DNA of 64,000 nt from Croceibacterium aestuarii (lineage in GTDB: Bacteria; Pseudomonadota; Alphaproteobacteria; Sphingomonadales; Sphingomonadaceae), in assembly GCF_030657335.1 (NCBI RefSeq), contig NZ_CP131039.1, positions 1,116,001 through 1,180,000 on the forward strand. Direction: 5' to 3'. The stretch's first letter is position 1. Each line of letters begins with the position of its first letter. The position numbers were made by a program, and so were the translations under genes. The notes under the pieces were generated by a model, which was given only the letters and a program-made list of their open reading frames with translations, ran no database searches and was not told the DNA's origin. This document shows positions 1-64,000 of this stretch, in pieces.

Positions 1-1186
1 CGGCGTCGGGCTGATCGTGCATTCGCCAGGCCATCTCGCCGACTTGCTCGAGGCTGGCGAAGTCGCGCTCGTCGGCCATCCGCAGCAGCCGCCGGTCGAG
101 AAATCCCTGCACCGTGGGCAGCACGATCTGACCGTAGCAATCGTGCTGGACCTGCATGTAGGCGGCGTTGCCGACGCGGACCGGCCCCATGCCGCGATAT
201 CCGGCGAGGTGGGGTGCGGTCGTCTCGCCCAGCTCGCCCTGGCCCATCACCGAATAGAGCGGCTGGATCTGCCCGCCGGCGGCTTCGTCGACGATGTTGC
301 GCAGGTAGGCGAGGTACTTCTCGAGCACGTCGAGCGCGCCGAGGCGGTTGAGCGCCTGCACCGTGTAGTAGGAATCGCGGATCCAGCAGTAGCGGTAGTC
401 CCAGTTGCGCTGGCTGCCCGGCGCCTCGGGGATCGAGGTGGTCAGCGCGGCGACGATGGCGCCGGTTTCCTCGTGCTGGCACAGCTTGAGGTTGATGGCG
501 CAGCGGATGACCTCGTCCTGCCACTCGTAAGGCGTGGCGAGCCCGCGCGCCCACAGCTTCCAGTACTTGCGCGTGTCGGCCTCCATGCGCCGCAACTCGG
601 AGCGGATGTTGCCGCTGAACGGCTCGTCGGGGCCAAGGAAGAAGTGCTGATCGCTCTCGACCCGGTAGGTGCGGCTTTCGAGCAGGTAACCGACCGGCGC
701 ATCGGTCGAGAGGCGCATCGCCTGCGCGCCCAGGAGGTAGCGGATGTGATTGGTGCCGCTGGTCGTCTCCGGCGCTTCGGCGCCATAGTCGCGCATCGGC
801 TGCAGCGTCACCTTGAGACGCGGCGAGCCGGCCACGGGGCGCACGATGCGCGTGTAGGCGACGGGGCGGTACATGCGGCCCGAGCGCTCGAAGCGGGGGC
901 AAAAATCGGTGATCTCGACCGCGCTGCCGTCGATGGCCTCGAGCCGGGTGACGAGGATAGGGGTGTTGCGTTCGTAATGCTGGGTGGCGGAGACCTGGCC
1001 TTCGATCTCGAAGCGCCACACGCCCCGGTCCTGCCGCTCGCCGTTGAGCAGCGCGCAGAACACCGGGTCGCCGTCGACCCGCGGCACGCAGCCCCAGACG
1101 AGCCCCGCCGCCTCGTCGATCAGGCCGGAAACCTGACAGTTGCCGATCGTCCAGAGTTCGAGGCCGGGCTGTGCGGGTACGCTCAC
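1..1186 (-). CDS. Glycoside hydrolase family 15 protein (glucoamylase/trehalase-like), 3' part beyond the left edge
   Basis: The reading frame runs leftwards from a GTG at 1186 and is still open at base 1, so about 395 N-terminal residues are visible and the C-terminus is missing. The motif NWDYRYCWIRD at residues 261-271 is the hallmark of the GH15 (alpha/alpha)6 barrel that carries a catalytic acid. The preceding 200 residues form the N-terminal beta-sandwich typical of bacterial GH15 proteins. The family hydrolyses alpha-glucosidic bonds, including trehalose in some members. The GTG overlaps the otsB stop (GTGA), so the two are translationally coupled, which favours a role in trehalose turnover. 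An otsA gene would be expected just outside the window, but this is inference. There is no signal peptide, so the enzyme should be cytoplasmic. Confidence 0.9.
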   Translation of the reverse strand, partial: MSVPAQPGLELWTIGNCQVSGLIDEAAGLVWGCVPRVDGDPVFCALLNGERQDRGVWRFEIEGQVSATQHYERNTPILVTRLEAIDGSAVEITDFCPRFERSGRMYRPVAYTRIVRPVAGSPRLKVTLQPMRDYGAEAPETTSGTNHIRYLLGAQAMRLSTDAPVGYLLESRTYRVESDQHFFLGPDEPFSGNIRSELRRMEADTRKYWKLWARGLATPYEWQDEVIRCAINLKLCQHEETGAIVAALTTSIPEAPGSQRNWDYRYCWIRDSYYTVQALNRLGALDVLEKYLAYLRNIVDEAAGGQIQPLYSVMGQGELGETTAPHLAGYRGMGPVRVGNAAYMQVQHDCYGQIVLPTVQGFLDRRLLRMADERDFASLEQVGEMAWRMHDQPDA

Positions 1187-1926
1187 AGCTCCAACCAATG
1201 GTGCACTGCAGCAGGATCGGCAAGCCCGTAGCGCGCATTTTCGGTTGCGCGCGGGCCGACCGCGACGGCGAACCCGCCGAGCGCGGCGCAGGCGGCAAAG
1301 CCGTCCTCGTCGGTGACGTCGTCGCCCACGAACACCGGGATCGCCCCGGCGAAGGGCTCTTCGGCCATCATCGCCTGCACCGCGCCGCCCTTGTCGGCAC
1401 CGGGCCGGACCAGCTCGGCCACCCGCTTGCCGCGCTTGACCGCGAGGCCGTGGCGCCGTGCCACTTCGTCCAGGAACAGGGCGCAGGCCTCCTCGCGTTC
1501 GGGCGTCTCGCGCGAATGCAAGGCCGCGCCGTGGGCCTTGGTCTCGTAGCGGACTCCATTGGCGGCGGCGAAACGTTCGACTTCGGCAATGGCCGCGCCG
1601 GGAAGCGCCAGCGCCGCTTCGCCCAGAACGGTGCCGTCGGCCGCGCGCCGCGCCGCGCCATGCGACCCGGCGCAGGCGACGCGCAGCGGGCCGCAATGCG
1701 CCTCGAGATCGTCGATCGCCCGTCCGCTGATCAGCGCCAGGCGACCGCCGAGGCGCTCGGACAGCGCCGCGAGCCGCTCGCCCAACCCGGCGGGGACCGC
1801 TATCGCGCCGGGAGTGGGGGCGATCTCGACCAGCGTGCCGTCGAAGTCCAGGAACAGCGCCAGCGGTCCGGCGGACAGCAGCGTTTTCAGCGGGGGCGGC
1901 GGGGGAAGATCGGGTTCAACGCTCAT
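1183..1926 (-). CDS. otsB: Trehalose-6-phosphate phosphatase
   Basis: This 247-residue HAD-superfamily protein removes phosphate from trehalose 6-phosphate, the last step of trehalose synthesis. The nucleophile motif DFDGT lies at residues 27-31, a SGR (motif II) follows near residue 67, and the C-terminal GDDVTDEDGF motif supplies the Mg-binding aspartates. Length matches the family (about 240-260). It overlaps the downstream GH15 gene by 3 bases. The intergenic space to the divergent gene at 2116 must hold both promoters. Trehalose made here would serve as an osmo- or desiccation protectant. Confidence 0.95.
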   Translation of the reverse strand: MSVEPDLPPPPPLKTLLSAGPLALFLDFDGTLVEIAPTPGAIAVPAGLGERLAALSERLGGRLALISGRAIDDLEAHCGPLRVACAGSHGAARRAADGTVLGEAALALPGAAIAEVERFAAANGVRYETKAHGAALHSRETPEREEACALFLDEVARRHGLAVKRGKRVAELVRPGADKGGAVQAMMAEEPFAGAIPVFVGDDVTDEDGFAACAALGGFAVAVGPRATENARYGLADPAAVHHWLEL

Positions 1927-2115
1927 GCGCGGCCCGACATAGGCGGGCAGGCGTGTGGGTCAACGCCTGGCAAGGCGAGCGCGGCCTTTGCGCCGGGCGA
2001 GGACCTTTTCGGAGCGGCCACCCCGCCCGCGCAAGGGCGCAAATGGCCGCTTGCAGCACCCGCCGCGCAGGAGGATAGTGCGACCGGGGGCCGACTCTCA
2101 TCGGGGAGATGGAAC

Positions 2116-2910
2116 GTGCCGTACCGAATTCTCGCCACGCTCGCCGCCGCGGCGGCATGCTTCGCCGCCTCGCCGGCATCCGCCGAGGTCTACGGCGGCG
2201 CGGCGCGCGAAGAGCCCCTGCCGCGCTTCGAGGATCGGCTGTGTCCAGGGGTTATCGGGCTGCAGCGCGATCAGGCAGAGATGGTCGTCGGGCGCATTCG
2301 CGAAACCGCCGCGACCCTCGGCATTCCGCTGGCCGATACGCAAACCTGCGAGGCCAACATGGTGATCGCGGTGTCGAACGACGGGCGCAAGTTCATCAAC
2401 GAACTCCGCGAACGTCGCGGATACCTGTTCGAGAACCTCGACAAGGACCAGAAACGGCGCCTTTTCGAAGAGGAAGGCCCGGCCCGCAGCTTCGTGCGCG
2501 TGGTCACGCGTACCCGCGACGGCATGATCGTCGAGCGGGCCAACGGCCTCACCGCCCCGCCGCAGGCGACCGCGGCGATGGCGCATTCGAAGATCTACGT
2601 CGCGACGCGGCGCGACATCGTGTCCGGCACGGTGCTGGTCGACGCGGCGGCGCTGGCCGGTCGCGGTATCGTCCAGCTCGCCGACTACGCCACGATGCGC
2701 GCACTGGCCGGCGACAGTGCCGAGGCGGTCGCGATGCCGGGCGGCTCGATCCTCGCGCTGTTCGACGACGCGCAGGCCGCCCCGTCCGAACTGACCGCGG
2801 GCGACAGGATTTTCCTGCGCACGCTCTACGGCACGCAGCCCAACATCCCTGCGGCGCAAACTCTGGCGCTAGCCCAGCGCCGCATCGACGAGCAGACGCT
2901 CGCCGAATAG
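2116..2910 (+). CDS. Secreted protein of unknown function
   Basis: The gene encodes 264 residues from a GTG at 2116, chosen because GGGGAG lies 7 bases upstream and a clean signal peptide (hydrophobic Ala-rich core ending in ASPASA-EV) begins exactly there. The same frame stays open further upstream, but that stretch lies over otsB and is not protein-like. The mature protein has two cysteines (in RLCPGV and TQTCEA) that could form a disulfide, then a mixed alpha/beta region with no catalytic motif I recognise. It is probably periplasmic. It stands alone between divergent otsB and a convergent sugar dehydrogenase, so context gives no function. Confidence 0.75.
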   Translation: MPYRILATLAAAAACFAASPASAEVYGGAAREEPLPRFEDRLCPGVIGLQRDQAEMVVGRIRETAATLGIPLADTQTCEANMVIAVSNDGRKFINELRERRGYLFENLDKDQKRRLFEEEGPARSFVRVVTRTRDGMIVERANGLTAPPQATAAMAHSKIYVATRRDIVSGTVLVDAAALAGRGIVQLADYATMRALAGDSAEAVAMPGGSILALFDDAQAAPSELTAGDRIFLRTLYGTQPNIPAAQTLALAQRRIDEQTLAE

Positions 2911-2920
2911 CGGCGGTTGG

Positions 2921-4192
2921 CTACTCGCCCGGCGTGATCCGCAGCACCGCGCCGGTTGGTTCGTCGGTGAGGAGGTAGACCGAGCCGTCGGGCGCGACAT
3001 GGGCATCGCGGAAACGCTGCTTGAGGTCGGCGAGCAGGTACTCGGGCTCGCCTTCGGGCATGCCGTCCTTCATTTCGAAACGCAGCACACCCTTGGTGAA
3101 GCTCGGCAGGAGCAGGTCGCCCCGCCAGCCGGGGAACATGTCGCCGGCATAGAACACCGGATTGCCGGGATTGAGCGATGGCGGGCCGAAGGCGAGCACC
3201 GGGTCGGTCATCCCGGGCACGTTCCTGATGCCCTTGGCCGGCTCGCCGTTGTAGTGGTTGCCCTGGGTGACGTCGATCCAGCCGTAGTTCCGGCCCTTCT
3301 CGATCCGGTTGAGCTCGTCGCCGCCGCGCGGGCCGAACTCGGTTTCCCACATCGTCCCATCGGCCGGGTTGATGGTCAGCCCCAGCGGGTTGCGGTGGCC
3401 GGTGGTCCAGATTTCCGGCTTCCAACCGGCCTTGCCGACGAAGGGATTGTCCGCGGGGACCGAGCCGTCGGGATTGAGGCGCATGATCTTGCCGAAGTCG
3501 TTGTCCGGCTTCTGGACCATTTCGCCGTAGTTCCGATCGCCGCTCGTGACGTAGAGCTTGCCGTCGGCGCCGAACAGGATGCGCCCGCCCCAGCTACCGC
3601 TCGCCGGCCCCTGTCCGCAGCATCGCTCGGGCCAGGGCTGGGCGCCGTACCAGGCGTCGGCGACGAAGATGTCGTGCACGTCCCTCAGCTGCGCCGTGCC
3701 GTCCCAGGTCGCGCGCATCACCGCCAGCGTGGTCTGGTCATGGTCCGGCTCGGCCGGCTTGACGTAGCTCATGTAAAGGTAATGGTTGCTGGCGAAGTCG
3801 GGGTCGAGGACCACGTCGTATAAGCCGCCGATGCCGGCCGGGTTGATCGGCGGCAGGCCGGCGACCGCGACCGGATCGAGCTTGCCGTCGCGGATCACCC
3901 GCAGGCGCCCGTCGCGCTCCGTCACCAGGATCTCACCGCTCGGCAAGAAGGCGATGCCCCAGGGCCGCACCAGCTGCCGGGCGACGACCTCGACGTGAAT
4001 CTTGCCGTTCCGGGTCTCGTAATCCCATGGGCCGCGGCCGAGCTGGGTCGGGGCCGGAGGCCCGGCCGGACGCGGTGGCTGGGTGGCGGGTGCCGCCCGG
4101 GCGGGAGCCGGAGCATCCTGGGCCGCTAGCGGCTGGGCGAGCGTTCCCGCGAGCAGCGAGGCGGCGAGCATGGTGGCTGGTGAAATGCGCAT
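2921..4192 (-). CDS. PQQ-dependent sugar dehydrogenase family protein (Asd/GdhB-like beta-propeller)
   Basis: This 423-residue protein belongs to the soluble glucose/aldose sugar dehydrogenase family, six-bladed propellers that oxidise sugars in the periplasm using PQQ and Ca. The N-terminal blade motif RPWGIAFLPSGEILVTERDG, the central DNYG-like RNYGEMV segment and GHRNPLGL are family signatures. The start at 4192 was chosen over the longer frame because it gives a signal peptide (MRISPATMLAASLLAG...AAQ) behind a GAGAGGAA ribosome site. A Pro/Ala-rich linker follows the signal. It has two adjacent cysteines (RCCGQG). No PQQ synthesis genes lie in the window, so PQQ must come from elsewhere in the genome or from outside. 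Confidence 0.85.
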   Translation of the reverse strand: MRISPATMLAASLLAGTLAQPLAAQDAPAPARAAPATQPPRPAGPPAPTQLGRGPWDYETRNGKIHVEVVARQLVRPWGIAFLPSGEILVTERDGRLRVIRDGKLDPVAVAGLPPINPAGIGGLYDVVLDPDFASNHYLYMSYVKPAEPDHDQTTLAVMRATWDGTAQLRDVHDIFVADAWYGAQPWPERCCGQGPASGSWGGRILFGADGKLYVTSGDRNYGEMVQKPDNDFGKIMRLNPDGSVPADNPFVGKAGWKPEIWTTGHRNPLGLTINPADGTMWETEFGPRGGDELNRIEKGRNYGWIDVTQGNHYNGEPAKGIRNVPGMTDPVLAFGPPSLNPGNPVFYAGDMFPGWRGDLLLPSFTKGVLRFEMKDGMPEGEPEYLLADLKQRFRDAHVAPDGSVYLLTDEPTGAVLRITPGE

Positions 4193-4334
4193 TCGTGTTC
4201 CTCTCCCGGCCGAGACGTTGACTCGGTCCGGCACCTCTAGGGTCTTCGGCCGCGCGGCACAATCGCGCTTCCGGTTTCGCTTGGCCGGGGGGTCTCCTCC
4301 GGTTAGGATATCGCCTAACGAGGAGGGAATTGCG

Positions 4335-5327
4335 ATGGGTCCGTTCCTGATTGCCCTGTTGGGTTTGCTGATCATCTTCCTAGTCATGGCCGTGCGTGTG
4401 GTGCGGCAAGGCTACGTCTACACGATCGAGCGGCTCGGCAAGTTCACGCTCGCCGCCGAGCCCGGATTCCACCTCATCCTGCCGTTCATCGACCGCGTCG
4501 GGCAGAAGGTGAACGTGATGGAGCAGGTTCTCGACATCCCGGGCCAGGAAATCATCACCAAGGACAACGCCATGGTCGGCGTCGATGCGGTGGTGTTCTT
4601 CCAGGTGCTCGATGCCGGCAAGGCAGCTTACGAGGTGCACAACCTCTATGCCGCGATCATGGCCCTGACCACCACCAACCTGCGCACCGTGATGGGCTCG
4701 ATGGACCTCGACGAAACGCTCTCGAAGCGCGACGAGATCAATGCCCGGCTGCTCTCCGTAGTCGACCACGCGACGAGCCCGTGGGGGGTCAAGATCACCC
4801 GCGTCGAGATCAAGGACATTCGCCCGCCGTTGGACATTTCCGAGGCGATGGCGCGGCAGATGAAGGCCGAACGCCTCAAGCGCGCGGAAATCCTCGAGGC
4901 CGAGGGCGAGCGCGCCAGCCGCATCCTGCGCGCCGAAGGCGAGAAGCAGAGCGCGATCCTTTCGGCCGAAGGCAAGAAGGAAGCCGCCTTCCGCGATGCC
5001 GAAGCGCGCGAGCGCGCCGCCGAAGCCGAAGCCCAGGCCACCCGCGCGGTCTCGCAGGCGATATCGGAATCCGGCAACCAGGCGATCAACTACTTCATCG
5101 CCCAGGAATACACCAAGGCGGTCGGCAAGTTCGCCACCAGTCCCAATGCCAAGACCATCCTCTTCCCGGTCGAGGCGACCCAGCTGATCGGCACGCTGGG
5201 CGGGATCGGCGAACTCGCCCGCGAGGCGCTGAGCGATGGAAACAGGTCCGCGCCGGCGAGCGACAGCGGCACCCCGCTGCCGCGCTCGGCCCCGCGCTCT
5301 GCGGTTCCGCGCACCGGCGGCGAGTGA
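4335..5327 (+). CDS. SPFH/band 7 membrane protein (stomatin/QmcA-like)
   Basis: The gene encodes 330 residues: one N-terminal membrane anchor (about residues 3-22), an SPFH domain (RLGKFTLAAEPGFHLILPFIDR, then VMEQVLDIP) and a long charged helical region rich in Ala-Glu-Arg (residues about 175-260) that drives oligomerisation. Such proteins form large membrane cages that organise microdomains and modulate membrane proteases. A perfect AGGAGG sits 8 bases before the ATG. The stop overlaps the start of an NfeD-like gene (TGATG), the partner nearly always found next to this family. Confidence 0.9.
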   Translation: MGPFLIALLGLLIIFLVMAVRVVRQGYVYTIERLGKFTLAAEPGFHLILPFIDRVGQKVNVMEQVLDIPGQEIITKDNAMVGVDAVVFFQVLDAGKAAYEVHNLYAAIMALTTTNLRTVMGSMDLDETLSKRDEINARLLSVVDHATSPWGVKITRVEIKDIRPPLDISEAMARQMKAERLKRAEILEAEGERASRILRAEGEKQSAILSAEGKKEAAFRDAEARERAAEAEAQATRAVSQAISESGNQAINYFIAQEYTKAVGKFATSPNAKTILFPVEATQLIGTLGGIGELAREALSDGNRSAPASDSGTPLPRSAPRSAVPRTGGE

Positions 5328-5809
5328 TGGACTGGCTGACCGGTATCGAGCCGCACTGGGTCTGGCTCACGCTCGGCCTGGTGCTCGCCGCCCTCGAGAT
5401 GCTCGTGCCCGGGGTCTATCTGATCTGGCTTGCGGTCGCCGCGCTGGCCACCGGCCTGCTGACCGCCGCGTTTGACATCTCGCTGCCGCTGCAGGTGGTC
5501 GACTTCGTGTTTCTCTCGCTCATCGCCGCGTTTTCCGCGCACCGCTTTTTCCGCGACCAGCCGATCGAGAGCAGCGACCCGCTGATGAATCGCCGCGGCG
5601 CGCGCATGATCGGCGAGACGGCGCTCGTGGTCACCGCCATCGAGCACGGCAGCGGGCGCGTGCACATCGGCGACAGCGAGTGGATCGCCCGCGGCCCCGA
5701 CGTCCCAGCGGGCGCGCGGGTGCGCATCACCGGAACCGACGGCTCCTCACTGCTGGTCGAGCCGGTGGCGGTTCTCGGCGAAGGCGCACCGCCGCCCGCG
5801 CAGGCCTGA
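5327..5809 (+). CDS. NfeD-like membrane protein, partner of the SPFH protein
   Basis: This 160-residue protein has two or three membrane segments (about residues 12-72) and a C-terminal OB-fold-like domain (MNRRGARMIGETALVVTAI onward). That is the short NfeD architecture without the ClpP-type protease domain. The C-terminal domain is thought to bind the SPFH partner. Its ATG overlaps the stop of the preceding gene, so the two proteins should be made in step. It ends 29 bases before the stop of the convergent NDUFA9-like gene. Confidence 0.9.
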   Translation: MDWLTGIEPHWVWLTLGLVLAALEMLVPGVYLIWLAVAALATGLLTAAFDISLPLQVVDFVFLSLIAAFSAHRFFRDQPIESSDPLMNRRGARMIGETALVVTAIEHGSGRVHIGDSEWIARGPDVPAGARVRITGTDGSSLLVEPVAVLGEGAPPPAQA

Positions 5810-5838
5810 CGGTCCCGCTTGTCGTCCTAGCCTGTCGT

Positions 5839-6783
5839 TCAGGCCGCGCTGGCATCGCCGAAGCGGCCGTGCTTGCGGAACCGGACCATCCACCTGTCGA
5901 GGAACAGGCCGAGCGGGTGGGCCTGAACCTCGAGCTGCTTGAGGCCGGGCAGCGCCCCGGAGGCCACGTTTCCAGCCTTGAGCATGCGCCACTGGTCGCC
6001 GTTCATCGGCGTCAGCGGCAGCGCCGCGAACAGGCCCGAGAGTGCATCGGGCACGGCGACGAAACTGCGCCGGCGCCCTTGGGCGGCGGCTATCCGCCGG
6101 TGGAGATCGAGCATCGAAATCTGCTCCGGACCTGCCAGCTCGTAAGTCTTGCCGCCGTGTTCCGCGGGATCGGCGAGCGCCTTCGCGAGCGCTTCGGCCA
6201 CGTCGTCGACCCACACCGGCTGGATCTTCGCATCGGGCCCGAACACCGGCAGAACCGGCAGCGCCGAGATCAGCCCGGCGAACATGGTGATGAACCGATC
6301 GTCCTCGCCGAACATGACCGAGGGCCGCACGATCGTCGCCCGAGGAAACGCTGCGCGGACCTGCTCCTCGCCGCGCCCCTTGGTCGATGCGTAGCCGCTT
6401 TCCGAATCCGGATCGGCGCCGATTGCCGAGACATAGGCGAAGGCACTGGCGCCGCCCCTCGCCGCGGCCTGCGCCGCCCAGCCGGCGGCATCGGCCTGGA
6501 GCGTCTCCAGGTCGCCGGCGAAGGCGCCGACGAGGTAGGCGGCGGCGTCGGCCCCCTGCATCGCCAGCTCCACGCTGCGCCGATCGGCGACGTTGCAGCG
6601 GGTGAACTGGATCTGGCCCAGCTTGGCCAGCGGCCGGAGCGAATGGGCTTTTTCGGGATGGCGATCGGCAATGCGCACCCGCGCGCCGCACTCGAGCAGC
6701 GCCTGCACGAGGTGCCGGCCGACGAAGCCGCCGCCACCGATCACAACCACCAGTTTGTCCTCGAGCGGTCCGTAGGTCGCCAT
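5839..6783 (-). CDS. NDUFA9-like NAD(P)H-binding protein (complex I-associated SDR family)
   Basis: This 314-residue atypical short-chain dehydrogenase has the nucleotide-binding glycine motif GGGGFVGR at residues 16-23 and a conserved SAIGADPDSESGYASTKGRGE segment in place of the usual catalytic YxxxK arrangement. Alphaproteobacterial members resemble the mitochondrial complex I accessory subunit NDUFA9, but a firm reaction is not established. The start at 6783 removes a non-conserved Arg-rich extension. The gene is divergent from the tRNA, with 178 bases between them for promoters. Confidence 0.85.
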   Translation of the reverse strand: MATYGPLEDKLVVVIGGGGFVGRHLVQALLECGARVRIADRHPEKAHSLRPLAKLGQIQFTRCNVADRRSVELAMQGADAAAYLVGAFAGDLETLQADAAGWAAQAAARGGASAFAYVSAIGADPDSESGYASTKGRGEEQVRAAFPRATIVRPSVMFGEDDRFITMFAGLISALPVLPVFGPDAKIQPVWVDDVAEALAKALADPAEHGGKTYELAGPEQISMLDLHRRIAAAQGRRRSFVAVPDALSGLFAALPLTPMNGDQWRMLKAGNVASGALPGLKQLEVQAHPLGLFLDRWMVRFRKHGRFGDASAA

Positions 6784-6961
6784 GATACCTGTAAATCCCT
6801 CTTTTCCGCGGCCGCTTCGGCATCGGCCCCGTGCTGAGGGGGCCATGCCGCAACCCGCCGAGCGCCGCAAGCCGCCGACTTTTGTTTTGACAAGACCGCC
6901 GCGCCTTCGCTATCGGCCCGCCCCTACCCGCCGCTCGGCCCAAGAAGACCGCGCGGCCCGT

Positions 6962-7048
6962 GCCCAGATGGCGGAATTGGTAGACGCACCGTCTTCAGGT
7001 GGCGGCGCTCGCAAGGGCGTGGAGGTTCGAGTCCTCTTCTGGGCACCA
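6962..7048 (+). tRNA. tRNA-Leu (anticodon CAG)
   Basis: The acceptor stem pairs GCCCAGA (6962-6968) with TCTGGGC (7038-7044), followed by an A discriminator and an encoded CCA. The anticodon arm is CCGTC-TTCAGGT-GGCGG, giving anticodon CAG. A long variable arm (GCTCGCAAGGGC) marks a class II tRNA, and the T loop reads GTTCGAGTC. It decodes CUG, the dominant leucine codon of this GC-rich genome. Confidence 0.97.
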
Positions 7049-7192
7049 TTACTGGCATATCGCATCGTCTCGCGAACCCGGTGGCGGTTCTTCGGCCCTG
7101 ATCCGCGGGCTCGACGCCCTTGACATCATTCGGGTTTCTGCGCGATGAAGAGTCGCGACGGGAGGGCTTGGCTTGAGGAGGCCGGCCCGAGA

Positions 7193-7906
7193 ATGCCCTA
7201 TTGCGGCGCACCGCCTTTGCCCGACAGCCTGTGGCTGAGGTGGAATTTCGATCCGATTCTCATTGTTGCCCTGGCGCTGCTGGCCGGGGTGCATCTGCGC
7301 CGCTGCCCGGCGTCGCGCCGCACGATGGCAGCGGGCGGTTGGGCGATAACTTCGTTGGCTCTGATTTCGCCCCTCTGCGCGCTTTCGGTTTCGCTGTTCG
7401 CGGCGCGAGTCGGCCAGCACATGATCATGTTCCTGCTGGGCGCGCCGCTCGTGGCAGCGGCCCTGCCGGCCGCGCGCAATTCGCGCTGGCTATGGCCAGC
7501 CACAGCCGCGTTCACCGCATTCCTCTGGCTGTGGCACATGCCCGCGCCGTACGACGCGACGCTCCATTCCGACGCGATCTATTGGGCGATGCACACCACG
7601 CTGTTCTTCAGCGCGGTGCTGCTGTGGCGTGAGCTCCTGCCTCTCGGCGAGCGGCCAATGGGGCTGGTCGCGGCGGGTACGGTCGCCTCGATGCAGATGG
7701 CCTTCCTCGGCGCGGTTCTCACACTCGCGGGACGCCCGCTTTTCTCGTGGCATTATATCACGACCCAGGCTTGGGGCTTCACGCCGCTGGCCGATCAGCA
7801 ACTCGGCGGCACGCTGATGTGGGTGCCTGGCGGGATCCTCTTCCTGTGGCTGGCTCTGCGCACGACCGCTCACGTTCTGCGCGATCGGGAGGGCTTTGCC
7901 GTATGA
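7193..7906 (+). CDS. ctaG: Cytochrome c oxidase assembly factor, CtaG (caa3) family
   Basis: This 237-residue protein has about seven membrane helices and the features of the caa3-type CtaG family: LWLWHMPAPYD in the middle, MHTTLFFSAVLLWRELL, and a C-terminal DQQLGGTLMWVPGG. It is thought to help insert copper or assemble the caa3 oxidase and is unrelated to Cox11, which some databases also call CtaG. The ATG at 7193 is preferred to one at 7145 because GAGGAGG precedes it. It opens a ten-gene run, and its stop overlaps the start of the subunit II gene (ATGA). Confidence 0.88.
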   Translation: MPYCGAPPLPDSLWLRWNFDPILIVALALLAGVHLRRCPASRRTMAAGGWAITSLALISPLCALSVSLFAARVGQHMIMFLLGAPLVAAALPAARNSRWLWPATAAFTAFLWLWHMPAPYDATLHSDAIYWAMHTTLFFSAVLLWRELLPLGERPMGLVAAGTVASMQMAFLGAVLTLAGRPLFSWHYITTQAWGFTPLADQQLGGTLMWVPGGILFLWLALRTTAHVLRDREGFAV

Positions 7907-8853
7907 GCGGCGCGCCGCTCGGATACCTGACCAGCAACGGGGCAAGGGCGGACGCGACCGTTCCGTTGACCTGGTTTCTCGTGCTGCTCTCCAGCGCGGT
8001 CTGCCTGATCATCGCCTACATGCTGTGGCGCGCCGTGCGCCGGGGCAGGGCGGTGGAGGCCGGCCTGCCCGCGGTCGCGCGCGGGGTCGGCGGCGTCCGC
8101 CTGATCTTCATCGGCCTCGGCATATCCTCGCTGTTCCTCCTCGTGGCGCTCGGCTGGACGATGATCGCGCTTGGGCACGTCGCGCCGATGCCGCGGCGGC
8201 CGGAAATCACGATCGACGTCACCGCGCATCAGTGGTGGTGGCAGGCGGACTATGGCGGGGCGGTGCCCAGCGAGCGCTTCACCACGGCCAACGAAATCCA
8301 CGTGCCCGTCGGCGCCAAGGTGCTCGTGCGGCTGCACGGGGGGGACGTGATTCACAGCTTCTGGGTGCCCAAGCTGACCGGAAAGACCGATGCCATTCCC
8401 GGCCAGGTCAACCTGACCTGGCTCGAGGCCGACGAGCCGGGAATCTATCGCGGGCAGTGCAGCGAATACTGCGGGTTGCAGCATGCGCACATGGGCTTCG
8501 AGGTGGTCGCCGAAAGCCCTCGCGAATTTGCCAAGTGGCGCGCGGCCCAGCTGCAGACCGCGCCTCCGCCGGTCACTCCGGAGCAGGCGGAGGGCCTCGC
8601 TCTGATGGAATACCGCTGTGCGCTGTGCCACACCGTTCGCGGCACGAGCGCGGGGTCGAACGTCGGGCCCGACCTTACCCATCTCATGAGCCGCAGGCTG
8701 ATCGCTGCCGGCACCTATCCCAACAATCGCGCCAATCTCGCCGGGTGGATCGAGGATCCGCAGGGCGCGAAGCCTGGCGCCCAAATGCCGCCCCAGCACC
8801 TTACGGGGCCGCAGCTTCAAGCCGTTGTCGCTTACCTGGAGACGCTGGAATGA
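7903..8853 (+). CDS. Cytochrome c oxidase subunit II with fused cytochrome c domain (caa3 type)
   Basis: This 316-residue protein has two membrane helices (about 21-42 and 66-91), then the CuA cupredoxin domain with all ligands visible: His151, and Cys186, Glu188, Cys190, His194, Met197 in CSEYCGLQHAHM. After this comes a cytochrome c domain with the heme site CALCH at residues 239-243. The fusion defines a caa3-type oxidase, which takes electrons without a separate soluble cytochrome or from a small donor. The tryptophan-rich loop QWWWQADYGG is the usual electron entry region. Four-base overlaps on both sides (ATGA) indicate translational coupling with ctaG and subunit I. Confidence 0.95.
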   Translation: MSGAPLGYLTSNGARADATVPLTWFLVLLSSAVCLIIAYMLWRAVRRGRAVEAGLPAVARGVGGVRLIFIGLGISSLFLLVALGWTMIALGHVAPMPRRPEITIDVTAHQWWWQADYGGAVPSERFTTANEIHVPVGAKVLVRLHGGDVIHSFWVPKLTGKTDAIPGQVNLTWLEADEPGIYRGQCSEYCGLQHAHMGFEVVAESPREFAKWRAAQLQTAPPPVTPEQAEGLALMEYRCALCHTVRGTSAGSNVGPDLTHLMSRRLIAAGTYPNNRANLAGWIEDPQGAKPGAQMPPQHLTGPQLQAVVAYLETLE

Positions 8854-10856
8854 GCGCAGCCGACCTCACCGCCGGCCGCGAAGGGCCGCTGGCCGATACC
8901 GACACCCGCCTGTCGCGCACCCCACGCGTCGCCGTGGCCGACGCCGCCCTGCGCGATCGGCTCGAGCGGATCTGGCGTACAGAGCCGGGACTGAAGGGAT
9001 GGTTCGGCACAGTCGATCACAAGGAAATCGGCAAGCGCTACCTGGTGACGGCCTTCATCATGCTGGCGATCGGCGGGATCGAGGCGCTGGTTCTGCGGCT
9101 CCAGCTTGCCGGGCCCAACAAGCACCTGCTGACGCCAGAACAGTACAACGAACTGTTCTCGACCCACGGCATGACGATGATCTTCCTCTACGCGGGGCCG
9201 GTCCTGTCGGGCTTTTCGAACTACTTTTTCCCGCTGTGGCTCGGCGCGCGCGATATGGCGTTTCCGCGAATGAATGCGCTCAGCTACTGGATCTACCTCG
9301 CCGCCGCGCTGTTCCTCTACGCCGGGCCGCTGGTCGGGGCGGGGCCGAACGACGGCTGGTTCAACTACGTCCCTTACGCCGAAAAGGCCTTCAATCCCGG
9401 CATCAACGAGGACATCTACGCGCTGGGCATGGTCTTCCTCGGCATCTCGACCAGCGTCGGGGCGGCCAACTTCATCGTCACCGCGGCGCGCTGCCGGGCG
9501 CCGGGAATGTCGATAAACCGCCTGCCGATCATGGTCTGGGGCACGCTGACGGCGAGTGCGGCCAACCTGGTGGTCATACCCGCCGTAAGCCTGGCCTTCT
9601 TCCTGCTGTGGATGGACCGCAACCTGGGGACGAGCTTCTTCACCGTCGCCGGCGGCGGCGAGCCGCTGTTGTGGCAGCACCTGTTCTGGCTGTTCGGCCA
9701 TCCCTGGGTCTACGCCATCGTCCTGCCGGCGATGGGCATGGTATCCGACGGGCTGCCGACATTCTCGCGGACCCCGCTGGTCGGTTACACGCTCGTCGCG
9801 CTGTCCACCGTGGCGACGATGCTGCTCGGCTTCGGTGTCTGGGTGCACCACATGTTCGCCACCGGCCTGCCCGGTCTCGGCCTGGCGTTTTTCTCCGGCG
9901 CGTCGATCATCATCACCATTCCCAGCGCGGTCGCGGTGTTCGCGTGGCTGGCCACGATCTGGCTGGGCAAGCCGGTTTTCACCACGGCCTTCAAGTTCTT
10001 TGCGGGGATGATCCTGCTGTTCGTGATCGGCGGCGTTTCGGGCTTCATGACCGCCAGCGTGCCGGCCGACTGGCAGCTCACCGACACCTACTTTGTTGTC
10101 GCTCACCTTCACTACGTGCTGATCGGCATCAACGTGTTCCCGGTCTGCGGCGCCACCTACATGTGGTTCCCCAAGATGACCGGGCGGCTGATGGACGAGC
10201 GGCTGGGGTGGTGGAACTTCTGGACCATGTTCCTGGGCTTCAACCTCGCGTTTCTGCCGATGCACCTGACGGGGCTGCTCGGCATGCCGCGGCGGATCTA
10301 CACCTACGACGCCGGAATGGGCTTCTCGGCGCTGAACATGATCACGACGATCGGCAGCTTCGTCTTTGCGGTGGGCGTGCTGATGTTCTTCTGGAATGTC
10401 ATCAAGTCGCGGCGCAGCGGCGCGATCGCCGGTCCCGACCCGTGGAGCGGGCCGTCGCTCGAATGGACCATCCCCTCGCCGCCGCCTCCCTATAATTTCG
10501 CCGTGATCCCGACCGTCGCGAGCCGGCATCCGCTGTGGGAGGATCAGCTCGACGAGACCGAAAACCGATCGAGCTTCGAGGAGGGCATGACCCTCGACGA
10601 AGGCAAGGAAGCGCTGGCCGTATCGATCCTCGATGCGGAGCCCGACCGGATTCTCAAGATGCCGAGCGACACGACTGCGCCGTTCTGGCTCACGGTGGCG
10701 ACGGCGGTGCTGTTTGCCGGGCTGCTCGGCAAGCTGTGGTGGCTGGCGGCGCTCGGCGGCATCGGTGCAATCGCCTCGCTGGCGTTCTGGAACGAGCCGC
10801 GCACGAAGCTGCTCGAGCGCGAACCGGACGCGCATGAGGAGAGGCGCAATGGCTGA
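8850..10856 (+). CDS. Cytochrome c oxidase subunit I, variant lacking canonical proton-channel Glu and Lys
   Basis: The gene encodes 668 residues of heme-copper oxidase subunit I with about 12 core helices and two extra C-terminal helices. Heme and CuB ligands are present (His106, His284, His333-334, His419, His421), as is the cross-link Tyr288. The D-channel mouth is intact (Asn124, Asp135, Asn142). However, the usual HPEVY reads HPWVY, with Trp286 where family A1 has Glu, and it is not the YSHPxVY form of family A2. The helix usually carrying TGIKIFSW reads SAVAVFAW, so the K-channel Lys is Ala362. The last 150 residues carry an acidic insert and the extra helices typical of caa3-type subunit I. 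The start overlaps the subunit II stop. Confidence 0.95.
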   Translation: MSAADLTAGREGPLADTDTRLSRTPRVAVADAALRDRLERIWRTEPGLKGWFGTVDHKEIGKRYLVTAFIMLAIGGIEALVLRLQLAGPNKHLLTPEQYNELFSTHGMTMIFLYAGPVLSGFSNYFFPLWLGARDMAFPRMNALSYWIYLAAALFLYAGPLVGAGPNDGWFNYVPYAEKAFNPGINEDIYALGMVFLGISTSVGAANFIVTAARCRAPGMSINRLPIMVWGTLTASAANLVVIPAVSLAFFLLWMDRNLGTSFFTVAGGGEPLLWQHLFWLFGHPWVYAIVLPAMGMVSDGLPTFSRTPLVGYTLVALSTVATMLLGFGVWVHHMFATGLPGLGLAFFSGASIIITIPSAVAVFAWLATIWLGKPVFTTAFKFFAGMILLFVIGGVSGFMTASVPADWQLTDTYFVVAHLHYVLIGINVFPVCGATYMWFPKMTGRLMDERLGWWNFWTMFLGFNLAFLPMHLTGLLGMPRRIYTYDAGMGFSALNMITTIGSFVFAVGVLMFFWNVIKSRRSGAIAGPDPWSGPSLEWTIPSPPPPYNFAVIPTVASRHPLWEDQLDETENRSSFEEGMTLDEGKEALAVSILDAEPDRILKMPSDTTAPFWLTVATAVLFAGLLGKLWWLAALGGIGAIASLAFWNEPRTKLLEREPDAHEERRNG

Positions 10857-11460
10857 ACGTATCGTATCGCGCCCCGAAGCCCTGCCACTCGGCCCCATCG
10901 GTGGCCGCGGAATCGGCTGGAACGGCATGGTCATGCTGGTCGTCGCCGAGGCCTCATTGTTCGGCTACCTGCTGTTTTCCTACTACTACCTGGCGGTATC
11001 CAACCCCCCCGGTTGGGTGCTCGAAAGCGAACCCAGTCTCAAGCTGGCTCTGCCCAATACGTTCCTGTTGCTCGCATCGAGCGTCGCTGCCTGGTGGGGC
11101 GAGCGCGGCATTCGCAAGGACGACCGCGGCCAGGCGCTCGGCGGCATCGGCCTGGCGATCGCCATGGGGGCGGTGTTCGCGATCGTCCAGGGTTTCGAAT
11201 GGAAGGACAAAGCCTACGGCCTCGGAACGAGCAGCTACACCGCGCTCTATTTCGTGACGACCGGCTTCCACATGGCTCACGTCATCGCCGGGCTGATGAT
11301 TCTCGGCGCGCTCTGGCTGTGGACCTGGCGGGGGTTCTTCTCGCCGCTGCGGATGCTGCCGATGGCCAATGGCATCGTCTACTGGCACTTCGTCGACGCG
11401 GTGTGGCTGGCGGTCTTTTCCACCTATTACCTCTCTCCCTATCTCGGAGTCGGACAATGA
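10849..11460 (+). CDS. Cytochrome c oxidase subunit III
   Basis: This 203-residue protein has five membrane helices, the short form of subunit III seen in caa3 and bacterial quinol/cytochrome oxidases. The motifs FVTTGFHMAHVIAG and YWHFVDAVWLAVF are the conserved His- and Trp-containing signatures of the family. It stabilises the subunit I proton-uptake path and lipid sites in canonical enzymes. It overlaps the subunit I gene by 8 bases and the next gene by 4. Confidence 0.93.
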   Translation: MAERIVSRPEALPLGPIGGRGIGWNGMVMLVVAEASLFGYLLFSYYYLAVSNPPGWVLESEPSLKLALPNTFLLLASSVAAWWGERGIRKDDRGQALGGIGLAIAMGAVFAIVQGFEWKDKAYGLGTSSYTALYFVTTGFHMAHVIAGLMILGALWLWTWRGFFSPLRMLPMANGIVYWHFVDAVWLAVFSTYYLSPYLGVGQ

Positions 11461-11888
11461 CCCGCGACCAGGACGAAGGCGCTCATCCCGCGCCCCACCG
11501 GGGCCGGGTGGAAACGCACGAGGCGTTGTTCGCGGTCTGGGCCGCACCGCTGGCCTGGCTCGTCCAGCTTTCGGCGATCTATGCCTTTTCCTCGGCGCCC
11601 TGCTTCTATTACGGCATCCGCCTGACCACGCACCCCGGGGTCCAGCCCTGGCCGCTGATCATCGGCTGTGTCTGCCTCCTCGTTGCGCTTGCCGCACTGT
11701 GGCTGGGCGTGGTGCTGCTCCGGCGCACCAAAGACGAAACCGGAGGCAGCAAGCGTCATCTGTTCGAGACCGGGCAGGGCCGCACCCGTTTCATGGCCTT
11801 GTGGGGCATCGCCTTTTCCGCGGTGTTCGTCTTCCTGATTGCCGTCAACATCCTCCTGCTGCTGGGAATGCCGGTATGCGAAAGCTAG
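11457..11888 (+). CDS. Small membrane protein of unknown function in the oxidase operon
   Basis: This 143-residue protein has a hydrophilic His-rich start (residues 1-20) and three predicted membrane helices (about 24-48, 65-88, 115-137). A pair SAPCFYYG follows the first helix, and the protein ends in MPVCES. I do not recognise a named family. Its position between subunit III and the cytochrome gene, with 4- and 13-base overlaps, argues for a structural or assembly role in this oxidase. A subunit IV-like part is one possibility. Confidence 0.8.
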   Translation: MTRDQDEGAHPAPHRGRVETHEALFAVWAAPLAWLVQLSAIYAFSSAPCFYYGIRLTTHPGVQPWPLIIGCVCLLVALAALWLGVVLLRRTKDETGGSKRHLFETGQGRTRFMALWGIAFSAVFVFLIAVNILLLLGMPVCES

Positions 11889-12214
11889 TCGCCCTGGCGC
11901 TGATCCCGCTGGCCGCCTGTGCGGGCGGCAGGGACGACGACACCACCGAGCTCGCCAAGCAGGTGATCGCCGATCACTGCGGGCTGTGCCACACGGTGCC
12001 AGGGGTGATCCAGGCGCACGGCAAGGTCGGGCCGAACCTCGAAGGGATCGGCAGGCGCGAAGTCATCGCCGGCAAGTTGCCCAACAGCCGTCCCAACCTG
12101 CTGCGCTGGATCACCCACGCACAGACGATCGCGCCCGGATCGGCGATGCCCGACATCCCGCTGACGCCTGAGCAGGCGAACGCCGTCGCCGACTATCTCT
12201 ATTCGCTGGACTGA
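11876..12214 (+). CDS. Lipoprotein monoheme cytochrome c
   Basis: This 112-residue protein starts with a short lipoprotein signal whose lipobox PLAAC places the lipidated cysteine at residue 15, followed by Gly-Gly. The heme site CGLCH lies at residues 35-39, and MPDIPLT near residue 90 supplies a probable axial methionine. The sequence of the heme domain resembles the one fused to subunit II. It overlaps the previous gene by 13 bases and ends 4 bases before the alcohol dehydrogenase gene, so it probably carries electrons from the dehydrogenase module to the oxidase at the periplasmic membrane face. Confidence 0.9.
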   Translation: MRKLVALALIPLAACAGGRDDDTTELAKQVIADHCGLCHTVPGVIQAHGKVGPNLEGIGRREVIAGKLPNSRPNLLRWITHAQTIAPGSAMPDIPLTPEQANAVADYLYSLD

Positions 12215-12218
12215 TGCC

Positions 12219-14141
12219 ATGAAGACCAAGACCATCCTCCTCGCCACGTTTGCCGCCGTCGCCGTCGCGGCGCTTCCGGTCGTGGCTGCCCAGACCGGGA
12301 TGTTCCCGCAGCGCGCCGGGGCCAAGCCGCCGCTGCCCAAGCCGGTCCCCGCCGGCGACGTTTTCACCCGCGAGCAGATCGGCCACGCGCTGGCGCCGCC
12401 GACGCCCGGGGCCGGGCGCACGGTCGCCCCCGCGGCCGCCGCGCCGCAGGATGACGGGCAGTGGACCATGCCGGCCAAGAACTATGCGGCGACGCGCTAC
12501 ACCTCGCTCAACGAGATTACCCCGGCGAATGCCAAGAACCTGCAAGAGGTCTTCAGCTTCTCGCTGGGCGTCAACAAGGGTCAGGAAGCCGCGCCCATCG
12601 TCGTCGACAACACGATGTACGTCGTTAGCGCCTTTCCCAACCACGTCTACGCGCTCGACCTGACCAAGGAAGGCGCGCCGCTCAAGTGGAGCTACAATCC
12701 CAAGCCCGTGCCGGCCGCCGCGGGCGTGGCCTGCTGCGACGTGGTCAATCGCGGCGGCGCCTATGCCGACGGCAAGTTCGTCTTCAACACGCTCGACGGA
12801 GCGACGATCGCGCTCGATGCCAAGACCGGCAAGGAGGTCTGGCGCACCCAGCTGGGTGACATCAACAAGGGCGAGAGCGTGACGATGGCGCCGCTGATTG
12901 CCGGCGGCAAGGTCCTGGTCGGCAATTCGGGGGGCGAGTTCGGCGTTCACGGCTGGCTCACCGCGCTCGATCTCGGCAGCGGCAAGATCGCCTGGCGCGC
13001 CTATCACACCGGGCCCGACGACCAGGCGCTGATCGGCAAGGACTTCCATCCTTTCTACGCGATGGACCGGGGCAAGGACCTGGGCGTGAAGAGCTGGCCG
13101 GCGGGTGCCTGGCAGATTGGCGGCGGCACGATGTGGGGCTGGATCGCCTACGATCCGGCGACCCAGACGATTTTTTACGGCACGGCCAATCCTGGCCCGT
13201 GGAACCAGCTCCAGCGGCCCGGAGACAACAAGTGGACCGCCGGCCTGTTCGCGCGCGACGTCAACACCGGCCAGGCCAAGTGGTTCTACCAGATGAACCC
13301 GCACGATGAGCACGACTATGACGGCATCAACGAGCAACTGCTGCTCGACATGCCATTCGGGGGCAAGATGCGGGAGGTCCTGCTCCACCCCGATCGCAAC
13401 GGCTACGTCTACGTCGTCGATCGCGAGACAGGCCAGGTGCTTTCGGCCGATCCATACGGCCCCGTGAATTCGTCCAAGGGGGTGAACCTCAAAACGGGCC
13501 GGCTGATCGTCAATCCGGCGAAGGAAACCCATCTCGGCCAGGTAGTGCACGACATCTGTCCCACCGCGAGCGGGGCGAAGGACTGGAATCCCTCGAGCTT
13601 CAGTCCGCGCACCGGGCTGGTCTATATCCCGCACGAGAACCTGTGCATGGACTGGATGAATCTCGAGGTGAATTACATCTCGGGCACGCCCTACGTCGGG
13701 GCGGAGGTGAAGATGAAACCCGGGCCGGGCGGGCATCGCGGCGAACTCACCGCGTGGGACCCTGTGCTGCGCAAACCGGCCTGGACGATTCGGGAGGATC
13801 TGCCCGTCTGGTCCGGCACCGTTTCGACCGGGGGCGACCTCGTGTTCTACGGAACGATGGACGGCTGGTTCAAGGCCGTCGACGCGCGCACCGGGAAGCT
13901 GGTCTGGAAGCAAAAGCTCGAAAGCGGCATCATCGGCCAACCGATCAGCTACAAGGGGCCCGACAGCCACCAGTACGTCGCCGTGCTGTCCGGCGTCGGA
14001 GGCTGGTCGGGCGCGATCGTGTCGGGGCCGCTCGACCCGCGCGACGGCTCCTCCGCACTCGGTTTCGTCAACACGATGACCGACCTTCCCAACCGCACGA
14101 CCGCAGGAGGGACGCTCCATGTCTTCGCACTTCCGCATTGA
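12219..14141 (+). CDS. PQQ alcohol dehydrogenase with lanthanide-type active site (XoxF/ExaF-like)
   Basis: This 640-residue periplasmic eight-bladed propeller oxidises primary alcohols with PQQ. By comparison with methanol dehydrogenase, the adjacent-cysteine disulfide is Cys172-Cys173 (ACCDVVNRG). The metal ligands are Glu240 (GGEFGVHG) and Asn324 (ANPGPWN). The stacking Trp is in GGTMWGW, the catalytic Asp is 366 and Arg393 is in HPDRNG. The motif DYDG puts a second Asp at 368, where Ca-type MxaF has Ala; that Asp marks lanthanide-dependent enzymes. A signal peptide (residues 1-24) is followed by an unusual Pro/Ala-rich stretch of about 55 residues before the propeller. Cytochrome, beta-propeller and XoxJ-like genes follow, as expected. 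The true substrate (methanol, ethanol or longer) cannot be read from the sequence. Confidence 0.93.
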   Translation: MKTKTILLATFAAVAVAALPVVAAQTGMFPQRAGAKPPLPKPVPAGDVFTREQIGHALAPPTPGAGRTVAPAAAAPQDDGQWTMPAKNYAATRYTSLNEITPANAKNLQEVFSFSLGVNKGQEAAPIVVDNTMYVVSAFPNHVYALDLTKEGAPLKWSYNPKPVPAAAGVACCDVVNRGGAYADGKFVFNTLDGATIALDAKTGKEVWRTQLGDINKGESVTMAPLIAGGKVLVGNSGGEFGVHGWLTALDLGSGKIAWRAYHTGPDDQALIGKDFHPFYAMDRGKDLGVKSWPAGAWQIGGGTMWGWIAYDPATQTIFYGTANPGPWNQLQRPGDNKWTAGLFARDVNTGQAKWFYQMNPHDEHDYDGINEQLLLDMPFGGKMREVLLHPDRNGYVYVVDRETGQVLSADPYGPVNSSKGVNLKTGRLIVNPAKETHLGQVVHDICPTASGAKDWNPSSFSPRTGLVYIPHENLCMDWMNLEVNYISGTPYVGAEVKMKPGPGGHRGELTAWDPVLRKPAWTIREDLPVWSGTVSTGGDLVFYGTMDGWFKAVDARTGKLVWKQKLESGIIGQPISYKGPDSHQYVAVLSGVGGWSGAIVSGPLDPRDGSSALGFVNTMTDLPNRTTAGGTLHVFALPH

Positions 14142-14685
14142 GATCGCTGCCGCAATGACTCTCGCACTCGCGCTGGGGGCCTGCGATCAGGCCAAGGACG
14201 ATACCTCGACCGGCACCTTCGCTCCGGCCGGCCCGGGCGCCCCCGCGCAGCGCGACGTGGCGCTGGTTCCCGGCGGCGGCGATCTGGTCACCGCGCCCGA
14301 TCGGCGGGCGCTGCCCTACCTAGACAATGCCGCGGCCGTGACCGAGGGGATGCAGCTCTACAACCAGATGAACTGCGTGGGCTGTCACTTTAACGGGGGC
14401 GGCGGAATCGGGCCCCCGCTGATGGACACGAGCTGGACGTACGGCGGCCGGCTCGATCAAATCTATGACACGATCTATTTCGGGCGCGCCAACGGCATGC
14501 CGGCCTGGGGCGGTAAGCTGACCGACGACCAGATCTGGAAGATTGCCAGTTATGTCCGCTCGATGTCGTTGCCCGAGACGATTGCCGCGAACGGCAACGG
14601 CACGCCCTCGCAGCATCCCGCGCCCGTTCCGAGGGAAGCTGACGCATTCGACGGATGGCACGTTCCCAAGGAAGCCGGAAGTTAG
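14119..14685 (+). CDS. Lipoprotein cytochrome c, probable electron acceptor of the PQQ dehydrogenase (XoxG-like role)
   Basis: This 188-residue protein carries a lipoprotein signal with lipobox ALGAC (Cys22), a low-complexity Gly/Pro/Ala linker, and one cytochrome c domain with heme site CVGCH at residues 86-90. NGMPAWGG supplies the probable axial Met. The ATG at 14119 lies behind GCAGGAGGG inside the 3' end of the dehydrogenase gene, a 23-base overlap. XoxF operons normally carry a dedicated cytochrome cL called XoxG at this place. This one is diverged and lipid-anchored, so the XoxG name is a role inferred from position. Confidence 0.88.
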   Translation: MSSHFRIEIAAAMTLALALGACDQAKDDTSTGTFAPAGPGAPAQRDVALVPGGGDLVTAPDRRALPYLDNAAAVTEGMQLYNQMNCVGCHFNGGGGIGPPLMDTSWTYGGRLDQIYDTIYFGRANGMPAWGGKLTDDQIWKIASYVRSMSLPETIAANGNGTPSQHPAPVPREADAFDGWHVPKEAGS

Positions 14686-14701
14686 GTCGCTCCCTGCCCT
14701 G

Positions 14702-15664
14702 TTGGCGCCAACCCTGGCGTTGGCGCTTGCCGCGTGCTCTTCGTCCGAGCGGGGCGGCGACCGCGTTTTCGTCTCGGACGAGGAGGCCGACGTGGTTCAC
14801 GTCCTCGACGGTGCGAGCGGCGAGGTCGAGGGGGCTTTGCAGACCGGCGAGCGTCCCCGCGGCCTCGCGCTCTCCCCCGATGGCAAGACGCTGTATGTCG
14901 CGGCGAGCGAATCCAACCGCATCGAGGCCTGGGACAGTCACTCGCTGCGCAAGCTCCGCGAACTCGGTTCGGGGAGCGATCCCGAGCGCATCGCGGTCAG
15001 CCCCGACGGGGCGACGATCTACGCGGCCAACGAGGACAAGAGCGCCGTTTCGTTCATCGACGTCGCCAGCGGCAAGGTGGTGCGCGAGGTGCGCGTCGGG
15101 CCCGAACCCGAAGGCATCGGCGTCTCCCCCGACGGCAAGTTGTTGATCGCGACCAGCGAAGTGGCCAGCGTCGCCCATTTCATCGACGTGGCCAGCGCCA
15201 AGGTAACCGACAACCTACCCGTCGGCAGCCGGCCGCGCGAAGTGCTGTTCCTCAAGGGCGGGCGCGAGGCCTGGGTCTCGTCGGAGCAGCGCGGAACAAT
15301 CGCGGTGTTCGACACCGCTTCGCGCGAGATGAAGCGCACGATCGACCTCGCCGCGGCCTTCCCCGACCTCGAGAATCCGCAGGCGGTCGAGCTCGAGCTG
15401 ACCCGCGACGGCAAGCGCGCCTTCGTCGCCATGGGGCGCGGTGACCGCGTCGCGGAAATCGATCCGGTGAGCTACCGCGTGGTCCGTTCGTTCCCCACCG
15501 GCCACCGCACTTGGGGAATCGCCCTCTCGCCAGACGACGCGCGACTCTATGCCGTCTCGGGGCTCTCGGGCACGGCAACGATCATCGACCTGGAGAAGGA
15601 CAAGGTCGCCCACACGGTCACGCTCGGCGGCAAGCCGTGGACTGCCGAGGCTGCCTCGCGATGA
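14702..15664 (+). CDS. PQQ-associated YVTN beta-propeller lipoprotein
   Basis: The protein of about 320 residues contains repeated blades with the pattern SPDGKTLYVA..., typical of the family called PQQ-dependent catabolism-associated beta-propeller proteins. A lipobox ALAAC lies near the N-terminus. The frame has no ATG or GTG near the conserved start. I used a TTG at 14702, which gives a hydrophobic signal but lacks the usual positive residues; a better n-region (RKPEVRS) lies just upstream without a start codon. An alternative is a frameshift from an ATG at 14655 in another frame. The role may be sensing or stabilising the PQQ system, but it is not established. Confidence 0.85.
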   Translation: MAPTLALALAACSSSERGGDRVFVSDEEADVVHVLDGASGEVEGALQTGERPRGLALSPDGKTLYVAASESNRIEAWDSHSLRKLRELGSGSDPERIAVSPDGATIYAANEDKSAVSFIDVASGKVVREVRVGPEPEGIGVSPDGKLLIATSEVASVAHFIDVASAKVTDNLPVGSRPREVLFLKGGREAWVSSEQRGTIAVFDTASREMKRTIDLAAAFPDLENPQAVELELTRDGKRAFVAMGRGDRVAEIDPVSYRVVRSFPTGHRTWGIALSPDDARLYAVSGLSGTATIIDLEKDKVAHTVTLGGKPWTAEAASR

Positions 15665-16455
15665 AGCGCGCCGGGTTGCTCACGCTCCTGCTGGCAGCCT
15701 GCGCCCCCGATCCGCTCAAGGTCTGCGCCGATCCCAACAACCTGCCGTTTTCGAATCGGGCGGGCGAAGGGTTCGAGAACAAACTGGCCGAACTGATCGC
15801 CTCCGACCTCGACCGGCCGATCGCGTACACCTGGTGGGCCCAGCGGCGCGGATTCGTGCGCAACACGGTGGGCGAGGGCGCCTGCGACATCTGGCCCGGT
15901 GTCGCCGCGGGGCTGGAAACGCTCGAGACCACGCGTCCATACTACCGCGCGAGTTACATGTTCGTGACGCGTCAGTCCGACGACCTCGCGGGCCTGACGC
16001 TCGACGATCCGCGGCTGAAACGCCTTTCGCTGGGCGTGCAGTTGGTGGGCGACGATGGCGGCAACACTCCGCCGGCGCACGCCCTCGCCCGGCGCGGCAT
16101 TATCGGCAACGTCCGCGGCTACATGCTCTATGGCGATTATACGCGGCCCAATCCGCCCGCCGCGATCGTCGACGCGGTCGAAAAAGGCGAGATCGATGCT
16201 GGCCTCGTCTGGGGCCCTCTCGCCGGCTACTTCGCCCGGCGAAGCAAAGTGCCCTTGCGGCTGGAACCGGTTACTCCGTGGCTCGACGACAACCAGTGGC
16301 CGATGGCCTACGACATTTCGGTGGGCGTGCGAAAGGATGATCCGCAGCTGAGGGATGACGTCGATCGCGTGCTCAAAGCCCGCAAGCGCGAGATTGCCAA
16401 GCTGCTCGAAGATTATGGGATCGAGCCGATCGGGCCGCAGGCGACCGCGCCCTAG
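15661..16455 (+). CDS. XoxJ/MxaJ-like periplasmic binding protein
   Basis: This 264-residue protein belongs to the quinoprotein-dehydrogenase-associated solute-binding family. The N-terminal motif VCADPNNLPFSNRAGEGFEN is characteristic, as are the later WPGVAAGLETL and YDISVGV segments. A short signal ending at a cysteine (LLLAAC) suggests a lipoprotein. Structural work on related XoxJ proteins suggests they help activate or fold the dehydrogenase rather than feed a transporter, and no permease is present here. The ATG overlaps the stop of the beta-propeller gene. It closes the ten-gene oxidase and dehydrogenase run. Confidence 0.92.
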   Translation: MKRAGLLTLLLAACAPDPLKVCADPNNLPFSNRAGEGFENKLAELIASDLDRPIAYTWWAQRRGFVRNTVGEGACDIWPGVAAGLETLETTRPYYRASYMFVTRQSDDLAGLTLDDPRLKRLSLGVQLVGDDGGNTPPAHALARRGIIGNVRGYMLYGDYTRPNPPAAIVDAVEKGEIDAGLVWGPLAGYFARRSKVPLRLEPVTPWLDDNQWPMAYDISVGVRKDDPQLRDDVDRVLKARKREIAKLLEDYGIEPIGPQATAP

Positions 16456-16527
16456 ACCGCGAATGCCGTTTGGCGGCGCATTGGCTTTTCATTCACCGTT
16501 CGACGCCCTAATTGCGCAAGCGATCGG

Positions 16528-17070
16528 ATGCCTGCCGCAATGTCGCAAGACCCCCCACGCACCGGGCTCGAGGGCGCGTTCTTCGAGCATCGCGAGCGCC
16601 TCGTGCGCTTCCTTGCCGTGCGCGGGGCGGGCGAGGCGGCCGAAGACCTCGTGCAGGAGGTCTGGCTCAAGATCTCGACCAGCCAGGCGGGCCCGGTCGC
16701 CGCGCCGCTGCCCTATCTCTATCGCGTCGCCGATTCGCTGATGATCGATCGCTTCCGCTCGCAGCGGCAGGCCGCGAAGCGCGACCGTGAATGGACCGAC
16801 CTCTCCGCCGGAACCGTCACGGGCACATCCGATGCGCCATCGGCGGAGCGGGTCGTCGCTGCCCGCGATTTCGTTCGGCTGGTGGAGGAGCTTCTTGCCC
16901 GGCTCGAGCCGCCGCGCGTCGCCGAGGTCTTCCGCCGGCACCGGGTCGACGGCGTACCCCAGCGGCAGGTGGCGGCGGAATTCGGCGTAAGTCTGTCCAC
17001 CGTGGAGAGCGACCTGAGGGTGGCCTATCGCGCGCTGACCGAGCTCAGGGAGCGCCACGATGAGGTCTGA
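16528..17070 (+). CDS. ECF sigma factor, FecI-like
   Basis: This 180-residue sigma-70 family protein has region 2 (EDLVQEVWLKI, then PYLYRVADSLMIDRFRSQRQ) and region 4 (PQRQVAAEFGVSLSTVESDLRVAYRAL). Its length and the neighbouring FecR and TonB receptor genes place it in the FecI group, which is activated from the cell surface when the receptor binds its substrate. Two start codons are possible, 16528 and 16540, and neither has a strong ribosome site. It lies 72 bases after the XoxJ-like gene on the same strand. Confidence 0.92.
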   Translation: MPAAMSQDPPRTGLEGAFFEHRERLVRFLAVRGAGEAAEDLVQEVWLKISTSQAGPVAAPLPYLYRVADSLMIDRFRSQRQAAKRDREWTDLSAGTVTGTSDAPSAERVVAARDFVRLVEELLARLEPPRVAEVFRRHRVDGVPQRQVAAEFGVSLSTVESDLRVAYRALTELRERHDEV

Positions 17071-17108
17071 GCGTATCGACTCCGTCAAGTCGTCAGGAGG
17101 ACTGCTCG

Positions 17109-18032
17109 ATGCAGCGTGACGAACGTATTCGCGACGAAGCCGCAGCCTGGGCGGTCCGCGCGGGAGACCCCGGCTTTGCCGATTGGGACGCCTTCGAACA
17201 CTGGCTCGGCCGGTCGCCGGAGCACGCTGCCGCCTACGACCGCGTCGCGGCTGCGGCGGCGGAAGCTGCGGAGGAGCTGCGCGCGGCGCGCCCGGCTTCC
17301 GCGAACGACGATGACGTGCCGCAGCCGGCGCGGGTTTCGCGCCGCTGGTTTGACGGGGCGCTCGCTGCCGCGCTGGTGGCGGTGCTCGCATTCGCGGTTT
17401 GGCCGGGCGGCAGCACCTATTATGAAGAAACGGCACCGGGCGAGATCCGCATGATCGCGCTTGGCGGCGGCGACCGGATCGACCTCGCGGGTGGGACGCG
17501 CATCGAGCTCGACCGCGACGATCCCCGGTTTGTACGGCTCGAGAGCGGCCGCGCACTGTTCACCATTCGCCACGACGAGGCGCATCCGTTCCGCGTCGTG
17601 GCCGGCGACGACGCCCTGCTCGATGTCGGAACGGTGTTCGACGTGGCGCTCGACGAGGCGAACGTGCGCGTTGCGGTGGCCGAGGGGGCGGTCGTGTTCA
17701 ATCCCGCGCGCCAGGCGGTCCATCTCGCGCCCGGCGAGGTACTGCGCAGCGCTCGCGGTTCGGACGCTTACCGGACGAGCACGATCGCGCCCGCCCAGGT
17801 CGGCGAATGGCGCGAGGGCCGGCTGAGCTTCGACAATGCCAGCTTGGCGGAAGCGGCGTCCGATCTGGCCCGGGCGACCGGCGTGGCCTTCCGCGCGGCG
17901 CCGGGCAGCACTGTGCGGATTTCGGGCAGCATCGTCATCGCTCAGGTACGCGAGGATCCGCGCGCCGCCGGGGCCCTCCTCGGCGTGCCGGTCCGGCGCG
18001 AGGGCGACGACTGGGTGCTCGGCGCGAACTGA
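17109..18032 (+). CDS. FecR-like anti-sigma/sensor protein
   Basis: This 307-residue protein has an N-terminal cytoplasmic DUF4880 domain (EAAAWAVRAGDPGFADWDAFEHWL region, residues about 9-55) that binds the sigma factor. One membrane helix (about 82-97) follows, then a periplasmic FecR domain that contacts the receptor's signalling domain, and a C-terminal STN-like segment (SFDNASLAEAASDLARATG). AGGAGG lies 8 bases before the ATG. It follows the sigma gene by 38 bases and precedes the receptor by one base, the classic order of a surface-signalling system. Confidence 0.93.
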   Translation: MQRDERIRDEAAAWAVRAGDPGFADWDAFEHWLGRSPEHAAAYDRVAAAAAEAAEELRAARPASANDDDVPQPARVSRRWFDGALAAALVAVLAFAVWPGGSTYYEETAPGEIRMIALGGGDRIDLAGGTRIELDRDDPRFVRLESGRALFTIRHDEAHPFRVVAGDDALLDVGTVFDVALDEANVRVAVAEGAVVFNPARQAVHLAPGEVLRSARGSDAYRTSTIAPAQVGEWREGRLSFDNASLAEAASDLARATGVAFRAAPGSTVRISGSIVIAQVREDPRAAGALLGVPVRREGDDWVLGAN

Positions 18033-18033
18033 G

Positions 18034-20409
18034 ATGCACCGGACGCTGCCCGTCCTGCTTGCGGCAAGTGCCGCTCTCGCCGCCAGCGCGGCGCACGCCG
18101 AGAGCGTGGCGATCGACGCGCCCGCCGGGCGCGCGGCCGATGCAGCCATTGCCATCGCCCGGCAGACCGGCACGAGCATCGTGATTACCGACCCGGCGGT
18201 CGCGGATCGCAAGGTGAGGGCGATCCGCGGCACGATGGGTGCCGGCGACGCCGTGCGCAAGCTCGCCCGCTTCGCGCGCGTTCGCGCCGTGGCCGCAGGC
18301 CGCTACGGCTGGCGGCTGATCCCTGCACCCGAAGCGCGCCGACCCATACCGAACGCACCGGCGCCAAGACCGGTCCGCGCGGGACCCGCGCCGCCGAGCG
18401 AGATGAGCGAAGTCGAAGGAACGCCGATCATCGTCGAAGCGAGTAAGCGCGACCTCGCGCTGGGCGATTTTCCGGGGCAGGTCTCGCTGCTCGACGGGGA
18501 GGCGCTCGAACTCGGCGGGATCGGCGGGACCGAGAAGATAACCCAGCGGCTGGCCACGGTATCCTCGACCCACCTCGGCAGCGGCCGCAACAAACTGTTC
18601 ATTCGCGGCATCGCGGATTCGAGCTTTACCGGTCCGACTCAGGCCACCGTGGGGCAGTATCTCGGCGATCTGCGATTGAGCTACAACGCGCCCGACCCCG
18701 ACCTGCGTCTGTCCGACCTCGACCGCGTCGAGGTACTCGAAGGACCTCAGGGCACGCTTTACGGCGCCGGATCGCTCGGGGGGATCATCCGCCTGGTGCC
18801 GAATGTCCCCGATGCCGGCTTCGCCGCCGCCTCGGGCCAGGTCGGCCTCGGCTACACCCAGCACGGCAGCGCGAGCGTCGACGCAAGCGCGACGATCAAC
18901 CTGCCGCTGGTCCGCGACCGCGCCGCGCTGCGCATTACCGCCGATGCCGCACGCCAGGGCGGCTACATCGACAAGCCGCTGCTCGGCCGCGACAACGTCA
19001 ATCGTACCGACCTGGTGGGAGGACGAGCGATGCTCCGGGTCGAACTCGCGCCCGGCTGGCAGGTCGATGTCATCGGTCTAGCCCAATCGACCGACAGCGC
19101 CGACAGCCAGTACGCCGATCGCCAGGGGCCGCCGCTGTCCCGCCAGGCCCGCGTCGCCGAAGGGTCGCGGAGCGACTATGCGCAGGCACAGATCGTCGTC
19201 TCGGGGGAAATCGGGCTGCTGCGTTTCCGTTCGTCGACCGGATACACCTCGCAAGACCTGCTCGAGCGCTACGACGCGACCGCCCAGGGCGCGCCGCCGC
19301 GCCTGTTCCTTCAGTCGAACGACACCGAGATGTTCGCCAACGAGACGCGGCTCTGGCAGCCTCTGGGCGACAATATCGGGTGGGTTCTCGGGGCGAGCTA
19401 TACCCGCAACCGGATGCGCCTCTCGCGTCGGCTCGAAGACGAGCAGACGGCAATCGCGACGACGGTGACCGGCGTTCGCAACGGGATAGACGAACTCACG
19501 GTCTACGGGGAGGGCAGCCTGCGCCTGCTCGACCGGCTGATCCTGACCGGCGGCGCCCGCTACACCCACTCGAAGCTGAGCGGCACGGGCGAAGACGTTC
19601 AGCCGATGCTGTTGGCGGCGCTTGCCGGCATAACCGCCGGTCGCACCGAAACCGCGTTCTTGCCCTCGGCCTCGCTCCTCGCCGACGTGCTGCCGGGCAC
19701 GGTGCTCTACGTCCGTTACCAGGAAAGCTTCCGGCCCGGCGGCCTCGCGGTCGCGGGGCCGATCGTGCGACGCTTCGACAACGATAACAGCGCCACCTTC
19801 GAGATCGGCGCGCGCCACGGGAATCGCGGCCGGGGCCCCTTCGATCTCGCCGCCAGCGTTTCCTATACCCGCTGGGACGATATCCAGGCCGACTTCATCG
19901 ACCTGTCCGGCTTCCCGAGCACCGCCAATATCGGCGACGGGCGGGTCTGGACCGCCACACTGAGCGGCGGGCTCGAAGTCAGTCCGGCACTGCGCCTCGA
20001 CGCCGGGGCGAGCTGGAACAAGAGCAAGGTCGACGAACCGCAGCTGGCCTTCGCCGCGCGAATCACCCAGGTGCCGAACATCGCGGCATTCACCGGCCGG
20101 GTCGGCTTCGATTATCTGCACGAGTTGTCGGGCGGCCTCGAACTGACGGCGCAGGGCTGGGTCAACTACGTGGGCAAATCGCGTCTCGGGATCGGACCCG
20201 AGCTGGGCGAACTGCAAGGCGACTATCTCGACAGCGGCGTGACCGTGCGCGTCGGTCGCCCCGAGCTCGGCCTGACGCTCGGCGTGGCCAACCTCGCCGA
20301 TGTCCGGGGCAACCGCTTCGCGCTCGGCACGCCCTTCGCCATCGGCCGCGACCAGGTCACCCCGCTGCGTCCGCGCACCGTTCGCCTCGGCTTCGACGCG
20401 TCCTTCTAA
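18034..20409 (+). CDS. TonB-dependent receptor with N-terminal signalling domain (FecA-like transducer)
   Basis: This 791-residue outer-membrane receptor starts with a signal peptide (ending AAHA-ES), followed by an STN signalling domain (residues about 26-98), a Pro-rich linker, a plug domain (RIEVLEGPQGTLYGAGSLGGIIR-like segment near residue 240) and a 22-strand barrel ending in a C-terminal Phe. The STN domain fits the adjacent FecI/FecR pair. The substrate is unknown. Its position directly after a lanthanide-type alcohol dehydrogenase operon makes a lanthanide-chelator complex or PQQ attractive candidates, while ferric siderophore remains the default for this family. Confidence 0.93.
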   Translation: MHRTLPVLLAASAALAASAAHAESVAIDAPAGRAADAAIAIARQTGTSIVITDPAVADRKVRAIRGTMGAGDAVRKLARFARVRAVAAGRYGWRLIPAPEARRPIPNAPAPRPVRAGPAPPSEMSEVEGTPIIVEASKRDLALGDFPGQVSLLDGEALELGGIGGTEKITQRLATVSSTHLGSGRNKLFIRGIADSSFTGPTQATVGQYLGDLRLSYNAPDPDLRLSDLDRVEVLEGPQGTLYGAGSLGGIIRLVPNVPDAGFAAASGQVGLGYTQHGSASVDASATINLPLVRDRAALRITADAARQGGYIDKPLLGRDNVNRTDLVGGRAMLRVELAPGWQVDVIGLAQSTDSADSQYADRQGPPLSRQARVAEGSRSDYAQAQIVVSGEIGLLRFRSSTGYTSQDLLERYDATAQGAPPRLFLQSNDTEMFANETRLWQPLGDNIGWVLGASYTRNRMRLSRRLEDEQTAIATTVTGVRNGIDELTVYGEGSLRLLDRLILTGGARYTHSKLSGTGEDVQPMLLAALAGITAGRTETAFLPSASLLADVLPGTVLYVRYQESFRPGGLAVAGPIVRRFDNDNSATFEIGARHGNRGRGPFDLAASVSYTRWDDIQADFIDLSGFPSTANIGDGRVWTATLSGGLEVSPALRLDAGASWNKSKVDEPQLAFAARITQVPNIAAFTGRVGFDYLHELSGGLELTAQGWVNYVGKSRLGIGPELGELQGDYLDSGVTVRVGRPELGLTLGVANLADVRGNRFALGTPFAIGRDQVTPLRPRTVRLGFDASF

Positions 20410-20484
20410 ATTTTTTTGCGAGGCCGCCAAGGCTGCGCGGCAAGGGCTCCGTCCAGTCCGTCGTAATCGACGGGAAGGACCTCC

Positions 20485-23400
20485 ATGCTTCGCTACCTGC
20501 TTGCTTCGACTGCCGTTCTCGCCATCGCGGCGCCTGTCTCGGCCGAGACCATTTCCACCACGGTGACCACGCCGCTGAAGACCTCGACGGTCAAGGCCGG
20601 CCAGCCGGATTCGATCACCGTCGCCACTGCGGGCTCCGTGGTGCTGACGAGCGGCACCGCGATTACCATGGACGACGACCACAGCGTCACCGTGCAGGGG
20701 GACCTGACCGTGACCGGGGCAAGCAGCTCTGCCGGCATCGTCGCCGTCGCCGGCACCACGGGTGACATTAGCAATTCGGGCAAGATCACGATCGACGAGG
20801 CTTATACGGCCACCGACAGCGACAACGACGGCGACCTCGACGGCCCGTTCGCCGTGGGATCGGACCGCTACGGCATTCGCACCGACGGCGCGCACACCGG
20901 CAAGGTGGTCAATTCCGGCACCATCACCGTCGAAGGAAATGATTCGTACGGCATCCTGCTCGGCGGGCCGCTCGGCGGCGAGCTCAGGCACGACGGCAAG
21001 ACGACCGTGTTGGGCGACCGCAGCGTCGGCGTGCAGGCGGGTGCAGTCTCGGGCAACGTGCGCCTCGCCGGCCAGGTTCAGGCCACCGGCAAGGACGCCG
21101 TCGGAGCCCGGTTCACGGGCGATATCGGCGGAGCGATGGTGGTTCAGGGCGGCATCGTCTCGACGGGTTACCGCTTGACCACCGTGCCCTCGAACACGAG
21201 CAAGCTCGACTCCGACGACCTCTTGCAGGGCGGCTCGGCGCTGGTGATCGAAGGCAGCGTGGCAGGCGGCGTCGTCCTGGCAATTCCGCCCAAGGAATCG
21301 AACGCGAACAGCACCGACGACGATGGCGACGGAATCGAGGATTCGAAAGAAGGGTCGGCGCAGATCACCACCTACGGTGCAGCACCCGCCATGGTCGTCG
21401 GGTCTAGCGGGCATGACATAACCATCGGCGCTGTGGCAGGGACGGCGACGCAATTCGGCCTGCAGGTCGACGGCGGCATTGCCGGGCTCGGGCTCTATTC
21501 CGGCGTCGACGCCAACGGCCTGCTCATCGGCGGGCGCGGCGGCGCGGTGACGATTGCCAACGGCATTGGCGTTTCGGGAAGCGTCGTGGCGACCTCGAAC
21601 GGCGCCAACGCTACCGCCCTGCGCCTCGGCGCCGGCGCCTCGACCCCGGTCCTGCAGGTCTCCGGCAAGGTCGAAGCGAGCGGCGGCAACAGCGCCAGCG
21701 CCTTTACCACTGCGGTGCAGATCGACGCGGGTGCGGTCCTTCCGGCGCTGCGCAACAGCGGCTCGATCAAGGCCACGGCCGGCACCACGGGCAATGCGAC
21801 CGCGATCCTCGACAGGAGCGGAACCCTGGTGCTGATCGAGAACAGCGGCTCCATCGCCGCGGCCGGCCCAGCGGCGGATTCGGGACGGCTCGTTGCGATC
21901 GACCTGTCGGCTAACACAGCCGGGGCGACGCTTCGCCAGACCGAAGTCGGCAGCGGCTTCACGGCGCCGTCGATTACCGGCGATGTCCGCTTCGGCTCGG
22001 GCAGCGACGTGTTCGAAGTGGCCGACGGCACCGTCAAGGGCGCCGTCCAGTTCGGTGCCGGCAACAATCGCCTCTCGCTTTCGGGTGACGCCGCGCAGAC
22101 CGGCAAGGCGGTGTTCGGTGCGGGCGACGACACGGTAAGCCTGGCCGGGACCTCGGCCTACGCCGGCACGATCGACTTCGGCGGCGGCAACGATGTGCTG
22201 ACGCTCGCCGGAACCTCGCTGCTCAGCGGCAAGCTGCTCAACGCCGGCGGCCTCGCCGTCACCGTCAACGGCACGCTCGACCTCACCGGGCCGGTGACGC
22301 TCAAATCGCTCGACGTCGCTTCGGCCGGCGTCCTCGACGTGACGCTCGACAAGGCGGCGGGCGCCGGCACGTTCTACAACGTTACCGGTACCGCTTCGTT
22401 CGGCACCAACGCAACGCTGGCGCTGCACATAGCCGACGTTGGCGACGCGGTTGGACGATACACGATCCTGCAGGCCGGCACGCTCGAAGGCGCGGCCGGG
22501 ATCAAGACCACGACCGCCACGATCCCGTTCATGTTCAAGAGCACCCTGGCGAGCGATGCGCCCGCCAACACCCTTGCCATCGATGTCGGGAAGAAGACCA
22601 CGAGCGAGCTTGGCCTCAACCGGTCGCAGAGCGCGGCCTATAACGCCGTGTTCGCAGCCGTCGGCGCCGACGACCAGATCGAGAAGGTTTTCCTGGGGAT
22701 CACCGACGGCGACGTGTTCCGCAATTCGGTCAAGCAGATGCTGCCCGACCATGCCGGCGGGGCTTTCGAAGGCGTTAGCCTCGGCAGCCGGGCCTTCATC
22801 GCGCAGGCCTTCGAGCCTGTCGGACCGCTCTACTCGGTCGGCGGGCTCGACATCGTGCTCAGCGCGGTCGGCTGGGCGACCGACAAGGACCAGGGCGCGA
22901 CTGCGGCTTACAATCTCGACGGCCTCGGCTTCGGGGCTTCCGCCGAAATCGACACGGGGATCGGCAGTTTCGGCGGATCGCTCAACTGGTACTGGAACGA
23001 GTACGACAACGGCGGCGACCAGAACCGCGTGCTGTCCGATACGTATGAACTCGCGGCTTACTGGCGCGGCAAGTGGGGCGGCTTCTCGGCCTTCGCGCGG
23101 GGTTCCTACGGCCTCGCCAATTTCCAGGGCCGCCGGACCTTCACCGGCGAGGCGGGGAGCCAGCACGTCGAACGCAACGTCATCAGCAAGTGGAACGGCA
23201 GTGTCGTCACCGCAAGCGGCGGCGTGTCGTTCGAAGGCGGCGGCAGCCATCTGTTCTTCCGCCCGACGGTGACCGCCGACTACCTGAAGCTCGACGAGGA
23301 CGGCTACACCGACCGGGACGGCGGCGGCCTCAATCTGGTGGTCGATGGCCGCAAGAGCGACGAGTTCGCGATCAACGGCGGGCTCGCACTGGGCGTCGAC

Positions 23401-23679
23401 TTCACCGGCAATTCGCGGCGCGACGAGAACTGGTTCCGCGTCGAAACCGAAGGCGGTTGGCGGGAAATCGTCGGCGGCGCGCTCGGCTCGACAACCGCCA
23501 GGTTCGCCGGCGGCACGGCCTTCACGCTCGACCCGGAACAGCGCGAAAGCGGCTGGTACGCAAAGCTGCGGGCCCGCGGCGGCGCCTCGGGCTTCGAACT
23601 CGGCGGCGAGGCCGGAGCAGAGGATCACGGCGGCAACACCGCCTACACCCTGCGCGGAACCTTGCGCCTGGGGTTCTGA
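20485..23679 (+). CDS. Autotransporter (type Va) with two acidic DxDxDG metal-binding-type loops
   Basis: This 1064-residue protein has a signal peptide (MLRYLL...APVSA), a Gly/Ser/Thr-rich passenger of beta-helix type (residues about 21-700) and a C-terminal autotransporter barrel of about 300 residues ending in LRLGF. Two acidic loops stand out in the passenger. Residues 111-119 read DSDNDGDLD. Residues 278-289 have Asp at 278, 280 and 282, Gly at 283 and Glu at 289, matching the spacing of a 12-residue EF-hand loop. GGAAGGACC precedes the ATG. It follows the TonB receptor by 75 bases on the same strand and is closed by a strong terminator. No protease or lipase motif was seen. Confidence 0.9.
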   Translation: MLRYLLASTAVLAIAAPVSAETISTTVTTPLKTSTVKAGQPDSITVATAGSVVLTSGTAITMDDDHSVTVQGDLTVTGASSSAGIVAVAGTTGDISNSGKITIDEAYTATDSDNDGDLDGPFAVGSDRYGIRTDGAHTGKVVNSGTITVEGNDSYGILLGGPLGGELRHDGKTTVLGDRSVGVQAGAVSGNVRLAGQVQATGKDAVGARFTGDIGGAMVVQGGIVSTGYRLTTVPSNTSKLDSDDLLQGGSALVIEGSVAGGVVLAIPPKESNANSTDDDGDGIEDSKEGSAQITTYGAAPAMVVGSSGHDITIGAVAGTATQFGLQVDGGIAGLGLYSGVDANGLLIGGRGGAVTIANGIGVSGSVVATSNGANATALRLGAGASTPVLQVSGKVEASGGNSASAFTTAVQIDAGAVLPALRNSGSIKATAGTTGNATAILDRSGTLVLIENSGSIAAAGPAADSGRLVAIDLSANTAGATLRQTEVGSGFTAPSITGDVRFGSGSDVFEVADGTVKGAVQFGAGNNRLSLSGDAAQTGKAVFGAGDDTVSLAGTSAYAGTIDFGGGNDVLTLAGTSLLSGKLLNAGGLAVTVNGTLDLTGPVTLKSLDVASAGVLDVTLDKAAGAGTFYNVTGTASFGTNATLALHIADVGDAVGRYTILQAGTLEGAAGIKTTTATIPFMFKSTLASDAPANTLAIDVGKKTTSELGLNRSQSAAYNAVFAAVGADDQIEKVFLGITDGDVFRNSVKQMLPDHAGGAFEGVSLGSRAFIAQAFEPVGPLYSVGGLDIVLSAVGWATDKDQGATAAYNLDGLGFGASAEIDTGIGSFGGSLNWYWNEYDNGGDQNRVLSDTYELAAYWRGKWGGFSAFARGSYGLANFQGRRTFTGEAGSQHVERNVISKWNGSVVTASGGVSFEGGGSHLFFRPTVTADYLKLDEDGYTDRDGGGLNLVVDGRKSDEFAINGGLALGVDFTGNSRRDENWFRVETEGGWREIVGGALGSTTARFAGGTAFTLDPEQRESGWYAKLRARGGASGFELGGEAGAEDHGGNTAYTLRGTLRLGF

Positions 23680-23748
23680 CGCAAACCTTTCGGCAGGAGC
23701 GCAGACCGGCGGCCACCCTCCGTTCAGGGCCGCCGGACCTGCCGGCAC

Positions 23749-23793
23749 TGGCGCCGAAGCCTCAGCCCCCCGGCTTCGGCGCCACTTTTTTTT
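23749..23793 (+). terminator. Rho-independent terminator after the autotransporter
   Basis: A perfect 13-base-pair stem (arms 23749-23761 and 23772-23784) with a 10-base loop is followed by C and eight T residues (23786-23793). It ends the rightward transcript that includes the sigma/FecR/receptor/autotransporter genes. The convergent modC gene ends 13 bases further on. Confidence 0.9.
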
Positions 23794-23805
23794 ACAGTCG
23801 CAAGC

Positions 23806-24417
23806 TCAGTCCAGCGCGACAACCTCGTCGGCGAGCCGTTCGACCTCCGCTGGCGAATGGCTGACCAGCAGGGTCGGCAGCCCCAGCTCGGCGCCGATCC
23901 TTTCGAGCAGCCCCGAAATTTCCTCGGCGCGCGGCGGGTCGAGCGACGTGAGCGGCTCGTCGAGCAGGAGGAAACGCGGTGCGCTGACCAGGGCGCGGCC
24001 GATGGCGACGCGCTTGGCTTCACCGCCCGAGAGCGTGGCCGGCATTCGACCCGCCAAGGCCGCGACGCCGAGAAAATCCAGCGCTTCTTCCGGCGTCATC
24101 ACCGCGCCCTCGCGGTGTCCGTAGGCGAGGTTGGCGGCGACCGTGCGGTGCGGGAACAGGCGCAGGTCCTGGAAGACGTACCCGGCGCGGCGCGCCTCGG
24201 GCGGCAGGTCGATGCGCGCGGCGGAGTCGAACAGCGTTTCCCCGCCGATGCGGACATGGCCCGCGCGCGGTCGGCGCAGGCCGGCGATGCAGCCGAGAAG
24301 CGTGGTCTTGCCGCTGCCCGAGGGGCCGGTGACGGCCACGGTGCGGGCACTGCTTGCCAGGCGAACCCGGCGCTCGCGCTCGCCTGCGCGGTAGGTCAGG
24401 TCGAGATCAAAGGACAT
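23806..24417 (-). CDS. modC: Molybdate ABC transporter ATP-binding protein, short form
   Basis: This 203-residue ABC ATPase has Walker A GPSGSGKTT at residues 31-39, the Q-loop VFQDLRLFP, signature LSGGEAKR, Walker B FLLLDEP and the H-loop LVSHS. It powers import of molybdate through ModB. The usual C-terminal Mop/TOBE domain of ModC (about 350 residues in all) is absent, so the protein is the minimal ATPase core. The gene overlaps modB by 11 bases. Confidence 0.88.
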   Translation of the reverse strand: MSFDLDLTYRAGERERRVRLASSARTVAVTGPSGSGKTTLLGCIAGLRRPRAGHVRIGGETLFDSAARIDLPPEARRAGYVFQDLRLFPHRTVAANLAYGHREGAVMTPEEALDFLGVAALAGRMPATLSGGEAKRVAIGRALVSAPRFLLLDEPLTSLDPPRAEEISGLLERIGAELGLPTLLVSHSPAEVERLADEVVALD

Positions 24418-25108
24418 GCGCGCGCCTGCCGTGGCTGCGGCGGACCAGCAGCTCGCTCGCCAGCAGGGCAGCGATCGAGAGAAGCACGGCGACGATCGCC
24501 AGCCGGGCGACGGCGCCCTCGCTCCCTGGCACCTGCAGGTCGGAGTAAATCGCCAGGGGCAGGGTACGCGTCTGGCCCGGGATATTGCTGGCGAAGGTGA
24601 TGGTCGCGCCGAACTCGCCGAGCGAGCGGGCGAAGCCGAGCATGGTCCCGGCGAGCACGCCGGGCAGGCTGAGCGGCAGGGTGACGGTCGCGAAGGCCCG
24701 CCACGGCGTCGCCCCCAGGGTGCGCGCCGCCCCCACCAGCCGGCGGTCTACCGCCTCGATCGAGAGCCGCATCGCCCGCACCATCAGCGGCAGGGCCATG
24801 ACCGCGGCGGCGAGCGCCGCGCCCGTCCAGCGAAAGACGAGCACGATTCCGAAGGTGTCGTAGAGGAACCGGCCGACCGGCCCGCTTCGGCCGAAGGCGA
24901 GCAGAAGAAGCCAGCCCGTGACCACCGGCGGAACGACCAGCGGCAGGTGGACCAGCGCGTCGAGCAGGACCCGGCCCGGGAACTGCCGCTGGGCGAGCAG
25001 CCAGGCGAGCGCATAGGCGACCGGCAGGGTCAGCAAGACCGCAACGAAGCTGACGCGCAGCGAAAGGGCGACGATCGCCCATTCGGCCGCACTCGGCCAG
25101 TCGATCAC
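24407..25108 (-). CDS. modB: Molybdate ABC transporter permease
   Basis: This 233-residue permease has five or six membrane helices and the EAA loop that docks on the ATPase (DRRLVGAARTLGATPWRAFATVTLPLSLPG in part). GFARSLGEFGATITFASN is the typical ModB/CysT signature after it. I chose GTG at 25108, which overlaps the modA stop (GTGA), rather than a longer in-frame Arg-rich extension that lies over modA. Confidence 0.92.
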   Translation of the reverse strand: MIDWPSAAEWAIVALSLRVSFVAVLLTLPVAYALAWLLAQRQFPGRVLLDALVHLPLVVPPVVTGWLLLLAFGRSGPVGRFLYDTFGIVLVFRWTGAALAAAVMALPLMVRAMRLSIEAVDRRLVGAARTLGATPWRAFATVTLPLSLPGVLAGTMLGFARSLGEFGATITFASNIPGQTRTLPLAIYSDLQVPGSEGAVARLAIVAVLLSIAALLASELLVRRSHGRRAHVL

Positions 25109-25869
25109 GGTGCGGTGAACCCGTGGGCGCGCAGGATGGCCTGTCCTTCGGGGGATAGCAGGAAGGCGCGGAATGCGGCGCCGCCCGGATTGCTCGATGC
25201 GGCGAGCAGCGCCAGCGGATAGCGGATCGGCGGGTGGCTGCCCGGCGGCAGGGCGGCGACCACTGCGACCTTCGCCGAAGCGCGCGCGTCGCTGGCGTAA
25301 ACGAGGCCGAGCGGAGCCTGTCCGCGCTCGACCAGCGCCAGCGCCGCGCGGACGTTCTCGCTGGAGCTGACCGGTACCGGCAGGGGCCAGAGCCCGAGGT
25401 GTTCGAGCGCGGCCTTGCCGTAGCGGCCGGCGGGCACGCTCTCGGGATCGGCCATCGCCAGCGGACCTTCGCCGAGTGCGCGGGCAAGGCCGCCGCGTGT
25501 CAGCGCCAGCGGCGCCGCGCGGGAGGCCGGGGCGATGAGAACCATCCCGTTGGCGGCGAGATCGGCGCGGCTGGCGCGGTCGATCTTCGCGGCCTGCTCG
25601 ACGCGGTCCATCCACGCCTCGTCGGCCGAAATGAACAGGTCTGCCGGCGCGTCGGCGAGCACCTGCCGCGCCAGCGCCGGGGTCCCGGCAAACGATACGA
25701 CAGGGGCGGGATGGCCTGCATCGGCATAGGCGTGGGCCGCCTCGGTTATTGCTTCCTGCATGCTCGAGGGTGCAAGAACGATCGGGCCGGATCCCGCATC
25801 GCGGCTGCCGCAGGCGGCAAGCAGCAGGGCGCAGAGGGCGGCGAGAACGAAGGCGGTCGAGCGGGTCAT
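25105..25869 (-). CDS. modA: Molybdate ABC transporter substrate-binding lipoprotein
   Basis: This 254-residue periplasmic binding protein begins with a lipoprotein signal (lipobox LLAAC). The conserved ModA pattern follows: SSMQEAITEAA for oxyanion binding, FAGTPALARQVLADAPADLFISAD, and VPAGRYGKAALEHLG. The start at 25869 gives a normal signal; an in-frame ATG 42 bases upstream adds no plausible sequence. A ModE-type palindrome lies 11 bases upstream, so molybdate should repress the operon. Demand for molybdenum is consistent with the orphan molybdo-hydroxylase-type [2Fe-2S] subunit at 36317. Confidence 0.93.
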   Translation of the reverse strand: MTRSTAFVLAALCALLLAACGSRDAGSGPIVLAPSSMQEAITEAAHAYADAGHPAPVVSFAGTPALARQVLADAPADLFISADEAWMDRVEQAAKIDRASRADLAANGMVLIAPASRAAPLALTRGGLARALGEGPLAMADPESVPAGRYGKAALEHLGLWPLPVPVSSSENVRAALALVERGQAPLGLVYASDARASAKVAVVAALPPGSHPPIRYPLALLAASSNPGGAAFRAFLLSPEGQAILRAHGFTAP

Positions 25870-25879
25870 CGTGGCGCGG

Positions 25880-25899
25880 CTATATACAGGGGAATATAG
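25880..25899. promoter_or_regulatory. Candidate ModE operator between modA and the ModE-like gene
   Basis: CTATAT (25880-25885) and ATATAG (25894-25899) form a perfect inverted repeat with an 8-base spacer. This resembles the TATAT-spacer-ATATA core of known ModE boxes and is one of the few AT-rich spots in the region. It sits between divergent modABC and the ModE-like gene, the expected place for autoregulation and repression by molybdate. Confidence 0.6.
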
Positions 25900-25925
25900 A
25901 TGGTCCAGCACGAGGGAGAGCTGAA

Positions 25926-26270
25926 ATCGCCCGGCTGAAACTCAAGCTCCAGCTCTATTGCGGCGAGGAGATCGCCATGGGCCCGGGCAAGGCCGCGCTG
26001 CTGCAGGCGATCGACGAAACCGGCTCGATCTCCGCCGCCGCCCGCACGCTCGGAATGAGCTATCGCCGTGCCTGGCTGCTGGTCGATACGATGAACCGCT
26101 GTTTCGATTCTCCTCTGGTCGAAAGCACGGCCGGGTCGGGCGCGCGCGTGACCGAAGCGGGCGCGGCGGCGCTCGCCGATTACCTCGCGCTGGCCGAACA
26201 GGTCGAAGGCGCCGCCGGCGGCGCTGCATACGACAGGCTCCAGCGCGCGATCAGAGGTTCGCCTCGCTGA
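25926..26270 (+). CDS. ModE-like DNA-binding protein (winged helix), probable AUC start
   Basis: The protein matches the N-terminal DNA-binding domain of ModE (LysR-type helix-turn-helix: KAALLQAIDETGSISAAARTLGMSYRRAWLLVDTMNR in part) and lacks the C-terminal molybdate-binding domains. Conserved homology begins at RLKLKLQLYCGEEIAMGPGK, but no ATG, GTG or TTG precedes it in frame. GAGGGAGAG (25912-25920) sits 5 bases before an ATC at 25926, giving 114 residues. The alternative ATG at 25977 has its own GAGGAG but cuts off the first strand (97 residues). Its 3' end overlaps the convergent aldehyde dehydrogenase gene by 20 bases. Confidence 0.8.
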   Translation: MARLKLKLQLYCGEEIAMGPGKAALLQAIDETGSISAAARTLGMSYRRAWLLVDTMNRCFDSPLVESTAGSGARVTEAGAAALADYLALAEQVEGAAGGAAYDRLQRAIRGSPR

Positions 26271-27708
26271 GATACTTCACGTTGAGATATTCCTCGATCC
26301 CGTGGTGCGAGCCCTCGCGCCCCAGGCCCGACATCTTGACCCCGCCGAAGGGGGCATAGGGCGTTGAAATCAGCCCGGTGTTGATGCCGACCATGCCGCT
26401 CTCGATGGCGCGGCCCATGCGGGCGATCGTTTTCGGGTCCTGCGAACAGAAGTAGGCAGCGAGCCCGAACGGCGTGTCGTTGGCCATGCGGATCGCGTCC
26501 TCGATCGTCTCGAAGGTCACGACGCCCGCGAGCGGACCGAAGGTTTCCTCGGTCGTCAGCAGCGCCCCTTGCGGGACGTCGGCCAGAAGCGTCGGGCAGA
26601 CCATCCGTCCGTCAAGATCGCCGCCGCCGGCGACGACGCGCGCGCCGGCCTTCAAGGCCTGTTCGCGGTGTTCGAGCACCTTGTCCTTGCCGGCATCGTC
26701 GATCATCGGCCCGATGTCCGAGCTTTCGTCGAACCCATCGCCGGGCCTGGTGTTCGCCACGACCTTGCCGAAGGCTTCGAGGAAGGCATCCCTGATCCCT
26801 GCCTGCACGTAATAGCGATTGGCCGCGATGCATGTCTGGCCCGAGTTGCGGAACTTGGCCACCCGCGCGGCCTCGACCGCGACGTCAAGGTCGGCGTCGT
26901 CGAAAACGATCATCGGGGCATTGCCGCCGAGCTCCATCGAGATCTTCTTCATCGTCGCGGCGCAGGCCCGGTAGAGTTCGACGCCGACTTCGGTCGAGCC
27001 GGTGAAGGAGAGCTTGCGCACGGTGCTTGACGAAGTCAGCGCCTCTCCGATTTCGCGCGCGCTGCCGGTCAGGACGTTGAACACGCCCTTGGGCACGCCC
27101 GCTTCTTCGCCCAGCTTGGCGAAGGCGAGCGCGGTCAGCGGGGTAGCGCTGGCCGGCTTCGACACCACCGTGCACCCGGCCGCGAGCGCCGGGCCGACCT
27201 TGCGTGTTAGCATGGCGAGAGGGAAATTCCACGGGGTGATGAGGCCGCATACGCCGACCGGCTCGCGCGTGGCGTAGAGCGCGCGGCCGGGTTCGTGCGG
27301 CGGAATGATCTCGCCCTTGGTGCGGGTCGCTTCCTCCGCGAAGAACTGCATGAAGCCGTTGGCATAAGCGACTTCGCCGCGCGCGTCGGCCAGGGTCTTG
27401 CCGTTCTCGCGCACCATGATCCGGGCCAGGTCCTCGGCGTGCCGATCGATCAGTTCAAACCACTTGCGCAGGACCGCGCCGCGGTCCTTCGCCGGCATGG
27501 CGGCCCACCCGGGGAAGGCATCGCTCGCCGCCTCGATCGCCTCGCCCGCGGCGCGCTTGCCGAGGCCGGGGACTTCGGCGATCTCCTCCAGCGTATAGGG
27601 ATCGTCGACCTCGACCGGCTTGCCGTCGCCGCCAATCCACTTGCCCCCGACGAAGGCCTTGGAGATCAGGAGGTCGGGTTGATCGAGCTTGCCGCGCGTC
27701 GCAGTCAT
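26251..27708 (-). CDS. NAD(P)-dependent succinate-semialdehyde dehydrogenase-type aldehyde dehydrogenase
   Basis: This 485-residue aldehyde dehydrogenase has the catalytic Glu in MELGGNAP, the catalytic Cys in NSGQTCIAANR, the cofactor motif FTGSTEVG and a C-terminal KMSGLGREGSHHGIEEY, which is typical of GabD-type succinate-semialdehyde dehydrogenases. It would oxidise a small acid-aldehyde to the dicarboxylate. The surrounding catabolic genes suggest that a short-chain semialdehyde is the likely substrate, but the exact one is not known. Length is normal for the family. Confidence 0.9.
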   Translation of the reverse strand: MTATRGKLDQPDLLISKAFVGGKWIGGDGKPVEVDDPYTLEEIAEVPGLGKRAAGEAIEAASDAFPGWAAMPAKDRGAVLRKWFELIDRHAEDLARIMVRENGKTLADARGEVAYANGFMQFFAEEATRTKGEIIPPHEPGRALYATREPVGVCGLITPWNFPLAMLTRKVGPALAAGCTVVSKPASATPLTALAFAKLGEEAGVPKGVFNVLTGSAREIGEALTSSSTVRKLSFTGSTEVGVELYRACAATMKKISMELGGNAPMIVFDDADLDVAVEAARVAKFRNSGQTCIAANRYYVQAGIRDAFLEAFGKVVANTRPGDGFDESSDIGPMIDDAGKDKVLEHREQALKAGARVVAGGGDLDGRMVCPTLLADVPQGALLTTEETFGPLAGVVTFETIEDAIRMANDTPFGLAAYFCSQDPKTIARMGRAIESGMVGINTGLISTPYAPFGGVKMSGLGREGSHHGIEEYLNVKYLSEANL

Positions 27709-27769
27709 GATGGTATTCCTCGTTTCAAGTCTCTTTGCTCAACGCAGCGCTCAACGCCAAAGGTCCAAA

Positions 27770-29143
27770 TCAGGCCGTCACGGCTCTCGATCCAGCTTTG
27801 CTCTGTTTTTCATTGGCAGCAAAGATCCGCCACGCGATCAGTCCCGCCGCCGCGAAGCCGGCGAGGTTGCAGGCCAGTTCCGCGAGGTAGATGGCCGAGG
27901 CGCCCATTTGCCCGCGCAGCAGCCAGGCCACCGGTATCATCACCAGGAGGACCCGGCCCAGCGAGAGCGCCAGGGCGGTGCCGGCGCGGGCGATGGCGTT
28001 GAGCGCGCCATTGACCACGATGAGCACTCCGTATCCGGCGTAGCCCCACACCGCGATGGCGAGATACTGCGCGGTCTGGTCGCGGGTGGCTGGATCGCTG
28101 CTGAAGCGGGCGGCGAAGAAGTCACGGCCGAAGAACAGGACCGCCGCCGCTGCAAGCCCATAGGCGAGGCAGAAACCGTTCGCGAGCAGCAGCGCGCGCT
28201 TGGCGCGTCCCTTTTCATCCGCGCCCCAGTTCTGTCCGACGATGGCGCCGATCGAACTCGAGAGCGCGAGCAGGGGCACGACCGCGAAGGTTTCCAGCCG
28301 CCCGCCGGCGCCGAAGCCCGCCACCGCCGCGCTGCCTTCGCTCGCCAGCAACGAGGTGAGAATGGCGAGGCCGGCGGGGTTGATGGCGTTCGAGAATGCC
28401 GCCGGACCGGCGACGCGGGCGAGAGCGGCGACGCCGCGATGCCAGCCCTGGTGAATGGCGGCGGCGGGGTGGAAGCCGATCTTCGTGGTGCCGAGCAAGG
28501 GCACGGCGACGATCACGCCCAGCGCCCACCCGGCGACCGTGGCGTAGGCCGCGCCGTCGAAGCCGAACGCGGGCAAGCCCAGTCCGCCGTTGATCAGCAG
28601 CGGATCGAGGAACCAGTTGGCCCCGGAAAAGGTCACCAGGATGATCGTGCTGCGCACCGCCGCGCCTTGTCCGCGCATCGTGCCGTTGATGCCCATCAGC
28701 ACCAGCAGGAGCGGGAAGCCGAGCGCGTAGCTGCGCATGTAGCTGTCGATCAGCGGCAATTGGGCCTCGCTCGCCTGCATCAGCCGAAACAGCGGCGCGC
28801 GCAGGAGCAGCAGCAATCCGGCGACGGTAATGCCCACGGCCAGGCCGACCAGGATGCCGAGATTGCCGCGCTGGCGCGCCTTGTCCTCGTCGCCTTCGCC
28901 CAGTGCGCGCGAAACGACCGAGCTGACCCCTGCGATCACGCCGACCCCGAGGCTCGAAAGCGCGGTCGTCACTGGAAAGATGAAGCTGATCGCGGCCAGC
29001 TCGCGTTGGCCCAGCTGGCCGAGGAAATAGGCATCGATGATGCCGACCGACATGATCGAGGCGACGCCCAGAACGATGGGCGCGGTCTGACGCCAGAGAT
29101 GTCCGGCAATCGAGCCGTCGGCAAGCTTCGCGGTGTCGGACAT
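27770..29143 (-). CDS. MATE family efflux transporter
   Basis: This 457-residue protein has twelve membrane helices in two homologous halves, the layout of the MATE (NorM/DinF) family, which exports drugs and metabolites in exchange for Na+ or H+. Typical segments are RQTAPIVLGVASIMSVGIID near the start and GQNWGADEKGRAKRALLLAN at the second-half entry. It follows the alcohol dehydrogenase gene by 37 bases in the same direction, so it may be co-transcribed with the catabolic cluster. Confidence 0.9.
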   Translation of the reverse strand: MSDTAKLADGSIAGHLWRQTAPIVLGVASIMSVGIIDAYFLGQLGQRELAAISFIFPVTTALSSLGVGVIAGVSSVVSRALGEGDEDKARQRGNLGILVGLAVGITVAGLLLLLRAPLFRLMQASEAQLPLIDSYMRSYALGFPLLLVLMGINGTMRGQGAAVRSTIILVTFSGANWFLDPLLINGGLGLPAFGFDGAAYATVAGWALGVIVAVPLLGTTKIGFHPAAAIHQGWHRGVAALARVAGPAAFSNAINPAGLAILTSLLASEGSAAVAGFGAGGRLETFAVVPLLALSSSIGAIVGQNWGADEKGRAKRALLLANGFCLAYGLAAAAVLFFGRDFFAARFSSDPATRDQTAQYLAIAVWGYAGYGVLIVVNGALNAIARAGTALALSLGRVLLVMIPVAWLLRGQMGASAIYLAELACNLAGFAAAGLIAWRIFAANEKQSKAGSRAVTA

Positions 29144-29180
29144 CTCCCATCCAACGCGCCAGGGCGCATCGCGTTTCGCG

Positions 29181-30182
29181 CTAAGGCGCGATCAGCACCT
29201 TGCACTGGCTGGTGCGGTGCTTGAGACTTTCGAACACCTCGGGCACGGCGGCCAGCGAGATCGTGTCGGTTACCAGCAGACGCGGCTCGATCGCTCTGGA
29301 CGACAGGGCTTCGAGCGAGGCTTCGTATTCGGGCACGGTGAAGAATGCGGCGGTGACCAGCTTCACCTCCTTCGACAGCATGGCGAACGAGTTGAACGTG
29401 TCGGGCCGGGTGCACAGCCCGAGCAGCAGGATCGTGCCGCGCGGCTTCACCTGCTCGACCCCCTGCGCGATCAGGCCGGGCACGCCGACGCATTCGAAGA
29501 CGATGTCGGCCTTGCCGCCGAGTCCGCGCTCGGCGCTGCCGACCGGGTCGGCCGGATCGACCACGAAGACGTCGGCGCCCATCTCGAGGGCGCGGCTTTC
29601 CTGGAACTCGGCGATGTCCTGCACCGCGACCGTGCTGGCTCCCATCCGCTTGCACCAGAAGGCCACCGCAAGGCCGATCGGACCCGCGCCGAGCACCAGC
29701 ACCTTGTCGCCCTTCTGCAGCCCCGAGAGGTTGACCCCGTGCAGCGCCACGGCGAGCGGCTCGATGATCGCCCCGTCGGCCAGGCTCAGGTCGGAACCGA
29801 GCCTGACGCACTGGTTGGGCCGCGTGACCGCGTATTCGGCATAGCCGCCGCCCTGCAGGCCGAAGCCGTCGCACCACTGGACCTCGCCCTTGCGGCAATG
29901 TTCGCACTGGCCGCAGGATTTGAGCGGGATGACCGAAACGAGATCGCCGGTCTTGAGCCCCGTTACGTCCTTGCCCAGGCCGACGACTTCGCCGGCGAAT
30001 TCGTGGCCGAGCACGTCGCCGTGCCTGCAACCGTATGCCGCATCCTCGGTCATGTGCAGGTCGCTGCCGCAGATGCCGCACCGGCCGACCTTGACCACCA
30101 CCTCCCCGGCTTCGGGCGTCGGGTCGGGCAGGGTCTCAAACTTGAGCGGGGTGTGCAGGGCCTGGAACGTTGCGGCACGCAT
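29181..30182 (-). CDS. Zinc-dependent alcohol dehydrogenase (MDR family)
   Basis: This 333-residue medium-chain dehydrogenase has catalytic zinc ligands in CGICGSDLH and GHEFAGEVVG. Four structural zinc cysteines lie in SCGQCEHCRKGEVQWCDG, and the NAD-binding motif is GAGPIGLAV. The Asp/Glu following the second beta strand is not clear enough to name the cofactor. It is closest in pattern to butanediol/threonine/sorbitol-type dehydrogenases. It lies 7 bases from the metallo-hydrolase gene in the same direction, within a catabolic operon. Confidence 0.9.
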   Translation of the reverse strand: MRAATFQALHTPLKFETLPDPTPEAGEVVVKVGRCGICGSDLHMTEDAAYGCRHGDVLGHEFAGEVVGLGKDVTGLKTGDLVSVIPLKSCGQCEHCRKGEVQWCDGFGLQGGGYAEYAVTRPNQCVRLGSDLSLADGAIIEPLAVALHGVNLSGLQKGDKVLVLGAGPIGLAVAFWCKRMGASTVAVQDIAEFQESRALEMGADVFVVDPADPVGSAERGLGGKADIVFECVGVPGLIAQGVEQVKPRGTILLLGLCTRPDTFNSFAMLSKEVKLVTAAFFTVPEYEASLEALSSRAIEPRLLVTDTISLAAVPEVFESLKHRTSQCKVLIAP

Positions 30183-30189
30183 GTAGGGG

Positions 30190-31077
30190 TCATTCCTCCC
30201 ACGGGGGTTGGACGCCCATCGCCACGTCGGCGGAATTGGGCAGGATGAAATTGTTCAGCACATCGATCGCCTCGGGGAAGGCGGTCTTCGCTTTGGCCTG
30301 CAGGTCGGACGAGCTCTTCGCCTCGGCGACCAGCTTCGGCCAGGCATCGAGGAAGGCCTTGCTGAAGGCGATCCCGCTTTGGTCGTTCGGCAGCCCCGGC
30401 TTGGCGTGTCCGGCGACGACCATTTCGGGATGCAGCGCATCGAGCGTGTCGAGCGAGGCGCGCCAGGCGGCGACGTTCTCCGGCTCATGCTCGCCGAGCC
30501 ACAGGAACACCTGGTTGAACACCAGGTCGCCGGGGAACAGCGCCTTAATGTCGGGCGCCCACAGCGCGGTGGCGTGGACGTGGTCGCCCTGCATCGGGCC
30601 AAGCACCTTGAGTTCGTGGCCCTCGAGCCTGATCGTATCGCCTTCGAGCGCCGCCGGTGCGCTCGGGTGCGCCGGGCCGTTGGCGCCGAGCATCGGGCTC
30701 CAGCGCACGACCTTGTAGGGCAGCGAGCGCCAGATGTCGGCAACCACGGTGGGATGGGCGACGATCTTCGCGTCGGGGAAGGCCTCGGCCAGCACGTCCA
30801 TCGAGAAATAGTGATCCGGATGGTCGTGAGTGACGAAGATGTATTTGAGCGTCTTGCCGCTATCGAGCACCATCGCCGCGACGCGGTGCGCGTCGGCCTT
30901 GGTGAACGGTGGGTCGACCAGCACCGCATCGTGCTCGCCCATGATCAGCGCGGCGTTGGAGTGGAGCGAGCCGGCACTGGTGCGCAAGACCTCGACGGTG
31001 AGCGGCGGCTTGTCCTGCGCCGCGGCGGGTGCGGCCAGCGCCAGTGCCAGTGCGATACCTGCGACGATTCGCGCCAT
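30190..31077 (-). CDS. Secreted metallo-beta-lactamase-fold hydrolase
   Basis: This 295-residue protein starts with a signal peptide (MARIVAGIALALALAAPAAA) and carries the zinc-binding THDHPDH motif. Further His and Asp ligands follow in HVHATALW, FPGDLVF and VAGHAKPG. The fold covers lactonases, thioesterases and beta-lactamases; the substrate cannot be told. GGAGAGGACGAA precedes the ATG. It follows the SDR gene by 11 bases and probably serves the same pathway in the periplasm. Confidence 0.88.
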   Translation of the reverse strand: MARIVAGIALALALAAPAAAQDKPPLTVEVLRTSAGSLHSNAALIMGEHDAVLVDPPFTKADAHRVAAMVLDSGKTLKYIFVTHDHPDHYFSMDVLAEAFPDAKIVAHPTVVADIWRSLPYKVVRWSPMLGANGPAHPSAPAALEGDTIRLEGHELKVLGPMQGDHVHATALWAPDIKALFPGDLVFNQVFLWLGEHEPENVAAWRASLDTLDALHPEMVVAGHAKPGLPNDQSGIAFSKAFLDAWPKLVAEAKSSSDLQAKAKTAFPEAIDVLNNFILPNSADVAMGVQPPWEE

Positions 31078-31088
31078 TTCGTCCTCTC

Positions 31089-31952
31089 CTAGTCGTTCAG
31101 CGGCTTGACCGGCCCCAGCTGCATGCCGCCATCGATCATCACGTGGGCGCCGGTGATGTAGCTGCCGGCGTCGCTCGCCAGCAGCAGGGCGAGCGGCTTG
31201 ATCTGGTAGGTTTCGGCCATGCGCCCGACCGGCACCAGCTCGTCCCACGCCTTCTTCGCCGCCGGGTTCTTCTTCACCCACCCGTCGCCGATATTGGTCA
31301 CGAACGGGCCGGGGGCAATGGCGTTGACGCGGATGCCGTAAGCGGCGAGCTCGTAGGCGGCGTGGCGCATGAAGTGCTTCACCCCCGCCTTCGCCGCCAT
31401 GTAGGGTACGCCGACGATCGCCTCGTTGACCTCGGCGGCGTTCGAGCTGGTGATGACGATCGCGCCGCCGCGCCGCTGGCCGCCCGCCTCGTTGGCCTTC
31501 ATCGCCCGCGCCGCCTCGCGCACCGTGTGGAATACGCCAGTGAGGTTGATGCCGATCGACTTGTACCAGCGCTGCGGGTCGTAGACGTCGATCTGCCCGG
31601 CGGGGTTGCGCCGGCCTTCGGGCGTCCAGAAGCCGTTGCCGACATCGAGGCCGGCGTTGGCGAAGCAGATGTCGAGCCCGCCGAACGCAGCGACGTGATT
31701 GTCGATCGCCTGCGCCACCTGCGCGAGGTCGGAGACGTCGCACAGGTCCCAGCGCGCTTCGTAGCCTTCGTCGACCAGCCGCTGCGCCTCGCGCTCGGCG
31801 CCTTCGGCATCGATGTCGGTCAGCGTCACTTTCGCGCCGGCCTCGGCCATGCATTCGGCATAAGCGAGCCCGATCCCGCTCGCCGCGCCGGTGACCAGCG
31901 CCGAGCGGCCGCGGATATCGAACTGGTCCAGGGTTTTCGGGCCTTCGGTCAT
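31089..31952 (-). CDS. Short-chain dehydrogenase/reductase
   Basis: This 287-residue classical SDR has the cofactor motif TGAASGIG, the NAG motif (FANAG), a catalytic Ser in ITSSNAAE and YMAAK for the catalytic Tyr and Lys. Asp in LTDID after the second strand favours NAD over NADP. An insert (WTPEGRRNPAGQIDVYDPQRWYK) near the substrate site is like that of mycofactocin-type or carveol-type SDRs. It probably oxidises a secondary alcohol made in this catabolic cluster. Confidence 0.9.
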   Translation of the reverse strand: MTEGPKTLDQFDIRGRSALVTGAASGIGLAYAECMAEAGAKVTLTDIDAEGAEREAQRLVDEGYEARWDLCDVSDLAQVAQAIDNHVAAFGGLDICFANAGLDVGNGFWTPEGRRNPAGQIDVYDPQRWYKSIGINLTGVFHTVREAARAMKANEAGGQRRGGAIVITSSNAAEVNEAIVGVPYMAAKAGVKHFMRHAAYELAAYGIRVNAIAPGPFVTNIGDGWVKKNPAAKKAWDELVPVGRMAETYQIKPLALLLASDAGSYITGAHVMIDGGMQLGPVKPLND

Positions 31953-31982
31953 TCTCGTCCTTTCGAACTGCCTTCATTTATC

Positions 31983-32063
31983 ATCCCGGACTTGATCCGG
32001 GATCCCGCTTCCTTGTCCTGGCGCGGGTCGGAGAAAAGCGGGACCCCGGGTCGAGCCCGGGGT
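31983..32063. repeat. Composite palindromic intergenic repeat
   Basis: Two near-identical hairpins flank a central segment. ATCCCGGA (31983-31990) pairs with 31996-32003, and ACCCCGGG (32043-32050) pairs with 32056-32063. The CCCGCTT next to the first is also complementary to AAGCGGG next to the second, so the whole element can fold into one branched structure. Such REP-like elements are common between genes in Sphingomonadales. Here it fills the gap between the SDR and cupin genes and may stabilise or terminate the transcript. Confidence 0.75.
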
Positions 32064-32072
32064 GACGATAGG

Positions 32073-32612
32073 TTAGAGGTAGAGCTTCGGGTTCACCGCG
32101 ATGCCCTGCTCTTTGCAGTAGCTTTCGTAGTGGTTGATCATCCACCACACGTCGACCGTCTCGATCAGTTTGGCCTGGTTGTCGTAAAACTCGATCGGGC
32201 CGACCATCCAGCCCCACAGCTTGCACCCTTCGGGGTGGTCGGTGACGAGGGTGTGGCTTTCGCCGGGCACTTCGAAGATCAGCCCGCCCGGCGAGGCGAC
32301 CCAGTCGTATTCGAGATAGCGCACCGAGCCGGTGATGCAGACCATGGTGACCGTGCCGCGGTGGAAATGCGTGCCGATCGTGCCCGGGCCCTTCATCCAC
32401 AGGATGTTCGAATAGGCGTTCTGGCGCACGTCGAACGCCAGATGCTTGATCGCCGCGGTCTCGCCGAACGGCACCCACGGGCTGTCCCTGTCGCTCTCGG
32501 CGTCGATGTAGCGCCCGCCCGGCGTGTGCGCGCGGACGAGGTCCTTGTAGTTGAACGGGACGTCGACGATCCGCTGTTCGGTGTTCGGCGGGGCTTTCAT
32601 CTGGCTGGCCAT
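32073..32612 (-). CDS. DAD-type cupin dioxygenase-like protein, copy 1
   Basis: This 179-residue single-cupin protein resembles the 2,4'-dihydroxyacetophenone dioxygenase / acetylacetone-cleaving group. The metal-binding residues appear as His82 and His84 (THFHRG), Glu101 (RYLEYDW) and His120 (GESHTLV). Characterised members use non-heme iron to cleave a C-C bond beside a carbonyl. The start at 32612 follows AAGGAACTT. A paralogue lies directly upstream at 32748, so the two may form a heteromer or act on successive substrates. Confidence 0.82.
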   Translation of the reverse strand: MASQMKAPPNTEQRIVDVPFNYKDLVRAHTPGGRYIDAESDRDSPWVPFGETAAIKHLAFDVRQNAYSNILWMKGPGTIGTHFHRGTVTMVCITGSVRYLEYDWVASPGGLIFEVPGESHTLVTDHPEGCKLWGWMVGPIEFYDNQAKLIETVDVWWMINHYESYCKEQGIAVNPKLYL

Positions 32613-32630
32613 GGAAGTTCCTTTGTTCTT

Positions 32631-32738
32631 GGCCCGCTCCCCCTCGAGGGGAGAGGGTTGGGAGAGGGGGAGTCCGGTTTCATCCCCTCTCCCTCCGCCG
32701 CTTCGCGGCTCCTCCTTCTCCACTGAAGGGGAGAGGGC
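32631..32738. repeat. CT-rich inverted intergenic repeat
   Basis: The gap between the two cupin genes is filled by a self-complementary CT/GA-rich sequence: CCCCTCGAGGGG near 32639-32650, then CCCCTCTCC (about 32684-32692), which can pair with GGGGAGAGGG (about 32729-32738). This kind of element is dispersed in many sphingomonad genomes. It also breaks what would otherwise be a tight cupin operon. Confidence 0.65.
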
Positions 32739-32747
32739 AGTATCATC

Positions 32748-33293
32748 CTACCGCATCAGGCTTTCGAGATAGGCGCCGCCGACCCCGTTGCTCTCGTAAT
32801 GGGCGCGGGCGTCCTTGATGTAGTCGAACACGTCGTAGTGGCCGACGGTGTTGCCGTGCTCGTCGAGCCACATCAGCGGGCCCGAGACGACGAAGAAGAC
32901 TTTCATCGGGTCGGCGTGTTCGTAGCTCACCAGCGTGTGCGCCTCGCCCGGGGTCTCGAAGATGAAATCGCCGGCGGTCGCGGTCCATTCGTGCTCGAGG
33001 TAGGCCCACTTGCCGCTGATCGTGTAGGCCCAGATCGGTTTGGGATGGTAGTGCCGGTTCACGATGCACGGCTTCTTGGCCATCAGCACGTCGGCCCACA
33101 TGTTGAGCGCCGGGCTGATCCACACCGGTTTCGAATAGACGTCTTCGACCGCCGGGCGGCCGATCGGCACCCACAGCCGCTCGTCGCCCTCGGCGATCTT
33201 GGCCATGTAGGCCTCGGGCTTGGCGCCGGGGCGCAGCGCGTGCGGGATGGGCGGGGTTCCGGCCCAGGGTTCGGTTGTCGGTGCTTCGGGCAT
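32748..33293 (-). CDS. DAD-type cupin dioxygenase-like protein, copy 2
   Basis: This 181-residue paralogue of the previous protein keeps the same metal pattern: His81 and His83 (NRHYHPK), Glu100 (YLEHEW) and His119 (GEAHTLV). The two copies share the layout but only moderate identity, so they are not a recent duplication. The ATG at 33293 follows GAGAGAAG. Together with the SDR, aldolase and transporter genes it suggests breakdown of an aryl or alkyl ketone, which is inference. Confidence 0.82.
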   Translation of the reverse strand: MPEAPTTEPWAGTPPIPHALRPGAKPEAYMAKIAEGDERLWVPIGRPAVEDVYSKPVWISPALNMWADVLMAKKPCIVNRHYHPKPIWAYTISGKWAYLEHEWTATAGDFIFETPGEAHTLVSYEHADPMKVFFVVSGPLMWLDEHGNTVGHYDVFDYIKDARAHYESNGVGGAYLESLMR

Positions 33294-33371
33294 GGTTCTT
33301 CTCTCTCCAGCGGCCCCGTTCGGCGGGGCTCGTTCAGCCAATTGTGCGCGCAACCCGGCAGGCGGGCAAGG

Positions 33372-34637
33372 TCAGGCGATCAGCGGGTGCAGGCCGCGCT
33401 TGTGGCGCACCGTCGGCGCGCTTTCGACCATGAACAGCGCCAGCACGAAGCTGGCAGAGGTCAACACGATGAGGAACCACATGACTGCGGAAATCCCGTA
33501 GCTGTCGGCGAGCGCCCCGGCGAGCGTGGGGCTGAACACCCCGCCGAGGACTTCGCCGATGCCCATGACGATGCCGGTCAGCGTGGCGGTCAGGCGCGGG
33601 TCGACGCTTTCGGCCGGCACCGTCGCCATGAACAGCGGGAAGATGCCGTTCAATGACCAGCCGAAGTAGAACAGGATCGCCATGAACAGCCACGAGCCGC
33701 CGTCGTAGTAGAGCGCGGCGAGCGGCAGGATCAGCCCCATCACGCAGACCGCGATGAAGGTCGGCTTGCGGCCGATGTTGTCGGAAATCCACGGCACCAG
33801 GAAGGCGTTGACCCCGGCCGAGATGCCGAGCGCCGCCATGATCCAGCCCATCACCGTCTCGTCGAACCCGAGCGACTGGGTCAGGTAGAGCGGCATGAAG
33901 GCCCAGGTGACCACGAGATAGCTGACCAGCAGGATGGCGATCAGCGTGCAGATCAGCACGTTGCGGTTGGCCAGCGCCTGCTTGATGGTGACCTTCTCGC
34001 GCTCCGGCTGGCCTTCGTTTTCGAGGCCCTTGGGCGGTTCCCGCAGGGTGAACCAGATCAGCCCGGCGGAGATGAGGCCCGGAATGGCGGCGAAGAAGAA
34101 GCCCTCGCGCCAGGTATAGGCGATCGCGATCGGCACGAGGATCAGTGGCGCCGCGGTCGAGCCGAGCAGGTTGGAGCCGAGGTTCTGGCCGACGCCCATG
34201 GCGGTTCCGCGCCACTTGGGCTTCACTTCGGAAACGATCATCGCGTGGCTCACCGGCATGACGCCGCCTTCGGCTGCGCCCATCAATAGGCGTGCGCCGA
34301 GCAGGAGCAGGAACGATCCGGCGATGCCGGAAAGCATCGAGCACAGGCAGAACAGCACGGTTGCACCGATGACGATCGGCTTGCGGCTGCCGAGCTTGTC
34401 CGACAGCGGCCCGACGGTAAGCCCAGACAGCGCCCAGGTCAGCGACAGGCCGGACGATAGAAGGCCGACCTGCGTGTTGCTCAGCATCAGGTCCTTCTGG
34501 ATGAAGGGCATCATGAAGTTCGCCGCCTGGCGGTCGAAGAACAGGATGCCGAAGTTGAGGCTCAGCAGCAGCGTCAGCCAGGTCTGGTAGCCGTCGCTGC
34601 GCCGCCGCACGGTCGAGGTGGTGATCATGTGGGGCAT
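33372..34637 (-). CDS. MFS transporter (anion:cation symporter-like)
   Basis: This 421-residue protein has twelve membrane helices with the MFS loop motif GPLSDKLGSRKPIV between helices 2 and 3. LMGAAEGGVMPVSHAMIVSE is a helix-5 motif of the ACS family that imports organic acids such as hexuronates, tartrate or aromatic acids. It begins 4 bases after the VOC-protein stop, so it is coupled to it. It is the likely importer for the substrate of the surrounding catabolic genes. M1 at 34637 and M4 at 34628 are both possible starts. Confidence 0.9.
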   Translation of the reverse strand: MPHMITTSTVRRRSDGYQTWLTLLLSLNFGILFFDRQAANFMMPFIQKDLMLSNTQVGLLSSGLSLTWALSGLTVGPLSDKLGSRKPIVIGATVLFCLCSMLSGIAGSFLLLLGARLLMGAAEGGVMPVSHAMIVSEVKPKWRGTAMGVGQNLGSNLLGSTAAPLILVPIAIAYTWREGFFFAAIPGLISAGLIWFTLREPPKGLENEGQPEREKVTIKQALANRNVLICTLIAILLVSYLVVTWAFMPLYLTQSLGFDETVMGWIMAALGISAGVNAFLVPWISDNIGRKPTFIAVCVMGLILPLAALYYDGGSWLFMAILFYFGWSLNGIFPLFMATVPAESVDPRLTATLTGIVMGIGEVLGGVFSPTLAGALADSYGISAVMWFLIVLTSASFVLALFMVESAPTVRHKRGLHPLIA

Positions 34638-34641
34638 CCTG

Positions 34642-35187
34642 TCAGAGGAACGGGCGAACGGGGTCGCTGCCGTCCCAGCCTTGCGAGGCTTTCCAGAAGC
34701 GGGTGAAAGTCTCGTCCATGCCGGGGGTCACCGGCAGCAATTCGAGGAAGCCCCACTGCGGGGCGTTGCCGTCGTCGAGATAGACCACCTCTCCGCCCGT
34801 CGGGACCGCGGCGCGGAACGCCTCGACATAGCCGCGCTGCTGGTAGTCTTCGCTTGCCGCATCGACGTCGGCGCAGGCGAGACCGAAGTGGTGAAAGCCG
34901 TGGCCGCGATGGGCGATAGTTTCCTTGTAGACGCTCGGATGATCGTCGAGCGGCTGGATCAGCTCGATCAGCATGTGCCCCGCAAAGCCCATGCCAATGG
35001 TGATGTCGGCCTTCGATTCCTCGCCGCGGTAGGTCTGTCCGGGGACCAGGAAGTGGGGTAGGACGAAGAACGGACCCGCCCCGGTGTTGGTGGTCCAGTG
35101 ATCGATCGCCGAGCGCAGGTCCTCGACCACGAACGCGGTCTGCGCGATTCCGCCCATCGGCTGGCCGTAGCCCAGCTCGTCTGCCAT
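34642..35187 (-). CDS. VOC superfamily protein (glyoxalase/dioxygenase-like)
   Basis: This 181-residue protein folds as vicinal oxygen chelate domains, with GGIAQTAFVVEDLRSAIDHW at the first strand and HRGHGFHHFGLACADVDAASEDY supplying a metal-site histidine. Candidate metal residues also include the Glu in LIELIQP. Reactions in this superfamily include isomerisation, epimerisation and ring cleavage, and the specific one is not clear. It is first in the leftward MFS operon and divergent from the class II aldolase gene. Confidence 0.85.
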   Translation of the reverse strand: MADELGYGQPMGGIAQTAFVVEDLRSAIDHWTTNTGAGPFFVLPHFLVPGQTYRGEESKADITIGMGFAGHMLIELIQPLDDHPSVYKETIAHRGHGFHHFGLACADVDAASEDYQQRGYVEAFRAAVPTGGEVVYLDDGNAPQWGFLELLPVTPGMDETFTRFWKASQGWDGSDPVRPFL

Positions 35188-35352
35188 TCGCCTCTCCCCT
35201 CGCCGGCCGCGCCGGTCTGGTGGTATGGCTCGCCAATCCGCAGGACAAAGTCAATCGGCTTGCTGCGCGCCGGCGCGATTGGCGCAGCACCAACGGGCCA
35301 TTGGCGAGGACCGCCGCAAGCGCTAAGCACTGGCGGCAAACGGAGAGAACCC

Positions 35353-36111
35353 ATGGCGACCCAGCTCAAGCCCGACATCACTTGCAGCGAGGCCGAATGG
35401 CAGGCGCGGCAGGACCTTGCCGCCTGCTATCGCATCTTCGCGCACCTCGGCTGGTGCGAAAGCATCTACAACCACATCACGCTGCGCGTTCCGAGCGAGG
35501 ACAACGCCTTTCTCATCAACCCCTACGGACTGCTGTGGGAGGAGGTCACCGCCAGCAACCTCGTCAAGATCGACGGCGAGGGGAACAAGGTCGGCGACAG
35601 TCCCTACCCGGTGAACCTCGCCGGGTTCACCCAGCATTCGGTGTTCCACAAGAGCCTGCCTTACGCGCACGCCATCGTCCACACCCATACGCCGGACACG
35701 ATGGCGGTGTGCTCGACCGAGGGCGGGCTCGAGCCCTCGAACTTCTATTCCTGCTTCTTCGAGGGCGCGATCGGCTACCACGATTTCGAAGGCATCACCG
35801 TGCGCTCGGAAGAAGGCGAGCGGCTGGTCAAGAACATCGGCAACCATTTCATCCTGATGCTGCGCAACCACGGCCCGGTGGTCATGGGCCGCACGATCCA
35901 GGAAATGTTCCTGATGTACTACATGCTGCAGCGCGCGTGCGAAGTGCAGGTCAAGACCGCGAGCATGGGCAAGCCGATCGTCGTGCCGCCCGAGGTCATC
36001 GAGACTCACCAACGCGACCGCGACAAGCAGCTGACGACCGATTTCGGCAAGCTCGATTTCGAAGCGTGGAAGCGCAAGATCGACACTATCGATCGGAGCT
36101 GGCGGGATTGA
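35353..36111 (+). CDS. Class II aldolase/adducin family protein
   Basis: This 252-residue protein has the zinc histidines in IVHTHTPDTMAV and the conserved NHITLRVP and LRNHGPVVMG segments of class II aldolases (fuculose-phosphate aldolase fold). Many members without a phosphate site act on aromatic or keto-acid substrates. GGAGAGAACCC precedes the ATG at 35353. It is divergent from the VOC gene. Its stop overlaps the start of the zinc-ribbon gene. Confidence 0.88.
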   Translation: MATQLKPDITCSEAEWQARQDLAACYRIFAHLGWCESIYNHITLRVPSEDNAFLINPYGLLWEEVTASNLVKIDGEGNKVGDSPYPVNLAGFTQHSVFHKSLPYAHAIVHTHTPDTMAVCSTEGGLEPSNFYSCFFEGAIGYHDFEGITVRSEEGERLVKNIGNHFILMLRNHGPVVMGRTIQEMFLMYYMLQRACEVQVKTASMGKPIVVPPEVIETHQRDRDKQLTTDFGKLDFEAWKRKIDTIDRSWRD

Positions 36112-36320
36112 GCAAGTCCTGCCCCAAGTGCGGGGGCCGGATGGACGCCGGGCTCCTGCTCGATCTGCGGGACGGCAACCAGAAGGCTGTGACCGAATGG
36201 GTCGAGGGCGCTCCCGAGCGCAAGTGGTACGGGCTCGTCACTCGCGGCAAGCGCAAGCTGACGGTGGAGACGTGGCGCTGCTCGCGTTGCCACCTGCTTG
36301 AAAGTTACGCGCCAGGATGA
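36108..36320 (+). CDS. Small zinc-ribbon protein
   Basis: This 70-residue protein has two cysteine pairs, CPKC near the start and CSRC near the end, separated by about 50 residues, a zinc-ribbon layout. The TTG start overlaps the aldolase stop (TTGA), and its own stop overlaps the ATG of the [2Fe-2S] gene, so it is sandwiched by translational coupling. I do not know its function. Protein-protein binding or insertion of a cofactor are possibilities only. Confidence 0.72.
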   Translation: MSKSCPKCGGRMDAGLLLDLRDGNQKAVTEWVEGAPERKWYGLVTRGKRKLTVETWRCSRCHLLESYAPG

Positions 36321-36859
36321 CGGCCCTGACCGTCAACGAGCGGCCGGTGCGCTTCGACCTCGATCCGCAGACGCCGCTGCTCTCGGCGTTGCGCGATGCG
36401 GCCAACCTGACCGGCACCAAATACGGCTGCGGGGTCGGCGATTGCGGTGCCTGCATGGTGCTGGTCGACGGCGAGGCGCTGCGCTCCTGCCTCATCACGC
36501 TGGCCGAAGCCGAGGGCCGCTACGTCACGACGATCGAGGGCCTGAGCCGCGACCGCAGCCATCCGGTGCAACAGGCTCTGGTCGCGGAGCAGGCGATCCA
36601 GTGCGGCTTCTGCACCCCGGGCATCGCCATCGCCGCCGCTTCGCTGCTGGCGCGAAACCCGGCGCCGAGCGAGGACGAAATCAAGGCCGCAATCCCCAAC
36701 TTGTGCCGCTGCGGGGTCTATCCGCGACTCGTCAGGGCGATCCAGCGCGCCGGGCGGGTGGCGCGGCGGCAGGAACGGATCAGCGCCGCGCCGGCTCCGG
36801 GCATCGACCCCGAAGACGCCGCGGCGGCAGTCCCGGCGATGCGCCACTCGGGAGAGTGA
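36317..36859 (+). CDS. Orphan [2Fe-2S] subunit of a molybdenum hydroxylase (IorA/CoxS-like)
   Basis: This 180-residue protein has the two clusters of the xanthine oxidase-family small subunit: a plant-ferredoxin-type site (CGVGDCGACMV with a later Cys) and a second four-helix site (CGFCTPG and CRCG). Such subunits pass electrons from a molybdopterin subunit. No large molybdenum subunit or FAD subunit lies next to it, so it is an orphan or its partner is elsewhere. It is coupled by overlap to the zinc-ribbon gene. The C-terminal 30 residues are low-complexity. Confidence 0.88.
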   Translation: MTALTVNERPVRFDLDPQTPLLSALRDAANLTGTKYGCGVGDCGACMVLVDGEALRSCLITLAEAEGRYVTTIEGLSRDRSHPVQQALVAEQAIQCGFCTPGIAIAAASLLARNPAPSEDEIKAAIPNLCRCGVYPRLVRAIQRAGRVARRQERISAAPAPGIDPEDAAAAVPAMRHSGE

Positions 36860-36902
36860 CTCAGCGCCGGAGAGCCGCGCGGAGGCTTGACATTTCGTAA
36901 TT

Positions 36903-36915
36903 GCAAATCATTCGC
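36903..36915. promoter_or_regulatory. Candidate Fur box upstream of the PiuC-like gene
   Basis: The imperfect palindrome GCAAATCATTCGC lies 10 bases after a TTGACA (36887-36892) and 28 bases before the ATG of the PiuC-like gene. It resembles iron-responsive Fur sites of alphaproteobacteria. A related sequence sharing CATTCGC occurs before the neighbouring TonB receptor. Confidence 0.55.
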
Positions 36916-36943
36916 GTTATATATTGATGCGAGGATTTGACCA

Positions 36944-37624
36944 ATGATCAACATCGAAGGCATACTCGATGCTGAGGCTGTCGCCGAGGTGCGCGAAATC
37001 GTCGACACCGGACCGTGGGTCGACGGCAACGAGACGTCGGGGCACCAGTCGCGCCTGGCCAAACGCAACCGTCAGCTCAAACAGGGCTGCGACGAGGCGG
37101 CGAGGGCGGGCAGGATCGTCCTCCAGGCGCTCGGCAACGCACCCGAGTTCATCGCCGCCGCGCTGCCGCTCAAGATCTTTCCGCCGCTGTTCAATCGCTA
37201 TGAAGGCGGCGAGGCCTTCGGGGCCCATGTCGACAACAGCATCCGCGGCGTGGCGGGATCCGATTTCCGTATCCGCAGCGACCTGTCGTGCACCCTCTTT
37301 CTCGAGCCGCCCGAAGCCTACGAGGGCGGCGAACTGGTGGTGGAGGACCTGTTCGGCGAACACAGCGTCAAGCTCGGCGCGGGCGACATGGTGCTTTATT
37401 CCGCTTCCAGCGTGCACCGGGTCGAGCCGGTGACCAGGGGCGCGCGCACCGCGTGTTTTTTCTGGCTGCAGAGCATGGTGCGGGACGGCGGCGCTCGCGA
37501 GCACCTCTACCGCCTCGATCGCAGCATTCGCACGCTGAGCGAGGAGCGCGGGGGTGGTGACCGCGTGGTCGTCGATCTGACCAATCTCTATCACAATCTG
37601 ATGCGAAGATGGGCCGACACCTGA
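36944..37624 (+). CDS. Fe(II)/2-oxoglutarate-dependent PKHD-type hydroxylase, PiuC-like
   Basis: This 226-residue protein belongs to the PKHX/PiuC family of iron- and 2-oxoglutarate-dependent hydroxylases. The iron triad is visible as His and Asp in GAHVDNS and His in SVHRVEPV, with the 2-oxoglutarate Arg in GARTACFFW. The family is iron-repressed and is usually found beside a siderophore receptor, as here. Its substrate is unknown. A candidate Fur box lies upstream. Confidence 0.92.
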
Positions 37625-37631
37625 TTACTAT

Positions 37632-37646
37632 TGCTACTCATTCGCA
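37632..37646. promoter_or_regulatory. Candidate Fur box upstream of the siderophore receptor
   Basis: The sequence TGCTACTCATTCGCA (37632-37646) resembles the site before the PiuC-like gene, and a TTGACA follows at 37653-37658. It lies just after the PiuC-like stop and 66 bases before the receptor ATG, giving the receptor its own iron-controlled promoter. Confidence 0.5.
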
Positions 37647-37711
37647 TTAGTGTTGACACGCAGCTTCGCGCCTCTATCAGGGCCGCCACCACGAAGCTGC
37701 GAAAGAGAATC

Positions 37712-39913
37712 ATGACCCTTCCCCGTACCGCCGCCGCCCATGGATTCGTGGCGCTGAGCTGCGTCGGCTTCATAGCCAGCGCGCCCGCCTCGGCCGATGA
37801 GGCGCCGGGTGAATTCGGATCGTCGATCCTGGTAACCGGGGAGCGGGACCGCGGCACGTCGTCCGCCAAGGATACCGCGCCGATCGTCAATACGCCCCGC
37901 ACCGTCTCGGTCGTCACGCAGGAGACGCTCGAGAAGACCGGCACCTTTTCGCTCGAGGATGCACTGCGCACCGTTCCCGGCATCACGCTCGGCGCGGGCG
38001 AGGGCGGCACGGCCAGCGCGGACATGCCGCTGATCCGCGGCGTCGATGCCACCGGCGACGTGTTCGTCGACGGCGCGCGCGATGTCGGCTCGCAAAGCCG
38101 CGAGTCCTTCGCGCTCGAATCGATCGAAGTCTTCAAAGGCCCGAGCGGGACCTTCGGCGGACGCGGCACGGCCGGCGGGGCGATCAACCTGGTGAGCAAG
38201 GTCGCCCGCATGGACACCTTTGCCAGCGCGCAAGTCACTGCCGGAACATCCGACATGATCCGGGTTACCGGCGACGCCAACCGGCAGGTCTCGCCCGACG
38301 TCGCGCTGCGCGTTGTGGGCATGTACCAGGATTCGATGGTCCCGGGCCGCGATCATGTCTCCGACGACCGGTGGGGCGTTTCGCCGTCGATCGCCTTCGG
38401 CATCGGCGGCCCGCTCACCGCGACGCTGGCCTATTACCACCTGCAGACGAGCGGCATTCCCGACTACGGCATCCCGCTTACCTCGCGGGGCCAACTCAGT
38501 CCCGATCCGGCGACGCCGGACATTCGCCGGCCGGCCGACGTCGACCGCGACAACTTCTACGGCCTGCTGGCGCGCGATTTCCAGAAGACCAACGTCGATG
38601 CGGTGACGGGGCAGTTCGAGATCAGGCTGGCCGACGACGTGACCTTGTCGAACACCACGCGCTATAGCTGGACCGTCAACGACTATATCGTCACCAACCC
38701 CGACGACAGCGCCGGCAACGTCGCCAACGGCCTGGTCTGGCGCAACATCAAGAGCCGCAATTCGCACAGCGAGGGCGCGGTCAGCAACACCAACCTCGCC
38801 GCCGATCTCGTCACCGGCCCGGTCGGCCACAGCATCGCCGCCGGGTTCGAGTACAGCGACACCGACGCGCGCAACTTGCCCTACGAGGTCGACACCGGCG
38901 ACCGCGCCTGTCCCGCCGCGGCCATTGCCAGCTACAACTGCACCAGCCTCTACAATCCCAACCCGCTCGACCCCTGGACCGGCACTGTGGCCGCCGGCAC
39001 CAGCCCCTCGTCGGCGAGCGCCCGGGACTACGGCGTTTACCTGTTTGACACCGCGACGATCGTGCCGCAGCTGCTGCTCAACGGCGGTCTGCGCTGGACC
39101 TCGTTCAAGGCGGCGGCCGATGGCTTCAGGCGGGGTGTGCCCTACGACGCCGTCAACAGCGGGGAGTTCTGGTCGTGGCAGGCCGGAGCGGTCTTCAAGC
39201 CGAGCGCGAACACCAGCCTCTATTTTTCCTATGCGGATTCGAAGACCCCTCCCGGAACGACCGTGGGCGAGGGTTCGGAAAACCTCAGCGGTTCGAACGC
39301 GCTCTACGAGCCGCAGGGCACCGAGAACTGGGAGGCCGGGGCAAAGGCCGAACTGTTTGGCGGCGATCTGCTGCTGTCCGCCGCGGTCTTTCGAGCCAAC
39401 CGCAAGAACATCCAGCAGCGCGATCCCTCGGGCGACGTCACGGAGGTTTTCGATTCGGCGCGGCTGCAGGGGCTCGAGCTCAGCGCCTCCGGGCGCGTGG
39501 GACCGGTTACCATGCTGGTCGGGTATACCTACCTCGAAAGCCGGCTGGGAGCCGACGCGGCGGCGGTGGATGGCGATCCGGCCACGGTCTCGAACCAGGG
39601 CAACGTCCTCCCGCAGACTCCCAGGCACAACATCGCCGCGACGATCGACTGGAAGGTTTCGCCGGCGCTCAGCATCGGCGGCGGCGCCTACGGCGCGTCG
39701 AAGCGCTATGCCGATGCGGCGAACCTGATTTCCGCGGACGGCTACCTGCGCCTCGACGCCCACGCACAATACGATTTCGACGAACACTTCGGCCTGCGGG
39801 TCAACGTCAGCAACCTGACCGACCGGCGTTACATCGTGAAGCTGCGCAACCCGCATTTCGCCGTCCCGGCCGATGGCCGGCAGGCGCTGGTTACCCTCAT
39901 TGCCCGCTATTGA
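37712..39913 (+). CDS. TonB-dependent siderophore receptor (PiuA/Fiu-like)
   Basis: This 733-residue outer-membrane receptor has a signal peptide (ending in ASA-DE), a TonB box-like segment (SSILVTGER), a plug domain with SIEVFKGPSGTFGGRGTAGGAINLVSK, and a 22-strand barrel ending in an aromatic residue. Two cysteines (RACPAAAIASYNC) may form a disulfide in an outer loop, as in catecholate receptors such as Fiu. It lacks the STN signalling domain, unlike the receptor at 18034. The adjacent PiuC-like gene and Fur-like sites support iron-siderophore uptake. Confidence 0.93.
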   Translation: MTLPRTAAAHGFVALSCVGFIASAPASADEAPGEFGSSILVTGERDRGTSSAKDTAPIVNTPRTVSVVTQETLEKTGTFSLEDALRTVPGITLGAGEGGTASADMPLIRGVDATGDVFVDGARDVGSQSRESFALESIEVFKGPSGTFGGRGTAGGAINLVSKVARMDTFASAQVTAGTSDMIRVTGDANRQVSPDVALRVVGMYQDSMVPGRDHVSDDRWGVSPSIAFGIGGPLTATLAYYHLQTSGIPDYGIPLTSRGQLSPDPATPDIRRPADVDRDNFYGLLARDFQKTNVDAVTGQFEIRLADDVTLSNTTRYSWTVNDYIVTNPDDSAGNVANGLVWRNIKSRNSHSEGAVSNTNLAADLVTGPVGHSIAAGFEYSDTDARNLPYEVDTGDRACPAAAIASYNCTSLYNPNPLDPWTGTVAAGTSPSSASARDYGVYLFDTATIVPQLLLNGGLRWTSFKAAADGFRRGVPYDAVNSGEFWSWQAGAVFKPSANTSLYFSYADSKTPPGTTVGEGSENLSGSNALYEPQGTENWEAGAKAELFGGDLLLSAAVFRANRKNIQQRDPSGDVTEVFDSARLQGLELSASGRVGPVTMLVGYTYLESRLGADAAAVDGDPATVSNQGNVLPQTPRHNIAATIDWKVSPALSIGGGAYGASKRYADAANLISADGYLRLDAHAQYDFDEHFGLRVNVSNLTDRRYIVKLRNPHFAVPADGRQALVTLIARY

Positions 39914-39956
39914 GGCGGGCAAGGGTTTGCGTTAGCGGGCGGCAGCGGAGGATGGC

Positions 39957-40301
39957 ATGAAGGCGACGATCTGGCACAACCCCGGCTGCAGCAAATCGCG
40001 CGCCGCGCTCGAAACGCTGCAGGGACGCGACGATATCGAGCTGACGGTCGTGCAGTACCTCAAGGACCCGCCGAGCCGCGAAAAGCTCGCGCAACTCTAT
40101 CGCGACGCGGGAATGGCGCCGCGCGAAGGGGTTCGCACGCAGGGAACCGATGCGAAGGAGCGCGGCCTGACCGAGGCCGACGACGCCAGCGTGCTCGATG
40201 CAATGGTCGCCGATTCCCGGCTGATCGAGCGACCCCTGGTCGAAACCGAAAAGGGCGTGCGCCTTTGCCGCCCGCCCGAGGCGATCCTCGAAATCCTCTG
40301 A
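39957..40301 (+). CDS. ArsC/Spx family protein (arsenate reductase, glutaredoxin type)
   Basis: This 114-residue protein has the catalytic Cys11 in NPGCSKSR and the arginines of the anion site in GVRTQG and IERPLV. This is the layout of glutaredoxin-coupled ArsC, which reduces arsenate to arsenite. No arsR or arsenite pump is next to it, and many such solitary copies belong to the YffB/Spx side of the family, so the arsenate role is not certain. Confidence 0.88.
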   Translation: MKATIWHNPGCSKSRAALETLQGRDDIELTVVQYLKDPPSREKLAQLYRDAGMAPREGVRTQGTDAKERGLTEADDASVLDAMVADSRLIERPLVETEKGVRLCRPPEAILEIL

Positions 40302-40355
40302 GCGCCGCCCCGGCGCGGGTTGCATCGGACCGGCATATCTGCGAGGCGGCGAGAC

Positions 40356-41030
40356 ATGTTCGGGCCGGGCGCAGCTGGCCGCAAAAGGTGCATGCAGTCG
40401 ATGGATGGAAGTGAACTGGCAACCGAACGTCGCGGCTCCAAGCTGACGCGGCGTGTCGCCCGGGCGCTCGGCCCGGCCGGCGTGTTCTTCCGCGGTTTCG
40501 TCGAACACCCGCGGATGGTCGGATCGATCATTCCCTCCTCCGAGCACACGATCCGCAAGATGCTCGCGCCGGTGAAGTGGGACGAGTGCAAGGTCTTCGT
40601 CGAATACGGCCCGGGGGTTGGCACGTTCTGCCGCCCGGTGCTCGACCGCCTGCCGCGCGACGGGATGCTGGTGGTGATCGACACCAACCCGCTGTTCATC
40701 GACTACCTCAAGCATACCATCGGTGACAGCCGCTTCCACCCGGTGCTCGGCTCGGCCGCCGACGTCGAGGAAATCCTCAAGGCGCTAGGCCAGGACAAGG
40801 CCGACTACGTTCTTTCCGGCCTGCCGTTCTCGACCCTGCCCGATGGCGTCGGCCCGGCGATCGCCGCGGCGACCCACCGCGTGGTGCGCAAGGGCGGCGC
40901 CTTCTTGACCTACCAGTTCAGCACGACCGCGCGCGACCTGACAGCGCGCCACTTCGCGCGGGTCGACACGGGTTTTGCCTGGTGGAACGTCCCGCCCTGC
41001 CTGCTCGCCTGGGGCTGGCAGGAGGGCTGA
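40356..41030 (+). CDS. Class I SAM-dependent methyltransferase (phospholipid methyltransferase-like)
   Basis: This 224-residue protein has SAM motif I VEYGPGVGTF, a second acidic motif VIDTNPLFIDYL, and an N-terminal hydrophobic segment (GVFFRGFVEHPRMVGSIIPSS) typical of PmtA-like and rRNA adenine-methyltransferase-like enzymes of alphaproteobacteria. It may methylate phosphatidylethanolamine, but the substrate is not proven. Several in-frame starts exist (40320, 40356, 40392, 40401). I chose 40356 because GAGGCGGCGAG lies upstream. Confidence 0.82.
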   Translation: MFGPGAAGRKRCMQSMDGSELATERRGSKLTRRVARALGPAGVFFRGFVEHPRMVGSIIPSSEHTIRKMLAPVKWDECKVFVEYGPGVGTFCRPVLDRLPRDGMLVVIDTNPLFIDYLKHTIGDSRFHPVLGSAADVEEILKALGQDKADYVLSGLPFSTLPDGVGPAIAAATHRVVRKGGAFLTYQFSTTARDLTARHFARVDTGFAWWNVPPCLLAWGWQEG

Positions 41031-41042
41031 ACGCCCTCCCTC

Positions 41043-41858
41043 CTATTCGAAAGTCTCGCTGATTTGCGCGTGGCTCGTCCCGCCGAGCTGGTCATGGACG
41101 GCCGATAGAACGGCGAGGAAGGCCGTGGCCCAGACCGCGTTCATCAGCGCCGCGGTGAGACCGCTGCCGAACACCATGGCTTCGGGGCCGAGCATGGCGA
41201 ACAGAAAGGTCACCACCATCGAGATGACGATCATCACCACGGCGAGCGCGACCACGAGCAGGAAGTAGAACCCGAACAGGCGGAACGAATTGCCCTTGGT
41301 CAGTTGCCACGAACGAGAGAGCGCGGTGAACGGGTTGCCGACGTCTTCCTTCACCAGGACCGGCGGCACCAGCGAGAACTTGGTGAAGGCGTAGAAGACC
41401 AGCGGGATCAGCACCAAGACACCGAGCACCGCTGCAGCAGTCGAGGCAAGCGAAGCCAGTCCGACGAGCACGACCGCCAGCAGGCCGATGCCGAGCCCGA
41501 CCAGGAGATAGGCGGCGATGTACGACAGCACCTTGCCGACCCCGATCTTGAGCGCCTCGGCCACCGTCGGCCGGCGATGGTCGGTCAGCAGCGCGAGGAT
41601 GCCGAGCATGCCGATGCCCTGGACCACCGACAGCAGGACCAACAGCCACCAGTTGCGCTCGTAGAACCTCGTCATCTCGGCCATCGCACGCTCGCCGCTC
41701 GCCGGGTCGGTCATCGAAGCTGTCGCATCGGGCATCAGCAGCATGAACCCGAAATAGGGGAGGAAGAAGAACACCCCGGCCACGACGAACACGACGTCCT
41801 TGTTGGCGCCGATCAAGGCCATGGCCTCGTTCCACGCGCGGTTCATTTCCAGCTTCAT
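41043..41858 (-). CDS. Multi-pass membrane protein of unknown function
   Basis: This 271-residue protein has about six membrane helices and a conserved [22 protein letters not shown] segment. That segment is shared with the membrane domain of glycerophosphodiester phosphodiesterases and similar DUF families. There is no catalytic motif. It is convergent with the methyltransferase gene and divergent from lipB. The start at 41858 is used rather than a longer form that would add a non-hydrophobic lead. Confidence 0.8.
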
Positions 41859-41923
41859 GCTCGGCAACCCCTCTGTATGCTCGGCACTTGATAAACCCGG
41901 CAATCGTCGCCACGCAATCGCCG

Positions 41924-42592
41924 ATGGCCAGCGCTCCCCAATCCGAGGTCGAATGGCGCCGCGACTATGCGGCGGTGCCCTATCGCCAGGCCCTCGCCGA
42001 GCAGGAGGCGCGCAACGCGGCGATCGCGGCTGGCGAGGCGCGCGAGCTCGTCTGGTTGCTCGAACATCCGCCGGTCTACACCGCCGGGACCAGCGCCGAT
42101 TCGGCCGAGCTCGTCGATCCGCGCTTCGAAGTCGTCGAGACCGGGCGCGGGGGACGGTACACCTACCACGGCCCGGGCCAACGCGTCGGTTATGCCCTGC
42201 TCGACCTGACGACGCGCGGGCGCGACGTGCGTTGCTTCGTCCATTCGATCGAGGGATGGGTCATCGCCACGCTGGCGGACTTCGGGGTAGCGGCCTGGCG
42301 CGCCGAGGGCCGCATCGGCATCTGGACCCGCGACGTCGACGGCAGCGAAGCCAAGATCGGCGCCATCGGCGTGCGCATCCGCCGCTGGGTCACGATGCAC
42401 GGCTTCGCCGTCAACCTCGCGCCGGACCTCACCCATTTCGGCGGCATCGTCCCCTGCGGAATCGCCGACTTCGGGGTCACCAGCCTCGAACGGCTCGGAA
42501 TCGCGGTTGCGCCGGAGGAGTGGGATGAGGCATTGCTAGCCCGCGCGGACCAGTTCCTGGCCGCGCTGGGGAGTACGCAGTGCGCCGCTTGA
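41924..42592 (+). CDS. lipB: Octanoyltransferase
   Basis: This 222-residue enzyme moves octanoyl groups from acyl carrier protein to lipoyl domains of 2-oxoacid dehydrogenases. [12 protein letters not shown] is the family signature, the conserved Lys is in [10 protein letters not shown], and the catalytic Cys is in [15 protein letters not shown] used the ATG at 41924; a TTG at 41888 would add twelve residues. The 3' end overlaps a small lipoprotein gene by 13 bases. Confidence 0.95.
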
Positions 42593-42864
42593 AATTCCGT
42601 CACCTCGCCATCGCCGCCACGCTGTGCGCCGCGCTCGCCGCGTGCGGCGACAAGCAGAAGCAGACGACCGAAGGCGATGCCTCGGGCGAAGTGCTCGAGG
42701 GCACGATCAGCGACGACATGCTGCCGCTTGAGCGGCTGCAGTCGCGCCCGCCGCTGGTCGAACCCACCGCCGCCTCGTCGGGCAGCCCCGCTGCGGCCGC
42801 GTCAGTCGCGCCGGCGGAGGAGCCCGCTCCCGCCGCCGCAGCGGTCGAACCGTCGGGCGAATAG
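42580..42864 (+). CDS. Small lipoprotein of unknown function
   Basis: This 94-residue protein has an Arg/Lys-rich start, a hydrophobic core and lipobox AALAAC (Cys22), followed by charged and Ala/Pro-rich low-complexity sequence. The GTG start lies inside the end of lipB. Nothing points to a function. Confidence 0.7.
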
Positions 42865-42867
42865 CTA

Positions 42868-43734
42868 CTAACCGGCGCCTTCGAGCAGGCGCCGCGCCTG
42901 TTCGAGGTGCGGCTGGTCGAGCATGCGTCCGTCGAGCTGCAGCGCGCCCGCCCCGGGGTTGGCGGCAAAGGCGGCGACGATAGCGCGCGCCTCGGCAATT
43001 TCGGCGTCGCTGGGAGTGAACGCCGCGTTGATCACCTCGACTTGCGACGGGTGGATCGCCAGCATCCCGGCAAAGCCATCTGCCCTGCTTTCCGCCGCCA
43101 CCCGCCTGAGGCCGTCGAGGTCGCGGAAATCGGCGTGCAGCGTGTCGATGGCCAGGACCTGGCGCGCATGGGCGGCGAGCAGGACCATCGCTCGGACCAT
43201 GCGAAAGGTGTCGGTCCAGCGCCCTTGCGAGTCGCGCTTGCGGCTCGCGCCGAGCGCGGCGGAGAGATCCTCCGCGCCCCAGGTCAGGCCGGCAAGCCGC
43301 GGCAACTGGACCCCGGCATAATCGGGAATGCCGAGCGCCGCGGCAGGCGTCTCGCTGACCAGCGGCAGGATCCTCGTCGTCCCGCTCGGCAGGCCATGGC
43401 GACCTTCGAGTTCGTAGAGTTCCGCCGCCAGCGTCTGCAAGGCGGCCGGGCCCGCGGCCTTGGGCAGCATGATTCCGGCGGGGGCGGCGGGCATGACGGC
43501 GGCGAGGTCGTCACGCCAGATGCCGGTGTCGAGCGCGTTGATGCGGACCCAGCGCTGCGCGGTCCCGGCGCGCTCCTCGAGCCAGCTCGCGGCGGTCTGC
43601 CGGGCATAGACCTTGGCCTGCGGCGCCACCGCGTCCTCGAGGTCGACGATCACGACGTCGGCAGCCAGATCCGCCGCCTTCGCGAGTTTCCGTTCACTGT
43701 CGCCGGGTACGAACAACCAGGATCGCATCGCCAT
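42868..43734 (-). CDS. HpcH/HpaI-family CoA ester lyase (CitE-like)
   Basis: This 288-residue TIM-barrel protein has the CitE/malyl-CoA lyase features RSWLFVPGDSERKLAKA, DVVIVDLEDAVAPQAK, RINALDTG and the metal-binding WGAEDLSAALG. Later come GMLAIHPSQVEVINAAF. It probably cleaves or makes a beta-hydroxyacyl-CoA such as citramalyl- or malyl-CoA. I chose the ATG at 43734 behind AAAGGAG; a GTG nine bases upstream and an ATG six bases inside are less likely. It is divergent from the EamA transporter. Confidence 0.9.
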   Translation of the reverse strand: MAMRSWLFVPGDSERKLAKAADLAADVVIVDLEDAVAPQAKVYARQTAASWLEERAGTAQRWVRINALDTGIWRDDLAAVMPAAPAGIMLPKAAGPAALQTLAAELYELEGRHGLPSGTTRILPLVSETPAAALGIPDYAGVQLPRLAGLTWGAEDLSAALGASRKRDSQGRWTDTFRMVRAMVLLAAHARQVLAIDTLHADFRDLDGLRRVAAESRADGFAGMLAIHPSQVEVINAAFTPSDAEIAEARAIVAAFAANPGAGALQLDGRMLDQPHLEQARRLLEGAG

Positions 43735-43795
43735 CGTCCACACTCCTTTGCCTGCGTCCTATAGCGTTGGCGCGGCGGGCCGCTAGAGCGGTGAG

Positions 43796-44704
43796 GTGGA
43801 ATCGCTGCGCAAGCCTGCCCCGTGGCTGCTCCTCGCCATGCTGCTCGCGGGCAACGCCGCGCTGGCGCTGGGGCCGTGGTTCGTCCGGCTTGCCGATACC
43901 GGGCCGGTCTCTGCTGGCTTCTGGCGCGTGACTCTGGCCCTGCCGCTGCTGTTCCTTTTCGCCCGCGTGCAGGAGGGGGCCAATCCGCCGCAGGTCCCGC
44001 GCAAGGCGGCGCTTGCCATCGTCCTTGGTGGTACGCTGTTCGCGCTCGATATCGCCAGCTGGCATATCGGCATCGGCTTCACACGGCTCGGCAACGCGGC
44101 GCTGTTCGGCAATTCGGGAAGCCTGATCCTGATGGTCTGGGGCTTCGTCCTGGTCCGCCGCTGGCCCGCCGGGCGCGAGTGGTCGGCGATCCTTGCCGCG
44201 CTCGCCGGAACGGCGATCCTGCTCGGGCGCAGCTTCGAGGTGTCGCTGGCGACGCTTTCGGGCGACCTGTTCTGCCTTCTGGCGGGCGTGCTCTATGCCG
44301 GTTACCTGCTGCTGCTGCAGGATGCGCGCAAGGCAATGGGCTCGTGGCGCCTGCTCTCCCGCTCGACCGCCGCCAGCGCGCCGGTGCTGCTGCTCGTCGC
44401 GCTGCTCCATGGCGAACCGGTCTGGCCGCACGACTGGGGGCCGGTCGTCGCGCTCGCCCTGCTGAGCCAGGTCGCAGGACAGGGGCTGCTGGTCTTTTCG
44501 CTGCGCCATTTCCCGCCGCTGGCCATCGGCCTGGCGCTGCTGACACAGCCGGCCGTGGCCGCGCTGGCCGGGTGGCTGGCCTTCGGCGAAACGCTGGCGC
44601 CGGTCGACGTGTTCGGCATGGCGCTGCTCGCCGCAGCGCTCGCCATATCGCGCGCAGCGGGGGAATCGACGCCGGCCGAAGCCGCTGGTAGATCGTCTGC
44701 CTGA
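43796..44704 (+). CDS. EamA/DMT family transporter
   Basis: This 302-residue protein has ten membrane helices in two EamA repeats, the layout of drug/metabolite exporters (RhaT/YdcZ-like). The second-half start FCLLAGVLYAGYLLLLQDARK and SQVAGQGLLVFSLRHFPPLAIGLALLTQP are typical. The GTG start at 43796 follows GAGCGGTGAG. The substrate is unknown. Confidence 0.88.
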   Translation: MESLRKPAPWLLLAMLLAGNAALALGPWFVRLADTGPVSAGFWRVTLALPLLFLFARVQEGANPPQVPRKAALAIVLGGTLFALDIASWHIGIGFTRLGNAALFGNSGSLILMVWGFVLVRRWPAGREWSAILAALAGTAILLGRSFEVSLATLSGDLFCLLAGVLYAGYLLLLQDARKAMGSWRLLSRSTAASAPVLLLVALLHGEPVWPHDWGPVVALALLSQVAGQGLLVFSLRHFPPLAIGLALLTQPAVAALAGWLAFGETLAPVDVFGMALLAAALAISRAAGESTPAEAAGRSSA

Positions 44705-44750
44705 GGGAGACATCCGGCGCGGCGTGTGTCGGGAACTGGGGGGAAATACC

Positions 44751-45977
44751 ATGCAACAAGAGGACACATCCGCGCGCTGGGATACCGGCTACGAATGGAA
44801 GATCATCCTCATCCTGAGCCTGACGTTCGGCCTGGTCGGGCTCGACCGATTCATTCTGCCGGTCCTGTTCCCGGCGTTCATGGACGAGCTCGGACTGACC
44901 TACGAGGATCTCGGCAACCTGGTCGGCATTCTCGCCGTGTTCTGGGGCATCTCGGCTTTCGCCATGGGCTTCCTCTCGGACAAGATCGGGCGCCGGAAGG
45001 TTCTGATCCCCGCCGTGGTCATCTTCTCGCTGATGTCGGCACTGTCAGGTGCTGCCGGCGGGCTGGTCAGCCTGCTGCTGATCCGCGCGGTCATGGGCCT
45101 CGCCGAAGGTCCGGTCGCCTCGACCGGGGTCGCGGTGGCGGTCGAAGCCTCGCACCCCAAGCGGCGCGGCATGAACAACGGCATCTTCCAGTGCATGATC
45201 AGCTTCTTCGGCAACGCCATCGGCCCGATCATCGCCACCCAGCTGCTGCTGGTCACCGATTGGCGAACCGTGTTCATGCTGGTCGGTATTCCCGGCCTGA
45301 TCATGGCGACGGCGATGTTCTTCCTCGTGAGGGAGCCGGCGCATCATGCGGTCGGCGGAACGCGGATCGCGCGGACCAGGTTCTTCGATCTGTTCAAGCA
45401 CCGCAACGTGCCGCTCGCCATGCTCACGCTAATGTGCGCGATGGGCGGGATCTTCGTGATGGGGGCGATGATGCCCAACTACCTCACCGACTATCTGCAC
45501 CTGTCGATCCAGGACATGGGCTTCGTCGCTTCGGCGATCGGCTTCGGGGGCGCGATCGGGCAGTTCGCCATGCCCACGGTCTCGGACTTCATCGGCCGCA
45601 AGCTGGCGACGCTGCTGTCCTACATCCTGGCCGCGGTGTTCACCTACTTCTTCACCCAGGCCGGCGCAGACGACCTGACCACGCTGTTCGTGCTGCTGTT
45701 CTTTGCCGCGCTGTTCAACTTCTCGGCGCTGGCGATCCTCGCCGGCCCGGTTGCGGCCGAGGCCGCACCGCTCGGCATGGTCGCGTCGGTGGCGGGGCTG
45801 GTGATCGGGGCGGGCGAAGTGTTCGGCGGCGGCGTCGCCCCGGCGATCGCCGGACGGATCGCCGGATCGAGCGGCATCGAGCACGTCTTCACCTTCACGA
45901 TTTCGAGCCTCGTGCTCGGCTTCCTGATAGCGCTGTTCCTCAAGGAAACCGCACCGCGCAAGACCGGCCAGGTCTAG
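44751..45977 (+). CDS. MFS transporter
   Basis: This 408-residue protein has twelve membrane helices. The loop motif GFLSDKIGRRKVLI between helices 2 and 3 and a helix-5 motif near RAVMGLAEGPVAS place it in the major facilitator superfamily, with resemblance to organic-acid/proton symporters. TGGGGGGAAA precedes the ATG. It is 47 bases after the EamA gene, so it may share a transcript. Confidence 0.9.
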   Translation: MQQEDTSARWDTGYEWKIILILSLTFGLVGLDRFILPVLFPAFMDELGLTYEDLGNLVGILAVFWGISAFAMGFLSDKIGRRKVLIPAVVIFSLMSALSGAAGGLVSLLLIRAVMGLAEGPVASTGVAVAVEASHPKRRGMNNGIFQCMISFFGNAIGPIIATQLLLVTDWRTVFMLVGIPGLIMATAMFFLVREPAHHAVGGTRIARTRFFDLFKHRNVPLAMLTLMCAMGGIFVMGAMMPNYLTDYLHLSIQDMGFVASAIGFGGAIGQFAMPTVSDFIGRKLATLLSYILAAVFTYFFTQAGADDLTTLFVLLFFAALFNFSALAILAGPVAAEAAPLGMVASVAGLVIGAGEVFGGGVAPAIAGRIAGSSGIEHVFTFTISSLVLGFLIALFLKETAPRKTGQV

Positions 45978-46066
45978 CTCCCCCCGCCGCCTGCATAGCC
46001 TTCCGGCGGGGAGGTGACGCGGCACGCGGGCGCTGATAGGCGGTGGTCATGAGGGAGATCCGAGCG

Positions 46067-47872
46067 ATGACGTCCACCAAGTTTGCAGCCGGCCTTGCCG
46101 CCGCGCTGCTAGCCGGCTGCACCACCGTTCCGGCCCAGGCGCCTCCCGCCACCCCCGTCCCGGCAGAGGTCATCGCCAGCCCGAGCGACGCCGAGGTCAA
46201 CGCGACGTTCGAGAAAATCGGTGCGAGCTACATCGATATCTACACCGCGCTCAATCCGGTCGCCGCGACCGCGCTGGGCGATCACACTCACGACGCGGAG
46301 CTGCCGGCGATCGGGCCCGAGGCGCGCAAGACCGAAGCGATGATGTATCGCCAGCTGCTCGCCGCGCTCGCACAGATCGACCGCGCCCGGCTGACGCGCG
46401 CAAACCAGGTCGATTACGCGATGCTCAGGAACGAGCTCGAATACCAGCTCTGGGCGATCGAGGTGCTGAAGACCTGGGCTTCCGATCCGCGGCAGTACAA
46501 CGACGTTGTTTCCGGTTCGATCTACACCCTCATCGCGCGTGACTTCGCCCCCTGGCCCGAGCGCTTCGACAACATCGTTTCGCGGATGGAAAAGATCCCC
46601 GCCTATCTCGAGGCATCGCGCGAGCAGATTGAACCGTCGAAAGTCTCGAAGATCAGCGCCGAGACGCTGTCGCGGCAGAATTCGGGCATTCTCGAGATCG
46701 TCGATGCCGCGCTCCTGCCCGAGGTCGAAGCCAGCGACGTGCCGCGCAACCGCTTCGATGCCGCGCTCGATGCGCTCAAGAAGGCGGTGGCCGAGCAGCA
46801 GACCTGGATCGACGAGGTCCTGGTCCCCGGTGCCAAGGGCGACTTCCGCCTCGGCCCGAAGCTCTACGACCGGAAGATGAAGTTCGCCCTGCAGAGCGAC
46901 ATGACCCGCGCCGAGCTCAAGGCGAAGGCGCAGGCCGCCTTTGCCGAGGCGCGCTCGCAGATGGAGGAGGTCGCGCGGAGCTTTCCCGACTGTGCCACCG
47001 GCTCGCAGCAGGCGGTCATCGAGTGCGCGCTCGACAAGACCTACGCCAGTCGCGCGCCGCGCGACGGGCTCGAGGACGCGGCGCGCGAGACGCTCGCCGC
47101 CGCTACGGAGTTCACGCGCCGGCAGGGCTTCGTCGGCATGCCGAGCGGGCCGGTCAAGATCATCACCATGCCCAAGTTCCAGCAGGGCGCCGCGGTCGCT
47201 TACGACGATCCACCCGGCGCGCTCGAACGCGACCAGCCCAACTTCTTCGCCATCAGCCCGATCCCGGAGGACTGGAGCGACGAGCAGGCCGACAGTTTCC
47301 TGCGCGAATATAACACCTACATGCTGCACGAGCTCTCGATCCACGAGGGCGTGCCCGGCCATTACCTGCAGCTCGACCACGCCAGCCGTACGCCCGACTT
47401 TCTGCGCGGCGTGCTCTGGTCGAGTCCTTTTGCGGAAGGCTGGGCCGTTTATTCCGAGCGGCTCATGGCCGAGCACGGCTATCTCGGCGGGCGCGACACG
47501 GTCGAAGGGCGTCTGTTCGAGCTGACCATGCTCAAGATGCGGCTGCGCTCGATCGTCAACACGCTGCTCGACATCGGCATCCAGACGGAGGGCATGACGC
47601 GCGAGGAGGCGATGAAGCTGATGATGGAAGGCGCCTTCCAGCAAGAGCGCGAGGCGGCCGGCAAATGGGTCCGGGCACAGCTTTCTTCGGTTCAGCTGCT
47701 CAGCTACTTCACCGGTTACGAGGAGCACCTCGCGCTGCGGCGTGAGGCGGAGAAGCGCTGGGGCGCGGACTTCGACGAGCGCAAGTACCACGACGCGTTG
47801 CTGAGCTTCGGCACGCCGCCGGTGAAATACGCCCGCGCCTTGCTGTTCGACCTGCCGATCCCGGCAGAATAG
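46067..47872 (+). CDS. DUF885 lipoprotein (putative zinc metallopeptidase)
   Basis: This 601-residue protein has a lipoprotein signal (lipobox LLAGC) and an all-helical body with the zinc-site motif HEGVPGH, characteristic of DUF885 proteins related to M32-like peptidases. The later SPFAEGWAVYSERLMAEHG supplies the third ligand and active-site face. The ATG at 46067 is preferred, with GAGGGAG upstream. It is probably a periplasmic carboxypeptidase-like enzyme, but no substrate is known. Confidence 0.88.
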   Translation: MTSTKFAAGLAAALLAGCTTVPAQAPPATPVPAEVIASPSDAEVNATFEKIGASYIDIYTALNPVAATALGDHTHDAELPAIGPEARKTEAMMYRQLLAALAQIDRARLTRANQVDYAMLRNELEYQLWAIEVLKTWASDPRQYNDVVSGSIYTLIARDFAPWPERFDNIVSRMEKIPAYLEASREQIEPSKVSKISAETLSRQNSGILEIVDAALLPEVEASDVPRNRFDAALDALKKAVAEQQTWIDEVLVPGAKGDFRLGPKLYDRKMKFALQSDMTRAELKAKAQAAFAEARSQMEEVARSFPDCATGSQQAVIECALDKTYASRAPRDGLEDAARETLAAATEFTRRQGFVGMPSGPVKIITMPKFQQGAAVAYDDPPGALERDQPNFFAISPIPEDWSDEQADSFLREYNTYMLHELSIHEGVPGHYLQLDHASRTPDFLRGVLWSSPFAEGWAVYSERLMAEHGYLGGRDTVEGRLFELTMLKMRLRSIVNTLLDIGIQTEGMTREEAMKLMMEGAFQQEREAAGKWVRAQLSSVQLLSYFTGYEEHLALRREAEKRWGADFDERKYHDALLSFGTPPVKYARALLFDLPIPAE

Positions 47873-49198
47873 TCAGCCCGGCAGCGCCTGGGTGAACAGG
47901 ATGTAGTGCGCTTCGATATCATGCAGGTCGGGGCCGTCGATCTCGGTCCTAACCTGCTGCATCAGCAAGTCGCCGTGTTGCCGCAGGAGCCTCACGCGGC
48001 TCTCGTCGTCGATCGACCTGGCCGTGTTGCGCAATGTATCGAACATGACCAGCGAGGCGGTGTGGCTGGCCGCCACCGCACCGCGGATCGCGCCGAAGCC
48101 GCGGCGCAGGTAATGGTCGAAATCGTCAGCCAGCGGAAACACGTTCGTGGTGCGGTCGCCCTCGCTGTCCCGGTCGAGGTCGCGCCTGAGAAGGTCCCGG
48201 CCGCCCAGTTCGGCCGTGGCGGCGCCCAGCCAGTGCAGCGCGGTAATCGCGGTGAACGGATCGTTGATACCGGGCGACAGCGCCCGCAACCCTATTTCGA
48301 CCAGTTCGTCGATCAGGAACTGCGGGTCCTGTTTCGGTGTGCGGGAGGAGCCGAGGCTGAAACATCCGGCGAGATCGCATTTCTCCTCGTCCGCGCCGAT
48401 CACGCGGGCGAACGTCACGCCTTCGTGGACGAAATCTCCGGTTCGCACCTCCAGCACCACGGTGGCTCCGTGATCGCGGGCGAATTTGCCCAGCCCTGCG
48501 TAGTCGATGAACTGGACATAACCGGTACGCTCGGCCTTCATCTTGATGCCGCCTTCGGGCGCCTGAGGAGCAATTTCACCCCCGTTGCGCTCGGGAAAGC
48601 CCTTGCGCACCGCGTCGAGCAAGCGCTCGCCGATGCCCTTGAGCACGGTGTTGATCCGGATCGAGCTGGGAATGTGGTTGAGAAAGAAGACCAGCACCGC
48701 GATCGACAGCGCCATCAGCGCGTAGGCGACCAGCAGCGAGAGCTGAGGCACGAAGCCGGGCAAGATGGTGCTGGCGGCATCGGCTGCGCTCGAGGCCTCC
48801 TCGTTTTCCGCCCGCACCGTGCGCAGCACGGTGATGGCGTAGACGAAGGTGCCGATGAAGGTCGCCAGGCTGAGCTGGTTGCCGCGGTCCTCCATGAAGT
48901 TGGTCAGCAGGCGAGGGCCATAGTTGCCGCTCGCGTAGGCCACCGCGGCGATGGTGATCGAAAACACCGTCGAGGCGACTCCGATCATCGACCCGGCGAT
49001 GATGTTGAGCATGGTGGAGGCCGATTGCGGCCGAGCCGGAACCAGCCAGGGTTCGTCGTTGAGCGAATCGGCGAAGCCGTGCCGGTCGAGGTAGATCAGA
49101 CCCAGCGCCAGGGCGACGCTGGCGAGCGAAAACAGCGCTGGATAGAACCAGTATGTCGAGTTGAGCCGCGCCCAGAGCCGGCGGATGTCTTCCCTCAT
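47873..49198 (-). CDS. DUF2254 membrane protein
   Basis: This 441-residue protein has four membrane helices in the N-terminal half, a conserved segment MLNIIAGSMIGVASTVFSITIAAVAYAS, and a C-terminal soluble domain with GLRALSPGINDPFTAI. It matches the DUF2254 family, whose function is unknown. It is convergent with the DUF885 gene and starts just after it. Confidence 0.88.
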   Translation of the reverse strand: MREDIRRLWARLNSTYWFYPALFSLASVALALGLIYLDRHGFADSLNDEPWLVPARPQSASTMLNIIAGSMIGVASTVFSITIAAVAYASGNYGPRLLTNFMEDRGNQLSLATFIGTFVYAITVLRTVRAENEEASSAADAASTILPGFVPQLSLLVAYALMALSIAVLVFFLNHIPSSIRINTVLKGIGERLLDAVRKGFPERNGGEIAPQAPEGGIKMKAERTGYVQFIDYAGLGKFARDHGATVVLEVRTGDFVHEGVTFARVIGADEEKCDLAGCFSLGSSRTPKQDPQFLIDELVEIGLRALSPGINDPFTAITALHWLGAATAELGGRDLLRRDLDRDSEGDRTTNVFPLADDFDHYLRRGFGAIRGAVAASHTASLVMFDTLRNTARSIDDESRVRLLRQHGDLLMQQVRTEIDGPDLHDIEAHYILFTQALPG

Positions 49199-49231
49199 GC
49201 GGGCTTCAACGCACGAGGCCGCCGCGGGTGC

Positions 49232-50221
49232 CTAGACCCGCCCGAGATCGCCCTCGCCGATGGTCCCGCTGGCCATCTCGAGCATCCGGTCGAGGCTCTG
49301 CTTGGCTTTCAGCCGCAGCCCTTCTTCGATTTCGATGCGCGGTTCGAGGTCGCGCAGGCAGGCGTAGAGCTTCTCCATGGTGTTGAGCGCCATGTAGGGG
49401 CAGATGTTGCAGTTGCAGTTGCCGTCGGCCCCGGGCGCACCGATGAAGGTCTTGTTCGGCAGCGCCTTTTCCATCTGGTGGATGATGTGCGGCTCGGTCG
49501 CCACGATCAGCGTGTCGCCGGGGAAGGTCTTGGCGAACTGCAGGATCGAGCTGGTGGAACCGACATGGTCGGCGTGGTCGATGATCGTCGGCGGGCATTC
49601 GGGGTGCGCGGCGACCGGGGCGCCGGGATACTGCGCCTTGAGCTTCATCAGCTCCTTCTCGCTGAAGGCCTCGTGGACGATGCAGACCCCGGGCCAGAGC
49701 AGCATGTCGCGGTCGAACTTGCGGTTGAGATAGCCGCCGAGATGCCGGTCCGGGCCGAAGATGATCGGCTGATCCTCGGGGATCTGGCTGATAATCGTCT
49801 CGGCCGACGAGCTGGTGACGATGATGTCGCTGAGCGCCTTCACCTCGGTCGAGCAGTTGATGTAGGTCAGCGCGATGTGGTCGGGATGCGCCTCGCGGAA
49901 GGCCTTGAATTTCTGCGGCGGACAGGAATCTTCGAGGCTGCACCCGGCATCCATGTCGGGCAGCACGACGATCTTGTCGGGCGAAAGGATCTTCGCGGTA
50001 TCGGCCATAAACTTGACCCCGCAGAACGCGATCACGTCGGCGTCGGTATCGGCCGCCTTCTTGCTCAGCTCCAGACTGTCGCCGACGAAATCGGCGAGGT
50101 CCTGCAGTTCGGGCTTCTGGTAGTAATGCGCCAGGATGACCGCGTTACGCTCCTTGCGCAGCCGGTCGATCTCGGCGCGCAGGTCCGTGCCGGTGGGGTT
50201 TCTCGTCTCGACGCTCATCAA
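49232..50221 (-). CDS. nadA: Quinolinate synthase
   Basis: This 329-residue iron-sulfur enzyme condenses iminoaspartate with dihydroxyacetone phosphate to make quinolinate for NAD. The three cluster cysteines are in DAGCSLEDSCPP, AHPECPP and CNCNICPYMALNTMEKL. HYYQKPELQDLADFVGDSL near the start is conserved. No nadB or nadC lies in the window. It precedes a membrane protein gene in the same direction. Confidence 0.95.
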   Translation of the reverse strand: MMSVETRNPTGTDLRAEIDRLRKERNAVILAHYYQKPELQDLADFVGDSLELSKKAADTDADVIAFCGVKFMADTAKILSPDKIVVLPDMDAGCSLEDSCPPQKFKAFREAHPDHIALTYINCSTEVKALSDIIVTSSSAETIISQIPEDQPIIFGPDRHLGGYLNRKFDRDMLLWPGVCIVHEAFSEKELMKLKAQYPGAPVAAHPECPPTIIDHADHVGSTSSILQFAKTFPGDTLIVATEPHIIHQMEKALPNKTFIGAPGADGNCNCNICPYMALNTMEKLYACLRDLEPRIEIEEGLRLKAKQSLDRMLEMASGTIGEGDLGRV

Positions 50222-50266
50222 TGTACCAACCTTCCGCAGTCCAGATGGCTCCGCGAAGGCCAGTGA

Positions 50267-50986
50267 TCAACCCGTAAACGAATTCGCGAACGCGACCCAT
50301 GGCGGCAGATCGCTGAGCGTGAAGAGCGCCGCCATCCACCCGACGAGCGCCGCAGCGGTGATGAAATGCGCCGGGTGAACCCGTCCGTGGAGACGGCGGT
50401 CGAGCAGCATCGCAGCGCCCAGATGGGCAAGCAGGATTACGACGACGAGCGCGATTGCCCGCTGGTCGAAGAATTGCGGAAGGACCAGCCGGCCCCAGGC
50501 GACCGACATCAGGGTCAGCATCCCGCCGAACATCAGCCGCTTGTGCCAGTCGGGGCGGCGGCGCAGCGCGATCCCGGCTCCCGCCAGTCCGGTGAAGATG
50601 GCCAGATTGAGCCAGTCCATCATCAGGAACCAGTTGGCGGTAAAGAACGGCGGGTAGCGCCCGGCTGCCACGGTCTGGGTGATCGCCCAGAAACTGTAAA
50701 GAACGAGCCACGCGCCGAGCGCCGCACCGAGCGCGCCGAGCCGCTTATGGGTGGCGGGGTCGCCGCGATGGACCAGCCAGGTCTGCACCACGTAGAGCGA
50801 GAGGAAGGCCGTCATCGTTACAGCGTGCACGTGCACCCACCACGGTGAGGCGAAAGTCGAAGCTCCGATAACGAAAAAGAACCCGAACCCCCCGACAGCG
50901 GCCGCGAGGAAGAACAAGGACATGACGAAATAGAAAGTCCGCTCCCGCTGGAGCGGAGAAGTAACCGGTGCAGCGATCGTCGCCAT
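50267..50986 (-). CDS. Multi-helix membrane protein of unknown function
   Basis: This 239-residue protein has seven predicted membrane helices with several histidines at helix ends (WWVHVHAVT, TWLVHRG, PDWHKRLMF, HPAHFIT). That could mean heme or metal binding, as in DUF2306-like or cytochrome b561-like proteins. The family is not certain. It lies 45 bases upstream of nadA. Confidence 0.78.
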   Translation of the reverse strand: MATIAAPVTSPLQRERTFYFVMSLFFLAAAVGGFGFFFVIGASTFASPWWVHVHAVTMTAFLSLYVVQTWLVHRGDPATHKRLGALGAALGAWLVLYSFWAITQTVAAGRYPPFFTANWFLMMDWLNLAIFTGLAGAGIALRRRPDWHKRLMFGGMLTLMSVAWGRLVLPQFFDQRAIALVVVILLAHLGAAMLLDRRLHGRVHPAHFITAAALVGWMAALFTLSDLPPWVAFANSFTG

Positions 50987-51055
50987 AACGCCGACTCCCC
51001 CCGAAGAAGCGCCCTGGCGACTATTTACTCCGCGGCGGTACCGCCGGCAATCGCT

Positions 51056-51757
51056 TCACTGCGCCGGGGCTTTCTCCCCGTCGAAGGTCACGTTGACCGT
51101 GACATCGCCGTAACCCGCGACCTGCAGCGGAATGGCGAGGTTCTGGCGCACGGCGTCTTTGGCCGCCTTGCGCGCCATGGCCAGCATTTCCGGGTTGCGG
51201 GCGAATTCGGACGCCTTGCGTTCGGCCTGGGCGGAGTTGTTCTTGAGCATGTCCTGCGCGGCTGCGCCGATAACGAAGTTGCCGTCGGTGAACAGCCGCG
51301 CCGACTTCTCGTCGAGATTGGGAACGGTGGTCTGCAGCGGCGGCAGTTTGATGGCGAAGGTGTCGCTGCCGTCGTCCCACGTCATTCTGTCCCGGCCCAC
51401 CCGGCTCAGGTCGACGCGGTATTCGACCGTCGCGGGCACGATCATCGCCTGGTGCGCCTTGAGGATCGGCACGCCCAGGACCCCCCGTTCGTCGGTGCTC
51501 TCGGCGACAACCTCGAAGCGGCTGGCAAAGACGGTGAGGGCATTCTGCTTCTCGAAGGCGAGCATGGCGCTGGCCACGGGATCGCCTTCGGCGCGTTCGA
51601 AGTAGGCTTTCCAGGTGAGGAAGCCGACCGCGGCCAGCAGGACGATAGCGATCAGCCATGGCACGCGCTGTACGCGCGCCAGCGAATGCTCGCGCTGCGG
51701 GCGGGGCTCGGCGGCAAGCGTTTGGCGCTCGCGCTCCGTCAGGGTCTCGTTTGCCAT
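51056..51757 (-). CDS. DUF4230 membrane-anchored protein
   Basis: This 233-residue protein has a Arg/Glu-rich cytoplasmic start, one membrane helix (about residues 31-48), and an extracytoplasmic DUF4230 domain beginning near EKQNALTVFASRFEVVAES. The function is unknown. The ATG lies inside the end of the metallo-hydrolase gene (19-base overlap) with GGGAGAGAC in front, so the two genes are coupled. Confidence 0.82.
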   Translation of the reverse strand: MANETLTERERQTLAAEPRPQREHSLARVQRVPWLIAIVLLAAVGFLTWKAYFERAEGDPVASAMLAFEKQNALTVFASRFEVVAESTDERGVLGVPILKAHQAMIVPATVEYRVDLSRVGRDRMTWDDGSDTFAIKLPPLQTTVPNLDEKSARLFTDGNFVIGAAAQDMLKNNSAQAERKASEFARNPEMLAMARKAAKDAVRQNLAIPLQVAGYGDVTVNVTFDGEKAPAQ

Positions 51758-52611
51758 GTCTCTCCCGAACGGCCGACCATGCCGCGACGTTCCAGATCGT
51801 TGAGATGCGCCGTCACCGACATCGCCGCGGCAGCCCAGAGGTATTCGGGCACGCCCTTGTACATCTGCGGCACCAGCTGCCCGACCTCCTGCGGAGCGTC
51901 GCCGAGCAGGCGCAGGATCTGCCGCTCGCGCTGGCGGCGATGGCCGATCATTCCGCGCACCAGCTGCCGCGGGTTGCCGATCGCCGGGCCGTGCGCCGGG
52001 AAGTAGATGCGGTCCTCGCGCGCCTGCAGCTTTTCGAGGCTGGCCATGTAATCGGCCATGTCGCCGTCGGGCGGGGCGACGACGGTGGTCGACCAGCCCA
52101 TCACGTGATCGCCGGTAAATAACGCCCCGCTCTCCTCGAGCGCGAAGCACAGGTGGTTCGAGGTATGGCCTGGCGTGGCGAGCGCGGTCAGCGTCCAGCC
52201 GGGCCCGGCGACCTGCTCGCCATCGGCCAGCACGCGGTCCGGGGCATAGCTCTCGTCGAACGGCGCGTCGGCGCGCGGGCCCAGCGTTTCGAGCGCCAGC
52301 GGCGCGCAGCCGACGATCGGCGCTCCCGTCGCTGCGGCCAGCGGCGCCGCGCCGGGCGAATGGTCGCGGTGGGTGTGGGTGCACATGATCGCCACCACCG
52401 GCGCGGTGCCGATCGCCCGGGTGAGCGCGGCGAGGTGATCTTCGTCGGCCGGGCCGGGGTCGATCACCGCCAGCCCATTGTCACCGCCGACGAGGTAGGT
52501 CTGGGTGCCCGTGTAGGTGAAAGGCGATCCGTTCGGCGCCAGCACGCGGCGCACCAGCGGTTCGAGCCTTTCGACTTCGCCGGTCGGCCAGGGTTGCGGC
52601 GGTATTGCCAT
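51739..52611 (-). CDS. Metallo-beta-lactamase-fold hydrolase (LACTB2-like)
   Basis: This 290-residue cytoplasmic protein has the zinc motif THTHRDHSPG and further ligands in ATPGHTSNH, FTGDHVMGW and FPAHGPAIGNP. A C-terminal winged-helix region with GHRRQRERQILRLLGD is shared with the human LACTB2 endoribonuclease-like group. The reaction is not known. It is divergent from glpK with 34 bases between their starts, so both promoters lie close together or inside the coding ends. Confidence 0.85.
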   Translation of the reverse strand: MAIPPQPWPTGEVERLEPLVRRVLAPNGSPFTYTGTQTYLVGGDNGLAVIDPGPADEDHLAALTRAIGTAPVVAIMCTHTHRDHSPGAAPLAAATGAPIVGCAPLALETLGPRADAPFDESYAPDRVLADGEQVAGPGWTLTALATPGHTSNHLCFALEESGALFTGDHVMGWSTTVVAPPDGDMADYMASLEKLQAREDRIYFPAHGPAIGNPRQLVRGMIGHRRQRERQILRLLGDAPQEVGQLVPQMYKGVPEYLWAAAAMSVTAHLNDLERRGMVGRSGETWQTRP

Positions 52612-52645
52612 GCCCTGCATATGGCGCGTGAGAGAGAGGATTGAA

Positions 52646-54121
52646 ATGACCGAGCCGCTGATCCTGGTCCTTGACGAAGGCACCACCTCAACACGGGCGA
52701 TGCTGTTCACCGCGCAGGGCAAGCTGCAGGGCGCGGCGCAGGAGCAGCTCGCCCAGCACTATCCGCGCACCGGTTGGGTCGAGCACGATGCCCGGGAGAT
52801 CTGGGACAAGACGCTGGCCTGCGCACGGGCCATGGTGGCACAGGCCGGCGGGGCCGAGCGCATCGCGGCCATCGGCATCACCAACCAGCGCGAAACGGTG
52901 GTGGCGTGGGACAAGGCCAGAGGCGAGCCGCTGTGCCGCGCCGTCGTCTGGCAAGACCGCCGCACCGCCGAGTTCTGCGCCGAGCTGCGCGCTGCCGGAC
53001 ACGAGGAGGCGGTGCAGGAGAAGACCGGGCTGCTGCTCGATCCCTATTTCTCGGGCACCAAGATGCGCTGGCTGCTCGGCAACGACGACGCTGTCGCCGA
53101 GGCGGCACGCGAAGGGCGGCTGGCGCTCGGCACGGTCGACAGCTGGCTGGTGTGGAAACTGACCCGGGGGCGGAGCTTCATCACCGACGCCAGCAATGCC
53201 AGCCGCACCCAGTTGCTGGCCCTGGAGGGCGCCAGCTGGGATCCGGCGCTGTGCGACCTGCTCGGCGTGCCGATTTCGGCGCTACCCGCGGTCGTCGACA
53301 ACGCCGGTCCGCTCGCCGCCACGCACCCGGACTTGTTCGGGGCGCCGATCCCGATCACCGGCATGGCCGGCGACCAGCAGGCGGCGACCATCGGGCAGGG
53401 CTGCCTTGCGCCGGGCGAGACCAAGGCGACCTTCGGCACCGGGGCTTTCGTGCTGGCCAACAAGGGCGCCGCGATCCCCCGCTCGGCCAACCGCCTGCTC
53501 GGCACCGTGCTGCACCAGCTTGGCGGACGGCGGCACTATGCACTCGAAGGATCGGTCTTCGTGGCCGGAAGCCTGTTCCAGTGGCTGCGCGATTCGCTGC
53601 AGATGATCGTCAGCGCGCCCGAGAGCGAGGAACTGGCCCGTTCGGTGCCCGACAGCGCCGGTGTGGTGGTCATTCCCGCGCTGTCCGGCCTCGGCGCGCC
53701 GCACTGGCGCGCCGACGCGCGTGCGGCCATCACCGGGCTCAGCTTCGCGGCCACCCGCGCCCATGTGGTGCGGGCGGCGCTCGAGGCGATCAGTCACCAG
53801 ACGCAGGACCTCGCCGCCGCCTTTGCCGCCGACGGCGCCGAGTGGACGACGCTCAGGATCGACGGGGGAATGAGCTCGAACGACTGGCTGGCGCAGGATC
53901 TCGCCGGGCTGCTGCAGGTGTCGGTGGTGCGCCCCGATTTCGTCGAGACCACCGCGCTGGGGGCGGCCATGCTGGCCGCGCTCGGCGCCGGACTCTACGG
54001 CTCGCTTGCGGAAGCGGCTGCGGCGATGATCGGCTCGGGCGAACGGTTCGAGCCGGGCATGGACGATGCGGTTCGCCAACGGCGCCTGGCCGGCTGGCAG
54101 GCGGCGCTGGCGAAGCTCTAG
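52646..54121 (+). CDS. glpK: Glycerol kinase
   Basis: This 491-residue FGGY kinase phosphorylates glycerol. DEGTTSTRAMLF, the GMAGDQQAATIGQ and GTGAFVLANKG segments and DGGMSSNDWLAQDLAG are the ATP- and glycerol-site signatures. It is complete and of normal length. No glpF or glpD lies next to it. Its 3' end overlaps the convergent DUF1465 gene by 4 bases. Confidence 0.95.
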   Translation: MTEPLILVLDEGTTSTRAMLFTAQGKLQGAAQEQLAQHYPRTGWVEHDAREIWDKTLACARAMVAQAGGAERIAAIGITNQRETVVAWDKARGEPLCRAVVWQDRRTAEFCAELRAAGHEEAVQEKTGLLLDPYFSGTKMRWLLGNDDAVAEAAREGRLALGTVDSWLVWKLTRGRSFITDASNASRTQLLALEGASWDPALCDLLGVPISALPAVVDNAGPLAATHPDLFGAPIPITGMAGDQQAATIGQGCLAPGETKATFGTGAFVLANKGAAIPRSANRLLGTVLHQLGGRRHYALEGSVFVAGSLFQWLRDSLQMIVSAPESEELARSVPDSAGVVVIPALSGLGAPHWRADARAAITGLSFAATRAHVVRAALEAISHQTQDLAAAFAADGAEWTTLRIDGGMSSNDWLAQDLAGLLQVSVVRPDFVETTALGAAMLAALGAGLYGSLAEAAAAMIGSGERFEPGMDDAVRQRRLAGWQAALAKL

Positions 54122-54585
54122 CGGGCGCCCATTTCGGCGCCGAGACGGTCGCGCAGTCGGTGGATCGCGCTGGGATACATCGCGAAGCGATCGCGCCAGG
54201 CGGCATCGAGCCGGGCAATCCGGGCGTGGAAGCGTTCGGTGTGGCGGATCAGCGCCACGAGATCGGGTCCGAGCATCGCCAGTTGCCGCTCGTCGGCGAC
54301 CGGCTGGCCGGGCGGCAGCCGGCCATGGTGACGCAGCTGGAATTCGCTCAGTTCGCCGGAGAAGTAAGCCCGCTGGTTGAGCAGCCAGGCGATGGCATGC
54401 ATCATTCGCGTCGTGGTGCGCAGCGCCTCGCACGACAGCGCCACGCGCGCCAGGTCTTCGTCCTGGCCGGCAAGGTCGAGCCGGCCCGACAGGTCGAACG
54501 CCGCGCGCACTTCGTCGGCCAGTTGCAAAGCCTCGCGGTAAAGCGATTCGACGATCGTCGGACTGAGATCGGCCGGTTCAGACAT
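54118..54585 (-). CDS. DUF1465 family protein
   Basis: This 155-residue protein matches the alphaproteobacterial DUF1465 family, mostly helical, with the conserved MHAIAWLLNQRAYFSGELSEFQLR segment. The family is conserved in Sphingomonadales and Caulobacter, and its role is not settled. No signal or membrane segment is seen. Confidence 0.88.
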   Translation of the reverse strand: MSEPADLSPTIVESLYREALQLADEVRAAFDLSGRLDLAGQDEDLARVALSCEALRTTTRMMHAIAWLLNQRAYFSGELSEFQLRHHGRLPPGQPVADERQLAMLGPDLVALIRHTERFHARIARLDAAWRDRFAMYPSAIHRLRDRLGAEMGAR

Positions 54586-54693
54586 CCGGTGTGCTGGCTA
54601 GCCTCGCGAACCTGTTTGCGACCAGCGCGTTAACCATGGTTATCCTCCGTCATTTGACCTTGTCCCGCAATCGCACGGCCGGCCCGCCTCGCG

Positions 54694-54900
54694 TCACGCG
54701 GTGATATCGGGCGTCAGGAAATCCTCCAGGGCGGCAATCTGGTCCTTCAGTCCGAGCTTGCGCTTCTTCAATCGGGCAATCTGCAACTGATCCTGGCTGC
54801 CCGCTTCGGTGAGCGCGGAAATCGCCGCGTCGAGATCGCGGTGCTCGGTCCGCAGCAACGCGAGCCGGCGGCGCATTTCGTCCTCGCTTGCCCCTGCCAT
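54694..54900 (-). CDS. YdcH (DUF465) family protein, copy 1
   Basis: This 68-residue coiled-coil protein has the YdcH pattern: LRTEHRDLDAAISALTE followed by LQIARLKKRKLGLKDQIAALE. A divergent relative lies at 55078. The family is common in alphaproteobacteria and its function is unknown. Confidence 0.85.
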   Translation of the reverse strand: MAGASEDEMRRRLALLRTEHRDLDAAISALTEAGSQDQLQIARLKKRKLGLKDQIAALEDFLTPDITA

Positions 54901-55077
54901 GCTTGGCGCCTTTCTCGACGTATCGATCCTTCCGCCCGGTTCGGCGCGGTTCGGTTTGGCGAATTAACGATTGTGTGATTTGATGACAATCGCGGCTCCG
55001 GCCGAAATAGCCTGAGTCGCGTTTAGCGAGCCAGCCGCCCTTGGCGCATGGCTTGAAAGATTGACCAGGAGAACGCC

Positions 55078-55236
55078 ATGGACAATTCGCACGTCGCCGC
55101 CCTTCAGGCTAAACATCAGGGTCTCGATCGCCGCTTGCGCGATGAACTCAACCGACCGGCTCCCGACGAAACGATTGTCCAGGCACTCAAGAAGCAGAAA
55201 CTTCAGATCAAGCAGGAAATCGTCGGAGTGCACTAG
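55078..55236 (+). CDS. YdcH-like (DUF465) small protein, copy 2
   Basis: This 52-residue protein reads LQAKHQGLDRRLRDELNRP and then ALKKQKLQIKQEIVGV, the same helix-loop-helix layout as the neighbouring YdcH protein. CCAGGAGAACGCC gives a good ribosome site for the ATG at 55078. Its small size makes it easy to miss. It lies 66 bases before ptsP in the same direction. Confidence 0.85.
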   Translation: MDNSHVAALQAKHQGLDRRLRDELNRPAPDETIVQALKKQKLQIKQEIVGVH

Positions 55237-55302
55237 CGCCAGCGTGGCGCCCGCGCCGCAGAAACCTGTTCAAAGCCGGCGGTATGCGATAGGCGGCGGA
55301 CG

Positions 55303-57573
55303 ATGTCCGCCGCCGCTGCCGCCCGTTCGATCCTGACCCAGCTGCACGAGCTGATGGCCTCGCGGATTTCCGCGCAGGGCAAGCTCAACCAGGTCGTCGA
55401 TATCATCGGAGAGGCGCTCCATAGCGAGGTCTGCTCGATCTACCTCCTGCGTGAAGGCATGCTCGAGCTGTTCGCGACGCGCGGCCTCGAGCAGGCCGCG
55501 GTTCACGTCACCCGGCTGGGGGTCGGCGAAGGGCTGACCGGCACCATCGCCGCCAACATCGAAACGCTCAACCTCGCCGAGGCGACGACCCACCCCGAAT
55601 TCCAGTACCGGCGGGAAACCGGCGAAGAGAAGTTCCACTCGTTCGCCGGTGTGCCGATCGTCCGGCGCGAACGGGCCATCGGGGTGCTGACGGTTCAGCA
55701 CGTCGACCCGCGGCGCTACGAGGACGTCGAGATCGAGGCGCTGCAGACGGTCGCGATGGTGCTGGCCGAACTGCTCCACAACGCGGGGTTGGTCGACAAC
55801 GAGTCGGCCGGCGGCACGTCGGGCAACCATACCGGACAGGAAGTCCTGCACGGGTTGCAACTGGTCAAGGGTCTCGCGCTCGGCCAGGCGGTGTTCCACC
55901 AGCCGCGCATCACCATCGAGCAGACAGTGGCCGAAGACACCGAGGCCGAGCGCCAGCGGGTCTACCTCGCCTTCGACAGGATGCGCGAGCAGATCGATCA
56001 CATGACCGGCCAGGCCGAGTTCGGCGTCGGCGGAGAGCAGGAGGAGGTTCTCGAGACCTATCGGATGTTCGCCTACGACGAAGGCTGGAGCCGGCGCATC
56101 AACGAGGCGATCGATTCCGGTCTTACCGCGGAGGCGGCCATCGAGCGCGTGCAGCAGCGCACCCGGATGCGCATGCGCGAGATCGACGATCCCTTGCTGG
56201 CCGACCGCATGCACGACCTCGAGGATCTGGCAAATCGCCTGCTGCGGATCGTTTCGGGTCAGCTCGGCACCGCGGCGAGCCAGGGCCTGCGCCACGACGC
56301 CATCCTGATCGCCAAGAATCTCGGCCCCGCCGAGCTGCTCGAATACGACAAGCGCCGTCTGAAGGGCGTGGTGCTCGAGGAAGGCAGCCTCACCGCGCAC
56401 GTGGTGATCGTCGCCCGGGCGATGGGCGTGCCCGTGATCGGGCGGCTGCGCAACGCGCGTGGCCTGATTCGCGAAGGCGACACGCTGCTCGTCGACGGCG
56501 ACGCCGCGACCCTGACGATCCGTCCGGCGCAAGGCGTGCTCGACGCCTTCGAAGGGCGCCTGCTGAGGAGCCGCGAACGCCAGGCCGGCTACGCCAAGCT
56601 GCGCGACGTCGAGCCCTTCACCCGCGACGGGCAGCGGGTGCAGGTGATGATGAACGCCGGCCTGCGCGACGACATCGCCATGCTGAACCTGACCGGCGCC
56701 GACGGCATCGGTCTGTTCCGCACCGAATTCCAGTTCCTCGTTTCCGCCCAGTTGCCTTCGCGCGACATGCAGAAGCGGCTCTACAAGGACGTGCTCGACG
56801 CCGCCGGCGAACGCCCGGTGATCTTTCGCACGGTCGACATCGGCGGCGACAAGGCGCTGCCGTACACGATCACCGAAAGCACCAACGAGGACGAAAACCC
56901 GGCGATGGGCTGGCGCGCGCTGCGCCTCGCGCTCGAACGCGAGGGGCTGCTGATGGGCCAGGCCCGCGCGCTGCTCGAGGCGGCCGCCGGCAAGACGCTC
57001 AACGTCATGTTCCCGATGGTCTCCGAGCCGTGGGAGTTCGACGCGGCAAAGGAGGTGTTCGATCGCCAGCTCGCCTATCTGCGCGGGCTTAAGCGCACCT
57101 TGCCCGAGGCGATCAACTACGGCGTCATGCTCGAAGTACCGGCGCTCGCCGAAATGCTCGACGTCCTCGCGCCGAAGGTGCGGTTCATCTCGATCGGCAC
57201 CAACGACCTGACGCAGTTCCTGTTCGCCGCCGACCGGGCCAATCCCAAGCTGGCCGAGCGCTACGACTGGCTCAGTCCGTCGATTCTGCGCTTCCTCGCC
57301 CGCGTCGTGCAAGGAACCAAGGGGCACAAGATCGACCTCGGGGTGTGCGGCGAGATGGGCGGGCGGCGGCTCGAGGCGCTGGCGCTGATCGGTCTCGGCA
57401 TCCGGCGCCTGTCGATTACCCCGGCCTCGGTCGGCCCGATCAAGGAACTGGTGCGGCGCATCGATACGGAGGAAATCGGCGCGGCGATGCAGGGCTTGCT
57501 GGCCAGCCCGCCGCGCGACATGCGCGCGGCGCTGGCGCAGTGGGCTGCGGATCACGAAATCGATGTCGATTAA
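55303..57573 (+). CDS. ptsP: Phosphoenolpyruvate-protein phosphotransferase PtsP (EI-Ntr)
   Basis: This 756-residue protein has an N-terminal GAF domain (residues about 20-160), then the enzyme I domains. The phosphorylated histidine is His366 in EEGSLTAHVVIVARAMG. The PEP-binding barrel has TGADGIGLFRTEFQF, RTVDIGGDKALPY and GVCGEMGGR. It starts the nitrogen PTS phosphorelay by phosphorylating NPr. No ptsO or ptsN lies in the window. Length fits PtsP. Confidence 0.95.
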   Translation: MSAAAAARSILTQLHELMASRISAQGKLNQVVDIIGEALHSEVCSIYLLREGMLELFATRGLEQAAVHVTRLGVGEGLTGTIAANIETLNLAEATTHPEFQYRRETGEEKFHSFAGVPIVRRERAIGVLTVQHVDPRRYEDVEIEALQTVAMVLAELLHNAGLVDNESAGGTSGNHTGQEVLHGLQLVKGLALGQAVFHQPRITIEQTVAEDTEAERQRVYLAFDRMREQIDHMTGQAEFGVGGEQEEVLETYRMFAYDEGWSRRINEAIDSGLTAEAAIERVQQRTRMRMREIDDPLLADRMHDLEDLANRLLRIVSGQLGTAASQGLRHDAILIAKNLGPAELLEYDKRRLKGVVLEEGSLTAHVVIVARAMGVPVIGRLRNARGLIREGDTLLVDGDAATLTIRPAQGVLDAFEGRLLRSRERQAGYAKLRDVEPFTRDGQRVQVMMNAGLRDDIAMLNLTGADGIGLFRTEFQFLVSAQLPSRDMQKRLYKDVLDAAGERPVIFRTVDIGGDKALPYTITESTNEDENPAMGWRALRLALEREGLLMGQARALLEAAAGKTLNVMFPMVSEPWEFDAAKEVFDRQLAYLRGLKRTLPEAINYGVMLEVPALAEMLDVLAPKVRFISIGTNDLTQFLFAADRANPKLAERYDWLSPSILRFLARVVQGTKGHKIDLGVCGEMGGRRLEALALIGLGIRRLSITPASVGPIKELVRRIDTEEIGAAMQGLLASPPRDMRAALAQWAADHEIDVD

Positions 57574-57673
57574 CCTTGCGATTGCGAAGCGCTCTTGACT
57601 TGTGCCGCGCGGACCCGTCTCTTCGCGGCAAGTAGGGTTCGCGATTGAACCATGAACCGCAACAGGGGCGGAC

Positions 57674-58501
57674 ATGGACGAAACTGACGTGACGGAAGCA
57701 GTTGAATTGCCCCAAAGGGCCGGGCCGAGGCTACGCGCGGCGCGTGAAGCCAAGGGTCTGACGCTCGAACAGATCGCGGCGCAGACGCGGATTCCGCAGC
57801 GACATCTCGAGACCATCGAAGAGGGAGCGTTCTCCGACTTGCCCGGCCGGACCTACGCCGTCGGTTTTGCGCGAACCTATGCCCGCACGGTCGATATCGA
57901 TCAGGATGAAATCGTGGCGATGGTCCGGTCGGAACTCGACGAGCAGGGCGACGAGCGCGATTGCCATGCGCCGGCAAGCTTTGAGCCGGGCGATCCCGCG
58001 CGGGTCCCCTCGCGCAGCCTCGGCTGGTTCGCGCTGTTTGCGCTGGTGCTGCTGATCGTCGGCGGCTTCTTCTTCTTTCGGCAGATGTTCTCCCCGGCGG
58101 CCGAGCTGCCGGCTCTGGTCGATAGCGAAGACACCGCCGGGGCCCCGCAGCAGCCGGCCGCAGCGGCGACCTCGGCGGTCAATCCTGCCGGAGCCGTCGC
58201 CTTTACCGCGCTCGAGGAGGGTGTCTGGATCAAGTTCTACGATGCCAGCGGCCGCCAGTTGATGCAGAAGCAGATGGCCAAGGGAGAAACCTACGTGGTC
58301 CCGCAGGACGCCGATGGCCCGCAGGTGTGGACCGGGCGGCCCGATGCCTTCCGCATCACCATCGGCGGGCGCGAAGTGCCCAAGCTGGCCGAGGAAGAGC
58401 AAATCATGAAGGACATTCCGGTCACTGCCGAAGCACTGCTGGCCCGGCCGACGGCCGCCCCGCAGCCAGCGGGGGAAAACGCCGCCGTTCCTGCGCGCTG
58501 A
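57674..58501 (+). CDS. RodZ-like helix-turn-helix membrane protein (DUF4115)
   Basis: This 275-residue protein has an N-terminal XRE-type helix-turn-helix (GPRLRAAREAKGLTLEQIAAQTRI; residues about 15-80), one membrane helix (about 114-136), and a periplasmic DUF4115 domain (AFTALEEGVWIKFYDASGRQL). RodZ proteins link MreB to the cell-wall machinery. The C-terminal tail is Ala/Pro-rich. Confidence 0.9.
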   Translation: MDETDVTEAVELPQRAGPRLRAAREAKGLTLEQIAAQTRIPQRHLETIEEGAFSDLPGRTYAVGFARTYARTVDIDQDEIVAMVRSELDEQGDERDCHAPASFEPGDPARVPSRSLGWFALFALVLLIVGGFFFFRQMFSPAAELPALVDSEDTAGAPQQPAAAATSAVNPAGAVAFTALEEGVWIKFYDASGRQLMQKQMAKGETYVVPQDADGPQVWTGRPDAFRITIGGREVPKLAEEEQIMKDIPVTAEALLARPTAAPQPAGENAAVPAR

Positions 58502-58616
58502 ACGCCGCGCTTACTCGACAAGCGAGTCCCGCCTTGGCACAACGCCGCCTGCATGCCGCCGCGATGAGCGGGCGCCGGCCCATGCGCAAGAGTTACTGTG
58601 GACGGAGCTGATCCCG

Positions 58617-59585
58617 ATGAAATTCACCCTTTCCCAGGCTTCGCGCGGCGCGTTGTCCGGCCTCGTCCTTGCCGGGTCGCTGACGCTTGCCGCCCCGGCA
58701 GCGGCGCAGTCGGTCGACGAGGCCCGGCTGCGCAAGATCGAAGCCGAGGTGCGCGCGCTCCAGCGCACGGTGTTCCCCAACGGCGACGGACGCTTCTTCA
58801 CGCCCGAAGTCATCACTCCGAATGGCGCGTCGCCGGCGAACAGTGCGGTGGGCACTCCGTCGGAGACTGCGGTGACCGATATCCTCGCCCGTCTCGATGC
58901 GCTCGAAACCCAGCTCCAGCGGCTGACCGCCCGCAGCGAGGAAAACGCCAACAGGATCGGCGAGCTGCAGGCGCGGGTCGACGCGATGACGCCGCCGGCC
59001 GGCATCGCTCAGCCGGCGGCCGGCGCCACCCAGCCCGCCACCGGCACGCTCGTGGCGGCACAGCCGGCGCCTTCCTCGTCCGGCGCGGCGGCTGCTCCCG
59101 CCCGGGCGCCGGAACGGGCGGCGACACCGGCCGGATCGGGACCCTCGGCAGAGCGGCTCGCCGCGGTCAAGGCGATCGAAAAGCCCGCCACCGGTGATCC
59201 CGGCGACGACGAATACGTCTATGGCTTCCGGCTGTGGGACGCTAAGTTCTACCCCGAGGCGCAGCAGCAGTTGCAGCTGTTCGTCGACAAGTATCCGAAC
59301 CATCCGCGCATCAGCTTCGGCCTCAATCTGCTCGGACGCGCCTATCTCGACGACGGCCAGCCGCGCACCGCGGCGACGTACTTCTATAAGAACTACACCG
59401 AGCACCCCGACGGTGCGCGAGGGGCCGACAGTCTCCTGTACCTCGCCGAGTCGATGATCGCGCTCAAGGATACACCGCGCGCCTGCCGTGCCTTGGCTAC
59501 GTTCGGCGAGAACTTCCCGGCGCTGGCTACCGGGCGCCTCCAGGACCAGTATGACCGGGACCGCAAAGCCGTCAAATGCAGCTGA
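58617..59585 (+). CDS. cpoB: Tol-Pal system protein CpoB/YbgF
   Basis: This 322-residue periplasmic protein has a signal peptide (ending PAAA-QS), a helical coiled-coil (LRKIEAEVRALQRTV and later LDALETQLQRLTARSEEN), a Pro/Ala-rich linker and C-terminal TPR-like repeats (YVYGFRLWDAKFYPEAQQQLQLFVDKYP...). This is the CpoB layout that couples Tol-Pal constriction to peptidoglycan synthesis. It overlaps tilS by 35 bases. Confidence 0.92.
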   Translation: MKFTLSQASRGALSGLVLAGSLTLAAPAAAQSVDEARLRKIEAEVRALQRTVFPNGDGRFFTPEVITPNGASPANSAVGTPSETAVTDILARLDALETQLQRLTARSEENANRIGELQARVDAMTPPAGIAQPAAGATQPATGTLVAAQPAPSSSGAAAAPARAPERAATPAGSGPSAERLAAVKAIEKPATGDPGDDEYVYGFRLWDAKFYPEAQQQLQLFVDKYPNHPRISFGLNLLGRAYLDDGQPRTAATYFYKNYTEHPDGARGADSLLYLAESMIALKDTPRACRALATFGENFPALATGRLQDQYDRDRKAVKCS

Positions 59586-60531
59586 CGCGGTAAGCGCCGA
59601 GCAATCCGCGCGCTTCGCCGCCGCGCTCGGCAAACTGTGTCCCCAGGGCGGACGGATAGGCCTCGCTGTTTCGGGGGGGCCGGATTCGCTCGCCATGCTG
59701 CTGCTGGCCCATGCCGCCATGCCGGGCGAGTTCGAAGCGGCGACGGTCGATCACGGGTTGCGCGCCGAAGCGGCGGAGGAGGCGGCTTTCGTCGCGCGGA
59801 TTTGTGCGGCGCGCGGCATCGCCCACTCCGTGCTGCGGGTCGAAGTGGCGCCCGGCAATGTGCAGGACGAGGCCCGCCGGGCGCGCTACGCCGCGCTGGC
59901 TGCCTGGGCTCGGGAGCGGGGCTTCGCCGCGCTGGCGACGGCGCACCACGCCGACGACCAGGCCGAGACTGTCCTGATGCGCCTCAACCGCGGCAGTGGG
60001 CTGGGCGGCCTTAGCGGGGTGAGGGCGCGCGGGACGGTGCCGGGCGGCACGCTGCCTGTGCTGCGCCCACTGCTGAGCTGGCGCCGGGCGGAGCTGGCGG
60101 CCCTCGTCGCCGGCGCGGGAATCGAGGCGGTGAGCGACCCGAGCAATGCCGACCCGCGCTACGACCGGGTGCGGATGCGCACCGCACTGGCCGAGGCCGA
60201 CTGGCTCGATGCCGCGGCGATCGCGCAAAGCGCCGCGTACCTCGCCGATGCGCAGGAAGCGCTCGATTGGGCCATGGAACGCGAGTGGGATGCGAACGTC
60301 GAGATTGTCGCCGGCGGCATCCGCTATGAGCCGTCCGCGCCCAGGGCCATCGTGCTGCAGGTGCTGCGGCGGATCTTCGCGGGGTTCGGTGCAGACCCTC
60401 GCGGCGGCGAGATTGCCCGGCTCGCCGACGCCCTGTCCGAAGGCGAGACGGGGACGCTCGGGGGCGTCGTCGCGCGGCCGGAAACGGGCGGCTGGACCTT
60501 TCGGCCCGAACCCCCACGCAAGTCCGCTTAG
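59551..60531 (+). CDS. tilS: tRNA(Ile)-lysidine synthase
   Basis: This 326-residue N-type ATP pyrophosphatase has the PP-loop SGGPDS at residues 41-46 and the lysidine-synthase motifs VDHGLRAEA and ATAHHADDQAETVLMRL. It modifies the wobble C of tRNA-Ile(CAU). The start at 59551 lies 35 bases inside cpoB. The 3' end overlaps the convergent L,D-transpeptidase gene by 4 bases. Confidence 0.94.
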   Translation: MTGTAKPSNAADAVSAEQSARFAAALGKLCPQGGRIGLAVSGGPDSLAMLLLAHAAMPGEFEAATVDHGLRAEAAEEAAFVARICAARGIAHSVLRVEVAPGNVQDEARRARYAALAAWARERGFAALATAHHADDQAETVLMRLNRGSGLGGLSGVRARGTVPGGTLPVLRPLLSWRRAELAALVAGAGIEAVSDPSNADPRYDRVRMRTALAEADWLDAAAIAQSAAYLADAQEALDWAMEREWDANVEIVAGGIRYEPSAPRAIVLQVLRRIFAGFGADPRGGEIARLADALSEGETGTLGGVVARPETGGWTFRPEPPRKSA

Positions 60532-61220
60532 CCTTCGATCAGTGCGTCGCCCACCGTGGCGGTCTTGCCGCGGGTGATGATGACCTTGTCGCCCTTGCTG
60601 GCGGAGGCGAACAGGCGGCTGGCGAATTCGTCGGGTACGCCGATGCAGCCGTGGCTGGCGAAGCCCTTCTCGACCAGGCGGCCGCCATGGATGGCGACGC
60701 CGTCGCTGGTCAGGCGCAGGGTCCACGGCATCGGCGCGTTGCCGTACTTCTCCGACACGTTGTGGCGCTCCTTGCTCATGATCGGGAACGTGCCGGTTGG
60801 GGTCGGGTACTCGTCGGTGCCGAGTAGCGCCGCGGTGGCGCCGATCTCGTAGCCGCCGCGGAAGGCGCTGATCACGCGCGCGTCGAGATCGACCGTGATG
60901 ACCAGCGGGCCATCGGGCACGCCGGCGTCGTCCCAGAACCACTGGCCGTACTTGATCGGCCCGGCGATCGGCAGCACGCGCTTGATGACGAAGGGGCTGT
61001 CCTGCGCGGCAACGACCGCGCTGGGCGAGGGCGCGGGTTCAGGCGCGGCGAGCGCTGCCGCCGTGTCCGCCTCGTCTGGGCCCAGCACGTCTTGCGACGT
61101 CAGCCAGGTCGAGGTGTCCGTATCCTGCGCCTCGATCGATTGCCCGGCGAATACCGCCGCGCCCAGGGCGAGCACCACGCCGAGAGTTGCGCCGCCGATC
61201 CATTTCACCGCCTTGTCCAT
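60528..61220 (-). CDS. L,D-transpeptidase (YkuD family)
   Basis: This 230-residue protein has an N-terminal membrane anchor or signal (about 7-28), a linker, and a YkuD domain with the catalytic motif HGGRLVEKGFASHGCIG ending in the active Cys. It forms 3-3 peptidoglycan cross-links or attaches lipoproteins. I chose the ATG at 61220, with GGAG 6 bases upstream; another in-frame ATG lies 12 bases further out. Confidence 0.92.
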   Translation of the reverse strand: MDKAVKWIGGATLGVVLALGAAVFAGQSIEAQDTDTSTWLTSQDVLGPDEADTAAALAAPEPAPSPSAVVAAQDSPFVIKRVLPIAGPIKYGQWFWDDAGVPDGPLVITVDLDARVISAFRGGYEIGATAALLGTDEYPTPTGTFPIMSKERHNVSEKYGNAPMPWTLRLTSDGVAIHGGRLVEKGFASHGCIGVPDEFASRLFASASKGDKVIITRGKTATVGDALIEG

Positions 61221-61344
61221 GTGGTGCTCCATGCCGCAAGCCCGCCGGATTTCCAGCGCCCCGCGCGGGCGCGTCCCGATGCGGGACTCGGGCGCGGCAA
61301 AGGTTAACACGAAAATTCCTCCCGGAAACGGGGAGGAGCAGGTG

Positions 61345-64000
61345 CTATCCGTGCGCGCCGAACAGGTTGGCGATGGCCCGGCCGATGCGCAGCGACAGGC
61401 CGTAGGCGCCCTCGATCGGGTCGATGAAGCGGGCGCGCAAGGCGCCATAGCCTTCCTCGCCGCTGTCCGGGTAGTCGCTCGGCTCGCTGACCGAGAAATC
61501 GCGCAGCCGCGGGAATTCGGTCGGGAAGGTGCGCCGCAGCTGCTCGAGCGCCTCTTCGATGCGCAGGGTGAAGACCATTTCCAGAACGTCGTCGCGGCTG
61601 ATGTCGTTGGCGCGGCTGAACGCCGGGATCGATACCGCGCAGATGAACATGTGCTGGAACAGCGCGAGGCGCAGCGCCTGCAGCACGCCGATCATCCGCC
61701 GCACGTCCTCGCGGTCCTCGCGGGCCACCTCCGGCGGGATCAGCGCGTAAAGCCGGTGCAGCTTGAGCGCGTCGACGCGCAGGCGGCTGGCGAGGCGGCG
61801 GAACACGCCGTTGCGGTCGTCCTTGACCAGGTATTCGGCCAGCGCCTCGCAGGGGCGGGCGAGATTGTTCTCTGTTCCGCGATAGGGGCGGCTGGCCCAG
61901 TAGGCCGAATTGAACAGCTCGCCGAACGCGGCGACGGTCTTGACGCTGGCCAGCGCGTCGGCCGCGCGCACCAGCCGCATCAGCTGCCGTCCGCGCGGGC
62001 TGTCCGAGAGCAGCGCCGCCAGTTCCTCGTAGTTGCCTTCCGCCGCACTGCCGACCCCGGCGATGACGTTAACCGGATAGCCGAGCTGCTGCAGAATGGC
62101 GTTGTGCGGGATGGCGCGGATCTGCCGCAGGCTCATCTCGCGGTCGGCCGAGAGGTCCGACTGGCGGCGCGAGACGCGGCTGCCGGTCGGATTGAGCATG
62201 CCGAGCCCGAAAGCGGTGATGGCACGGCTGTAGGTGCGGCTTTCGAGGTGCTCGCGCTGCTGGTCCTTGATCGCCCGGTAGAAGTCGAGGCTGAGATCTG
62301 TGCGGCGATAGAACGGATCCGGCGCCGCGTTCTTGTCGGTCTGCGCGGGATGCAGTTCGGCGATGCGGGTCAGGGTGGCGAGCGCCAGCTCCGATGTGGC
62401 GAACCACAGGTAGCCGTCGCCGCCCTGGAAGCTGACCTCGGGTTCGAGGCGAATGCCGGCGCGGGCGAAGCGCCGCCGCGCCCACGGGCTCAGCGCCCAT
62501 TCGAGCCGGTCCTGCATGCCGTTGGGATGCGCCCCGCGGCCCATCGATTCGCCGTGGGTGTCGAAAATCAGCGCCGCGACATCGGTCAGATTCGACGCCT
62601 TCATCGCCTCTGCCAGCCGTCCCTGCAGCCGCTCGATGGCGAGACTCGCGGGGATCTGTCCGACGAAGCGCCCGGCGTCGGAAAACCCGGTCTGGATCGC
62701 CACCCGCCCGCGCACCCTGGCGTAATCCTGGTACTCCTTTTCCGCCAGCAGCTCGTCGAGAAAACGCCCGCCGTGTTCGAGCGCGCTCTCGGTTTCGAAC
62801 AGCGGCGATATGTCGACCTTGCCCTCGATTCCGAACAGCTTGGCGAAATAGAGCGCGGCGAGCATCGTCGCCGGCTCCTCGCACTCGGCCACCAGCATGC
62901 GGATCGGCGCGTCGCCGTCGACGTGCTGGAGGATCTGCGCCATGGCCAGGAACTGACGGATCGCGGTCGAGCTCTCGATCGCCAGCGCGGCGAAGTTGCT
63001 GCGCAGCGGTTCGACCTCTTCGATGGCCCGCCGCAAGTGGACGATCGCGCCCTTGGTGGCGAGGTCGAGTTCGCCCTTCGGGTCGATCCGTCGGCGGATC
63101 GCGTTGTGCAACTGCTTGGCGTTCACCCGGAAGTGAATCCAGCCCATGCCCAGCCCGTCGGCGCGCATTGCCGCGGCCAGCGTCTTGAGCGCGACGGCGC
63201 GCCCCGCTTGCGCATCGCGCGCCTCGTCCTCCAGCGCCTCGACGAACGGCGCGAGGGTCAGGCACTTGCGCGGATCGTTCGCGGTCAGCCGGTTGGCGGC
63301 GACGGACAGCGCCGCGGGGTCGGTCAGGTCGGCGGCGAATTCGGCCGCGCGGTCGGCGGCATAGCCCGCCGCCGGCTTGAGTTCGCCGAGCAGCGGGTGG
63401 GCGGCATCGATCGCCTCGAGCGAGGCGACGTAGCGGTGCAGCCGCTCGGCCTTTTCCGCCAGCCGGAAGCCGATCGAGTGGAACCACTTGATGTCGGTCC
63501 GACCATCCATGTCGTATCCGACCCAGGTGGCGAAGCGGAACGGCAGCGGCGCGAGTTCATGCCACTCGCCGGGCCAGCGCTCGCGGGCGATATCGAGCAG
63601 CCGCGCGACGATCCGGTCGCGCGCGCCCTGGGCGTTGGCGATCGCCTTCATCGCCTCGGCATGTTCGTAGGCGAGGGTGATTTGCGGACGTTCGGGGGCG
63701 GTGACACAGGCGCTGCCGGCACCTTCGGCGGCGCGCGCGGCGACCGCTGCGGTCTCCGCGGGCGCGAGCAGGAAAGTCGGGTGGGCGGTGAACACCGCGT
63801 GGAGCTGGGGCGCCTCCCACGCGGCGCGAAAGCTGGCGAAATCGTTGGCGGGAGAGCACGCGGCGAGCGCTGCGAGGTTGGCGTCCGGATCGACCGGTTC
63901 GACCAGGCGGTGGAGCCGGTCGGCGCGCCGGTCGAGCGCGGCGCATTCGAGTTCGGCTATCAGCGCGGCGCAGTCGTCGAGCGTCAGCCGCCCGCTCTCC
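61345..64000 (-). CDS. Divergent phosphoenolpyruvate carboxylase-family protein, 5' end beyond the right edge
   Basis: 884 residues are visible and the frame is open at the right edge, so the N-terminus is missing. VFTAHPT matches the PEPC active-site His motif, and YDMDGRTD, FRVNAKQLHNAIRRRID and later helices fit the PEPC all-helical barrel. However, two hallmark PEPC loops are altered. The Gly/Arg-rich FHGRGGxxGRGG loop reads FDTHGESMGRGAHP, and the GYSDSxKDxG loop reads TGFSDAGRFVG. Either it is a diverged anaplerotic enzyme or it has changed function. Confidence 0.82.
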   Translation of the reverse strand, partial: ESGRLTLDDCAALIAELECAALDRRADRLHRLVEPVDPDANLAALAACSPANDFASFRAAWEAPQLHAVFTAHPTFLLAPAETAAVAARAAEGAGSACVTAPERPQITLAYEHAEAMKAIANAQGARDRIVARLLDIARERWPGEWHELAPLPFRFATWVGYDMDGRTDIKWFHSIGFRLAEKAERLHRYVASLEAIDAAHPLLGELKPAAGYAADRAAEFAADLTDPAALSVAANRLTANDPRKCLTLAPFVEALEDEARDAQAGRAVALKTLAAAMRADGLGMGWIHFRVNAKQLHNAIRRRIDPKGELDLATKGAIVHLRRAIEEVEPLRSNFAALAIESSTAIRQFLAMAQILQHVDGDAPIRMLVAECEEPATMLAALYFAKLFGIEGKVDISPLFETESALEHGGRFLDELLAEKEYQDYARVRGRVAIQTGFSDAGRFVGQIPASLAIERLQGRLAEAMKASNLTDVAALIFDTHGESMGRGAHPNGMQDRLEWALSPWARRRFARAGIRLEPEVSFQGGDGYLWFATSELALATLTRIAELHPAQTDKNAAPDPFYRRTDLSLDFYRAIKDQQREHLESRTYSRAITAFGLGMLNPTGSRVSRRQSDLSADREMSLRQIRAIPHNAILQQLGYPVNVIAGVGSAAEGNYEELAALLSDSPRGRQLMRLVRAADALASVKTVAAFGELFNSAYWASRPYRGTENNLARPCEALAEYLVKDDRNGVFRRLASRLRVDALKLHRLYALIPPEVAREDREDVRRMIGVLQALRLALFQHMFICAVSIPAFSRANDISRDDVLEMVFTLRIEEALEQLRRTFPTEFPRLRDFSVSEPSDYPDSGEEGYGALRARFIDPIEGAYGLSLRIGRAIANLFGAHG

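Follow-up and report, generated by a model that had tools for sequence, protein, structure and literature searches.

Most models of proton pumping by oxidases rest on Glu286 and Lys362, and single mutants at these positions nearly stop the engineered enzymes. How an oxidase that carries neither residue could move its protons, and whose electrons it disposes of, are the questions raised by a locus of Croceibacterium aestuarii lying in the 64,000-nucleotide stretch of contig NZ_CP131039.1 considered here (the window; coordinates are window positions unless stated, and the genes of the operon lie on the forward strand). The gene concerned (8850-10856) has an ATG start and an open frame of 668 amino acids, and encodes CoxA, an oxidase subunit I with Trp286 and Ala362.

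The enzyme whose catalytic subunit CoxA forms is a heme-copper oxidase of family A and of the caa3 type. CoxA matches the COX1 family (PF00115, 474 bits in a Pfam search), and its best matches among the sequences of solved structures all belong to family A, led by 6adq (E 1e-139), with ba3 far weaker (E 1e-12). The AlphaFold model of the protein (pLDDT 88.2) superposes on R. sphaeroides aa3 (2gsm) with a Z of 43.8 and an rmsd of 1.6 Å over 499 residues, and on bo3 (8qqk) with a Z of 46.1; it also predicts two helices in a C-terminal extension (residues 610-645). All six His ligands (106, 284, 333, 334, 419, and 421) are present and, together with the cross-linking Tyr, give the set that characterizes family A, in line with the original prediction that the enzyme should still hold heme and copper. 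Tyr288, Ser299, and Arg481/482 are likewise retained. As Tyr288 is kept, reduction of O2 remains the likely reaction, and we infer that O2 is the substrate of CoxA. The caa3 layout is provided by CoxB (7903-8853; PF00116 and PF00034), a subunit II in which a CuA domain is fused to a cytochrome c, with the CuA motif CSEYCGLQHAHM as well as CxxCH.

The two substitutions are placed securely. Aligned with solved A-family oxidases, helix VI of CoxA reads GHPWVY under GHPEVY and helix VIII reads PSAVAVFAW under PTGIKFFNW, in both cases with no gap. The HPWVY codons (His284-Tyr288) occupy 9699-9713, the Trp286 codon being 9705-9707, and the Ala362 codon, located by residue numbering and alignment, is 9933-9935. 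The numbering of CoxA coincides with that of R. sphaeroides at both sites; a two-residue insertion lies in the helix VII-VIII loop, upstream of helix VIII. A misalignment was rejected, because both stretches are free of gaps between invariant anchors. Thus, Trp at the position of Glu286 and Ala at that of the K-channel lysine, both of which had been proposed from the sequence of the locus, were borne out, as was the proposed absence of the Tyr-Ser pair of type A2: CoxA reads LFGHPWVY, and the residues before HP throughout its clade are F-G or F-A, with one W-G. A hidden type A2 enzyme was rejected on this basis, since the Tyr-Ser of YSHPXV is missing from CoxA and from the clade, and the Glu in XGHPEV that defines type A1 is absent as well. 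The D-channel mouth (Asn124, Asp135, and Asn142), which had been described as intact, is indeed so, and extends to Asn207; in all, CoxA has N124, D135, N142, S145, S200, T201, and N207, the mouth Asp and Asn residues being those expected of family A.

In family A, each channel end holds one essential ionisable residue, namely Asp132 and Glu286 in the D-channel and subunit II Glu101 and Lys362 in the K-channel (PMC8239185). CoxA and CoxB together retain one of these four, Asp135. In addition to the Ala362 substitution, no Glu is found in the subunit II helix, so that CoxB lacks the K-channel entry residue (R. sphaeroides Glu101), a point absent from the original prediction. At this site CoxB reads RLIFIG, versus xE[IVLF]xWT in helix 2 of K-containing relatives. 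In a comparison confined to in-frame CoxB reads (out-of-frame reads were not counted), the readable CoxB proteins of K-containing relatives have the Glu, and none of those readable in the Gln362, Asp286, and Trp286 groups retains it. As far as residues can tell, the K-channel of the Trp286 clade is dismantled in both subunits.

The Trp286 enzyme is no isolated case. A search with one genome per species gave 80 relatives; a DNA scan for the HPWVY type found it in 4 of 385 genomes from the class and 6 of 398 from the phylum, with the window's own genome counted both times. Plasmid records were added to the HPWVY sample. In a tree computed with the trait columns removed, 27 sampled proteins with a small residue at 362 (always Ala, Thr, Ser, or Gly) form the Trp286 clade with an SH-aLRT of 100. 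Its hosts include Sphingomonas, Aurantimonas, Bradyrhizobium, Roseovarius, Hyphomicrobium, Caulobacteraceae, and other Proteobacteria, along with MAGs labelled Gammaproteobacteria. Plasmid records that share the motif come from Mesorhizobium, the methanotrophs Methylocella and Methylocystis, and Paraburkholderia, and further records from Burkholderia and Caballeronia, counted by identity and not by motif, match at 61-63%. The clade operons on large plasmids of Mesorhizobium, Methylocella, Methylocystis, and Paraburkholderia (L133-L137), one of which adjoins pqqBCDE, are patchily distributed, which suggests transfer.

The codon at position 286 is TGG in all 33 clade sequences, whose pairwise protein identity falls to as low as 59%, although the Pro, Val, His, and Tyr codons around it differ at silent positions. 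Therefore, the Trp is under selection, and a sporadic mutation or sequencing error was rejected, as the residue is common to all 33. D132, N139, and N207 (R. sphaeroides numbering) are 100% conserved in the clade, in contrast to the Glu286-bearing EQ group (Glu286/Gln362), in which N139 and N207 are altered.

The relatives also bear on the order of the losses. All sampled sequences without Glu286 (22 with Trp286 and 8 with Asp286) are without Lys362 too, whereas 56 sequences of the sample combine Glu286 with Gln362. As no Glu286-less sequence has Lys362, this pattern suggests that the K-channel was lost first and Glu286 later, a conclusion limited to this branch because type A2, in which Lys is kept and Glu is absent, lies outside the sample. 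The EQ group, which occurs in Pseudomonas, Rhizobium, and sphingomonads and which we take to be probably of the coxMNOP type, has likewise lost the K path in both subunits, but differs from the Trp286 enzymes in having kept Glu286 and in a D-channel rewired with extra Glu. Specifically, Asn139 is replaced by Ser and Asn207 by Glu, and additional Glu residues stand at window-equivalent positions 120, 198, and 254 (loci such as L043, L052, L056, L060, L071, and L072). With this rewiring the EQ group seems to have met the loss of the K-channel in another way. Actinobacterial relatives combine Asp286 with Gln362 in eight of eight cases (L024, L025, L028, L029, L031, L032, L033, and L035). One protein of an Actinomycetota MAG (positions 6302-8188 of locus L026) has Trp286 with Gln362 and lies outside the clade, sister to a Glu286/Gln362 protein in the tree; its Trp286 has a second, independent origin.

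Could another residue stand in for Glu286? The clade alignment shows no conserved Glu or Lys in the membrane helices that could serve instead, nor any clade-peculiar conserved Glu, Asp, Lys, or Arg near site 286 in those helices. The clade-peculiar polar and aromatic residues are Tyr114 (31 of 33), Asn172 (32 of 33), which sits two residues past the invariant Trp170, Tyr190, Thr201, Asn239 and Ser247 in helix V, and Ser120 and Ser123, which flank the Asn124 gate. By its spacing from the heme a ligand (His102/106), residue 111 of CoxA is the equivalent of R. sphaeroides Met107, which lies about 3 Å from Glu286 (PMC6934443). Helix periodicity places residues 111, 114, 118, 120-121, and 124 of helix II roughly on one face, so Tyr114 may face the channel. 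It is the best clade-specific candidate for a stand-in.

The source of the electrons is suggested by the operon. Upstream of coxB lies the gene of the Caa3_CtaG copper-assembly factor CtaG (7145-7906; PF09678, E 2e-27), in an order that is the same in many relatives. The subunit I gene is followed by that of subunit III, CoxC (10849-11460; PF00510, E 2e-23), and by a gene in the subunit IV position (11457-11888) for a small membrane protein with no match in the Pfam search, which recurs after CoxC in most loci of the clade. Next come a c-type cytochrome (11876-12214; PF00034) and a XoxF-like PQQ dehydrogenase of the methanol/ethanol family (12219-14141; TIGR03075, E 1e-187), whose best PDB match is the methanol dehydrogenase 4mae (E 3e-188), followed by XoxF (6oc5), and which carries an HDYDG motif. 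The DYD motif is typical of lanthanide-type enzymes. A second c-type cytochrome, cbb3-III/MoxG-like (14119-14685; PF13442, with a weak TIGR03872 match under the cut-off), probably accepts electrons from the dehydrogenase. The series ends with a PQQ-dependent catabolism-associated beta-propeller protein of uncertain start (14684-15664; TIGR03866, 306 bits against a cut-off of 287) and a MoxJ-like quinoprotein-associated substrate-binding protein (15661-16455; TIGR03871, 284 bits against a cut-off of 212). Further along the window, translations point to tandem FecR-like and TonB-receptor-like genes (17109-20409) and, on the reverse strand, to probable molybdate ABC transporter genes (23806-25911); between them is encoded a large protein (20485-23679) whose N-terminal passenger is repetitive and whose C-terminus is probably that of an autotransporter.

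When only loci with flanks longer than 5.5 kb on each side are counted, a methanol/ethanol-family PQQ dehydrogenase occurs within about 8 kb in 14 of 26 Trp286 loci and in none of 39 non-Trp286 relatives (EQ 0/24, D 0/5, EK 0/9, other 0/1), a ratio that is descriptive, as related species are not independent. An Azospirillum relative with Gln362 and short flanks (L138) also has the dehydrogenase, so this link may be older than Trp286. No PQQ dehydrogenase is in view in clade members of Aurantimonas, Roseovarius, Hyphomicrobium, and the Burkholderiales plasmids; in a Paraburkholderia plasmid a GMC dehydrogenase adjoins coxB, and in a Methylocella plasmid PQQ and GMC dehydrogenases are both found in the neighbourhood of the oxidase. 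The original prediction had reserved the enzyme for alcohol electrons. The dehydrogenase linkage supports this in part, but with no PQQ dehydrogenase in view in several members and the GMC type beside one, "periplasmic dehydrogenase electrons" fits better than "alcohol electrons". The genome of the window also encodes a Glu286/Lys362 oxidase, as well as cbb3-like and qNOR-like proteins (named by sequence inspection), and the Trp286 oxidase is thus an extra branch. About a dozen PQQ-domain dehydrogenase-like proteins are encoded in the same genome. Searches of it for PqqC and PqqE, run with no positive control, returned nothing or a weak generic match; possibly the bacterium depends on PQQ from outside.

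In engineered A1 enzymes, removing the Glu stops the oxidative phase, and removing the Lys stops the reduction of heme a3 (PMC12901375). In a natural lineage that has neither, protons must move otherwise. We propose a caa3-type, probably weakly or non-pumping oxidase that takes up protons through the D-channel only and ends a periplasmic dehydrogenase chain, a combination to which we give about an even chance. Electrons would pass from the XoxF-like dehydrogenase through the operon cytochromes c to the cytochrome fused to subunit II, and then by way of CuA and heme a to the binuclear centre. The protons that form water would enter through the retained D-channel mouth (Asp135, Asn124/142/207, and Ser145) and continue along an upper channel made more polar by Ser120, Ser123, Ser200, Thr201, and the clade-specific Tyr114, which would lie on the helix II stripe turned towards Glu286 in known structures. 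No carboxylate gate would stand on their way to the active site. With the gate that sorts substrate protons from pumped ones missing, pumping would probably be reduced or absent, and energy would still be conserved by charge separation.

With the D-channel mouth kept and the K path lost in two subunits, uptake through the D-channel alone is the most economical reading. Likewise, as the carboxylate is lost at the branch point of pumped and substrate protons, weak or no pumping is likely; for the Trp286 oxidase, judged from its residues, we would put this slightly above even. However, the K-path residues Ser299, Ser359, and Tyr288 are still present in CoxA, and the D-channel of engineered A1 enzymes is unable to take over from the K-channel during the reductive phase, both of which count against this explanation. 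Type A2 and family B oxidases, moreover, pump without Glu286, so its absence is no proof of non-pumping. That the lineage uses one D-channel for all of its protons, without gate or K-channel, and either does not pump or relies on a wholly different gate, seems quite possible to us, if somewhat short of even.

Alternatively, substrate protons could follow a K path that contains no lysine, in the manner of family B, leaving the D-channel mouth for pumped protons or as a relic. The lining of that path is well kept in the clade (Ser299 in 26 of 27, and Ser352, Ser359, and Tyr288 in 27 of 27), water has space beside the small residue 362, and family B does function without the canonical Lys and Glu286 (PMC8780969). 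However, family B keeps the subunit II entry Glu (PMC8780969), which is lost here in every readable member, and the fully conserved D-channel residues are unlike a relic. We consider this route unlikely, though not negligible. Normal or near-normal pumping, with Tyr114 or another polar group in the role of Glu286, much as type A2 uses its Tyr-Ser pair, appears to us rather improbable as well. It draws on the complete conservation of the D-channel, on the clade-specific Tyr114, Asn172, Thr201, and Asn239, and on the precedent that Tyr can replace Glu in type A2 (PMC8361435). Against it, Tyr114 and the Tyr of A2 are on different helices, Tyr114 makes a putative contact at most with the active-site cavity, and the K path is missing as well.

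It is very unlikely that CoxA is a nitric oxide reductase or another enzyme that does not use O2, even though NORs have an aromatic residue two positions after the His (H-X-aromatic-X-E; PMC3084760), which the Trp of HPWVY resembles, and the qNOR-like protein of the same genome reads HLWVE. CoxA has Tyr288 where NORs have Glu, reads HHMFA in place of the second NOR motif (H-H-X-Arom-Arom-X17-E) and lacks its Glu, keeps CuA, the CuB ligands, and the caa3 architecture, and falls inside family A; with neither NOR motif present, this identity was rejected. A degenerate, non-functional oxidase, as the loss of residues essential in studied family A enzymes might imply, is scarcely credible given the intact ligands and operon and a Trp and D-channel residues that do not vary from one proteobacterial class to another.

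How does the weakly or non-pumping, D-channel-only oxidase proposed here relate to known systems? Type A1 enzymes (R. sphaeroides, P. denitrificans, M. smegmatis, and mitochondria) share with it the fold, the metal ligands, the His-Tyr pair, the D-channel mouth, and the CuA subunit II, but the Trp286 enzyme lacks Glu286, Lys362, and subunit II Glu101. The type A2 caa3 oxidases of Rhodothermus and Thermus likewise have no Glu286 and the same layout; the Trp286 enzyme differs from them in having no Tyr-Ser before HP and in the additional loss of Lys362. Family B (ba3) also has neither Glu286 nor the canonical Lys, but is without the D-channel mouth that CoxA possesses. By the published A1/A2 definition (PMC8361435), the Trp286 enzyme is neither.

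The operon itself corresponds to COX operon type a-II, described as having PQQ dehydrogenases and a COX1-COX4 fusion (Degli Esposti 2014, PMC4013037) and later filed as A1 subtype a (PMC6431628). As far as the compared parts of these descriptions go, the PQQ-dependent dehydrogenase found at the CoxA locus is shared with type a-II, together with CtaG and the cytochrome-fused subunit II. COX1 has a C-terminal extension in both, and that of CoxA, with its two predicted helices, is a candidate for the COX4/ctaF-like segment. The same parts do not mention proton-channel residues, and the word "proton" is absent from the main text of PMC4013037. Type a-II probably covers Glu286/Gln362 enzymes too. 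In the open-access literature searched, with subscription papers mostly outside it, we found no description of HPWVY or of the double loss of Glu286 and Lys362. Thus, the operon type is already known, and the channel-residue variant of family A is new within the open-access literature.

A conserved natural family without Glu286, Lys362, and the subunit II Glu constitutes a natural test of proton pumping. Together with the apparent intermediates (Gln362/Glu286, Gln362/Asp286, and Gln362/Trp286), it offers an evolutionary series in which what turnover needs might be told apart from what pumping needs. For the organisms themselves, the findings suggest that periplasmic alcohol oxidation may have an oxidase of its own, one whose energy yield differs.
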